From Mangrovibacterium marinum (GTDB lineage: Bacteria > Bacteroidota > Bacteroidia > Bacteroidales > Prolixibacteraceae), in NCBI RefSeq assembly GCF_003046625.1, contig NZ_QAAD01000028.1:1-45892 (forward strand): DNA of 45,892 bases. The letters are read 5' to 3'. This document shows, one piece after another, positions 1 through 45,892 of this stretch; position 1 is the stretch's first letter, and every line of letters begins with the position of its first letter. Made by a program: the position numbers and the translations under genes. The notes under the pieces were generated by a model, which did not search any database, was not told the origin of the DNA, and was given only the letters and a program-made list of their open reading frames with translations.

Positions 1-99
1 TTTCAGGGCGTGTTTGAGAGGGGTAAATGATACCGCTTTCTTCCTGTATCGAATCTCTAAAATTTATGCCTAAAAAATGAAGCTCCACAACTTTTCGGA

Positions 100-705
100 A
101 TGATCCATTCTTTCAAAGTGAAGCGTAACGAAACTCATCGGGATTATCTGACGCTTCAGGAACTGCATCACTTGGAGAGAAAGAAATTCTTAACGGTAAG
201 AATGGAAATCATTCGTGATGCCTTTGTTTTCGCTTGTTATACCGGATTGGCCTATGCAGAGCTTGTGAGGCTAAGTGAAGAACACATTCATATTGGAAAC
301 GATGGGGAAGAATGGATCGTCATTGATCGGACAAAAACAGATATTCGGTGCCGAGTTCCGCTATTGCCCAAAGCCAAAGCAATAATAATCAAGTATAAAA
401 GCTTCCCAGAGAGTGAAAATAAGAGAAGATTGCTTCCGATACATTCAAATCAGAAAATGAATGAGTATCTAAAAGAATTAGCGACGATCTGTGGAATAAA
501 CAAGAACCTATCAATGCACGTGGCTCGACATACATTTGCTACATCGGTGACGTTGTCGAATGGCGTTCCATTGGAAACTGTTTCAAAGATGTTAGGGCAT
601 ACCTCTATAAAGACTACTCAAATTTATGCGCGAATTGTCGATTCGAAAATATCGGCAGATATGAAGGGATTAGCGATGAGAATGGGTATGACAGAAATAG
701 GGTAG
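100..705 (+). pseudogene. Tyrosine recombinase, truncated to the C-terminal catalytic domain
   Basis: This 201-residue reading frame is the catalytic half of a phage-type integrase (tyrosine recombinase), which would cut and rejoin DNA at a specific site. Visible motifs are HVARHTFAT (the His-x-x-Arg box), LGH, and the nucleophile Tyr in TTQIYARI. The first catalytic Arg, usually in TGLR, reads TGLAYAEL here; Bacteroidetes integrases are known to vary at this place. Full members are about 400 residues with an N-terminal SAM-like DNA-binding domain. Here the upstream frame meets a stop at 58-60 and no SAM-like domain is seen before the window edge, so the gene looks 5'-truncated or disrupted. 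It may be a remnant of the element that delivered the neighbouring region. Family assignment is firm; activity is doubtful. Confidence 0.8.
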
Positions 706-1127
706 GTATGACAAGATTTGAACTTGATTCGTAATGTATTTATATATCAGATATTTATAGTCTTGTGAATTCTTTAGTTTACCGTATTGTTCACATTTAA
801 AGAACGCTTCAAAATTTGTCTAATTTAGTTACAATAATTTCTGGATGCAAATAAATATTGGTTCTTATATGCGTTCGAAATTCGAAAGTTAAGCATTTAG
901 ATCTGATTTTTCTATATTCAGTCGTGTCATATCCGTATATTTCTTAAAGAAGTGGATATGCAATAAAAATACTTTACGGCTAGTTAAGTGCAACGATGCT
1001 ATTCTTTGATTTTTTATTTGTTGCCCTTTTAATGTGATGTTGAGAGTTCTTTCTTTGTTAGAATTGACAAGAAGGGAATCTTTTATATTTTTGAAACATC
1101 TTTAGAATTCAATCAACTTTGAATCAT
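706..1127. other. AT-rich non-coding stretch
   Basis: There is no convincing gene in this interval. It is AT-rich with stops in all frames. A short repeat TTCGAA-A-TTCGAA sits at 874-886. No clear Bacteroidetes promoter (TTTG then TAnnTTTG) or terminator could be picked out. It lies between two decayed genes and is probably also decayed sequence. Confidence 0.4.
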
Positions 1128-1337
1128 GTGGGAAAGGGAAAAATCGAGAAACGATGCATCGAAGATCTTGTCAATGGAGATATGCGTGCTTTTGACGGAG
1201 TATACTCTTTCTTTTAGGCAAAATTGAACAAATTTGTTTATTCTATCATAAAATCGGAATCAGATGCTGAAGATTTGGTTCATGAGGTTTTTGTGAAGGT
1301 CTGGGAGAATAGCCAACGATCGGACATTTGTCTCAAA
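1128..1337 (+). pseudogene. ECF sigma factor remnant, N-terminal region only, with internal stop
   Basis: Translating from 1128 gives a typical Bacteroidetes ECF sigma-70 region 2: IEDLVNGDMRAFDGVYSFF, then an in-frame TAG at 1215-1217, then AKLNKFVYSIIKSESDAEDL and VHEVFVKVWEN. The last stretch is the conserved region 2 helix (DAEDLVxExFxKxWEN). Homology fades near 1337, where minus-strand transposase sequence begins. Region 4, which binds the -35 element, is missing. The gene is therefore dead twice, by nonsense mutation and by truncation. Such sigma factors normally pair with a FecR anti-sigma factor and a SusC; no partner survives here. The original start codon is unclear, and GTG at 1128 is only the first visible in-frame candidate. 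Confidence 0.75.
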
Positions 1338-1351
1338 GTACATGGGGCGCA

Positions 1352-1528
1352 ATATATGAGTTCCCATTTTGGGAAACACTTCGGAACCATCCTCCATTGA
1401 CAACTGGTTTTAAGCACATAGAAGATGCCGTTAAATATTTCTATCAAAGAATAGTTCCGTTTTCCTTTATCCTTTAAAATGGCTAATATTACATCATATT
1501 GGGTATCGGTTAGGTCGGTAAAATACAT
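1352..1528 (-). mobile_element. IS5-type transposase remnant (N-terminal DUF4096-like part)
   Basis: On the minus strand from an ATG at 1528 the protein reads LTDTQYDVILAILKDKGKRN, then YSLIEIFNGIFYVLKTSCQW and RMVPKCFPKWELIY. This is the N-terminal domain of IS5-family transposases. Similarity stops after about 59 residues, near 1352, exactly where the ECF sigma remnant begins on the other strand. The DDE catalytic domain is absent, and I found no terminal inverted repeat or target duplication. It is the leftover 5' end of an insertion sequence, probably after a deletion that also removed the rest of the sigma gene. Confidence 0.75.
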
Positions 1529-1666
1529 TCTTTTGGTGTTTTATGTGTTTGACTATATGTGGGATATGGATTTTTATTTCATTTGCCAATTTGATAGTCA
1601 ATTGTTTGTGCCTGTTTATCTAATATTAAACAGTTTCCCATTATCATGCATTTGTGAAACGTAATT

Positions 1667-4600
1667 ATGACAAAACTGTTGAAACTAACAATAATAATAT
1701 TATTGTCAATGGCGGTCATTGTCGTCAAGGCCGAATTAACCAACAATATATTCGACATCAAGCATATTGGCTATTCGGAGGGGCTCAGCAGTCAACGCGT
1801 ATTTTCAATTGTTGAAGATCAGAACAGCGCAATGTGGATTGCCACAAAAGCAGGAATCGATCGCTATAACGGCAATACCATAAAAAGCTATACGTTATCG
1901 GGCAACTTTTACTACGGTGATATGGGCGGGCGTACACTTCGTTTGCTGTATGATAAACATTACGGACTATGGGCATACGACAACACCGGGAGAATCTATC
2001 GTTATTCGATTCAGGATGACAATTTTGAACAGTACATGTATTTGTCCGAGTTTATCAACGAAGAAATCATTTTAAACAAGTTGTGCCTGGATCAGAACGG
2101 AACATTATGGTTGGGACTTAGCAAAGGGCTGTATAAGAAAGAAGCTGATAAACCGATCACTCCGGTCCTAAGCGGACAATATGTAAATGACATCATATCT
2201 ACAGGCGAATCGCTTTTTGTTGGTACATCCACCGGGGTGTTACAACTTTCGTACGCGCATTTAGACCAAGCACATTGGCTGATAAAAGGAAAGGATGCAC
2301 AGACGCTCTTTCACAACCTAACCGACAATGAACTCTGGATAGGCACTTTCAATAATGGTCTGTGGGTGATGGATTTGAAAACTTCGGCCCTGCTCCCTCT
2401 GAAAGAACAAAGTTCCGGTTTTCTATACCCGATAAGAACAATTACGAGCTATGATGAGAATACCTTGTTGGTAGGAATAGATGGAGGAGGTGTGTATGCA
2501 GTCGACCGAGACTCAAAAAAGTACCATCTGCTGATGAGTACAGAGGACAGTACCGACATTTTCTTACCGGGTAACGGGATTTATGCCGTCACCAAAGATC
2601 ACCAGGGAAACATCTGGATAGGAAGTTACACCGGGGGCGTATCTGTTGCCATTCTGTTGAAATACCCGATTACGATATTAAGCCACCAAAGAGGAAATCC
2701 GCAATCACTGGCAAATAACAATGTCAATGATATCGAAGAAGATACCAATGGAAACCTATGGTTTGCCACCGACTTCGGAATCAGCATCCGCGATAAATCT
2801 TCGCATCGGTGGAGTCACGAGTTAAAGGGTGTGGTGGTCGTTGCCTTGTGCAAAGGAGAAAATGGCTCCGTGTGGGCCGGAACTTACGGCGACGGCATCT
2901 ACCTTTTGAACAACCGGAAACAGGTCGTCCGCCATCTTACCAAACAGCAGGGAGGACTTACAACAAACTATGTTTTTTCGCTTAAACAAGATACAGAAGG
3001 GAACTTATGGGTGGGTGGCCTGGACGGACAACTGCTGATGATGGATAAGCAGGGACGCCCCGAACGAACATACGATATTAAGTGGATTCAATCCATAGAG
3101 GAGGTAAACAATGACCAAATAGCCGCCGCCACAGTGAATGGGTTCTGCCTGGTGAATAAACGCACCGGGGAAATCCAACGCTACGCTACCTCCCAGGAAT
3201 ATCATGAACAAAATGTCAGTGCCTATATCATATCCATGCTTTTTAACGGCGACAGCACGGTCTGGCTGGGGACCGAAGGGGGTGGGCTAAACCTGTATGA
3301 TATGCGAAGCCGGGAGTCAAGGATATTCATCACGCAGGAAGGGCTGCCATCCAACGACGTATACAGCCTGCAACAAGATGCCAAAGGACGTCTGTGGATA
3401 AGTACGGGAAAAGGGCTTGCGCTAATCGAAAACTTCCAGGTTTCGAACCTCAATTACGTGGGCGACATCGACAAAGAATATAACAAATCCTCTTTCGCCC
3501 GGCTGACAGACGGGAAATTTGCCTATGGCAGCACGAACGGCGTTGTCTTAGTTACGCCCGACGCGATAAGCATGACAAACTATCAGGCCCAATTGAGATT
3601 TACCGGCTTGACCATAGACTATCTCCCCGCTGAGGAAGAAAAGCGTTTACGTCCTGCTATCTACGACATGCTGGCTAATGGCACGATTCAACTTGACTAC
3701 AAACACAACTCATTCTCAGTCACTTTTGAGTCGATCAATTACCGCTTTCAGCGAGACATTGCCTACCAGTATATTCTGGAAGGATACGAGAAATCATGGA
3801 GTAACTTATCGCCCAATGGAGTGGTGAGGTACACCAATGTATCTCCGGGCTCTTATCTCCTCAAAGTACGCAGCTTACGACGGAATAACGGGAAGATTAT
3901 ATCTGAAAAAACACTTGTATTAAAAGTCGCTCAACCCTGGTGGAATTCGTGGTGGGCATGGGCAGTTTACATTGCCGTCGCGGGTATCGTCATTTCCTTT
4001 ATCTGGCGCTACAAGAGCAATCAGCTTCAGAAACGCTACGATGAGGACAAAATAAGGTTCTTCATTGATACGGCACATGACATCAGGACTCCTGTAACGC
4101 TTGTTATGGCGCCTTTGGACGACCTTTATAAGGAAAAGGGACTCTCGGACAAAGCCCTTTACCTCCTGGAACTGGCGCACAGCAACACGAACAAGCTCTA
4201 TACGCTCATCACGCAGCTACTCGAATTTGAAAAGGTAGATACCCACAAGCAACAGCCTGTATTAAGCCCCTTAAACCTCAACGACGTCCTTGCCGAAGAG
4301 ATTGCCGGTTTTCAGCCGTTGTGCGACAAAAAACAATTGCACTTAAGTCTCTCGTTGCCCGATGAAGACGTTTACGTTATGGCAGATATGCATATCGTCG
4401 AAATACTGCTGGACAATCTTGTTTCCAATGCCTGCAAGTATACGATGCCGCAGGGTGATGTCCGCATCAGTTTACTTTACACGAAACGAAAAGCCATTAT
4501 AGAAATCAAAGACAGCGGCATTGGTATTCCGAAAAAGGCAAAAAAACACCTGTTTACCGATGTTTACAGAGCCGAGAATACGCGAAAATCGAACGAAGGC

Positions 4601-5680
4601 GGAACAGGCTTCGGCCTCTTACAGGCACGCAGGATAATAAAAATACTGCACGGAAAGATCAGCTTTCAATCCGAGGAAAATAAAGGGAGCACCTTTACGG
4701 TAACGCTGCCAAGAACCTATGCCGTCCCCAAAGCTGTATCAAAGCAGACTGTTACTCCACGGGAAGTTTTGTTCTCCGGAACCGCCGACATTGCCAAACA
4801 AGAAGTGAGCAAGACCAGGAACATCAACCGGCAAACAGGAAAAGATACGCTGCTTATCGTCGAAGATCACGAAGCGCTGCGCTACTACCTGCGTAAAACT
4901 TTCGAGTACGACTACCGGGTGGTTGACGTTTCTGATGCTCAGGAGGCTCTCACATATCTCTCAAACGAATATCCTGACCTGATACTATCCGACGTCATGA
5001 TGCCGGGCATACAAGGGGATGAACTTTGCAGGCTGGTCAAAGAAAATCCGGACACCGCGGGCATACCTTTCATTTTGCTTACCGCGAAAGTTAATCATGA
5101 TGCCACTGTTGAAGGACTGAAGAAAGGTGCAGACGACTATATTCCCAAGCCTTTCAGTACCGAGATCCTAAAACTGAAAGTACAGAGTCTGATAGCCAAC
5201 CGAAACAGGCAACGGGATTTCTTCATGCGACAAGCTCTTTTACAAGTTGAAGCAGAAAAAGGAAGCCTGAACAATAACGACAACCCGGACTTATCAGCAA
5301 AAACCAACGACAATCAAACAGATGAACCGGCTTCGGATATGCTGCCGGAAAGCGATCGTCAATTTATTATACGAGCGACTCAACTTGTCATCGGGAACAT
5401 GAGTAACGTTGATTTCAATATTAACACGCTGTGCCAGGAAATGGCCATGAGCCGGACGCTCTTTTACAGTCGCCTTAAATCGCTGACCGGAAAAGGCCCA
5501 CAAGAGTTTATACGCATCATCCGGCTTCAGAAAGCAGCTGAACTATTGAAGGAAGGCAGAAACGTGACCGAAGTTGCTACCGACACCGGATTTGTCAATA
5601 CAAAATATTTTAGTTCGTTGTTCAAGAAACAATTTGGTGTACAACCCAGCAAATACAATCAAACCGATTCAGCTTCATAA
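1667..5680 (+). CDS. Hybrid two-component system sensor/regulator (HTCS) of the first PUL
   Basis: A one-protein two-component system of 1337 residues. After a signal peptide (about 1-22) come two-component beta-propeller repeats (about 30-670, with recurring LWIG/MWIA and GL(S/P)S elements), a Y_Y_Y domain (about 678-755) and one membrane helix (about 758-782). The cytoplasmic side has a histidine kinase with phospho-accepting His804 in FIDTAHDIRTPVT, an ATPase domain (NLVSNACKYT, DSGIGIP, GGTGFGLL), a receiver domain with Asp1109 in SDVMMPG and Lys1161 in PKPF, and a C-terminal AraC-type DNA-binding domain (about 1225-1337). All key residues are present. HTCS proteins sense imported oligosaccharides in the periplasm and activate the adjacent PUL, here most likely the GH16-SusCD-GH3 operon that starts 340 bases downstream. 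Confidence 0.95.
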   Translation: MTKLLKLTIIILLSMAVIVVKAELTNNIFDIKHIGYSEGLSSQRVFSIVEDQNSAMWIATKAGIDRYNGNTIKSYTLSGNFYYGDMGGRTLRLLYDKHYGLWAYDNTGRIYRYSIQDDNFEQYMYLSEFINEEIILNKLCLDQNGTLWLGLSKGLYKKEADKPITPVLSGQYVNDIISTGESLFVGTSTGVLQLSYAHLDQAHWLIKGKDAQTLFHNLTDNELWIGTFNNGLWVMDLKTSALLPLKEQSSGFLYPIRTITSYDENTLLVGIDGGGVYAVDRDSKKYHLLMSTEDSTDIFLPGNGIYAVTKDHQGNIWIGSYTGGVSVAILLKYPITILSHQRGNPQSLANNNVNDIEEDTNGNLWFATDFGISIRDKSSHRWSHELKGVVVVALCKGENGSVWAGTYGDGIYLLNNRKQVVRHLTKQQGGLTTNYVFSLKQDTEGNLWVGGLDGQLLMMDKQGRPERTYDIKWIQSIEEVNNDQIAAATVNGFCLVNKRTGEIQRYATSQEYHEQNVSAYIISMLFNGDSTVWLGTEGGGLNLYDMRSRESRIFITQEGLPSNDVYSLQQDAKGRLWISTGKGLALIENFQVSNLNYVGDIDKEYNKSSFARLTDGKFAYGSTNGVVLVTPDAISMTNYQAQLRFTGLTIDYLPAEEEKRLRPAIYDMLANGTIQLDYKHNSFSVTFESINYRFQRDIAYQYILEGYEKSWSNLSPNGVVRYTNVSPGSYLLKVRSLRRNNGKIISEKTLVLKVAQPWWNSWWAWAVYIAVAGIVISFIWRYKSNQLQKRYDEDKIRFFIDTAHDIRTPVTLVMAPLDDLYKEKGLSDKALYLLELAHSNTNKLYTLITQLLEFEKVDTHKQQPVLSPLNLNDVLAEEIAGFQPLCDKKQLHLSLSLPDEDVYVMADMHIVEILLDNLVSNACKYTMPQGDVRISLLYTKRKAIIEIKDSGIGIPKKAKKHLFTDVYRAENTRKSNEGGTGFGLLQARRIIKILHGKISFQSEENKGSTFTVTLPRTYAVPKAVSKQTVTPREVLFSGTADIAKQEVSKTRNINRQTGKDTLLIVEDHEALRYYLRKTFEYDYRVVDVSDAQEALTYLSNEYPDLILSDVMMPGIQGDELCRLVKENPDTAGIPFILLTAKVNHDATVEGLKKGADDYIPKPFSTEILKLKVQSLIANRNRQRDFFMRQALLQVEAEKGSLNNNDNPDLSAKTNDNQTDEPASDMLPESDRQFIIRATQLVIGNMSNVDFNINTLCQEMAMSRTLFYSRLKSLTGKGPQEFIRIIRLQKAAELLKEGRNVTEVATDTGFVNTKYFSSLFKKQFGVQPSKYNQTDSAS

Positions 5681-5689
5681 CTGATTTTA

Positions 5690-5708
5690 GACCGGAGCTT
5701 TTTCGGTC
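5690..5708 (+). terminator. Weak hairpin after the HTCS gene
   Basis: GACCG at 5690-5694 pairs with CGGTC at 5704-5708 around a nine-base loop that holds the T-run. It begins nine bases after the HTCS stop. A T-tract after the stem is missing, so terminator function is only possible. Confidence 0.3.
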
Positions 5709-6020
5709 AAACGGACGACAACTGACCTTATTGGCGCTTTTTACTCATCACAACGCCGGAAATTTAATTTTCCCGCCACAGGTATAACGGTCTCTGAAAG
5801 CCCCGTGTGTCGCGCTTGATAGAAATTGTCTGTAATCAAACCTTATTTGTCAGCTATCTGCCCATCGTTTTTACCTGCAATTAGCATTTTCACACCGCTC
5901 TTTTGAGCAAAAAGGCCGTCCAAAAGACATAAACCTTCTTCCGGGTTCGACTTCGGGAAATGTTTGTTTGCGGCCGTACTCAAAACAGCCAAAAAACAAG
6001 TTTAACCTAAACATTTTAAT
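5709..6020 (+). promoter_or_regulatory. Intergenic region expected to hold the HTCS-controlled promoter
   Basis: This is the only sizeable gap between the HTCS gene and the GH16-SusC-SusD operon, so the operon promoter and the HTCS binding site should lie here. I see no gene. A GCTC-TTTT-GAGC inverted repeat is present near 5898-5909, but I could not identify a confident -33/-7 promoter pair or a regulator site by eye. The assignment rests on position. Confidence 0.4.
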
Positions 6021-6842
6021 ATGAAAAGAACAACAGTCTTTCTACTACTAATGTGTTTGATGCAACAATCCTGCTCGTCAAACGACGAGGTGGATGCAGG
6101 AAAACAAGAGAGCTTTTTTTTCAAAGACGATTTTGAAACCTTTAACGGAAACATCTGGACGAAAGAAGTGCACGAAGCAGGCTGGGTAAACCAGGAACTG
6201 CAAGCCTACGATGCAGCACATGTTTCGGTGGGTACCGACCAAGGTAAATCGGTGCTGATTTTAACAGCCGAACGCAAAGGCAATAAAATCTACTCCGGAC
6301 GTGTAAACACCGAAGGAAAAAAGAACTTCAAATATAGAAAAATAGAGGCAAGCATTAAGCTTCCCAAAACAGGCAACGGCCTTTGGCCCGCGTTCTGGAT
6401 GATGGGAGACAACGGAAAGCCCTGGCCGCAATGCGGAGAAATTGATATTATGGAAATGGGCGAACGTAACGGAATTGCCGGAGCTACCACCGAAACATTC
6501 CTGAACACAGCCATCCACTACGGAACCGATGCCGGAACAGGACATCAGCAAGAATACCAGGCTTCAAACTTCCCCCACAGTTTACAGGACGGCCAATACC
6601 ATGTCTACACCTTGGACTGGAGCGAAAATAGTCTGACAGTATCGGTTGATAATATCGAATTTCATTCGTTCGACATTAGCACAACCAGCGGACGTTCTGC
6701 GTATTTCCATGACAACTTCTTCATTCTGTTTAACCTTGCTGTAGGTGGTTCTTTTACAGGCATCACCAACATAAACGAAATCACCGCTTTAAAAGACGGT
6801 GAAAAAGTGAACATGTATATTGACTGGGTGAAAATATATTAA
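6021..6842 (+). CDS. GH16 endo-beta-glucanase (laminarinase type), lipoprotein
   Basis: A 273-residue GH16 enzyme predicted to cut internal beta-1,3 (or mixed beta-1,3/1,4) glucan bonds. The N-terminus is a lipoprotein signal with the acceptor Cys at about residue 18, followed by an Asn/Asp/Glu-rich stretch, a feature linked to surface export in Bacteroidetes. The catalytic signature EIDIMEMG holds the nucleophile Glu140, Asp142 and acid/base Glu145, in the ExDxxE spacing typical of laminarinases. WPAFWMMG before it and YIDWVKIY at the C-terminus are standard GH16 elements. It is first in the operon, 17 bases before SusC, which suits an outer-surface enzyme feeding the transporter. The exact linkage specificity cannot be read from sequence alone. 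Confidence 0.9.
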   Translation: MKRTTVFLLLMCLMQQSCSSNDEVDAGKQESFFFKDDFETFNGNIWTKEVHEAGWVNQELQAYDAAHVSVGTDQGKSVLILTAERKGNKIYSGRVNTEGKKNFKYRKIEASIKLPKTGNGLWPAFWMMGDNGKPWPQCGEIDIMEMGERNGIAGATTETFLNTAIHYGTDAGTGHQQEYQASNFPHSLQDGQYHVYTLDWSENSLTVSVDNIEFHSFDISTTSGRSAYFHDNFFILFNLAVGGSFTGITNINEITALKDGEKVNMYIDWVKIY

Positions 6843-6859
6843 TCTTAACTATAAATTCG

Positions 6860-9800
6860 ATGAAAATAAAAGCTTACAAATACATATTGTTTTGCGGACT
6901 ACTATCTGCCTGCCTTTTCGGAAGCGTGTTCCAAATGAAAGCGGCTGGTTTAAATGATTCCGCAACAGAACAACAAGAACTCAAAGTTACGGGAACAGTG
7001 AGGGATGCCTCTGCCTCCATCATTGGAGCAACTGTTGTTGAGAAAGGAGATCTCCGCAACGGGACCATAACCAATGAAGAAGGCAAATTCAGCCTGAATG
7101 TCCGTCCCGGAGCCATTCTTGTTATCAGTTATATCGGTTATAAAACCCAGGAAGTAGCGGTTGATCAGCTTCCGCTGGACATTGTCCTGGAAGAAGACAA
7201 CAAAATGGTTAGCGACGTTGTCGTTACAGCACTGGGAATCAAGAGAGAACGCAAAGCGTTGGGGTACAACGTGGCCGAAGTAAACGGCGACGCCCTGACA
7301 AAAGCCAAGGAAACCAATGTCATCAATTCAATGGCCGGTCGTGTGCCCGGGCTGGTGGTCAGTCAAACCGCAGGCGGGCCATCGGGCTCTACCCGTGTAC
7401 TGCTTCGCGGAAACACCGAGATGACTGGAAATAACCAGCCCTTGTATGTTATAGATGGTGTTCCCCTCGACAACACCAATTACGGTAGTGCAGGTACATC
7501 CGGTGGTTTCGACCTTGGCGATGGTATTTCAGGCATCAACCCCGATGATATCGAAAACATATCGGTGCTCAAAGGTCCGGCCGCTTCCGCTCTTTACGGT
7601 AGCCGCGCCAGCCATGGTGTCATCCTGATCACCACCAAAAAAGCCAACGGCAAAAACAGTTTCGATGTGGAATACAACGGAACGGTGACCTTCGATACAC
7701 AACTTGCCAAATGGAACAACATACAACAAACCTATGGCATGGGCAGCAACGGAACCTACAGCATCGATGCCGTATCCAATACCAATAAAAGTTGGGGTGC
7801 GAAAGCTGACGGAACCAATTCCCTGAAATACTATGACGGCGCAGAGCGGCCATACCTCATCATACCCGACAATACCTCCGGCTTTTTCCGCACAGGTCTT
7901 ACAGCCAGTAATACCGCCATCATCAGCACAAACAACGGTAATACCGGCGTGCGCTTCACTTATACCGACATGCGGAACAAAGATATTGTTCCGGAAACCC
8001 ATATGAGCCGAGACATCTTTAACCTGCGTGCCAATACTTCGCTGGATAAGGTGGATTTTGATTTCAATGCTAACTATACGCGTGAGGCGGTAAAAAATCG
8101 TCCTGCACTGGGCGACAGCAAGTCGAACATTGGTAAAAACCTGATGACACTGGCTACCACCTACGACCAACGGTGGCTAAAAACCTACCAGGATGAAAAT
8201 GGCGAGTACGCCAACTGGAACGGCATGGATCCCTACAACGTGAATCCTTATTGGGATGTCTATAAGAATAGCAACGACTCGAAGAAAGATCAGTTCCGAT
8301 TCAGCGGAAAGGCGATTTGGAATATCAATAAGCATCTGAAGTTGCAAGGAACAGCGGGAGCAGAACTCAACTGGTTTACTTTCGAAGACTTTAAAGCCCC
8401 CACCACTCCCGGTTTTGAAGCGGGACGTCTTCAAAGCAGTTCGTTCAGGAACCGTATGTACAATTTTGAGCTGCTCGCCCTTTACAACAAAAGCTGGGGA
8501 AATTTCGATCTAAATGCGACCCTCGGCGGGAACGTGTACAAAGTGAACAACCAAACCACGGTTATCACAGCTCAGGATATGCAAATTCGCGACGTAGTAG
8601 CCTTGATGAGCTTCAACGAAACCAGCATCGAACTGAACAGTTACCGCAAGCAAATCAACTCGGTATATGGCGCTGTCAATCTGGGTTGGAAACACATGCT
8701 CTATTTCGATGCCACGCTGCGCGGCGACCAGTCATCGACGCTTCCTACCAGCAACAACATCTATGTTTATCCTTCTTTTTCGGGTAGCTTCGTGTTCTCC
8801 GAACTGGCTCAGGTAAAAAAATTCATGCCTTACGGAAAACTCCGCATGTCGTGGGCCCAGGTAGGTAGCGATACAAACCCCTACCAGTTAGGGCTGGTGT
8901 ACACCAAATCCAAATTTACTTATCCCGGCTACACCATCGGCTATATCGACAACAACACCATTCCAAACAAGGACTTGAAACCGACAAAGACCAACTCTTT
9001 TGAAATCGGTCTGGATACAAAATTTCTAAAAAACCGGGTTGGCGTTGATTTTACCTACTATACACAGACCAGCAAAAACCAGATTATGGGCATGGCCGGT
9101 TCCTGGACATCGGGCTACAACTACCGACTGATTAATGCCGGCGAAATTGAGAATAAAGGTATCGAAATAGCACTCAATACACGTCCCATTGAAACCAAAG
9201 ACTTCTCATGGGATGTAAACCTGAACTTCTCGAAAAACAGCAACAAAGTAAAAAAGCTTGTCGACGATATGGATATGTTCGAATTGGAAAAAGCTGCCTG
9301 GCTCGATGTTCAGGTGGCAGCCAAGGTCGGCGAGAATTTTGGTTCGATTGTAGGACCTGATTTTAAGTACAATGATAAAGGAGAAGTACTCATCGACCCG
9401 CAGACTGGTTTGCCTCAATACGACAAGAGCAATCATGTGTTGGGTAATGCTTCCTGGGACTGGACCGGAGGTGCAACTACGACCTTGACATACAAAAGAC
9501 TGTCGCTTTCAGCAATCTTCGACGTAAAAGTAGGAGCCGACCTCTACTCCATGTCTGCCCGTGCCGCTTATGAATCGGGCAAGAGCAAAGAAACACTTGC
9601 CGGACGTGAGGGATGGTACCGCTCTGAAGAACAACGTCAAGCTGCCGGCATCGCCAAAGGCTCTGCCAGCTGGACCCCCACCGGAGGATTTGTCGCTCCC
9701 GGGGTAATTGACAATGGCGATGGCACTTATCGTCCCAACGACATCTACATCAACCCTGAGGATTACTGGATGAGTGTAAGCCGCAATGCACCGTCAATGT

Positions 9801-10051
9801 TTGTCTTTGACAACTCGTATGTAAAACTACGCGAATTAACACTGAGCTACAATGTTCCGAAATCCCTGTTGAAAAATGTTGTAGAAGGTCTCAACCTCTC
9901 ATTTGTTGCACGCAACCCATTTATCATCTGGAAAAACATTCCGAACATCGATCCGGATTCCAACTACAATAACACGACTGGTATGGGTATGGAGTATGGC
10001 TCATTACCATCGCGCAGAAGCTACGGGTTCAACGTCAATATTAAATTCTAA
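6860..10051 (+). CDS. SusC-family TonB-dependent outer-membrane transporter (first PUL)
   Basis: The protein of 1063 residues imports oligosaccharides through the outer membrane with TonB energy, together with the SusD lipoprotein encoded next. It has a signal peptide (about 1-29), a carboxypeptidase-like regulatory domain (about 40-113, GTVRDASASIIGATVVEKGD), a plug domain (about 118-260, including QPLYVIDGVPLDNTNYG and VLKGPAASALYGSRASHGV) and a long beta-barrel ending in an aromatic residue (NVNIKF). There is no STN domain, so it should not signal to an anti-sigma factor, in keeping with HTCS control. It lies between GH16 and SusD with short gaps and is certainly part of the same operon. 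Confidence 0.97.
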   Translation: MKIKAYKYILFCGLLSACLFGSVFQMKAAGLNDSATEQQELKVTGTVRDASASIIGATVVEKGDLRNGTITNEEGKFSLNVRPGAILVISYIGYKTQEVAVDQLPLDIVLEEDNKMVSDVVVTALGIKRERKALGYNVAEVNGDALTKAKETNVINSMAGRVPGLVVSQTAGGPSGSTRVLLRGNTEMTGNNQPLYVIDGVPLDNTNYGSAGTSGGFDLGDGISGINPDDIENISVLKGPAASALYGSRASHGVILITTKKANGKNSFDVEYNGTVTFDTQLAKWNNIQQTYGMGSNGTYSIDAVSNTNKSWGAKADGTNSLKYYDGAERPYLIIPDNTSGFFRTGLTASNTAIISTNNGNTGVRFTYTDMRNKDIVPETHMSRDIFNLRANTSLDKVDFDFNANYTREAVKNRPALGDSKSNIGKNLMTLATTYDQRWLKTYQDENGEYANWNGMDPYNVNPYWDVYKNSNDSKKDQFRFSGKAIWNINKHLKLQGTAGAELNWFTFEDFKAPTTPGFEAGRLQSSSFRNRMYNFELLALYNKSWGNFDLNATLGGNVYKVNNQTTVITAQDMQIRDVVALMSFNETSIELNSYRKQINSVYGAVNLGWKHMLYFDATLRGDQSSTLPTSNNIYVYPSFSGSFVFSELAQVKKFMPYGKLRMSWAQVGSDTNPYQLGLVYTKSKFTYPGYTIGYIDNNTIPNKDLKPTKTNSFEIGLDTKFLKNRVGVDFTYYTQTSKNQIMGMAGSWTSGYNYRLINAGEIENKGIEIALNTRPIETKDFSWDVNLNFSKNSNKVKKLVDDMDMFELEKAAWLDVQVAAKVGENFGSIVGPDFKYNDKGEVLIDPQTGLPQYDKSNHVLGNASWDWTGGATTTLTYKRLSLSAIFDVKVGADLYSMSARAAYESGKSKETLAGREGWYRSEEQRQAAGIAKGSASWTPTGGFVAPGVIDNGDGTYRPNDIYINPEDYWMSVSRNAPSMFVFDNSYVKLRELTLSYNVPKSLLKNVVEGLNLSFVARNPFIIWKNIPNIDPDSNYNNTTGMGMEYGSLPSRRSYGFNVNIKF

Positions 10052-10092
10052 ACGAATTTCAAGTTTAATTCATTCACAAAGAATATAATACA

Positions 10093-11775
10093 ATGAAATA
10101 CAATCTATCCTATATAGCAATAATGTTGGTGACCTCTGTCCTGTTCTTTGCCGGTTGCACGGATCAGTACATGGAAAATATGAACACCGACCCCTCGAAG
10201 GCTTCCTCTGTTGACCCCAATGCCCAGCTCACTACGGCACAGCTGCAAACGTATGGCGACCTGGGAATGGTTGAGATTTACCGAAACTATCTCTACGCGT
10301 TCAATCAACAGCTCATGGGATGTTGGAATACTACAAATTATGGCGGACGTCACACGCAAGACAATAGCGAGATGAGCCGCATCTGGACGTCGTTTTATCC
10401 AATGGCCATCAAGAACATCACGGACGCTGAATACCATACCGCCAACGACAGCCTAAAGGTGAATATTAATTCAGCCTTGCGTATATACAGAGTCTATCTC
10501 ATGTCTGTTATCACAGACATTTATGGTGATGTACCTTACAGCGAAGCTGGCAAGGGTTTTCTCGAAGGAAAGTTCAATCCCCGTTATGACACGCAGGAAG
10601 AAATATACAATGATTTCTTCCTGGAGTTGAATAGCGCTGTTGAAAACCTTGACGCCGCCAAAGACAGAATTACGGGCGACGTTATTTACAACGGAGACAT
10701 TGCAAAATGGAAGAAACTGGGCAATTCACTTCGCCTGCGCTTTGCCATGCGAATCTCCAATGTAGCACCGGAGAAGGCTCAGGAAGAATTTGAAAAAGCG
10801 CTTCAAGCCGATGGCGGCATCCTGGAGAATGCCGGCGACGACGCACTTATCAAATACATGGATATTTCGTTCAGCTTTGGGCAGGAAGCCTATTCAGATT
10901 ATCGGGGTAATGCTTTGTCGCAGTTGCTCTTCGGTAACGACCCGGCCAATAATCCCAGCTATCTTTGTTCTACCTTATACAATCAACTTTACAACACCGG
11001 CGACCCCCGTACTTTCAGAATCGCCCGCTTCTATTACGACGGGCTTATGAGTGCCACAAGTCCGGCCAACCGTGTTGACTTAACTGACGAGATAATCGCC
11101 AAAGGCGTCCAAACGAATCCCCGTGATCCGGGAGCTTTCTCCTGGGAACCATGGCCTTCCGGCTACGACAGCGATATATTGAAAGAGCTGGCCAAAACCA
11201 ATCCTTCAGTCAATTCGAGTGTAGCCCGCGAGACCGAGCCAAAACTGGCTAATAATTTCCTCAAAGGCAGTAGTCCGGGGGTTGTGATAACTTCAGCTGA
11301 AGTGAAATTTCTGTTTGCAGAAGCCAAATTAAAAGGATGGAATGTTGGGGCTAGCTCTGTTAATGACCTGTATATCCAAGGCGTAAGAGCATCTATGGAT
11401 TTTCTGACCGATAATTATAATTGTGAGGCTATATCCGACGATGAATTCAATGCATTCATCCCGAATATAAGTATAGGCTACACCGACGAGCAGAGAAAGA
11501 AAGCGATTAACACCCAAGCGTGGATTCTTCATCTCACCAACCCGGCCGAATGCTGGGCCAACGTGCGCCGCTCAGGTTATCCCGCACTTAAATCTCCTGC
11601 TGATTACGGCTTCGGCCAGTTCCTCACCGGAGGTTCAGAAATTCCGGTACGCCTCAGCTACCCGGTACTTGAATCGTCATACAACAAAGCAAGTTATGAT
11701 GAGGCATTGGCCCGGATGGGTGGCAATAACAGCTGGAACACACCTGTATGGTGGAATAAAACAATTACGGAATAA
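10093..11775 (+). CDS. SusD-like outer-membrane glycan-binding lipoprotein (SusD/RagB family)
   Basis: A 560-residue SusD homologue that caps the SusC barrel and captures oligosaccharides. The signal peptide ends in the lipobox FFAGC (Cys22). The N-terminal part (QYMENMNTDPSKA) and the TPR-like helical region with NYLYAFNQQLMGCWNTTNYG match the SusD-like family usually seen as PF12771 rather than the classic SusD Pfam pair; this sub-assignment is from memory of the motif. It starts 41 bases after SusC and ends 25 bases before the next lipoprotein gene. Confidence 0.93.
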   Translation: MKYNLSYIAIMLVTSVLFFAGCTDQYMENMNTDPSKASSVDPNAQLTTAQLQTYGDLGMVEIYRNYLYAFNQQLMGCWNTTNYGGRHTQDNSEMSRIWTSFYPMAIKNITDAEYHTANDSLKVNINSALRIYRVYLMSVITDIYGDVPYSEAGKGFLEGKFNPRYDTQEEIYNDFFLELNSAVENLDAAKDRITGDVIYNGDIAKWKKLGNSLRLRFAMRISNVAPEKAQEEFEKALQADGGILENAGDDALIKYMDISFSFGQEAYSDYRGNALSQLLFGNDPANNPSYLCSTLYNQLYNTGDPRTFRIARFYYDGLMSATSPANRVDLTDEIIAKGVQTNPRDPGAFSWEPWPSGYDSDILKELAKTNPSVNSSVARETEPKLANNFLKGSSPGVVITSAEVKFLFAEAKLKGWNVGASSVNDLYIQGVRASMDFLTDNYNCEAISDDEFNAFIPNISIGYTDEQRKKAINTQAWILHLTNPAECWANVRRSGYPALKSPADYGFGQFLTGGSEIPVRLSYPVLESSYNKASYDEALARMGGNNSWNTPVWWNKTITE

Positions 11776-11800
11776 CGATAAAGATGTAAATAGAAGAAAT

Positions 11801-13057
11801 ATGAAAACAATATATTTTATACTGGTTGCGGTACTTGCGATGAGTTTTACATTCACAGCATGCAACGACGAAGATCCGTTCTCAACAGCTACCGCCAGTG
11901 ACGACCCCCGGATACTCGACCCCATTTTCCCGGACCGCGTAAACGGCGAACTGCCTGTTGTCGCCAATATTAGCCGGGACGCCAACCTCACAATGGAACT
12001 GACAGTCACTCCGGCCGACTATACCGCCATTTCATGGCAGATCGACGGAGTTGAAGTACAAACCGGAACCTCACTCGATATCAACCTCAAAGCAGGTACA
12101 TACAATTTTAAGGTAATCGTTTCAACCGAAGCCGGTAAATCGACCTATCGCGAGGGTATTGTACAGGTAAATCCCTTAGCGGAAGACCCTTGGGCGACAG
12201 AAGTAGGCTTTGAGCGTATTATCGCGCCGGGTATAAGCGCCCGTCTTTATGGCAACAATCTCGACAACGTAACGAGTATTATTATTGATGGAATAAGCAT
12301 CACCAATATCGTTTACGTCGCTTCAGAAGACAATTCCTACATCGAATATGAAGTGCCCGCCGACCTGGCCGAAGGTGAGCATCGCGTGATACTGGTAGAC
12401 AATGAAAACAACGAGTATGGCGGCAACACCGTCAAAGTAACCTACACGGCGCTTATCACTTCAGGGGCCGATCGAACCAACTCGAATCGAGAATGGGTGA
12501 TGACCGGTATCAATCTCGACCAGATTGCTTCACTGACCTTTGCCGGACAGACTATCACGGAGTTCATCCGGCAGTCGGGCACAGAAATCGCCATTACCTG
12601 TCCGCAATTGGATGACGGGGATTACCAACTGACAGGTGTTACCCAAGGCGGTGCAGACTTACAATTCTATCTTGATAAGAAAGTGGTTACCGAACAGACA
12701 GTCACTGTTTCGTCAACAACTGTACTTTGGCAAGGACACCATTACGTGTCGTGGGATCTTCCCGACAGTAGTCCGAACAAAACCTTCAACCTGATTGGCA
12801 GTGATGTGTTTGCCTCGTTAAAAGCCGGTGCTGTCCTGAGTATTCACTATTCAGTAGCCGCTGAAGCAGCATATCATCAGTTACGCACCACGACCGGCTG
12901 GTGGAATGACCTGCCCGACACTTCTGTAATCGAGTTCTCAACAGACGGAGTGAAGGAAGTACCGTTAACACAAGAGGTTCTGGATAAAATTCAGGCTGAA
13001 AGCGGATTTCTATGCGTAGGGCACGGCTATTATGTCGATCTGGTAACCGTACAGTAA
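11801..13057 (+). CDS. Surface glycan-binding lipoprotein with Ig-like/IPT domains (SusE position)
   Basis: Start at 11801 is chosen because it gives a clean lipoprotein signal (MKTIYFILVAVLAMSFTFTA, then Cys21) followed at once by the acidic stretch NDEDP typical of surface-exposed lipoproteins; a longer frame opening upstream would overlap SusD. The 418-residue product has an N-terminal Ig-like domain (about 50-125), one or two IPT/TIG-like domains (about 130-310, with ISARLYGNNLDNVTSIIIDG) and a C-terminal beta domain (about 315-418). Proteins in this place after SusD bind the target polysaccharide at the cell surface and have no catalytic activity. Aromatic residues such as those in TTGWWNDLPD in the last domain are candidate sugar contacts. 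The sugar it binds is inferred from the neighbouring GH16 and GH3. Confidence 0.82.
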   Translation: MKTIYFILVAVLAMSFTFTACNDEDPFSTATASDDPRILDPIFPDRVNGELPVVANISRDANLTMELTVTPADYTAISWQIDGVEVQTGTSLDINLKAGTYNFKVIVSTEAGKSTYREGIVQVNPLAEDPWATEVGFERIIAPGISARLYGNNLDNVTSIIIDGISITNIVYVASEDNSYIEYEVPADLAEGEHRVILVDNENNEYGGNTVKVTYTALITSGADRTNSNREWVMTGINLDQIASLTFAGQTITEFIRQSGTEIAITCPQLDDGDYQLTGVTQGGADLQFYLDKKVVTEQTVTVSSTTVLWQGHHYVSWDLPDSSPNKTFNLIGSDVFASLKAGAVLSIHYSVAAEAAYHQLRTTTGWWNDLPDTSVIEFSTDGVKEVPLTQEVLDKIQAESGFLCVGHGYYVDLVTVQ

Positions 13058-13085
13058 TATGAACTAAAAAATTAATCATTGGATT

Positions 13086-15413
13086 ATGACACTGAAAAAA
13101 GTATTACTAATTTTTTCATCAACTATTATGGTTGCCTGCACTACGCAGGTAACCCCTCCTTCAGCAGTGGCTGAAGATCCTAAGATAGAGCAGCAGGTGA
13201 GTGACATCATTAAAAAAATGACTCTTGATGAAAAAATAGGTCAAATGACCGAACTTAGCATTGACGTATTAGGTGAATTCGTTAATGATGAATTCAAACT
13301 TGATGATGCCAAACTTCACAAGGCCATTGCTGAATTCAAAGTTGGTTCTCTTTTAAATGCCCCCGGTCCTGTTGCACAAAGTCGTGAGAAATGGCAAGAG
13401 ATTATCGGTAAAATACAGGATGTATCGATGAAAGAAATCGGTATTCCCTGTATCTATGGATTAGATCAGAATCATGGCACCACCTACACATTGGGGGGTA
13501 CTTTATTCCCGCAAAATATTAATATTGGGGCTTCGTTCAATACCGAATTGGCATACAAATCGGCCCAGGTTACTGCTTATGAAACCCGTGCAGCCAACTG
13601 TCCGTGGACTTATTCCCCGACTGTGGACATGGCACGTGACCCGAGATGGCCACGTGTTTGGGAAAATTACGGCGAAGATTGTCTGGTTAACTCAATCATG
13701 GGGAGTACTGCCGTTCGAGGCTTCCAGGGCAACGATCCGAATCATATCCCCGCGGATCGTATCGCGACTTCAGTAAAACATTATATGGGGTACAGCATGT
13801 CGCGTACTGGTAAAGATCGAACGCCAGCTTACATATCCGATGCCGACCTGCGTGAAAAATGTTTTGCACCTTTTAAAGCATGTGTTGAAGCCGGGGCATT
13901 AACCATCATGGTCAATAGCGGATCTATTAACGGAGTGCCGGTTCATGCCAACTATGACTTGCTGACCAAATGGTTGAAAGAAGACTTAAAATGGGACGGA
14001 ATGCTGTTAACTGATTGGGCAGATATTGACAATCTTTACACACGGGAACACATCGCTGCCAATAAGAAAGAGGCTATCCAAATAGCTATTAATGCAGGGA
14101 TCGACATGGCGATGGAGCCTTACGATCTTCATTTCTGTACACTGCTCAAAGAACTGGTGGAAGAAAATAAGGTACCCATGAGCCGCATTGATGATGCTGT
14201 ACGCCGGATTCTCAGATTAAAACTCCGCTTGGATCTCTTCAATTGCCCTAATACTATGACTGAAGATTATCCGCTTTTTGGTAGTAATGAACACAAGCAA
14301 TTAGCACGCCATGCTGCTGAAGAGTCGATGATTCTGCTTAAAAATGAGAATAACATATTACCCCTAACAAAAGGCAAAAAACTCCTTGTCACTGGCCCAA
14401 ATGCCAATTCGATGCGCTGTCTGAACGGTGGATGGAGCTATTCATGGCAAGGACATCTTACCGATAGGTTTGCCGGTGAGTATAATACCATCTACGAGGC
14501 GATATGCAACAAATTTGGTGCGGACAATGTACGCTTGGAACAAGGAGTAACCTATAAACCGGAAGGTAGTTATACGGAAGAAAATGAGCCGGAGATTGAT
14601 AAAGCTGTTGCCGCAGCACGCAATGTAGATATCATCATTGCTTGTATTGGTGAAAACTCTTATTGCGAAACGCCCGGTAACCTCAACGATCTCGCCATTT
14701 CTCCAAATCAACGTAAACTTATAAAAGCCTTGGCCACTACAGGAAAACCAATTGTGCTAATACTCAATGAAGGTAGGCCTCGTATTATCAACGATATCGA
14801 GCCGCTGGCAAGTGGAATCATAAACATTTTGTTGCCAGGTAATTTTGGTGGCGATGCGTTGGCCAATATTTTGGACGGCAGTGTCAATCCGAGTGCCAAA
14901 ATGCCATACACATACCCGCGCAATCAAGCCGAACTTACCACCTATGATTACAGGGTAAGCGAAGAAATAGACAAAATGGAGGGAGCGTATGACTATGATG
15001 CAGTTATCTCTGTGCAATGGCCTTTTGGCTACGGACTTAGCTACACAACATTCGAATACAGTAATTTCAAAACTAATATGGACTCATTTACAGCTGAGGA
15101 CGAATTACATTTTTCTGTGGATATAACCAATAGCGGTACGAAATCAGGAAAAGAAGCAGTTATGCTTTTCAGTCGTGATCTAGTGGCATCGCTTACACCG
15201 GAGAGCCGTAGATTAAGAGCATTTAAAAAAGTAGAACTGCAGCCTGGCGAAACCCAAACTGTTACCTTGTCCATTAAAGTCAGTGATTTAGCATTTGTTG
15301 GTGCAGATGGTAATTGGACACTGGAACAAGGAGGTTTTCGTATGCAATGCGGTAATCAAACGTTGAATATTGAATGTAGCAAAACATACAAATGGAACAC
15401 CCCAAACAAATAA
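13086..15413 (+). CDS. GH3 beta-glucosidase, lipoprotein
   Basis: A 775-residue family 3 glycoside hydrolase that should release glucose from the non-reducing ends of beta-glucan oligosaccharides. The signal peptide carries a lipobox (VAC, Cys18) followed by TTQ rather than acids, which fits a periplasm-facing anchor. Domain one has the substrate-contacting SVKHYMGYS and the nucleophile Asp310 in MLLTDWADI. The alpha/beta sandwich domain (about 410-640) and a C-terminal fibronectin-like domain (about 680-770, after [10 protein letters not shown]) are complete. It lies 28 bases after the binding protein gene and completes the glucan operon. Its sequence is visibly more AT-rich than the SusC gene (a sample near 14.0 kb is about 37% GC against about 52% near 8.1 kb), hinting at separate origin. 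Confidence 0.92.
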
Positions 15414-17178
<1,765 letters not shown>

Positions 17179-17188
17179 CCGGAGGTGG

Positions 17189-19201
17189 ATGATGACTGAT
17201 GCAACCGAGACCAAGCAAATAATTTGTGAGCAAGGCAAGTTTTTTGGGAGACTTATAGTGCGACGGAAACTTCGTAATATTCTGCTGTTTCTGTTTTTTT
17301 TTACGTGTACTTCCGGTTTCTTTTCGGTAGCGGCCCGACCGGTGAGAGTTTCTTCTCCGAACAACTGCATTCAGGTTGAGTTGCACGAGCAGGAAGAATT
17401 AGGGGGATGGATTCTCCGGGTTAATTACATGGACAGTGGTCGCACAGTCCTTGTCATTCCGAAGATTACGCTGGGGCTTTCGCGCAGCGATCAGGATTTT
17501 TCGAGTGAATTGAAATTTCTGAAAGTTGGAAAGTCAAGATTGGTGAACGAACGATATATCGCTATTCACGGCAAGCGCAGTCAGTGTAGCAATCAAGCCA
17601 ACGAAGTGGTGGTGTCGTTCGAAAATCCTTCAAAAGCGAAAATGAACCTCATAGTCAGGGCGTACAACGATGGCATAACTTTTCGCTATGAGTTTCCTGA
17701 AAAAGAAGGAACTTTTGTAGTGAAAGATGAATTCACTGCTTATGCTATTCCCGACAGCACTGTGCGCTGGCTCACCAAATTCAACCCGGCCAACGAAGGG
17801 CTTTACAGTGCCCAAACAAACGGCAATGAGCAGAATGACTGGGGGTACCCGGCGCTTTTCAATACGCCCGATAAAGCTTGTTGGTACCTGATTCATGAAG
17901 CCGATTTGGATCGCAGCTATTGCGGAACCAAACTCACCAACTTCGGTGAAAAGACCAAATACAAACTCACTTTCCCCGACAAATGGAACGGCCGCGAAAA
18001 AGGCGAAACACAGCCAACCATCATGCTTCCATGGAAATCGCCTTGGCGTGTCATCATTGTGGGAACATTGGCCGACATTGTTGAATCGACGTTGGTCGAC
18101 GATGTTTCGGCACCTTCAACCGTAGCTAAAACCGATTGGGTTCAACCCGGAAAAGCGTCTTGGAACTATTGGTCCGACAACCACGGAACCCGCAGCTACA
18201 AAACTGTTTGCGCCTTTGCCGATTTGGCCGCGTCGATGGGCTGGCCCTACACTTTGCTCGATTGGGAATGGGATGCGATGACCGATGGCGGCAATCTCGA
18301 AGATGCACTGAAATACATTCATTCCGTTGGAGTGAAACCGCTGATCTGGTACAACTCGGGCGGCGAACACACTTGGGTGAATGCCACGCCCAAGGATCGC
18401 ATGTTGACCCACGAAAACCGAATGGAAGAATTTGCCAAATTGAAGAAATTGGGAATCTATGGAGTGAAAGTCGACTTTTTCGAAAGCGAAAAACAGGACA
18501 TGATTAACTACTACATCGATATTTTGGAGGATGCCGCCAAATTTGAAATCATGGTTTACTTCCACGGCTGTTTGGTTCCTCGTGGTTGGGCGCGTACCTA
18601 TCCGCATCTGATGACGTACGAAGGTGTACGTGGTGCCGAGTGGTACAACAATGGTTCTGAGTTTACAAGCACCGCGCCCGAGCATAACGCCATCTTGCCA
18701 TTTACCCGTAACGTGGTGGGCTCCATGGATTATACGCCTGTGACTTTCACTAACTCGCAGTACCCACACATCACATCGTATGGGCATGAGTTGGCCTTGA
18801 GTGTGCTGTTTGAGTCAGGAATACAACATTGGGCTGACCGTCCCGAGGGGTATTACAATCTGCCTGATGCCGCTAAAAATTTCCTGCGTGAAGTTCCCAA
18901 TGCCTGGGACGACACCAAATTTTTGGATGGGTTGCCGGGAAAAGACGTTATTTTGGCCCGCCGCAAAGGAGCCATTTGGTATGTGGGAGGCATCAATTCT
19001 GAAATACGCAGGGATAAAAACAAGGCGTTGAAATTCAATTTTCTACCCAAAGGGGGAAAATACCGGCTTACGTTGATTGCCGATGGAGAATACGATACAG
19101 AGTTTTCGACACGCTACTTGGTTGTCGACAACAATTCTGAAATAGTAGTGAAAATGCTCCGTAGGGGAGGATTTGCAGCTAGTTTAAAACCGATTAACTA
19201 A
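17189..19201 (+). CDS. GH97 glycosidase, retaining-type active site
   Basis: About 670 residues, secreted. The frame stays open upstream to a TTG inside the previous gene, but ATG at 17189 or 17192 follows a GGAGG at 17181-17185. A GTG at 17258 would give an even cleaner signal peptide (VRRKLRNILLFLFFFTCTSG), so the start is unsettled. Family 97 hallmarks are the N-terminal beta-sandwich and a TIM barrel with GVKVDFFESEKQD, FHGCLVPRGWARTYPHLMTY and NAWDDTKFLDG. Asp429 in KVDFF (numbered from 17189) sits where retaining GH97 enzymes have their nucleophile, and Glu478 in TYEGVRG is the likely acid/base. Retaining GH97 members include alpha-galactosidases and beta-L-arabinopyranosidases; inverting SusB-type alpha-glucosidases lack this Asp. 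Gaps of about 10 bases on both sides place it in the operon. Confidence 0.9.
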   Translation: MMTDATETKQIICEQGKFFGRLIVRRKLRNILLFLFFFTCTSGFFSVAARPVRVSSPNNCIQVELHEQEELGGWILRVNYMDSGRTVLVIPKITLGLSRSDQDFSSELKFLKVGKSRLVNERYIAIHGKRSQCSNQANEVVVSFENPSKAKMNLIVRAYNDGITFRYEFPEKEGTFVVKDEFTAYAIPDSTVRWLTKFNPANEGLYSAQTNGNEQNDWGYPALFNTPDKACWYLIHEADLDRSYCGTKLTNFGEKTKYKLTFPDKWNGREKGETQPTIMLPWKSPWRVIIVGTLADIVESTLVDDVSAPSTVAKTDWVQPGKASWNYWSDNHGTRSYKTVCAFADLAASMGWPYTLLDWEWDAMTDGGNLEDALKYIHSVGVKPLIWYNSGGEHTWVNATPKDRMLTHENRMEEFAKLKKLGIYGVKVDFFESEKQDMINYYIDILEDAAKFEIMVYFHGCLVPRGWARTYPHLMTYEGVRGAEWYNNGSEFTSTAPEHNAILPFTRNVVGSMDYTPVTFTNSQYPHITSYGHELALSVLFESGIQHWADRPEGYYNLPDAAKNFLREVPNAWDDTKFLDGLPGKDVILARRKGAIWYVGGINSEIRRDKNKALKFNFLPKGGKYRLTLIADGEYDTEFSTRYLVVDNNSEIVVKMLRRGGFAASLKPIN

Positions 19202-19211
19202 CTTTTACTGA

Positions 19212-21836
19212 ATGTTTATGAATATAGTTAAATATTGGAATTATAGAAGTGCTTTGCTTATGGCACTGTTTCTATGTTTTATGGGCACTTTGCGCGCCCA
19301 GCAATACCCCTATCAAAACCCCGACCTGAGTTCGGAGGAGCGGTCAAAAGATTTAATATCGAGACTGACCATTGAAGAAAAGGCCACCCTGATGTGCGAC
19401 CAATCGGACGCAATATCACGTTTGGGAATTAAAAAATTTAATTGGTGGAGCGAAGCACTTCACGGATATGCCAATAATAACAACGTAACCGTTTTCCCCG
19501 AGCCAATCGGCATGGCGGCCTCGTTTGACGATGCACTATTATACCAAATTTACAATGCCGTTTCGGATGAAGCCCGTGCCAAATACAACCAATGGATACA
19601 ATCGGGCAACGAGAACAAGCGTTTTTTGAGCCTTTCGGTTTGGACGCCGAATGTGAATATTTTCCGTGATCCGCGCTGGGGACGCGGTCAGGAAACCTAT
19701 GGCGAAGACCCCTACCTGACTTCCCGCATGGGTATTCAGGTGGTAAAAGGCTTGCAGGGACCCGAAGATGCCAAATACCGCAAGTTGCTGGCCTGCGCCA
19801 AACACTACGCCGTGCATTCGGGGCCGGAGTGGAGCCGCCACGAGCTGAACCTGAACAATGTTGACCCGCGCGAGCTGAACGAAACTTACCTCCCTGCTTT
19901 TAAAGCGTTGGTGCAGGATGCCGATGTACGGCAGGTGATGTGCGCCTACCAGCGTTTGGACGACGAGCCTTGCTGCGGTAACACCCGTTTGCTGCAACGC
20001 ATCCTTCGCGACGATTGGGGCTACAAATATATGGTGGTGTCTGATTGTGGCGCCATTACCGATTTTTTTACCAGTCACAAAGTTTCGTCCGATGCTGTCC
20101 ATGCGGCTTCCAAGGCTGTTCTGGCTGGTACCGATGTGGAATGTGTCTGGCAAAACTACCCCTTCATGCAGCTTCCTGAAGCTGTTGAGCGTGGTTTGAT
20201 AAAAGAAGAGGATATCGACAAAAGTGTGATGCGCTTACTTGTCGGCCGTTTCGATTTGGGCGACTTCGACCCTGATTCCATTGTTCCATGGGCACAAATT
20301 CCGGCATCGGTTTTAAATAATAAGGAACATCAGCAACTGGCACTCAATATGGCCCGTGAAACGATGACACTTCTTCAAAATAAAAATAACGTATTACCCT
20401 TGTCCAAAAATGAAAAGCGGATTGCCATAATTGGACCTAATGCCAACGATAAGCCAATGTTGTGGGGAAACTACAACGGAACGCCGGTCCGTACCATTTC
20501 CATTCTGGACGGCATTAAAACGAAAATTTCGGAAAAGAAAATCGTTTATGATAAAGGTTGCGATTTGGTCGAAGATAAAGTGACAGACAGTTATTTTGGA
20601 CAGTTTTCATTTGATGGCAAAGCAGGGGTGAAAGCCTCCTTTTGGAACACCCCCGACTGGGAAGGCGATATTGTTGCCACACAGCAAATTACCGACCCGA
20701 TAAAAATGACCACAGCCGGTCAGCACGAATTTGCATCGGGCGTTAAGCTTGAAGGTTTTTCTGCGCTTTACGAAACTGAATTTGTGCCTAAAGTGACCGA
20801 AGAAATTGTGTTTAAAGGCGGTGCCACAGGCTATTTCGAACTGGTGGTAAATGGGGACACGCTTGCTAAATACAACAACTGGAGAACACTTCCTGCGAGA
20901 ATTCCTTGCCAGGTTGAAGCCGGAAAGAACTATAAAATTCAAATCCGCTACGCCCAGAAAAATGATTGGCAGGCGAATATTGAATTCGACTTTGGAAAGG
21001 AAGTAGACGTTGACTATACCAATCTAATCAGCAAACTGAAAGGTACAGATGTGGTGGTGTTTGTTGGCGGGCTTTCCGGTAAGCTCGAAGGCGAGGAAAT
21101 GCCGGTCAATTACCCCGGCTTTAAAGGGGGCGACCGTACCAATATCGAGTTGCCGTCGGTTCAGCGTAACTGCTTAAAAGCACTGAAAGAAGCCGGTAAA
21201 ACCGTCATTTTTGTGAATTGTTCGGGTTCGGCCATTGCTCTGTCTCCCGAAACCCAAAGCTGCGATGCTATTCTGCAAGCGTGGTATGGCGGCGAGTCGG
21301 GCGGACAAGCTGTTGCCGATGTGTTATTTGGCGACTATAATCCGGCCGGGAAACTGCCCGTCACCTTTTATAAGAACTCGGATAAGCTGGGCGATTTCGA
21401 AGATTATTCCATGAAAGGCCGCACCTACCGTTACACGACCGATTATTTGTTTCCTTTTGGTTTTGGACTGAGTTACACCACATTTAAGATTGGTGATGCA
21501 ACTTTGAGTAAAACAACTATCGGAACGGACAATTCAGTTCAACTAACGGTACCTGTTACCAATTCAGGCCAACGCGACGGGATTGAAATCGTGCAGGTTT
21601 ACGTTCGGAAGGTGAATGACCTGGAAGGTCCTTTGAAAACCTTAAAAGGTTTTAAACGGGTTGAAGTAGGGAAAGGAAAAACCGTGAAAGCGGTGATTGA
21701 CCTGCCTTCATCTTCCTTTGAATTTTACGACTGGAACAGCAGAGAGATGGCTGTTACCTCCGGCGAATACGAAATTCTGTACGGAACCAGTTCTGATGTA
21801 AATGATTTGAAAACCATGAAACTCACAATTCAATAA
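19212..21836 (+). CDS. GH3 beta-xylosidase-type glycosidase with PA14 insertion
   Basis: An 874-residue secreted GH3 enzyme (signal peptide ending LRAQ; ATG at 19212 or 19218). The N-terminal barrel shows WWSEALHGYAN, FRDPRWGRGQETYGEDPYLT, CAKHYAVHSGPEW and the nucleophile Asp278 in MVVSDCGAITDFF. This SDCGAI form and the HGYAN element are typical of GH3 beta-xylosidases and related enzymes rather than of the beta-glucosidase at 13086. A PA14 domain is inserted into the second domain (about 461-593), and a fibronectin-like domain ends the protein. Predicted role: removing xylose from the non-reducing end of xylo-oligosaccharides. Activity on glucose or arabinose cannot be ruled out. Confidence 0.9.
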   Translation: MFMNIVKYWNYRSALLMALFLCFMGTLRAQQYPYQNPDLSSEERSKDLISRLTIEEKATLMCDQSDAISRLGIKKFNWWSEALHGYANNNNVTVFPEPIGMAASFDDALLYQIYNAVSDEARAKYNQWIQSGNENKRFLSLSVWTPNVNIFRDPRWGRGQETYGEDPYLTSRMGIQVVKGLQGPEDAKYRKLLACAKHYAVHSGPEWSRHELNLNNVDPRELNETYLPAFKALVQDADVRQVMCAYQRLDDEPCCGNTRLLQRILRDDWGYKYMVVSDCGAITDFFTSHKVSSDAVHAASKAVLAGTDVECVWQNYPFMQLPEAVERGLIKEEDIDKSVMRLLVGRFDLGDFDPDSIVPWAQIPASVLNNKEHQQLALNMARETMTLLQNKNNVLPLSKNEKRIAIIGPNANDKPMLWGNYNGTPVRTISILDGIKTKISEKKIVYDKGCDLVEDKVTDSYFGQFSFDGKAGVKASFWNTPDWEGDIVATQQITDPIKMTTAGQHEFASGVKLEGFSALYETEFVPKVTEEIVFKGGATGYFELVVNGDTLAKYNNWRTLPARIPCQVEAGKNYKIQIRYAQKNDWQANIEFDFGKEVDVDYTNLISKLKGTDVVVFVGGLSGKLEGEEMPVNYPGFKGGDRTNIELPSVQRNCLKALKEAGKTVIFVNCSGSAIALSPETQSCDAILQAWYGGESGGQAVADVLFGDYNPAGKLPVTFYKNSDKLGDFEDYSMKGRTYRYTTDYLFPFGFGLSYTTFKIGDATLSKTTIGTDNSVQLTVPVTNSGQRDGIEIVQVYVRKVNDLEGPLKTLKGFKRVEVGKGKTVKAVIDLPSSSFEFYDWNSREMAVTSGEYEILYGTSSDVNDLKTMKLTIQ

Positions 21837-21842
21837 ACAGAC

Positions 21843-23408
21843 ATGAAGAATATAGCTTTTTTCATAGTAGCAGCGATGATAGTTGTTTTCAGCGCTTGTT
21901 CAAATGCTCAACCCGGGCAGATAAAAGTTGAAGGTGGCTGGATACAGGGTACCGTTACCGATAGTATGACCATCTTCAAAGGAATCCCTTTTGCCGCCCC
22001 TCCGGTTGGGGAATTGCGCTGGAAAGCCCCTCAGCCGGTTCAACAATGGGAAGGGGTGAAGCAAACTATCGATTATGCACCAGCTCCTATGCAGGGTGGA
22101 AATCCTCAGTCGGGCAAAAGCGAAGACTGTCTGTACCTGAATGTTTGGACCCCCGCAAAATCGACGAAAGACAAAATCCCGGTTTTAGTTTGGATTTACG
22201 GTGGAGGCTTTAGTTTTGGCTCAACCTGCGATCCCATGTACGACGGTGCCAAACTGGCTTCAAAAGGGGTGGTACTGGTTAGCATTGCCTACCGCGTTGG
22301 TCAGTTGGGTTTTCTTGCTCATCCGGATTTGACTGCTGAGAGTCCCGATCATGTATCCGGTAACTACGGTTTGCTTGATCAGATCGCAGGCTTGAAGTGG
22401 ATTAAGCAGAATATTGCCCAGTTTGGAGGCGACCCCGACAAAGTAACTATTTTCGGTGAATCAGCCGGTGGAATTTCTGTCAGCATGTTGTGCGCCTCGC
22501 CGCTGGCAAAAGGTTTGTTTCAAGGGGCAATTTCCGAAAGCGGCGGTTCATTTGGGCCAACCCGTCCGACCACGTACCCGGGAGAAAATATGAAAACCCT
22601 GGAACAGGCAGAAGCAGATGGTATTGAATATGCAAAGCAATTTGGAGCTTCGTCGATTGCGGAATTGCGTCAGATGGATGCCGAAAAATTTATCCCGGCG
22701 GGATGGACAATGCCCGGCGGATGGCCCATAGTTGACGGTTATGTCATTCCGGGAGACCAGCACACCATGTATCAGAACGGCAACTACAACGATATTCCGG
22801 TGCTTATTGGTTACAATTCCGACGAAGGGGCAAGCTTTTCAAGGGAAAGAACGCCGGAACAATATATCGAAGGAGTGAAAGCGCGTTACGGTCAGTTTGC
22901 TGATACATTGATAGCTGCTTATCCGGCAGGTGAGAACTCAGTACCCAAAACAGCGCGCGATTTAATGCGCGATGCCGCTTTTGGATGGCAAACCTGGGCG
23001 TGGGCACGCCTTCAATCCGAAGCCGGAAAATCGAAGGTCTATTACTATTATTTTGACCAGCACCCGGATTTTCCGGAAGGTTCGCCTATGTATGGATTCG
23101 GTTCTCCCCATGGGCAAGAAGTTGCCTATGTGTTCCAGCATTTGAACAACGCAGACCCGAATACTTCGGCTTCGGACAAGGAAATATCGGAAGCAATGGG
23201 AACTTATTGGACAAACTTTGCCAAATACGGCACCCCGAACGGTGAAGGTGTACCCGAATGGCCGGCTTTTAGCGATCAAAACCCGAAGGTAATGTACCTG
23301 GGCCCAACACCGCATATTGGGCCGGTTCCAAGTGAGCAGTCATTGAAAGTGCTTGATACCTATTTCGAATGGCGGCGTACCCCCGAAGGACAAGCCTGGG
23401 CCAAGTAA
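21843..23408 (+). CDS. Type-B carboxylesterase, lipoprotein
   Basis: A 521-residue esterase of the carboxylesterase/cholinesterase fold with a lipobox (VVFSAC, Cys19). It has EDCLYLNVWTPA, the oxyanion loop WIYGGGFSFGS, the nucleophile Ser207 in FGESAGG, the acid Glu in YNSDEGASF and the catalytic His in GSPHGQEVAY. It begins six bases after the GH3 stop. Such genes are frequent in Bacteroidetes hemicellulose PULs and presumably remove acyl groups from sugars or plant phenolics; the real substrate is unknown. Its last 165 or so residues are closely matched by the chimeric gene at 35658, which gives a direct intact reference for that oddity. Confidence 0.9.
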   Translation: MKNIAFFIVAAMIVVFSACSNAQPGQIKVEGGWIQGTVTDSMTIFKGIPFAAPPVGELRWKAPQPVQQWEGVKQTIDYAPAPMQGGNPQSGKSEDCLYLNVWTPAKSTKDKIPVLVWIYGGGFSFGSTCDPMYDGAKLASKGVVLVSIAYRVGQLGFLAHPDLTAESPDHVSGNYGLLDQIAGLKWIKQNIAQFGGDPDKVTIFGESAGGISVSMLCASPLAKGLFQGAISESGGSFGPTRPTTYPGENMKTLEQAEADGIEYAKQFGASSIAELRQMDAEKFIPAGWTMPGGWPIVDGYVIPGDQHTMYQNGNYNDIPVLIGYNSDEGASFSRERTPEQYIEGVKARYGQFADTLIAAYPAGENSVPKTARDLMRDAAFGWQTWAWARLQSEAGKSKVYYYYFDQHPDFPEGSPMYGFGSPHGQEVAYVFQHLNNADPNTSASDKEISEAMGTYWTNFAKYGTPNGEGVPEWPAFSDQNPKVMYLGPTPHIGPVPSEQSLKVLDTYFEWRRTPEGQAWAK

Positions 23409-23454
23409 TGTCGGGGATGAGACCTGAAACAAACTAATTCCAACCGATTCAACA

Positions 23455-24831
23455 ATGCAGAAAACGAAAACAAAGCTAATACTGGTTATCTCTTTGTCGG
23501 TGATGATACGGGTTCTGGGATATGCCCAGAACCCAATCATTCAAACTTATCACACAGCCGACCCGGCGCCGATGGTTCACGACGGCACGGTTTATCTTTA
23601 TACCACACACGACGAAGATTCGACGGTAAACAACTTTTTCACCATGAACGATTGGCGCTGCTATTCGTCAACAGACATGGTAAACTGGACGGATCATGGT
23701 GCAATTTTACATTACAAAGACTTTAGCTGGTCCAGGGGTGATGCCTGGGCCGGTCAATGTGTATACCGTAACGGGAAGTATTATTTCTATGTCCCGGTAA
23801 ATCAAAAGGGAGGTGGAAATGCGATTGGCGTGGCGGTATCGGACAGTCCAACCGGCCCGTTTAAAGATGCCATCGGAGAACCCTTGCTGATTGGTTACGG
23901 CTACATTGACCCGACAGTGTTTATCGACGATGATGGACAAGCTTACCTATACTGGGGAAACCCGAACCTTTGGTATGTAAAACTGAACGAGGACATGGTT
24001 TCTTACGACAAAGAAGTAGGCATTGTACAGGAGCCTCTCAATGATGAAACCTTTGGTTATCGCTCAAAGAAAATTCAAAACCGCACTGCCGCCTACGAAG
24101 AAGGCCCTTGGTTTTTCAAACGCAACAGCAAATATTACATGCTTTATCCGGCAGGAGGCGTGTCCGAGCATTTGGCCTATTCAATAAGCAACGGACCAAC
24201 CGGTCCATGGGTTTACGGCGACACCATCATGCACGTCATTCAAAATAAAGGTGCATTTACCAATCACCCCGGATATATTGATTTTAAAGGAAAGTCATAC
24301 TTGTTCTACCACAATGCCGGATTACCCGATGGTACCGGGTTCAGACGCTCGGTCTGTATTGAGCCTTTTGAGTTTAATGCCGATGGTTCCATCCCGTTGA
24401 TTACACCAACCAAAGAAGGTGTTACGGAGAGCGCTTCAAATTTAAACCCTTACGCAAGGGTAGAGGCCGAAACCATTGGCTGGTCTGAAGGGCAGAAAAC
24501 ACTCGGTTCCGATGAGGTCGGGGTTTATGTAACTAAAATTGACAACGGCGACTACATCAAAGTGAGTAGTGTCGATTTCGAAAAAGGTGCAACGAAATTT
24601 GAAGCAAGTGTTGCCGCAGCGACTCCGGGAGCAAAAATCGAAATCCGTATTGACGCGAAAGACGGTGAGCTGTTGGGAACATTGGATGTGAAAAATACCG
24701 GCGGCAATCAAAATTGGGAAACACAGTCATGTTCAATCAAAAAAGCGAAAGGGGTGCATGATGTGTATTTCGTATTCAAAGGCAGCACAAACGATTTATT
24801 CAACTTCGATTGGTGGAAAATGAAAAAATAA
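23455..24831 (+). CDS. GH43 arabinofuranosidase/xylosidase with CBM6 (paralogue 1)
   Basis: A 458-residue secreted protein (signal peptide ending GYAQ) with a five-bladed GH43 propeller and a C-terminal CBM6 (about 331-458, RVEAETIGWSEGQ to FDWW). The three GH43 acids are visible: base Asp36 in TADPAPMV, Asp152 in YIDPTVFIDDDGQ and acid Glu216 in YEEGPWFFKR. Family 43 proteins of this layout act on arabinoxylan, removing L-arabinofuranose or xylose, while CBM6 binds xylan-like chains. It is one of three related genes in this window (24871 and 32192 are the others). The GH43 subfamily and exact specificity are not assigned. Confidence 0.92.
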   Translation: MQKTKTKLILVISLSVMIRVLGYAQNPIIQTYHTADPAPMVHDGTVYLYTTHDEDSTVNNFFTMNDWRCYSSTDMVNWTDHGAILHYKDFSWSRGDAWAGQCVYRNGKYYFYVPVNQKGGGNAIGVAVSDSPTGPFKDAIGEPLLIGYGYIDPTVFIDDDGQAYLYWGNPNLWYVKLNEDMVSYDKEVGIVQEPLNDETFGYRSKKIQNRTAAYEEGPWFFKRNSKYYMLYPAGGVSEHLAYSISNGPTGPWVYGDTIMHVIQNKGAFTNHPGYIDFKGKSYLFYHNAGLPDGTGFRRSVCIEPFEFNADGSIPLITPTKEGVTESASNLNPYARVEAETIGWSEGQKTLGSDEVGVYVTKIDNGDYIKVSSVDFEKGATKFEASVAAATPGAKIEIRIDAKDGELLGTLDVKNTGGNQNWETQSCSIKKAKGVHDVYFVFKGSTNDLFNFDWWKMKK

Positions 24832-24870
24832 GCTAAAACAGCAAACTTAACCGAACTATAAAACACGAAA

Positions 24871-26310
24871 ATGACGATGAAAAAACAAACAAAAAATAAA
24901 ATAGACTGCTTTTTTACAAAGTTGGTTGATTCTCCGAAATTGATTTTGACTTTTGGAATTGCCGCCTTTTTCGGCAGTAGTATCCAAGCGCAAAACCCGA
25001 TTGTACAGGCTCATTTTGCGCCCGATCCGGCGCCGATGGTTTACCATGATACCATGTACGTTTACACCGGGGACGACATTCCCGGCTTCGACTTTTATTA
25101 CATGACCAAGTGGCGGGTGCTGTCATCAACTGATATGGTTAACTGGACGGATCACGGTGTCCCGATAACATTGGAGTCATTCGAGTGGGCGCGTGACCGG
25201 GCTTGGGCGGCTCAGTGTATTGAGCGCAACGGAAAGTTTTACTGGTACATCTGTGCCCAAACCGTCGAAAACAACATGGCTGTTGGCGTTGCGGTGTCTG
25301 ATTCGCCAACCGGACCATTTAAAGATGCGCTTGGAAAACCGCTGATTAGCAATGGTAGCTGGTCAAATATCGACCCGACTGTTTGGATTGACGACGACGG
25401 ACAGGCCTACCTTTATTGGGGAAATGGAGGTTTGTTTTATGTCAAGCTAAATGAAGACATGGTTTCGTACTCGGGCGATATCGAATCTGTTCCAACTACA
25501 GTGGAAACGTTTGGGGGTAACAGGGAAAACCGCAAGTTGGGCATTGAAAATAAGGACATGTATGTTGAAGGTCCCTGGTTTTATAAGCGAAACAGTAACT
25601 ATTACATGATGTATGCCGGCATGGGTAAAGGCGGCGAGAGCCTTTCATATTCGATGAGCGAAAGCCCGGTTGGCCCCTGGAAATACCAAGGCAAAATTAT
25701 GGAAAATCAGAAAACCAACAGTTTTACCAATCATGGCGGGATTATCGATTACAAGGGCAATTCCTATATCTTCTATCATACCGGGCTGCTTCCGGGAGGC
25801 GGAAGTTACGGAAGAGCAGCATGCGTGGAGCAATTTGCCTACAATGCTGATGGTACCATTCCTTCGGTGAATATGTCATCGGAAGGCCCGCAGCCGGTGG
25901 GGGAGCTCAATCCTTATCAGCGTGTTGAAGCGGAAACTATGGCCTGGTCGGAGAAATGTGCTATTGCTCAGAATGACCAAGTTGGCGTTTATGTTTCGGA
26001 TGCCCGCTTGAAGGGATACCTGAAAGTAAGAGAGGTTAATTTTGGGAATAAACAAGCCAAATCTTTTTCTGCCTCATTGGCTGCAGGGGTTGACGGAGGT
26101 ATCCTGGAAGTCCGCCTCGATAGTGTAGCAGGTCCGCTTGTGGCATCCATCGACCTTCCCCGCACCGGGGGGTGGGAGAAGTTTCAATTGTTTACGTCAG
26201 AACTCACTTCTCCGGTGACCGGGAAACATGATGTTTACCTGTGTTTTAACGGGCATAACATCACTGCCGGTCGCGAATTATTCAACTTCGATTGGTGGAA
26301 ATTTGAGTAG
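24871..26310 (+). CDS. GH43 with CBM6 (paralogue 2)
   Basis: This 479-residue enzyme has the same order as its upstream neighbour: signal peptide (long N-region, cleavage after SIQAQ), GH43 propeller with Asp52 in APDPAPMV, Asp168 in NIDPTVWIDDDGQ and Glu233 in YVEGPWFYKR, then CBM6 (about 347-479, RVEAETMAWSE to FDWW). ATG at 24871 or 24877 may be used. The loop after the second blade and the region VETFGGNRENRKLGIENK differ from paralogue 1, which may mean a different branch-point preference. The two lie head to tail with a 39-base gap, consistent with tandem duplication followed by divergence. Confidence 0.92.
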   Translation: MTMKKQTKNKIDCFFTKLVDSPKLILTFGIAAFFGSSIQAQNPIVQAHFAPDPAPMVYHDTMYVYTGDDIPGFDFYYMTKWRVLSSTDMVNWTDHGVPITLESFEWARDRAWAAQCIERNGKFYWYICAQTVENNMAVGVAVSDSPTGPFKDALGKPLISNGSWSNIDPTVWIDDDGQAYLYWGNGGLFYVKLNEDMVSYSGDIESVPTTVETFGGNRENRKLGIENKDMYVEGPWFYKRNSNYYMMYAGMGKGGESLSYSMSESPVGPWKYQGKIMENQKTNSFTNHGGIIDYKGNSYIFYHTGLLPGGGSYGRAACVEQFAYNADGTIPSVNMSSEGPQPVGELNPYQRVEAETMAWSEKCAIAQNDQVGVYVSDARLKGYLKVREVNFGNKQAKSFSASLAAGVDGGILEVRLDSVAGPLVASIDLPRTGGWEKFQLFTSELTSPVTGKHDVYLCFNGHNITAGRELFNFDWWKFE

Positions 26311-26349
26311 AGATCCCGGTTTGTAGAATCAATCTAAGAAACGGAAACA

Positions 26350-26367
26350 GGGACGGGTGGGTGTCCC
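26350..26367 (+). other. G-rich hairpin in a longer intra-operon gap
   Basis: GGGAC at 26350-26354 pairs with GTCCC at 26363-26367 around the loop GGGTGGGT. It sits in a 113-base gap between the second GH43 and the first GH31. No T-run follows, so it is more likely an RNA-processing or stability element, or chance, than a terminator. Confidence 0.25.
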
Positions 26368-26423
26368 GCTCCAAAATGACTAAATTCCACGGTCACAGAA
26401 AAATTAAATCAAATCTTATATCA

Positions 26424-28901
26424 ATGAAATCAATCTATTACCTGCTGACTTGTGTGCTCATTTTAAGCGTGAGTTGCAAATCGCAGTCGTATGAAAAAAC
26501 GGCCTCAGGGATAAAAACGACCATCGATTCCACGGTCGTGGAAGTCAGGTTTTATACACCCGGAATTGTTCGGATAATCAAATCGCTTCCCGGTGAAACG
26601 GTTGAAAAAAAGAGCCTTTCGGTGGTGAAAGAAGCCGAAACTGTCCCGCTTAACGTAACTGAATCGGATAGCACGATATCGCTGCTTAGCGATGTGTTGA
26701 CGGTGAAAGTCAATACCCGAACAGGTGCGGTGTCGTACTTGTCGGCAAACGGTGATGCCTTGCTGACAGAAAAGGCCGGAAGCACAGCTTTCACCCGGTT
26801 TAACGATGCCGGAAACGAGACTTATTCGGTTAAGCAATCCTTCACCCTCGACCCCAATGAAGCAATTTATGGGCTGGGAATTCTGCAAAACGGGAAAATG
26901 TCGCAACGTAACCAGAAAGTTCATATGGTACAGAATAACACCTGTGACTTTTCAACTTTCTTCCAATCGGTAAAAGGCTACGGACTGTTCTGGGACAACT
27001 ATTCACCTACCGATTTTACCGATAATGAAGCCGGTACCGAATTTGCTTCGGAAGTTGGCGATTGCATCGATTATTATTTCATGTATGGTAAAAATGCCGA
27101 TGGCGTGGTTGCCGAAATGCGCGACCTGACCGGCAAAGTGCCTATGTTCCCGCTCTGGACCTATGGTTTCTGGCAAAGCCGCGAACGTTATAAAACACAG
27201 GATGAAACGGTGGGTGTGGTTGAAAAATACCGCGAGCTGGGTGTTCCATTGGATGGTATTATTCAGGACTGGCAATACTGGGGCGACAACTACCATTGGA
27301 ACGGCATGTCGTTTCTGAACCCGGGCTTCCCGGAACCGCAAAAATTTGTTGATGACGTTCATAATCTGAATGCACACCTGATTATTTCAATCTGGGCATC
27401 TTTTGGCCCGGAAACACCACAATACAAAGAATTGAAAGAAAAGAACATGCTGATGGATTTTCAAACCTGGCCGCAATCAGGGAAAGATATCTGGCCGCCT
27501 GACATGAATTATCCTTCGGGCGTTCAGGTGTATGATGCATTTAACCCGGAAGCACGGGACATTTACTGGGAATACCTAGACAAAGGGCTTTTCTCGTTAG
27601 GTATTGATGGTTGGTGGATGGACTCCACAGAACCTGACCACCTCGATTTCAAACCAAAGGATTTTGATAACAAAACCTATCTGGGGTCTTTCCGCAAAGT
27701 ACGTAATGCCTTTCCGTTGGAAACGGTTGGAGGCGTATACGACCACCAGAGACAAGTATCTTCAGATAAGCGCGTATTCATTTTAACCCGTTCCGGTTTT
27801 GCCGGTCAACAACGCTATGGTTGTAATGTTTGGTCGGGCGACCTGGGTTCATCCTGGGACTCATTCCGCAGCCAAATTCCTGCCGGTTTGAACTTCACCT
27901 TAACCGGAAATCCGAACTTCAATTCCGATATCGGCGGGTTCTTTGCCGGGGCTTACAACAAGTCGTGGAGCGATGGAACAGCAGCCAAAAATCCGCTGTT
28001 CCAGGAATTATATGTGCGCTGGTTGCAATACGGCGTATTTACCCCGATGATGCGTTCACACGGAACAGATATGAAACGTGAAATCTACTACTTTGGCAAA
28101 CAAGGCGAGCCGGTTTACGATGCCATTGCGAATGCCATCAATTTGCGCTACTCTCTGCTGCCGTACATTTATACCACTTCGTGGGATGTTGCCAGCAATA
28201 ATTCCAGCTTTATGCGCGCCTTGGTGATGGATTTTCCGGCCGACAAAAAAGTGTGGGACATGAACAGTGAATACATGTTTGGCCAGTCCTTGCTTGTAGC
28301 GCCGGTAATGAATGCACAGTACACACCAGAGAAAATAGTAAAAGTTGACGAAGCAAGCGGCTGGAACAAAGGGAACGCCAAAACGAAAGAAGGCTTCCCG
28401 GCGGTTGATTTCACCGAAGTAAAATCGTCGCCTGTTTATTTGCCGGAAGGTACGGCTTGGTATGATTTCTGGACCAACGAAAAGTTCGATGGCGGACAGG
28501 AAATTGCCAAAGAAACAACCATCAATACAACGCCCGTGTATGTTAAAGCCGGAGCTATTCTGCCTATCGGACCCAAAGTGCAATACGCTACTGAGAAAAA
28601 ATGGGATAATCTGGAGATCCGTATTTACGAAGGTGCAGATGGCGAGTTCACGCTGTACGAAGACGAAAACGATAATTACAACTACGAAAAAGGGGTGTAT
28701 TCAACCATTACGTTTAAATGGAACGACGCCGACAAAACTCTGACGATTGGCAGACGCAATGGCGAATTTCCTGGAATGTTGACCGAACGGACTTTCAACA
28801 TAGTGCTTGCTTCGAAAGACAAAACAAAAGGAAATGAAATTGTGAGCCAGCCGGATAAAGCCGTGACATATTCGGGTGACGAGGTCGTGGTTAAACTATA
28901 A
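26424..28901 (+). CDS. GH31 alpha-xylosidase-type glycosidase, lipoprotein
   Basis: Start at 26424 gives a clear lipoprotein signal (MKSIYYLLTCVLILSVSC, Cys18); the open frame reaches back to 26361 only through a non-secretory extension. The 825-residue protein has the N-terminal mutarotase-like domain, then a TIM barrel with DGIIQDWQYWGDNYHW, nucleophile Asp400 in GWWMDSTEPDH and acid/base Asp473 in WSGDLGSSWDSF, then a DUF5110-like C-terminal domain (EGADGEFTLYEDEND). The WWMDxTEPD form is typical of alpha-xylosidases from hemicellulose PULs, which take alpha-linked xylose from side chains; some relatives act on alpha-glucose. It is followed after 25 bases by the DUF3237 gene. Confidence 0.9.
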   Translation: MKSIYYLLTCVLILSVSCKSQSYEKTASGIKTTIDSTVVEVRFYTPGIVRIIKSLPGETVEKKSLSVVKEAETVPLNVTESDSTISLLSDVLTVKVNTRTGAVSYLSANGDALLTEKAGSTAFTRFNDAGNETYSVKQSFTLDPNEAIYGLGILQNGKMSQRNQKVHMVQNNTCDFSTFFQSVKGYGLFWDNYSPTDFTDNEAGTEFASEVGDCIDYYFMYGKNADGVVAEMRDLTGKVPMFPLWTYGFWQSRERYKTQDETVGVVEKYRELGVPLDGIIQDWQYWGDNYHWNGMSFLNPGFPEPQKFVDDVHNLNAHLIISIWASFGPETPQYKELKEKNMLMDFQTWPQSGKDIWPPDMNYPSGVQVYDAFNPEARDIYWEYLDKGLFSLGIDGWWMDSTEPDHLDFKPKDFDNKTYLGSFRKVRNAFPLETVGGVYDHQRQVSSDKRVFILTRSGFAGQQRYGCNVWSGDLGSSWDSFRSQIPAGLNFTLTGNPNFNSDIGGFFAGAYNKSWSDGTAAKNPLFQELYVRWLQYGVFTPMMRSHGTDMKREIYYFGKQGEPVYDAIANAINLRYSLLPYIYTTSWDVASNNSSFMRALVMDFPADKKVWDMNSEYMFGQSLLVAPVMNAQYTPEKIVKVDEASGWNKGNAKTKEGFPAVDFTEVKSSPVYLPEGTAWYDFWTNEKFDGGQEIAKETTINTTPVYVKAGAILPIGPKVQYATEKKWDNLEIRIYEGADGEFTLYEDENDNYNYEKGVYSTITFKWNDADKTLTIGRRNGEFPGMLTERTFNIVLASKDKTKGNEIVSQPDKAVTYSGDEVVVKL

Positions 28902-28926
28902 AGTATTACCAGAGAAAAAGAACCGT

Positions 28927-29493
28927 ATGAACTTTGTATTTCAACGAAATAGGCTCGGTACAGTGCTCATCATGCTGCTGCTACTGTTCATATCCTGGAG
29001 TGGTTTTGCACAGAGTGCCAGCCCGGAAAATGGCGATAGTATTTACCTCGATTTCAAAACCGAACTGATGTGGAAAGCAAAGGTAAGAATCGGCAATGTG
29101 TTGAATGTTGGGGAGAGCAAACGGGGTACGCGGCGTATGATTCCGATTACCGGCGGCACGTTTAGCGGGCCAAAAATAAAGGGCGAAGTTTTACCTTATG
29201 GCGAAGACTGGCAACTAGTGCGCCCTGACGGCGATACCGAACTCAATGCATGTTACCTGCTGAAAACAGACGATGGCATTCTTATTCGGGTTGCAAACAA
29301 GGCGTTAATGCACACTCCTGCAAAAGGGGAAGAAGGCGGCTTTTATGTGAAATCGGTGATTGAGCTCGAAGCTCCTTCGGCAAGTTCATACGACTATTTG
29401 AACCATGCCATTTTTATAGGAACACTGGAGATTCCAGAGCTGAAAGCCAATGAAGAGCCCTACGTGGTGATTGGCGTTTATAAAGTATTGTAA
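28927..29493 (+). CDS. Secreted DUF3237-family protein of unknown function
   Basis: The start at 28927 yields a signal peptide (TVLIMLLLLFISWSGFAQ); an upstream GTG inside the GH31 gene is rejected. The mature part (about 160 residues) matches the DUF3237 pattern: GTRRMIPITGGTFSGPKIKG, EVLPYGEDWQLVRPDGDTEL, LLKTDDGILIRVANKALMH. Family proteins are small beta-rich domains without an established activity, and most that I know of are cytoplasmic; here it is exported. It sits between two GH31 genes with gaps of 25 and 22 bases, so it is co-transcribed with them. It could be a lyase, esterase-like helper or ligand-binding domain for a side-chain product. I do not assign a function. Confidence 0.8.
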   Translation: MNFVFQRNRLGTVLIMLLLLFISWSGFAQSASPENGDSIYLDFKTELMWKAKVRIGNVLNVGESKRGTRRMIPITGGTFSGPKIKGEVLPYGEDWQLVRPDGDTELNACYLLKTDDGILIRVANKALMHTPAKGEEGGFYVKSVIELEAPSASSYDYLNHAIFIGTLEIPELKANEEPYVVIGVYKVL

Positions 29494-29515
29494 TTTGAAA
29501 CAAAAGAAATTGTAA

Positions 29516-32164
29516 ATGAACAAGAATAGAATGAGCACGCGAACAAAATTGACGAGTATTTATTTACTCATCTTCAGCTTGTTGCTTGTGAGTAGTCGGG
29601 AAGCAGTAGCTGCACGAGGATTTCATAAAGGGAAGGACGGTTTAACGCTATCGGTGTCGGACGGCACGCTGGCCATTTACCCGGTTGCAGATAACGCTGT
29701 AAGGGTGACTTTTACGAAAGATACACTGGACGCCTTACCCGAACTGATTTTTGTTCGCGAACAGCCTGTTCCTGCTTTTAAGGTGGAAGAGAGTGCTTCA
29801 ACCTTAAAGGTGATTCTTAAAAACATGCAGGTAATTGTTGATAAAAGCAACGGAAAATTATCCTATGCCGATTCGTCGGGAAGCGTGTTCCTCAACGAGG
29901 TGGGCGGCCAGCGGAAGCTTGATGCCTCTAGTATTGAGGGGCAAGCCTGTTATGTAGCAGAGCAAAGTTTCGAGTCACCCGACGATGAGTCAATTTTTGG
30001 TTTGGGCCAGTTTCAGGATGGCAATTTTAATTTGAAGGGCGTCACCCGGAGACTGACACAGGTGAATACGCAGATTGCCTTGCCGTTCATCTACTCCAGC
30101 AAAGGCTATGGCTTACTTTGGCACCAATACGGCTTAACGGACTTCAACCCAACAGAAAATTTTGTCGAATTGACCAAACAACAAAAAGCAGGCGAAGAAA
30201 ACCAACTGGTTGAGGTGACCACGACTTCGGGTACGCAAAAAGTTTCGCAAAACCAATCGCTTTATACCGGAACGTTTCAGGTTGAAAAGGACGGGGAGTA
30301 TTCGGTCTTTCTTGATTTGGGCAATATGGGTAACCGCCATTTTGTGACCATCGACGGAAAGCCCTGCGTGGATGAAAGTAACATGTGGCTGCCGCCAACG
30401 GCAGGAACTTTAGTTAAGCTGTCTGCAGGTGAACACCAGGTGCAATTGATTTGCAAAGCCGATAATCAACCAAAACTGTCATGGAAACTGGTGGATAATA
30501 CCACCACATTCCGGTCGCCGGTTACCAAAAAGCTCGACTACGTGGTGTTTTACGGCCCGTCGGCAGCCAAGGTGATTTCCACTTATCGGAATTTATCGGG
30601 CAATGCCCCCATGTTACCTAAATGGGCCTATGGTTTCTGGCAATGCCGCGAACGATATTCGTCATCTAACCAGTTAATTGGAACGGTACAGGAGTTCCGA
30701 AACCGAAAACTTCCGATGGATGTTATCGTTCAGGATTGGCAGTATTGGGGTAAAAATGGCTGGGGCGTACCGCAGTTCGACGAATCGAATTACCCAAACC
30801 CCTCCGGTTTCATCCAACAATTGCATGATTTACATGCTCATTTCAATATTTCTATTTGGTCGAACCCCGATCAGAATTCGGAAATAGGGAAGGCTTATGT
30901 GGCTGAAAAACGCTTTATCCCGAATACGAAATGGCTGGACTATTTCAACCCGGAAACCCGAAAAGCCTATTGGAATACCTTAAAAAATAACATGTTCGAC
31001 AACGGTGTTGATTCGTGGTGGATGGATGCTGTTGAACCGGAAAACGATGCGTTGAAAGGCGAAACAACCTATGCCGGATTGGGCGATTTTTACCGCTTGG
31101 CTTACCCGTTAATGGTGAGCAAGGCCGTTTACGAAGGGCAGCGCGAAGCTACTTCCGACAAACGGGTTTGCATTCTCACCCGTTCGGCATTCCTGGGGCA
31201 GCAACGTTACGGTGTCATCAACTGGTCGGGCGATATTGGCGGCAATTGGGACAGCTACCGACGACAGATTGTCGCTGGCCTAAATTATACCATTACCGGA
31301 TTTCCGTATTGGACAACCGATATCGGCGGTTTCTTCCGCCCTGGCCCATCGCAATATACTGATGAAAAATATCACGAGTTACTCATCCGCTGGTTCCAGT
31401 GGGGAGCGTTCAACCCCGTCTTTCGCATTCACGGTTACATGAGCGAAACCGAACCGTGGAAGTACGGACAAGTGGTGGAGGACGACATGCGTAAGATGTT
31501 GAATCTGCGCTATCAAATGCTACCCTACATTTATTCTGAGGCTTGGCAAGTAACCGAGAACGGTTCCACATTAATGCGCCCGTTGGTCATGGATTTTCGA
31601 GACGATTCGGTAGCTGTTGCCCAAACCTTTGAGTACTTATTCGGAAAATCGATTCTCGTAGCCCCGGTTACAGAGCCGATGACTCGCGAAAAGACGGTTT
31701 ACCTGCCTAAAGCGTCTGGCTGGTACGATTTCTGGACAGGCGAAAAGCTGAAGGGCGGACAAACGGTGATAAAAGAAACCCCACTGGACATTATTCCGCT
31801 CTATGTAAAAGCCGGTTCGATATTACCGGTTGGGCCCAAAGTGCAATATGCTGCAGAACAAAACGGAGACAACCTGGAAATTCGCATCTATGAAGGGGCT
31901 GATGGTACCTTTACTCTATACGAAGATGAAAACGACGGTTATGATTACGAAAAAGGTGTGTATTCTGCCATTACTTTTAGGTGGAATGATACCGACAAAA
32001 CCTTGACAATCGAAGATAGGAAAGGCTCATACCCGGGAATGCTGGCCGAACGAACGTTCAATATTGTAAAAGTCTCGGAAAACAAAGGTGCAGGGGATGT
32101 AGCTGTCGAAAAATACGACAAAACGATCACTTACAAAGGGAGGAAAACAATTGTAAGTCTCTGA
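29516..32164 (+). CDS. GH31 glycosidase with PA14 insertion (alpha-xylosidase type)
   Basis: An 882-residue secreted enzyme (signal peptide ending AVAARG). The N-terminal mutarotase-like domain is interrupted by a PA14-like domain (about 225-340, YTGTFQVEKDGEYSVFLDLG). The barrel holds DVIVQDWQYWGKNGWG, nucleophile Asp504 in WWMDAVEPEND and acid/base Asp573 in WSGDIGGNWDSY. The C-terminal DUF5110 region closely resembles that of the upstream GH31 (EGADGTFTLYEDEND). A PA14 insertion at this place is known from the Bacteroides ovatus xyloglucan alpha-xylosidase, where it lengthens the substrate groove. The PA14 and the different active-site text (DAVEPE against DSTEPD) suggest it does not simply duplicate the other GH31. 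Confidence 0.9.
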   Translation: MNKNRMSTRTKLTSIYLLIFSLLLVSSREAVAARGFHKGKDGLTLSVSDGTLAIYPVADNAVRVTFTKDTLDALPELIFVREQPVPAFKVEESASTLKVILKNMQVIVDKSNGKLSYADSSGSVFLNEVGGQRKLDASSIEGQACYVAEQSFESPDDESIFGLGQFQDGNFNLKGVTRRLTQVNTQIALPFIYSSKGYGLLWHQYGLTDFNPTENFVELTKQQKAGEENQLVEVTTTSGTQKVSQNQSLYTGTFQVEKDGEYSVFLDLGNMGNRHFVTIDGKPCVDESNMWLPPTAGTLVKLSAGEHQVQLICKADNQPKLSWKLVDNTTTFRSPVTKKLDYVVFYGPSAAKVISTYRNLSGNAPMLPKWAYGFWQCRERYSSSNQLIGTVQEFRNRKLPMDVIVQDWQYWGKNGWGVPQFDESNYPNPSGFIQQLHDLHAHFNISIWSNPDQNSEIGKAYVAEKRFIPNTKWLDYFNPETRKAYWNTLKNNMFDNGVDSWWMDAVEPENDALKGETTYAGLGDFYRLAYPLMVSKAVYEGQREATSDKRVCILTRSAFLGQQRYGVINWSGDIGGNWDSYRRQIVAGLNYTITGFPYWTTDIGGFFRPGPSQYTDEKYHELLIRWFQWGAFNPVFRIHGYMSETEPWKYGQVVEDDMRKMLNLRYQMLPYIYSEAWQVTENGSTLMRPLVMDFRDDSVAVAQTFEYLFGKSILVAPVTEPMTREKTVYLPKASGWYDFWTGEKLKGGQTVIKETPLDIIPLYVKAGSILPVGPKVQYAAEQNGDNLEIRIYEGADGTFTLYEDENDGYDYEKGVYSAITFRWNDTDKTLTIEDRKGSYPGMLAERTFNIVKVSENKGAGDVAVEKYDKTITYKGRKTIVSL

Positions 32165-32191
32165 CTTCAAAATATTAGATAAGAATAAAGG

Positions 32192-33547
32192 ATGAAAAAC
32201 CCATTAAAAATAGTTGCAATACTAGGGGGAATTATGGTGACTTCGGCCGGATTTGCCCAAAACCCAATAATTCAGACCGTATTTACGGCCGATCCGGCCC
32301 CCATGGTCTATAACGACACGGTTTATCTTTACACCTCGCACGACGAAGATTCTACGCCCGAAGGCATGGGCGGATTTAGAATGAAAGACTGGCGTTGCTA
32401 CACCTCAACCGACATGGTAAACTGGACGGATCACGGGGTAATTGCCACACTGAAAGACTTCACTTGGGGACGACAGGACAATGGAGCCTGGGCGCCGCAA
32501 TGTATTGAACGGAACGGAAAATTCTACCTGTATTGCCCGGTGCAGGGAAGCGGAATCGGTGTATTGGTGGCCGACAGTCCTTATGGCCCGTTTAAGGATC
32601 CGCTGGGAAAACGCTTAATTGAATCTGATCATATTTGGCAGGATATTGACCCCAGTGTTTTTATCGACGATGACGGACAGGCCTACCTGTACTGGGGAAA
32701 CCCACAGGTGTGGTATGTAAAACTCAACGAGGACATGATTTCTTATTCCGGTAAGGTTGAAACCAGTCCTGAGTTTGTCAAGGTAGAAGGGGAGAAAGAC
32801 CCGTATCATTATCAGGAGGGCCCTTGGATTTACAAACGGGATGGGCATTATTACCTGGCTTATGCTTCAACTTGTTGTCCCGAAGGGATTGGTTACGCCA
32901 TGAGCGATAGCCCTACCGGCCCATGGGAATTCAAAGGTTACATTATGCGCCCCAACGAAAAGTCTTCGGGAAACCATCCGGGCATTATCGAATATAAAGG
33001 GAAGTCTTATGTCTTTGGCTTCAATTACGAACTGAACTCTCTGCTCACCGATAAACACCACGAACGGCGTTCAATCTGTGTGGATGAGTTCACATATAAC
33101 CCCGACGGAACTATCCCGGAGCAACCTTGGTGGCAGAAAAAAGGGATTGAACCGGTTGGTACCCTCAACCCGTTTAAACGGACTGAAGCCGAAACCATTA
33201 ACTGGACAGAGGGCGTGAAAACAATTGACGGCACTATTTTAGGTGGTGTTTATGTAACTGAAATTAATAATGGGGATTACATTCGGGTACGCAATGTCGA
33301 TTTTGGTAAAGGGGCCAAAAAGTTTGAAGCTGGTGTTGCAGCTTTGGCTGGTGGCAGCATTGAAATCCGTGTTGACGAAAAAGACGGAGAACTGTTGGGA
33401 ACACTCGATGTAAAGGGTGACGAAAGCGGTTGGATAACCCAATCGATCAAGGTGAAACAAACAGAAGGGGCGCACGATGTTTACTTCGTATTTAAAGGCG
33501 ACGATGGCGACCTGTTCAACTTCGACTGGTGGAAGTTTGTAAACTAG
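32192..33547 (+). CDS. GH43 with CBM6 (paralogue 3)
   Basis: A 451-residue secreted GH43 (signal peptide ending GFAQ) with Asp34 in TADPAPMV, Asp153 in DIDPSVFIDDDGQ and Glu209 in YQEGPWIYKR, and a C-terminal CBM6 (about 325-451, FKRTEAETINWTEG to FDWWKF). It is closest in overall layout to paralogue 1 (both share YTSHDED/YTTHDED and the same CBM6 end) but has a distinct insertion, ASTCCPEGIGYAMSD, near the active-site face. The vicinal cysteines there are unusual and could form a disulfide. It lies between the second GH31 and GH27 with gaps of 27 and 30 bases. Confidence 0.92.
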   Translation: MKNPLKIVAILGGIMVTSAGFAQNPIIQTVFTADPAPMVYNDTVYLYTSHDEDSTPEGMGGFRMKDWRCYTSTDMVNWTDHGVIATLKDFTWGRQDNGAWAPQCIERNGKFYLYCPVQGSGIGVLVADSPYGPFKDPLGKRLIESDHIWQDIDPSVFIDDDGQAYLYWGNPQVWYVKLNEDMISYSGKVETSPEFVKVEGEKDPYHYQEGPWIYKRDGHYYLAYASTCCPEGIGYAMSDSPTGPWEFKGYIMRPNEKSSGNHPGIIEYKGKSYVFGFNYELNSLLTDKHHERRSICVDEFTYNPDGTIPEQPWWQKKGIEPVGTLNPFKRTEAETINWTEGVKTIDGTILGGVYVTEINNGDYIRVRNVDFGKGAKKFEAGVAALAGGSIEIRVDEKDGELLGTLDVKGDESGWITQSIKVKQTEGAHDVYFVFKGDDGDLFNFDWWKFVN

Positions 33548-33577
33548 GGAATTAAAATAAAAAACAACAAAATACAC

Positions 33578-35620
33578 ATGGGAAATGACTATAAGATGTA
33601 TAAAGCGATAGCGTTATTTTTTACTTGTTACATAATAGCAATCAGCTCGGCGCTGGCTCAAACTGTATGGCTCGACGAGCTGGATTTGAGCACGGCGACC
33701 CAAGGTTACGGGGTTCCAGCCTCGAATAAAACAGTTGATGGCAAGGTGTTTACGATTGCCGGTAAAACATATGACCGGGGTTTCGGGACACACGCCGAAA
33801 GTTCGTTGACCATTTTATTGGAAGGGAAAGCCATTGAGTTTACCGCAAAAGTTGGTATGGATGACGAAGTCATCGGACATCAACCTGCCTCTGAATTTGT
33901 GGTTTACGGCGATGGTAAGAAACTATGGTCGAGTGGGGTAATGCGTTTGGGCGATGAAGCCAGGGCCTGTTCCGTTCCACTTAACGGCGTAAAGAAGGTG
34001 GAACTGGTGGTAACCGACGGCGGAAACGGTAATTATTACGACCACGCCGATTGGGCAGATGCCAAGTTTAAAACCGATGGTGTAAGCACTTTCAAAACAT
34101 ATAATCCGGTATCCAGCGAGCCATATATTTTGACGCCTCCTGCCCCGGCCGAACCCAGAATCAATGGTGCCCGTGTATTTGGTGTCCGTCCGAACTCGCC
34201 TTTTGAGTTCCGTGTACCGGCAACCGGCGACCGCCCGATGATTTTTTCGGCAACCGGATTACCTGCCGGGCTGGAAATTGATCCGAAAAGCGGCGTTATT
34301 ACCGGTAAGTTGTGTGAGCCCGGAACTTTTAAAGTTACACTCGGAGCAGAGAATGCCAAGGGCAAGGATGTGAAAAAACTGCGGATTGAGTGTGGCAATA
34401 AGATTGCACTAACCCCGCCAATGGGCTGGAATAGTTGGAACTGTTTTGCCGGCGAAGTTTCAGCTGAAAAAATAAAACGTGCTGCCGACGCTATGGTCAA
34501 AAGCGGACTGGTCAATCACGGTTGGACTTATATCAATATCGACGACTTCTGGCAAAACAACCGCGACTCCAAAGATCCGTCATTGCGGGGCGATTTACGC
34601 GACAAAGACGGGAATATTGTGCCAAATGCCCGGTTTGACGACATGAAAGCGCTAGCCGATTATGTACACAGTTTAGGCTTGAAAATAGGCTTGTATTCCA
34701 GCCCGGGCCCTTGGTCGTGTGGTGGTTGTGCTGGTACCTACGGCTACGAACAACAAGATGCCGAGATCTACGCCAAATGGGGTTTCGACTATCTGAAGTA
34801 CGATTGGTGCAGTTACGGGGGCGTAATTGATGGTATGCAGGATAATGACCCTTATAAAGTGTCTTCTTTGTCCTATAAAGGAGGAGAGGATTTGGAAACC
34901 GCTAAAAAACCATTCGAAATAATGGGTGATTACCTGGCAGAGCAGCCGCGCGATATTGTTTACAGTTTGTGCCAATACGGGATGTCCGATGTCTGGAAAT
35001 GGGGCGGTTCTGTTCAGGGCAACTGTTGGCGAACAACCAATGATATTACGGACACCTGGTCGAGTATGAGCGGTATAGCTTTGTCGCAGGATAAAGCTGC
35101 ACCGTATGCTAAACCGGGTAACTGGAACGACCCGGATATGCTGGTGATTGGCACTGTGGGCTGGGGAAATTCGCATCCAAGTAAGCTGAAACCTGACGAG
35201 CAATACATGCACATGAGTTTGTGGAGCCTTTTTGCAGCACCGCTGCTTATTGGCTGCGACATGGAAAAACTGGACGATTTCACCCTCAATCTGTTAACTA
35301 ACGATGAAGTAATTGCCGTAAATCAGGACCCGTTGGGTAAACAGGCGACCTGCCTTCAAACAATCGGTGATTTACGTATTTATGTGAAAGACCTGGAGGA
35401 TGGAAGTTATGCCGTAGGCTTCTGCAACTTTGGACTCGATATCGTGGATATTTCGTACAAAGATTTTGAAAAACTCGGAATCTCAGGTCGCCAAACGGTG
35501 CGCGATTTATGGCGGCAAAAGGATATTGCAGGCATTGACACCCAAAGCGATTCGTTTACACTCAAAGTTCCGGTACACGGGGTGCTTCTTTATAAATTTA
35601 CCCCTGTGAATGAAATGTAA
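33578..35620 (+). CDS. GH27 alpha-galactosidase/beta-L-arabinopyranosidase with NPCBM domain
   Basis: A 680-residue secreted protein (signal peptide ending SALAQ). Order: NPCBM carbohydrate-binding domain (about 28-170, GYGVPASNKTVDGKVFTIAG), a putative Ig/cadherin-like domain (about 190-265, FSATGLPAGLEIDPKSGVIT), the GH27 barrel (about 270-590) and a C-terminal beta domain. Barrel motifs are PPMGWNSWNCF, nucleophile Asp409 in YLKYDWCSYGG and acid/base Asp489 in WRTTNDITDTW. The family removes terminal alpha-D-galactose; some members remove beta-L-arabinopyranose, which has the same stereochemistry at the ring positions that matter. In this context the likely target is galactose or arabinopyranose on hemicellulose side chains. 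Confidence 0.93.
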   Translation: MGNDYKMYKAIALFFTCYIIAISSALAQTVWLDELDLSTATQGYGVPASNKTVDGKVFTIAGKTYDRGFGTHAESSLTILLEGKAIEFTAKVGMDDEVIGHQPASEFVVYGDGKKLWSSGVMRLGDEARACSVPLNGVKKVELVVTDGGNGNYYDHADWADAKFKTDGVSTFKTYNPVSSEPYILTPPAPAEPRINGARVFGVRPNSPFEFRVPATGDRPMIFSATGLPAGLEIDPKSGVITGKLCEPGTFKVTLGAENAKGKDVKKLRIECGNKIALTPPMGWNSWNCFAGEVSAEKIKRAADAMVKSGLVNHGWTYINIDDFWQNNRDSKDPSLRGDLRDKDGNIVPNARFDDMKALADYVHSLGLKIGLYSSPGPWSCGGCAGTYGYEQQDAEIYAKWGFDYLKYDWCSYGGVIDGMQDNDPYKVSSLSYKGGEDLETAKKPFEIMGDYLAEQPRDIVYSLCQYGMSDVWKWGGSVQGNCWRTTNDITDTWSSMSGIALSQDKAAPYAKPGNWNDPDMLVIGTVGWGNSHPSKLKPDEQYMHMSLWSLFAAPLLIGCDMEKLDDFTLNLLTNDEVIAVNQDPLGKQATCLQTIGDLRIYVKDLEDGSYAVGFCNFGLDIVDISYKDFEKLGISGRQTVRDLWRQKDIAGIDTQSDSFTLKVPVHGVLLYKFTPVNEM

Positions 35621-35657
35621 ATTCTATTCTCAGCATAAAAAATATAAATCAGTTATA

Positions 35658-36422
35658 ATGAAAGTATTGATTAGAGTATTTGTTCTATTCTTTTTGTTGA
35701 GCATCGGGGTGGGTAACGTATGGGCGGCCGGCGGCGTAAAAAAAGCTAGTCCTGACAAAAAAATTGAAGTTTGGGTCTCCGTTACTCCGGAAGGAAGGCT
35801 TTCATATAACGCTAAGTCAAACGGCATTGAGGTATTGGAGACGTCTCCCTTTGGTATTGTTGTTGATGGCCTTGACTTGGGGGATGGTGCAAAAATCGTT
35901 TCCAAACCTGTTCGTACAAAAATCGATGAAGCTTATCCGGCAGGAGAAAGCTCAGTGCCGAAAACTGCGTACGATCTGATGCGGGATGCTGCTTTCGGTT
36001 GGCAGACATGGAGCTGGGCGCGTCTTCAATCAGAAACCGGAAGGTCGAAGGTTTTTTATTACTATTTCGATCAGCATCCTGATTACCCGCAAGATTCACC
36101 GATGTACGGTTATGGTTCTCCTCATGGACAGGATGTGGCTTACGTTTTCCAGTATCTCGATGCTTCGAACCCGCAAACTTCTGAGTCTGATCTGGAAATC
36201 TCGGAAGCTATGGGTACCTACTGGACAAACTTTGCCAAATACGGAGATCCTAACGGTGAAGGAGTCCCCGAGTGGCCGTCTTTCAGTGCCGAAGACCCGC
36301 AGGTTATGTACCTCGGGCCGACGCCACATGTGGGGCCGGTTCCAAGTTCGGAGTCATTACAAGTTCTGGATAGTTATTTCAGCTGGCGCAGAACTCCGGA
36401 AGGTGCCGATTGGGCTGAATAA
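35658..36422 (+). pseudogene. Chimeric ORF: GH97 N-terminus joined in frame to a carboxylesterase C-terminus
   Basis: Start at 35658 gives a signal peptide (LIRVFVLFFLLSIGVGNVWA); 254 residues. Residues 1 to about 90 are the first strands of a GH97 beta-sandwich (ASPDKKIEVWVSVTPEGRLS, VLETSPFGIVVDGLDLGDG). From about residue 91 on, the sequence is the C-terminal third of a type-B carboxylesterase, closely matching residues 357-520 of the gene at 21843 (SPMYGYGSPHGQDVAYVFQY, WTNFAKYGDPNGEGVPEWP). The catalytic His156 remains, but the GESAGG serine, oxyanion loop and the whole GH97 active site are missing. It looks like the result of a deletion that fused two neighbouring genes, so neither ancestral activity should survive. 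The open frame and secretion signal are intact, so a product could still be made. Confidence 0.85.
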
Positions 36423-36444
36423 TTCATGATAAAATACGATCAAA

Positions 36445-38400
36445 ATGAAAACGAAAAATCTTCGCTTAATACTCTTTTTTACAGTTTTTCTGACGATTGG
36501 TGTCAAAGCCGAAAAACAGTCAGTTAAGAGCCCTGATGGTAATTTGGTTGTGCATGTCTTCTGTGACGATGGTACGCCTGCTTACAGCGTTTTACTAAAC
36601 GGACAAAGTTTTTTAGAATCGTCTCCGCTCGGAATGAAAACCAACGTAGGCGATTTTTCAACCCAAATGACTTTGCTTGATGATGTCAAGCGTAGTGAAA
36701 TTAGCGGAGCCTATGAACTACACAATATCAAAACAAGCACTGTTAATTTCAGAACTAATGAGGCTGTTTTCTCATTTCACAAAGACGGTAACATCGCTTT
36801 TGATGTTACATTCCGGGTCAGCAACAATGACATTGCATTTAAATACCGGATTTATCCGCAGAAAGACAGACTTGCTTGCGTTGTATATGAAGAGGCAACA
36901 GGTTTTGCATTTCCCGAAGGAACCACAACTTTTCTTTGTCCGCAAGCCGCACCAATGGGGGGGTACGCACGAACATCACCCAGTTACGAAACATCCTATA
37001 CTGTTGATGATGCAATGGGTAAAAACGGCTGGGGAAATGGCTACACCTTTCCCTGTTTGTTTAAAGTGAATGAAAACGGTTGGGTATTGATTTCAGAAAC
37101 AGGTGTTGACAGTCGCTATTGCGCCAGTCGTTTGATTGGACATGAAGGCGGATTGTATAGCATTGGCTTTCCGCAACAAGGCGAGAACAACGGCAACGGA
37201 ACAGCGGAGCCAGGTATTAAGCTTCCGGGTGAAACGCCTTGGCGGACAATTACCCTTGGCGAAACCTTGGCTCCGATTGTTGAAACAACGATCCCTTTCG
37301 ATGTTGTGCATCTGAAATATATGGCATCTCAACAATATCAATACACAAAAGGTGCGTGGAGTTGGATTATCAAAATGGACAATAACACGACTTTTCCGGT
37401 TCAGAAAGAATATATAGATTTTAGCGCGGCCATGGGCTGGCAGACCGTACTGGTGGATGCACTTTGGGATACCCAAATTGGTCGTGATAAAATTAAGGAA
37501 CTGGCCCAATATGGAGCAAACAAAGGTGTTGGTTTGTATCTCTGGTACAACTCTAATGGATACTGGAATGATGCTCCGCAGGGGCCAAGGGGAATGATGA
37601 ATCGAACTAATATTCGTCGGCAGGAAATGGCATGGATGAAAAGTATAGGCATTAAGGGGATTAAGGTCGATTTCTTTGGAGGGGATAAACAGGAAACTAT
37701 GAAACTGTATGAAGATATTTTGACCGATGCCAATGATTTTGGGATCATGGTTATTTTCCACGGTTGCACTTTGCCCCGCGGATGGGAACGGATGTACCCG
37801 AATTATGCGTCAAGCGAGGCGGTATTGGCTAGTGAGAACCTTCACTTTGGTCAGGGAAGCTGCGACCATGAAGCCTTTAACGCTTGTATTCACCCTTTTA
37901 TTCGGAATACCGTCGGTAGTATGGATTTTGGCGGAAGCGCCCTGAATGAGTTTTATAATGCTGACAATACCCCCAATAAAGGAAGCCACCGGGTGACATC
38001 AGATGTGTATGCTCTGGCAACGGCTGTGTTATTTCAGAGTGCAGTGCAACATTTTGCATTAGCGCCAAACAATTTGACCGATGCTCCGGCCTGGTCGATC
38101 GATTTTATGAAACAAGTTCCTACGACCTGGGATGAAGTGAAGTATGTTGACGGTTATCCCGGTAAATATGTGGTGCTGGCGCGTCGGCACGGTAACAAAT
38201 GGTATATTGCTGGTATTAATGCTCAACCAGAAACACTGAGATTAAAGGTAAAGCTTCCGATGCTGGAAGCTGAAGAGGCGTTGACTGTATATACAGATGA
38301 TATGAACTTGCAAGGTGATGTTTCTATCGCCAAATTGAATAAAAATATGGAATTGGAATTGATAATTCCTTGTAATGGCGGAACAGTCGTTGTTAATTGA
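36445..38400 (+). CDS. GH97 glycosidase, retaining-type, second copy
   Basis: A complete 651-residue GH97 enzyme with signal peptide (LILFFTVFLTIGVKA). The N-terminal beta-sandwich (SVKSPDGNLVVHVFCDDG) is followed by a TIM barrel with GIKVDFFGGDKQET, FHGCTLPRGWERMYPNYASS and TWDEVKYVDGYPG. Asp409 in KVDFF and Glu458 in ASSEAV fit the nucleophile and acid/base of retaining GH97 members (alpha-galactosidase or beta-L-arabinopyranosidase type). It shares framework with the GH97 at 17189 but differs in length and loops, so it is not a recent copy. It is 22 bases after the chimeric ORF and is the last gene of the enzyme run. Confidence 0.92.
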   Translation: MKTKNLRLILFFTVFLTIGVKAEKQSVKSPDGNLVVHVFCDDGTPAYSVLLNGQSFLESSPLGMKTNVGDFSTQMTLLDDVKRSEISGAYELHNIKTSTVNFRTNEAVFSFHKDGNIAFDVTFRVSNNDIAFKYRIYPQKDRLACVVYEEATGFAFPEGTTTFLCPQAAPMGGYARTSPSYETSYTVDDAMGKNGWGNGYTFPCLFKVNENGWVLISETGVDSRYCASRLIGHEGGLYSIGFPQQGENNGNGTAEPGIKLPGETPWRTITLGETLAPIVETTIPFDVVHLKYMASQQYQYTKGAWSWIIKMDNNTTFPVQKEYIDFSAAMGWQTVLVDALWDTQIGRDKIKELAQYGANKGVGLYLWYNSNGYWNDAPQGPRGMMNRTNIRRQEMAWMKSIGIKGIKVDFFGGDKQETMKLYEDILTDANDFGIMVIFHGCTLPRGWERMYPNYASSEAVLASENLHFGQGSCDHEAFNACIHPFIRNTVGSMDFGGSALNEFYNADNTPNKGSHRVTSDVYALATAVLFQSAVQHFALAPNNLTDAPAWSIDFMKQVPTTWDEVKYVDGYPGKYVVLARRHGNKWYIAGINAQPETLRLKVKLPMLEAEEALTVYTDDMNLQGDVSIAKLNKNMELELIIPCNGGTVVVN

Positions 38401-38473
38401 CTTTAATTAGTAGGTGAGGGGATTTGGTATCGGATTCGAACTTTATGCTATGACAAGTTCTTTTATTAGATGG

Positions 38474-38518
38474 AACTCCCCAAAGGACAATCGCTGTAAT
38501 TAGCAGAGGGGGAATTTT
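38474..38518 (+). terminator. Imperfect hairpin with T-run before the sigma factor gene
   Basis: AACTCCCC at 38474-38481 can pair with GGGGAATT at 38509-38516 with one mismatch, and the 3' arm runs into TTTT. It may end the enzyme operon. The loop is long and contains a smaller GCT/AGC stem, so the call is tentative. Confidence 0.35.
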
Positions 38519-38550
38519 AAAGTCTCTTACACATTCTGTATCGATTTACT

Positions 38551-39159
38551 ATGTTTGAAAAACAAAATGAAATGTTAGAGCGTGAATCTGATCTTTTGAA
38601 TGGTCTTAAGAACGATGATGAAAATACTTTTAAAATCATTTTCAAAAGGTATTATTCACGTCTTTATTATTTTATTTTCGAATTTATTCCGTACGATGAT
38701 CTTGTTGAAAATGTGATTCAGGATACATTTTTAACCTTATGGAATAAACGTTATGACTTGGATGATGACACCAATTTCTCAGCCTACTTGTTTACAGTTG
38801 CCCGAAATAATTGTTTGTATCGTTTACGTAGCGAAAAGTACAGGAAAAAATTATTTGTAGAAGGTTCGGCAGATAGCATGGAACTGGAATTGAATGCCAG
38901 TATTTTATCTACAGTTGACACCTCTGTCTATGCTTTTCGGGAGATTGAACGAATTATTGAAGAAACCTTAGACCAGCTGCCGGCACAATGCAAAAATGTA
39001 TTTCTGCTTCGGATTAATGCTAAAAAGAACAAGGAAATTGCCGATGAGCTGAATATATCGGTAAAAGTAGTCGAAAAGCATGTCACAAAAGGGCTTAAGG
39101 TTTTTCGAAAGGCATTGAAAGATTATTTGCCGCTGATCGGTTATTTATTTACGTTGTAA
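38551..39159 (+). CDS. ECF-type RNA polymerase sigma factor
   Basis: A 202-residue sigma-70 factor of the ECF type. Region 2 (about 25-95) has FKIIFKRYYSRLYYFIFEFI and VIQDTFLTLWNKRYDL; region 4 (about 140-195) has LPAQCKNVFLLRINAKKNKE and the helix-turn-helix IADELNISVKVVEKHVTKGL. It should direct polymerase to promoters of the adjacent PUL when released by the FecR protein encoded next. The gene is strikingly AT-rich (a 60-base sample near 38,650 is about 25% GC). It is intact, unlike the sigma remnant at 1128. Confidence 0.95.
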   Translation: MFEKQNEMLERESDLLNGLKNDDENTFKIIFKRYYSRLYYFIFEFIPYDDLVENVIQDTFLTLWNKRYDLDDDTNFSAYLFTVARNNCLYRLRSEKYRKKLFVEGSADSMELELNASILSTVDTSVYAFREIERIIEETLDQLPAQCKNVFLLRINAKKNKEIADELNISVKVVEKHVTKGLKVFRKALKDYLPLIGYLFTL

Positions 39160-39175
39160 AAAAAATAGAGAGAGA

Positions 39176-39184
39176 GGGGGGGGG
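39176..39184. repeat. Nine-G homopolymer after an AG repeat
   Basis: A run of nine G residues follows a short (AG)n tract in the 64-base space between the sigma and anti-sigma genes, about 39 bases before the FecR start. Such runs can slip during replication. It lies outside both reading frames, so slippage could alter only leader length or translation of the anti-sigma gene. Confidence 0.8.
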
Positions 39185-39223
39185 AGGAGCGGCTTTCGTG
39201 CATTCTAATGTTAAACGAAATGC

Positions 39224-40228
39224 ATGAATAAGCTTGAGGACCTGATTGATTTAATTACCACGAATCTGGATTCGCCCGAAAAAGAGAAGCTGATCGCGGA
39301 AATTGAAAGAGAGCCGGATAAAAAGAAATTATATTCCCGATTAAAAACGACTTGGGCGTTAATTGCCTCTGAGCGGCAGATGTCGGACGCTAAGGTTGAA
39401 ACCTCCTATAAACAGGTAAGAGTTCAGTTGTCAAGAAACAGAGCACCCCGACTGATAAGTTTAGTCCGTTTAAAGTATGCAGCTTCAATTGCTTTACTCA
39501 TCGGGTTATCTGTTGTCATGTTCTATTGGGGACGATATAGTAAGTCCTGGGATGAAACGTTAGTCGTGAATTCAGTTATTGCTCCGAAAGGAGAAATCTC
39601 GAAAGTTATACTCCCGGATAGTACCGTTGTGTGGTTGAACTCGGGTACAACGTTGAAATACGACAATCATTTTGCTCTCGATAACAGGCGTTTGACAATC
39701 TATGGTCAAGCCTACCTTGCCGTGAAACGCAATGAAGACTTGCCTCTTGTAGTATCAACCGGACAGATAGATGTAAAGGTATTGGGAACCAAATTTGATG
39801 TCTGCGCATATCCGGAAGAAGATGACATTCAGGTCGTTCTTGAGTCGGGGAAGGTTGAGCTGTTGAGAAGCGAAGACCGGAGCGTACTTGACATGCTTAA
39901 GCCCGGTCAAATGGCCAAATACGATATCTTGAACCATAGACTTGCAATTGAAGACGTTCAGCCTAATACATATATGTCGTGGAAGGAAGGAGAACTTCTC
40001 TTTAAGGATGCTCCAATGTCCAATGTTATTAAAAGATTGGAACGTAGGTTCGACGTAGCCTTTGTTGTTAAAGATCCGGGGGTTTACCGATCTGTACTAA
40101 CCGGTAATTTCAGGACTGAAGGCTTAAAGGAAATTATGGAGTACATCCGGTTTTCTTGCCAAATTAATTATTCAATACAGAAAGACTCTGTTTCAAACAC
40201 TTCTACAATTATTCTTCAGTCGAAATAG
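39224..40228 (+). CDS. FecR-family anti-sigma factor
   Basis: A 334-residue inner-membrane anti-sigma factor. The N-terminal about 80 residues should bind the sigma factor in the cytoplasm; one membrane helix follows (about 82-102, AASIALLIGLSVVMFYWG). The periplasmic part has the FecR domain (about 115-220, VILPDSTVVWLNSGTTLKYD, VKVLGTKFDVCAYP) and a DUF4974 domain at the C-terminus (about 250-330, MSWKEGELLFKDAPMSNVIK). The last domain contacts the STN domain of a SusC-type receptor, which is present in the next gene. The order sigma, anti-sigma, STN-SusC, SusD is the standard trans-envelope signalling set. Confidence 0.95.
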   Translation: MNKLEDLIDLITTNLDSPEKEKLIAEIEREPDKKKLYSRLKTTWALIASERQMSDAKVETSYKQVRVQLSRNRAPRLISLVRLKYAASIALLIGLSVVMFYWGRYSKSWDETLVVNSVIAPKGEISKVILPDSTVVWLNSGTTLKYDNHFALDNRRLTIYGQAYLAVKRNEDLPLVVSTGQIDVKVLGTKFDVCAYPEEDDIQVVLESGKVELLRSEDRSVLDMLKPGQMAKYDILNHRLAIEDVQPNTYMSWKEGELLFKDAPMSNVIKRLERRFDVAFVVKDPGVYRSVLTGNFRTEGLKEIMEYIRFSCQINYSIQKDSVSNTSTIILQSK

Positions 40229-40285
40229 TCGTAAATCAAACTCAAAATAAAATAACAGCTTATGACCTAACAAACAGAAAATAAA

Positions 40286-40311
40286 AAAGGAGATGCGTCA
40301 ACATCTCCTTT
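40286..40311 (+). terminator. Perfect 10-base-pair hairpin between anti-sigma and SusC genes
   Basis: AAAGGAGATG at 40286-40295 and CATCTCCTTT at 40302-40311 pair perfectly around the loop CGTCAA. The 3' arm ends in TTT and then CC, so the U-tract is short. It could be a terminator or attenuator that separates low-level regulator transcription from high-level susC transcription. A direct repeat GCCGGTA follows in the SusC leader, about 20 bases apart. Confidence 0.6.
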
Positions 40312-40389
40312 CCATTGTGTCGCTGCCGGTAGTCGTCCAAAACAGCCGGTAACTAAACTTGAATTATAAATCCAAATCATGACAAATTT

Positions 40390-43300
40390 ATGAAAAAAAC
40401 GAATTGTCGAATGATTTCTTTAGCGTGTTCGCTTTGGAAATCAAAACTATTCAGAATTATGAGAATCATGTGTTTCTTGTTAATTGTGGGGATGGTTTCC
40501 GCTTTTGCGGAAAAAGCCCATTCTCAAGCTGTGCGGTTTAGTTTAAACTTGCGAAATGTCACGACCAAAACGGTACTTCAACAAATTGAAGAGCAGTCGC
40601 AATATTATTTTATTTACGATGCCTCGGTGGTTGATGTAGAACGAAAGACAAATATCTCTGCTGAAGATCAGTCGATTGTTGCTGTGTTGGATCAGCTGTT
40701 TAGTCAGACCGACGTGATTTATAAAATCAATGATCGGACTATTGCTCTGTCTTCCACTTCGATCCCGCAAAACGTTTCTCAAACAATTGGCGTGTCCGGG
40801 AAAGTTACAGGGGATGACGGTGTACCGCTGCCAGGGGTAACTGTTGTAGTAAAAGGTAGTACTAATGGTACAATTACAGATGCGGAAGGAAATTATAATA
40901 TTCCGCAAGTAGACGGTAATGGTATACTTCATTTTTCCTTTGTTGGAATGAAACCTCAGGATGTAAGTGTTCAGGGACGCACTGTTATCAACGTTGTAAT
41001 GGCAGAAGAAGCAATTGGCTTGGATGAAGTTGTTGCAATTGGATACGGAACACAAAGTCGGCAGAATCTAACCGGCTCTATTGCAAAAGTGTCTAACGAA
41101 ATACTCGAAAAAAAGCAGGTAAGTACCATTGAATCAGCTTTGCAGGGAGAGGTTGCTGGTGTGTCTGTTGTGAATAACGGAGGTCCTGGAGTTTCTCCGA
41201 CAGTTCGTATAAGGGGAATTGGCTCTGTTAACTTTAATGCCGATCCGCTATATGTTGTTGATGGCTTACCCGTAGGTAATTTGAACAACTTTGATATTAA
41301 AGATATGGAGTCTGTCACAGTTCTGAAGGATGCGGCGTCTGCTGCAATTTACGGCTCAAGAGCTGCGAATGGAGTCATTATTATCACGACCAAACAAGGA
41401 GCTCGTAACAATAAAATGACTGTTTCAGTGGATGCTTCTACTGGGATTCAGAAAGCCTGGAATATGCTGGACCTTTTAAATCGGGATGAATATCTTCAAT
41501 TTGGAACAGAACTCTTAACTAATGCCGGCGATGCAGCTCCTCCTCGTTTCTCCCAGATGAATGAACCGATATATGAAGGGACTACACAAACATTTGCCCA
41601 AACAGAAACCGACTGGCAGGATGAAATGTTTCGCACAGCTCCGATCTCTCAACTAAATGTCAATATATCAGGTGGTAATGATAAAATTCGTTTGTATACG
41701 TCATACGGAAGATTTTCGCAGAAAGGGATTATGCTTGGTACTGACTATAACCGACACAGCTTCAGAGTTAATACAGAAAGCAAGGTTAGTGACCGCATAA
41801 CTGTGGGAGAGAATGTGAAGGCAACTTACAGTGAAAGAAGCAATCAAAGAACCGATGGTGGGCGTACAATAGTAAAGCATATGGTCAATCAGGTGCCTTA
41901 TATCCCCGCATATGATCCAACGAAAACAGGCGGCTTTGGCGGACCTGAAACTGTTGACGGAAGTGATGCAGCTAATCCTTTGCGAATTGCGACTTTTGAA
42001 TCGGATAAAACAGATGTTGTGAATTTGCTGGGTAACGTGTTTGCAGAGGTAAGACTGACAGACTGGTTGAAATTTCGTTCCAGTGTTGGTATGGAATATA
42101 CTTCAGACCGAAATGTCATCAAATTACCAATTTACAACGAGGGATATAATCAGCGGGTTGATAATGAGTTAACAGATAACCGCTTCACCTACTTCTCGCC
42201 GATTTTTACGAATCAGCTAACCTTCAATCACGCTTTTGGTAATCATTTGATCAATGCAGTTCTTGTTTCTGAACAGCAGAAAACCAAGAGAACTGTTCTT
42301 AACGGCTACGGCAAACAGGCGACGAACGATCTTACTGAGTTAACCGGTTCTACTGCCCAAACAGTAGATGGTTACAAAGAGGAAACAGCATTGATTTCTT
42401 ACGCCGGCCGATTGAACTATTCGTTTGCCAACAAGTATTTATTTAATTTTTCAATCCGTCGTGACGGGTCGTCAGTATTTGCTCCTGGCAAGAAATGGGG
42501 TTATTTTCCGGGAGTCTCTGTTGGTTGGGTTATAAGTGAAGAAGGTTTTATGGACAACGTAAATGTCATTTCTAACCTTAAACTAAAAGCGAGTTACGGA
42601 ACCTTAGGTTTTAACGCAGTGGGAGCCTATCCATGGCAGTCTTCCATTTCTTCCAATACAACCGCAGTATTCAACAACAACTACGAGAATAATCCTGGTG
42701 CCTATTTCGATAAATTGCCCAACAAGGACTTGGAATGGGAGATCACCAAAATGACAAACTTTGGTTTTGATCTGGAACTGCTCGAGGGATCGGTATCTTT
42801 TTCTGCTGAGTATTTTGAGCGTAAAACAGACAACCTGATCGTAAATAACCCGTTGCCGACTTCAATGGGGTATGCCGTTAATCCTGCGACAAACATTGGT
42901 TCTATGAAAAACTGGGGATATGAATTCAATGCAGGATATCATAAAAGCTTCGGAGAACTCAATTTATCAGTAGACGGAAATATCAGCTTTGTTGATAATA
43001 AAGTTTTGAAACTGAGTACTGGACAACCTAATATCGATATGGGAGGTGTAACTTCAGACTATGGTGGTTATACGATTACCAGGACGCAAGAAGGTTACCC
43101 GATACAAGGTTTTTACGGTTGGGTGGTTGATGATATTTTCCAATCTCAACCTGAAATCGACGCGTTAAATGCAGATTCCGGCGGATTTTATCAGTCTGAG
43201 AGCACAGCTCCGGGGGATATCAAGTTTAAAGATATTAACGGACGCGATGCCAACGGAGAGCTCACCGGGAAACCTGATGGTAAAATTACAGATGATGACC

Positions 43301-43848
43301 GAACGTATATCGGGAGTTACTTGCCTGATTTTTCATACGGTGTCAATATTTTAGCTTCTTACAAAGGATTTGATATTTCAGTTGCGTTGCAGGGAGTACA
43401 AGGCAATGAAATTTACAACGGAACAAAAGTATTGACGCAAGGCATGATGCGCCTATTCAACATGGATAAAGCGGTGCTAAATGCTTGGACTCCTGAAAAT
43501 ACCAATACGGATATACCGAGAGCCGTTAATGGTGACCCTAACCACAATGCTCGAACTTCGGATCGTTTCGTGGAAGACGGATCTTATTTGCGAGTGAAGA
43601 ATCTGACGCTTGGTTACACATTCTCTCCGAACATGATGTCCTCGATATCGAAAGGAGCAGTTTCGTCACTTCGTCTCTACTTCACAGCTCAGAATCTACT
43701 CACTTTTACAAAATACAATGGTTACGACCCTGAGATTGGAGCATCGTCAACTTATTCTGGAACGAATGCAACCTTGCTTCAAGGTGTAGATTTTGGATTT
43801 TATCCGCAGCCAAGAACATTCATATTTGGAATTAACGTGTCATTTTAA
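40390..43848 (+). CDS. SusC-family TonB-dependent receptor with STN signalling domain (second PUL)
   Basis: An 1152-residue outer-membrane transporter. After a signal region (about 1-38, ending AEKAHSQ) comes an STN domain (about 47-120, TTKTVLQQIEEQSQYYFIYD), a carboxypeptidase-like domain (about 135-203, GVPLPGVTVVVKGSTNGTIT), the plug (about 215-337, DPLYVVDGLPVGN, VLKDAASAAIYGSRAANGVI) and a barrel ending GINVSF. The STN domain, absent from the SusC at 6860, is what transmits substrate binding to FecR. It imports the oligosaccharides that signal this locus, probably hemicellulose fragments given the upstream enzymes. Confidence 0.97.
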   Translation: MKKTNCRMISLACSLWKSKLFRIMRIMCFLLIVGMVSAFAEKAHSQAVRFSLNLRNVTTKTVLQQIEEQSQYYFIYDASVVDVERKTNISAEDQSIVAVLDQLFSQTDVIYKINDRTIALSSTSIPQNVSQTIGVSGKVTGDDGVPLPGVTVVVKGSTNGTITDAEGNYNIPQVDGNGILHFSFVGMKPQDVSVQGRTVINVVMAEEAIGLDEVVAIGYGTQSRQNLTGSIAKVSNEILEKKQVSTIESALQGEVAGVSVVNNGGPGVSPTVRIRGIGSVNFNADPLYVVDGLPVGNLNNFDIKDMESVTVLKDAASAAIYGSRAANGVIIITTKQGARNNKMTVSVDASTGIQKAWNMLDLLNRDEYLQFGTELLTNAGDAAPPRFSQMNEPIYEGTTQTFAQTETDWQDEMFRTAPISQLNVNISGGNDKIRLYTSYGRFSQKGIMLGTDYNRHSFRVNTESKVSDRITVGENVKATYSERSNQRTDGGRTIVKHMVNQVPYIPAYDPTKTGGFGGPETVDGSDAANPLRIATFESDKTDVVNLLGNVFAEVRLTDWLKFRSSVGMEYTSDRNVIKLPIYNEGYNQRVDNELTDNRFTYFSPIFTNQLTFNHAFGNHLINAVLVSEQQKTKRTVLNGYGKQATNDLTELTGSTAQTVDGYKEETALISYAGRLNYSFANKYLFNFSIRRDGSSVFAPGKKWGYFPGVSVGWVISEEGFMDNVNVISNLKLKASYGTLGFNAVGAYPWQSSISSNTTAVFNNNYENNPGAYFDKLPNKDLEWEITKMTNFGFDLELLEGSVSFSAEYFERKTDNLIVNNPLPTSMGYAVNPATNIGSMKNWGYEFNAGYHKSFGELNLSVDGNISFVDNKVLKLSTGQPNIDMGGVTSDYGGYTITRTQEGYPIQGFYGWVVDDIFQSQPEIDALNADSGGFYQSESTAPGDIKFKDINGRDANGELTGKPDGKITDDDRTYIGSYLPDFSYGVNILASYKGFDISVALQGVQGNEIYNGTKVLTQGMMRLFNMDKAVLNAWTPENTNTDIPRAVNGDPNHNARTSDRFVEDGSYLRVKNLTLGYTFSPNMMSSISKGAVSSLRLYFTAQNLLTFTKYNGYDPEIGASSTYSGTNATLLQGVDFGFYPQPRTFIFGINVSF

Positions 43849-43877
43849 TGTCGGTTAAACCCTTAAATTCAAAAAGT

Positions 43878-45413
43878 ATGAAAATTAAAATAGCATATAA
43901 AACAGCTTTCTTGCTGACCTTATTTTTAGCCGTGTCCTGCGATGAAAGCATTTTGGATCAGACAAATCCAAATCAATTTACAGTGGATCAGTATTACAAA
44001 GATGCCGACCAACTCACGGCTGCAACGAACGGAATCTATTCTGAGTTTTATGGAGCAGCGCTTTGGGGAAGGATGATGCAGTATTTCTGCGACGGACGAG
44101 CCGATGAGCATGTTCCGGGCGGAGGTCAATTGGAGACGCATAACCGTCAGTTGCTGGAGGGAACTTATGACAATGGAAACTACACGATTAGTGTGGTTTG
44201 GAGAGGACTCTACCGAATCATCCACCGGGCAAATGCAGTCATTCAGTTTGGACCTCAAATTGAAGAAATAGATGCCGCGGTACAAAAGCAACGGATTGCG
44301 GAAGCGAAATTTCTTCGGTCCTGGGCCTACTACTATTTGGTGGTGAATTGGGGGAAGATTCCGGTTTACACTGAAATTGCTCAGTCTCCGGGCGATGCAC
44401 AACCTCTTTCTGAAGAGTCAGTGGTATATCAGTTGTTGGAGACAGATTTGACAACGATTCAAAGTGATTTGGCTTGGAATTATACCGGAAGTGATGCTGG
44501 ACGTGCGAGCAAAGGAGCTGCGAAGTTATTGCTGGCTCGTGTCTATATGCACCAGGGGAAATATTCTGATGCTCGCGATGTGTTGGAGGATATTTATCAG
44601 AATGGTCCATATAGCCTGGTAGCTAACTATTCTGATAACTTCATGGAAGAAACAGAATATAATGACGAATCTATTTTCGAAATCGGCTTTGCCGGAACTG
44701 GCTTTACCTGGAGTGAGGATGGAAATTCATCCAATGCCCGATCAAATGTTATGTTCCAGGATTATAGTCCGGTAGCGTGGCGGAACTGCATTCCGGCGGA
44801 CAAGTTGTTGAACGATTTTGAACGACCCTATAAGGGGGATGCAAAGGAAGATCCGCGTTTGCATGCAACGGTTTATTTTTCGGGTGATACTTTCGGACCC
44901 GCTGAAAGTCCAATTGTACTTACTGATGAGATGCAAAACGGAAACTCTTCTCAATTTAACGGTGCTACAGTTAAGGCAAGTTGGAAAAAATACTCACCGA
45001 TGTACAAGTTAGACCCGGGTGGCTATTACACGTCTAATATCAATTACAGGAATATGCGTTATGCCGAGGTTTTGATTAAACTCGCAGAATGCGAAAACGA
45101 AATCGGCACCCAGGCCAAAGCAATCGAATATTTGAATGAAATCCGAGCCAGAGCGAGTGTCGATATGCCAGCTTACCCTACTGCAAACTATCCTTGCAAT
45201 AGTTACGATCAGGTAATGCGGGCTATAATGCACGAATCCTATGTCGAGTTTTCGGATGAAAAGCTGAGAGAACTGGAACTGGCAAGATGGCGGAAAAACA
45301 ACAAGTTCTCCACGCTAAATCCAGATCCGATTGATTATATCGTATCAGATCCGAGTAAAGCTTATTTGGTTTATCCAAATGAAGAGACAACTGCAAATAC
45401 AAACATCGATTAA
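43878..45413 (+). CDS. SusD-family outer-membrane lipoprotein (second PUL)
   Basis: ATG at 43878 is preferred because it gives a standard lipoprotein signal (MKIKIAYKTAFLLTLFLAVS then Cys21, followed by DES). An ATG at 43848 overlaps the SusC stop codon and would add ten residues before it. The 511-residue protein has the classic SusD layout: N-terminal TNPNQFTVDQYYKDADQLTA, helical TPR region (EAKFLRSWAYYYLVVNWGKI) and C-terminal EVLIKLAECENEIG, ARASVDMPAYP. It pairs with the STN-SusC to bind and import glycans. Its type is different from the SusD at 10093. Confidence 0.95.
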   Translation: MKIKIAYKTAFLLTLFLAVSCDESILDQTNPNQFTVDQYYKDADQLTAATNGIYSEFYGAALWGRMMQYFCDGRADEHVPGGGQLETHNRQLLEGTYDNGNYTISVVWRGLYRIIHRANAVIQFGPQIEEIDAAVQKQRIAEAKFLRSWAYYYLVVNWGKIPVYTEIAQSPGDAQPLSEESVVYQLLETDLTTIQSDLAWNYTGSDAGRASKGAAKLLLARVYMHQGKYSDARDVLEDIYQNGPYSLVANYSDNFMEETEYNDESIFEIGFAGTGFTWSEDGNSSNARSNVMFQDYSPVAWRNCIPADKLLNDFERPYKGDAKEDPRLHATVYFSGDTFGPAESPIVLTDEMQNGNSSQFNGATVKASWKKYSPMYKLDPGGYYTSNINYRNMRYAEVLIKLAECENEIGTQAKAIEYLNEIRARASVDMPAYPTANYPCNSYDQVMRAIMHESYVEFSDEKLRELELARWRKNNKFSTLNPDPIDYIVSDPSKAYLVYPNEETTANTNID

Positions 45414-45450
45414 AGACAGGTGATTGTTATCTGTTAATTAGAATCACCTT

Positions 45451-45487
45451 AAATTCCTGCAGACCTTACTCCGGTTTGCAGGAATTT
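45451..45487 (+). terminator. Strong hairpin after SusD
   Basis: AAATTCCTGCA at 45451-45461 pairs perfectly with TGCAGGAATTT at 45477-45487, and GACC/GGTT inside extends the stem to about 15 pairs with one G-U, leaving a loop of about seven bases. It lies 37 bases after the SusD stop. A long T-run is missing beyond the TTT of the 3' arm, but its place fits a terminator or an mRNA 3'-end stabiliser. Confidence 0.6.
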
Positions 45488-45671
45488 CACTGAGAGCTAA
45501 GCCCTTTTCTGTATCTGTGTTTGTTTACGGACTCGACAACAAGTCAATCCCGCCGAAATTATCTAAGATCAGAAATTCTTTGGCTGCATTTGAAATTCGA
45601 AATGAGAGGCAGAAGGTAATTTTAAGGAACATTTGGCTCAACTCTCAAAATCCTACATTAAACCAAATAAA

Positions 45672-45892
45672 ATGAAATTCCTAAGCTTACGATTCGGACT
45701 ATTCTTATTCCTATTTCTCATCGGCTCTCAGTTATTAGTCGCTCAAAAACTGCATAGCGACAATGGCGACGGTACCTACACCAATCCGGTAATTCCGGCC
45801 GATTTTCCCGATCCCGATGTCATTCGGGTTGATGATACCTACTACATGGTCAGCACCACCATGTGGGTGTTTCCCGGAGTAACCGTGCTGCA
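45672..45892 (+). CDS. GH43-family glycosidase, N-terminal part (cut by window end)
   Basis: An ATG at 45672 opens a frame that stays open to the window edge (73 full codons). It begins with a signal peptide (LFLFLFLIGSQLLVAQ) and then GTYTNPVIPADFPDPDVIRV and TYYMVSTTMWVFPG. The FPDPDVI motif with the base Asp and the YYMVST strand are the first blade of GH43 beta-xylosidases/arabinofuranosidases. It is a different GH43 group from the three CBM6-bearing genes. Its place after the hairpin indicates a new transcription unit in the same PUL and supports a xylan-type substrate. Confidence 0.85.
   Translation, partial: MKFLSLRFGLFLFLFLIGSQLLVAQKLHSDNGDGTYTNPVIPADFPDPDVIRVDDTYYMVSTTMWVFPGVTVL

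What the first reader, a model, noticed from the sequence alone, without database searches (positions are those of the whole stretch)
35658..36422. In-frame chimera of a GH97 N-terminus and a carboxylesterase C-terminus
One intact frame with a signal peptide joins about 90 residues of a GH97 beta-sandwich to about 164 residues of a carboxylesterase tail. The tail is nearly the same as that of the esterase at 21843. At the joint, KIDEAYPAG combines a GH97-like KIDE.YP with the esterase AAYPAG, and 14 identical bases (35931-35944 and 22917-22930) cover the joint. This suggests that two adjacent ancestral genes were fused by a deletion at a short match. The fused product keeps a catalytic His but no nucleophile, so it is either a frozen relic or a new secreted, non-catalytic domain protein.
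Basis: partly seen in the sequence, partly recalled or inferred. Interest (0 to 1): 0.75.

Follow-up and report, generated by a model that had tools for sequence, protein, structure and literature searches.

The report
Decaying two-enzyme fusion gene remnant
Pieces of two different enzyme genes were joined in a bacterium into one short readable gene that lacks the working parts of both; it is shared with a related species but seems to be drifting, so it is most likely a remnant rather than a new protein.

Summary
The chimera is real. Window 35658-36422 is one frame: a signal-peptide-like start, about 70 residues of a GH97 N-terminal domain, and the last 163 residues of a type-B carboxylesterase. 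It is not an assembly error: Mangrovibacterium lignilyticum BM_7 has the same joint and neighbours, 93% aa identity. A full-length match was seen in 2 of 140 family genomes.

The esterase at 21843 is a more distant paralogue (79% aa). The 14 shared bases are the start of ordinary homology.

Both catalytic machineries are gone; the catalytic His survives in the window but is Asn in M. lignilyticum. dN/dS between the two chimeras is 0.31, against 0.06-0.07 for the intact esterase, the next GH97 and the upstream gene, but a GH43 neighbour (0.175) is not significantly lower. Neutrality over the whole gene is rejected.

Best reading: a fusion relic losing constraint. A retained new function is not excluded.

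The parts
35658..36422 (+). Chimeric ORF, 254 aa: signal-peptide-like start, GH97_N fragment, carboxylesterase C-terminal fragment
   Evidence: orthologue in M. lignilyticum L047:8001-8765, 93% aa over 254 residues
35727..35930 (+). GH97 N-terminal domain fragment (residues 24-91)
   Evidence: Pfam GH97_N; alignment with 26 GH97-like fragments; nearest full-length frame 44% identical
35931..36422 (+). Carboxylesterase C-terminal fragment (residues 92-254) with the catalytic-His position (codon 156) but no Ser or acid
35931..38400 (+). 2.47-kb block collinear (85% nt) with the end of the intact esterase plus GH97 on contig C25; the match starts at the joint
36445..38400 (+). Downstream intact GH97 (651 aa), 87% aa identical to the C25 GH97; not a close parent of the chimera's GH97 half
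21843..23408 (+). Intact type-B carboxylesterase, paralogue of the chimera's tail (79% aa)
33578..35620 (+). Upstream neighbour (NPCBM plus Melibiase_2 domains), 37 bp before the chimera's start

Best explanation
A non-catalytic fusion relic. An illegitimate joining event linked codon about 91 of a GH97 gene (not found intact) to codon 359 of a type-B carboxylesterase that stood directly before another GH97 gene. The joint is in frame, so a 254-residue product can still be read, but it has neither the GH97 barrel nor the esterase nucleophile and acid. The event predates the divergence, or the exchange of this region, between this genome and M. lignilyticum. Since then the gene has lost much of its constraint, most clearly in M. 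lignilyticum, and is drifting towards a pseudogene. Shown: domain make-up, joint, second species, missing catalytic parts, raised dN/dS against three of the four genes tested, loss of the catalytic His in one species. Inferred: secretion, lack of function, and the kind of joining event (local deletion, or a block recombined into the GH97 gene).
For: Composition and joint. Same joint and neighbours in M. lignilyticum. Block shared with C25 starting at the joint. The catalytic His is present in 98 of 98 other tails compared and in the window chimera, but is Asn in the M. lignilyticum chimera, which breaks 5 of 56 columns conserved at 95% or more (median of the others 0; 1 of 98 breaks as many). 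dN/dS 0.31 for the chimera pair (19 nonsynonymous, 17 synonymous) against 0.058 for the intact esterase, 0.067 for the GH97 and 0.066 for the upstream gene; one-sided Fisher P 0.002, 0.0006, 0.0005. M. lignilyticum branch of the tail: 7 nonsynonymous, 2 synonymous, as neutral sequence would give. AlphaFold2: chimera pTM 0.44, mean pLDDT 55.8 with 32 rows; intact esterase 0.83 and 76.2 with 30 rows.
Against: dN/dS is below 1: with 36 nucleotide differences, 18 or fewer amino-acid changes occur in 0.025-0.8% of neutral simulations, and 76-83% of simulations gain a stop, so some constraint existed. Each half alone is weaker (N half P 0.046-0.066, tail 0.018-0.041). The GH43 neighbour at 32192 (17N/25S, dN/dS 0.175) does not differ significantly from the chimera (P 0.20). 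The window chimera itself breaks only 1 of the 56 conserved columns, as 48 of 98 other tails break at least one. Its branch of the tail has 5N/9S (P 0.0007-0.008 against neutrality), though 13 of the 14 changes lie in codons 141-186, which may be an exchanged tract. No frameshift or stop in either species. Residues 161-210 of the chimera model still reach pLDDT 83-85, and its alignment held only tails besides the two chimeras, so the GH97 half could not be judged.
Confidence: 0.65

Rival explanations
1. A new secreted non-catalytic protein: the GH97 strands and the mostly helical esterase end form a small binding or scaffolding protein that selection keeps, at least in the lineage of this genome.
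For: Open frame in two species; fewer amino-acid changes than neutral (P 0.00025-0.008); window branch of the tail 5N/9S and only 1 conserved column broken.
Against: dN/dS about five times that of the intact esterase, GH97 and upstream genes; conserved residues lost in M. lignilyticum; part of one domain and the coreless end of another are poor folding units; low-confidence model.
Confidence: 0.14
2. Selection acts on the frame, not the product: uninterrupted translation through the remnant avoids polarity on the GH97 gene that starts 22 bp after its stop, so frame-breaking changes are removed while amino acids drift.
For: Short gaps on both sides (37 and 22 bp); the spacer is identical in the window and M. 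lignilyticum and nearly so in C25; open frame with raised dN/dS.
Against: No expression data; with 36 random changes 17-24% of simulated copies gain no stop, so the open frame needs no special cause; indels were not simulated.
Confidence: 0.15
3. Other origin of the same relic: an esterase-GH97 block from a C25-like locus was recombined into a resident GH97 gene, rather than a deletion between two neighbours. (This concerns origin only and can be true together with the best explanation.)
For: Similarity to C25 starts at the joint and ends at the GH97 stop; the region is a mosaic between the two species, 99.6% after 38547 against about 94% before.
Against: The block is 85% identical to C25, so a recent copy from there is excluded; GH97 followed by this esterase exists in Bacteroides ihuae, so a neighbouring pair is a known arrangement.
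Confidence: 0.4
4. Assembly or sequencing artefact.
For: Paralogous segments exist in the genome.
Against: Same joint and flanks in an assembly of another species. Reads were not available to me.
Confidence: 0.01

Closest known systems
Glycoside hydrolase family 97 (Pfam PF14508 / PF10566 / PF14509)
   Same: Residues 30-97 match the first part of the N-terminal domain (model 2-68 of 229)
   Different: The rest of the N-terminal domain, the catalytic domain and the C-terminal domain are absent; nearest full-length frame found is 44% identical
Type-B carboxylesterase family (Pfam PF00135; solved relatives of the intact paralogue include 8s6d fumonisin B1 esterase and 1qe3 para-nitrobenzyl esterase)
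   Same: Residues 92-254 are the C-terminal third, 89% identical to the intact C25 esterase
   Different: Nucleophile, acid and most strands are absent; His lost in M. lignilyticum
Complete-domain fusion GH31-esterase in Flavitalea sp. BT771 (L080)
   Same: A carbohydrate-active gene fused in frame to this esterase family
   Different: There both partners are whole; here both are fragments
Bacterial fusion pseudogenes / gene remnants (recalled, general knowledge)
   Same: Fragments of two genes, catalytic parts missing, reduced constraint
   Different: Frame still open in two species

Membership tests
GH97 | N-terminal domain PF14508 | tested here: inconclusive
   Partial: model 2-68 of 229, 27.1 bits over a 25.3 cut-off
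GH97 | Catalytic domain PF10566 and C-terminal PF14509 | tested here: not met
   Absent in P0001, present in window:36445-38400
Type-B carboxylesterase | Full-length PF00135 | tested here: not met
   Model 373-503 of 515 only
Type-B carboxylesterase | Ser / acid / His triad (positions assigned from general knowledge; S207, E328, H423 invariant in 30 aligned intact esterases) | tested here: not met
   Ser and acid lie before the joint; His kept in window, Asn in M. lignilyticum
Fusion pseudogene | Relaxed constraint relative to intact relatives | tested here: met
   dN/dS 0.31 against 0.058-0.067; Fisher P 0.002 or less against 3 genes, 0.036 for tail against intact tail; not significant against the GH43 at 32192 (P 0.20)
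Fusion pseudogene | Neutral evolution of the whole gene | tested here: not met
   Fewer amino-acid changes than neutral, P 0.00025-0.008
Fusion pseudogene | Disrupted frame | tested here: not met
   Open in both species
Conserved domain-fusion family | Same architecture across many genomes | tested here: not met
   Match over all 254 residues in 2 of 140 family genomes (weakest matches not listed) and in 1 of the best 80 of 160 loci of the species-level collection

The most novel reading that the evidence does not exclude
The chimera is a newly born secreted protein: two fragments of unrelated enzymes, neither a whole domain, were joined by chance, and the product is kept for a non-catalytic role in the carbohydrate locus of this genome's lineage while it is being lost in M. 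lignilyticum.
Probability: 0.13. Interest if true: 0.6.

Novelty: new member of a known kind. Interest (0 to 1): 0.27.

Why it matters
It shows how carbohydrate loci of Bacteroidota are reshuffled: one edge of the joint can be placed to the base, an intact copy of one partner stands elsewhere in the same genome, and two species let the fate of the fusion be followed. As a relic it is ordinary. It also warns that annotation by best domain hit would call it an esterase or a GH97, and it can be neither.

Tried and rejected
Assembly artefact: set aside (second species). Parent of the GH97 half = the downstream GH97 or the one at 17162: rejected as a close parent; they score 13.3 and 5.0 bits where other GH97s score up to 42.7. 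Search for a close unfused GH97 parent in 140 family, 393 order and 395 class genomes (overlapping sets): best full-length frame 44% identical; in its 17-kb locus L154 no frame of 150 aa or more matched this esterase. Gene conversion of the window tail by the 21843 esterase: 4 of 14 window-branch changes match it, no clear support. A combined alignment of tails and GH97 fragments misplaced the GH97 rows and was dropped. The second structure job went to the intact-esterase control, so the GH97-half alignment was never folded; no fold search was run. The GH97 subfamily of the N half was not resolved. Loci L156 and L157 were fetched but L157 was not analysed. Promoter and terminator scan: counts near the shuffled mean, not used. 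NCBIfam: no family for the chimera. Paper searches for GH97 + gene fusion + polysaccharide utilization, and for GH97 + carboxylesterase + fusion, held 0 papers; some searches were seen as search listings only and no paper was read.

In the tail comparison rows were dropped if the match did not cover almost the whole tail, or if identical; 98 remained besides the two chimeras, incl. one truncated frame (L074) and one odd row with 13 broken columns (L100).

Full report
Observation. Window 35658-36422 is a 254-residue frame with a GH97_N hit at 30-97 and a COesterase hit at 95-225. With the whole chimera as query, esterase matches begin at residue 88-90; GH97-like matches end at residue 70-116, mostly near 90-105, with weak overrun. 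In the alignment the GH97 similarity runs through the I-D-E-x-Y position, after which the chimera follows the esterase.

Surroundings. The region is a carbohydrate-utilisation locus: SusC/SusD-type genes, GH3, GH16, GH31, GH43 and GH97 genes, esterases, an ECF sigma factor and a FecR. The chimera lies 37 bp after the gene 33578-35620 and 22 bp before an intact GH97 gene.

The true relative of the tail. The genome holds three close copies of the esterase end: the chimera, the gene at 21843, and an intact gene on contig C25 (2451-4016, minus strand). The C25 esterase is followed by a GH97 gene as the chimera is, with nearly the same spacer. Window 35931-38400 is collinear with that pair at 85% nucleotide identity. 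In M. lignilyticum the C25 pair finds only the chimera locus (85%) and the 21843-type esterase (74%), so no intact C25-type pair was found there. The second half of the chimera plus the next gene thus form one inherited unit.

The joint. The GH97 parent was not found: the best full-length frame is 44% identical. Two of the GH97 relatives printed read E-x-[YF]-P at this place, one of them with the bases TATCCG (L132), so a match of about six bases at the joint is possible but not shown.

Distribution. A match over all 254 residues occurs in 2 of 140 family genomes, this one and G105 (the weakest matches were not listed), and in 1 of the 80 best of 160 loci of the species-level collection, M. 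lignilyticum (the window's own record may be left out there). With the GH97 half as query, every other match listed lies in a frame of 288-927 residues. GH97 directly followed by this esterase exists in Bacteroides ihuae (L054). Fusions of the whole esterase exist too: with GH31 (L080) and with DUF3237 (L085).

Selection. Between the window and M. lignilyticum the chimera has 19 nonsynonymous and 17 synonymous differences, dN/dS 0.31 (N half 0.34, tail 0.29). The 21843 esterase has 0.058 (tail 0.059), GH97 0.067, the 33578 gene 0.066, SusC 0.073 (only 5 differences), the GH43 at 32192 0.175. The excess is significant against the esterase, GH97 and 33578 genes (P 0.002, 0.0006, 0.0005) and, for the tail alone against the intact tail, P is 0.036; against the GH43 it is not (P 0.20). 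Neutrality over the whole gene is rejected (P 0.00025-0.008 over four transition weights); for the halves P is 0.046-0.066 and 0.018-0.041. Polarised with C25, the M. lignilyticum branch of the tail has 7N/2S (neutral-like), the window branch 5N/9S, the shared stem, which includes time before the fusion, 6N/9S, the C25 branch 4N/10S. Thirteen of the 14 window-branch changes sit in codons 141-186, which may be an exchanged tract. The region is a mosaic between the species: 99.6% identity after 38547, about 94% before.

Catalysis and fold. In 30 aligned intact esterases S207, E328 and H423 are invariant; I assign them to the triad from general knowledge. Only the His position lies behind the joint: His in 98 of 98 other tails and in the window chimera, Asn in M. 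lignilyticum. The M. lignilyticum copy breaks 5 of 56 conserved columns, the window copy 1, which is ordinary (48 of 98 others break at least one). The joint falls at the end of a helix (338-359) of the intact model, so all strands predicted before residue 359 are lost. AlphaFold2 gives pTM 0.44 and mean pLDDT 55.8 for the chimera, though residues 161-210 reach 83-85, and 0.83 and 76.2 for the intact 21843 esterase; the chimera's alignment held only tails besides the two chimeras.

Verdict. The object is a fusion without catalytic machinery, shared by two species, with reduced constraint, most clearly decaying in M. lignilyticum. Deletion between neighbours and recombination of an esterase-GH97 block into a GH97 gene both fit; I could not separate them.

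Noticed in passing
window 38547-44498 against L047:10809-16762: Identity to M. lignilyticum jumps from about 94% to 99.6% after the GH97 gene: probably a recent exchange tract covering sigma factor, FecR and SusC genes.
   Followed up: partly
window 45756-45892 and L004:1-137: Contigs C28 and C25 share their last 137 bp (97%), the start of what reads like one GH43-type gene; this repeat may have broken the assembly. The GH43 label is by eye, no family search was made on it.
   Followed up: partly
window 15535-17178 and L004:7904-8743: The window gene joins an esterase (PF00756) to a SASA domain; the C25 relative (87% aa) has the first domain only.
   Followed up: no
L080:4563-8492: 1310-residue frame joining GH31 domains and a near-complete carboxylesterase match in Flavitalea sp. 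BT771.
   Followed up: partly
L085:6005-8530: Carboxylesterase fused to DUF3237 (842 aa) in a metagenome-derived genome; DUF3237 genes also stand alone in the window at 28876-29493 and on C25.
   Followed up: no
L074:3276-3908: Another esterase end in a short frame (210 aa) with about 47 residues ahead of it; remnant or frameshift, not resolved.
   Followed up: no
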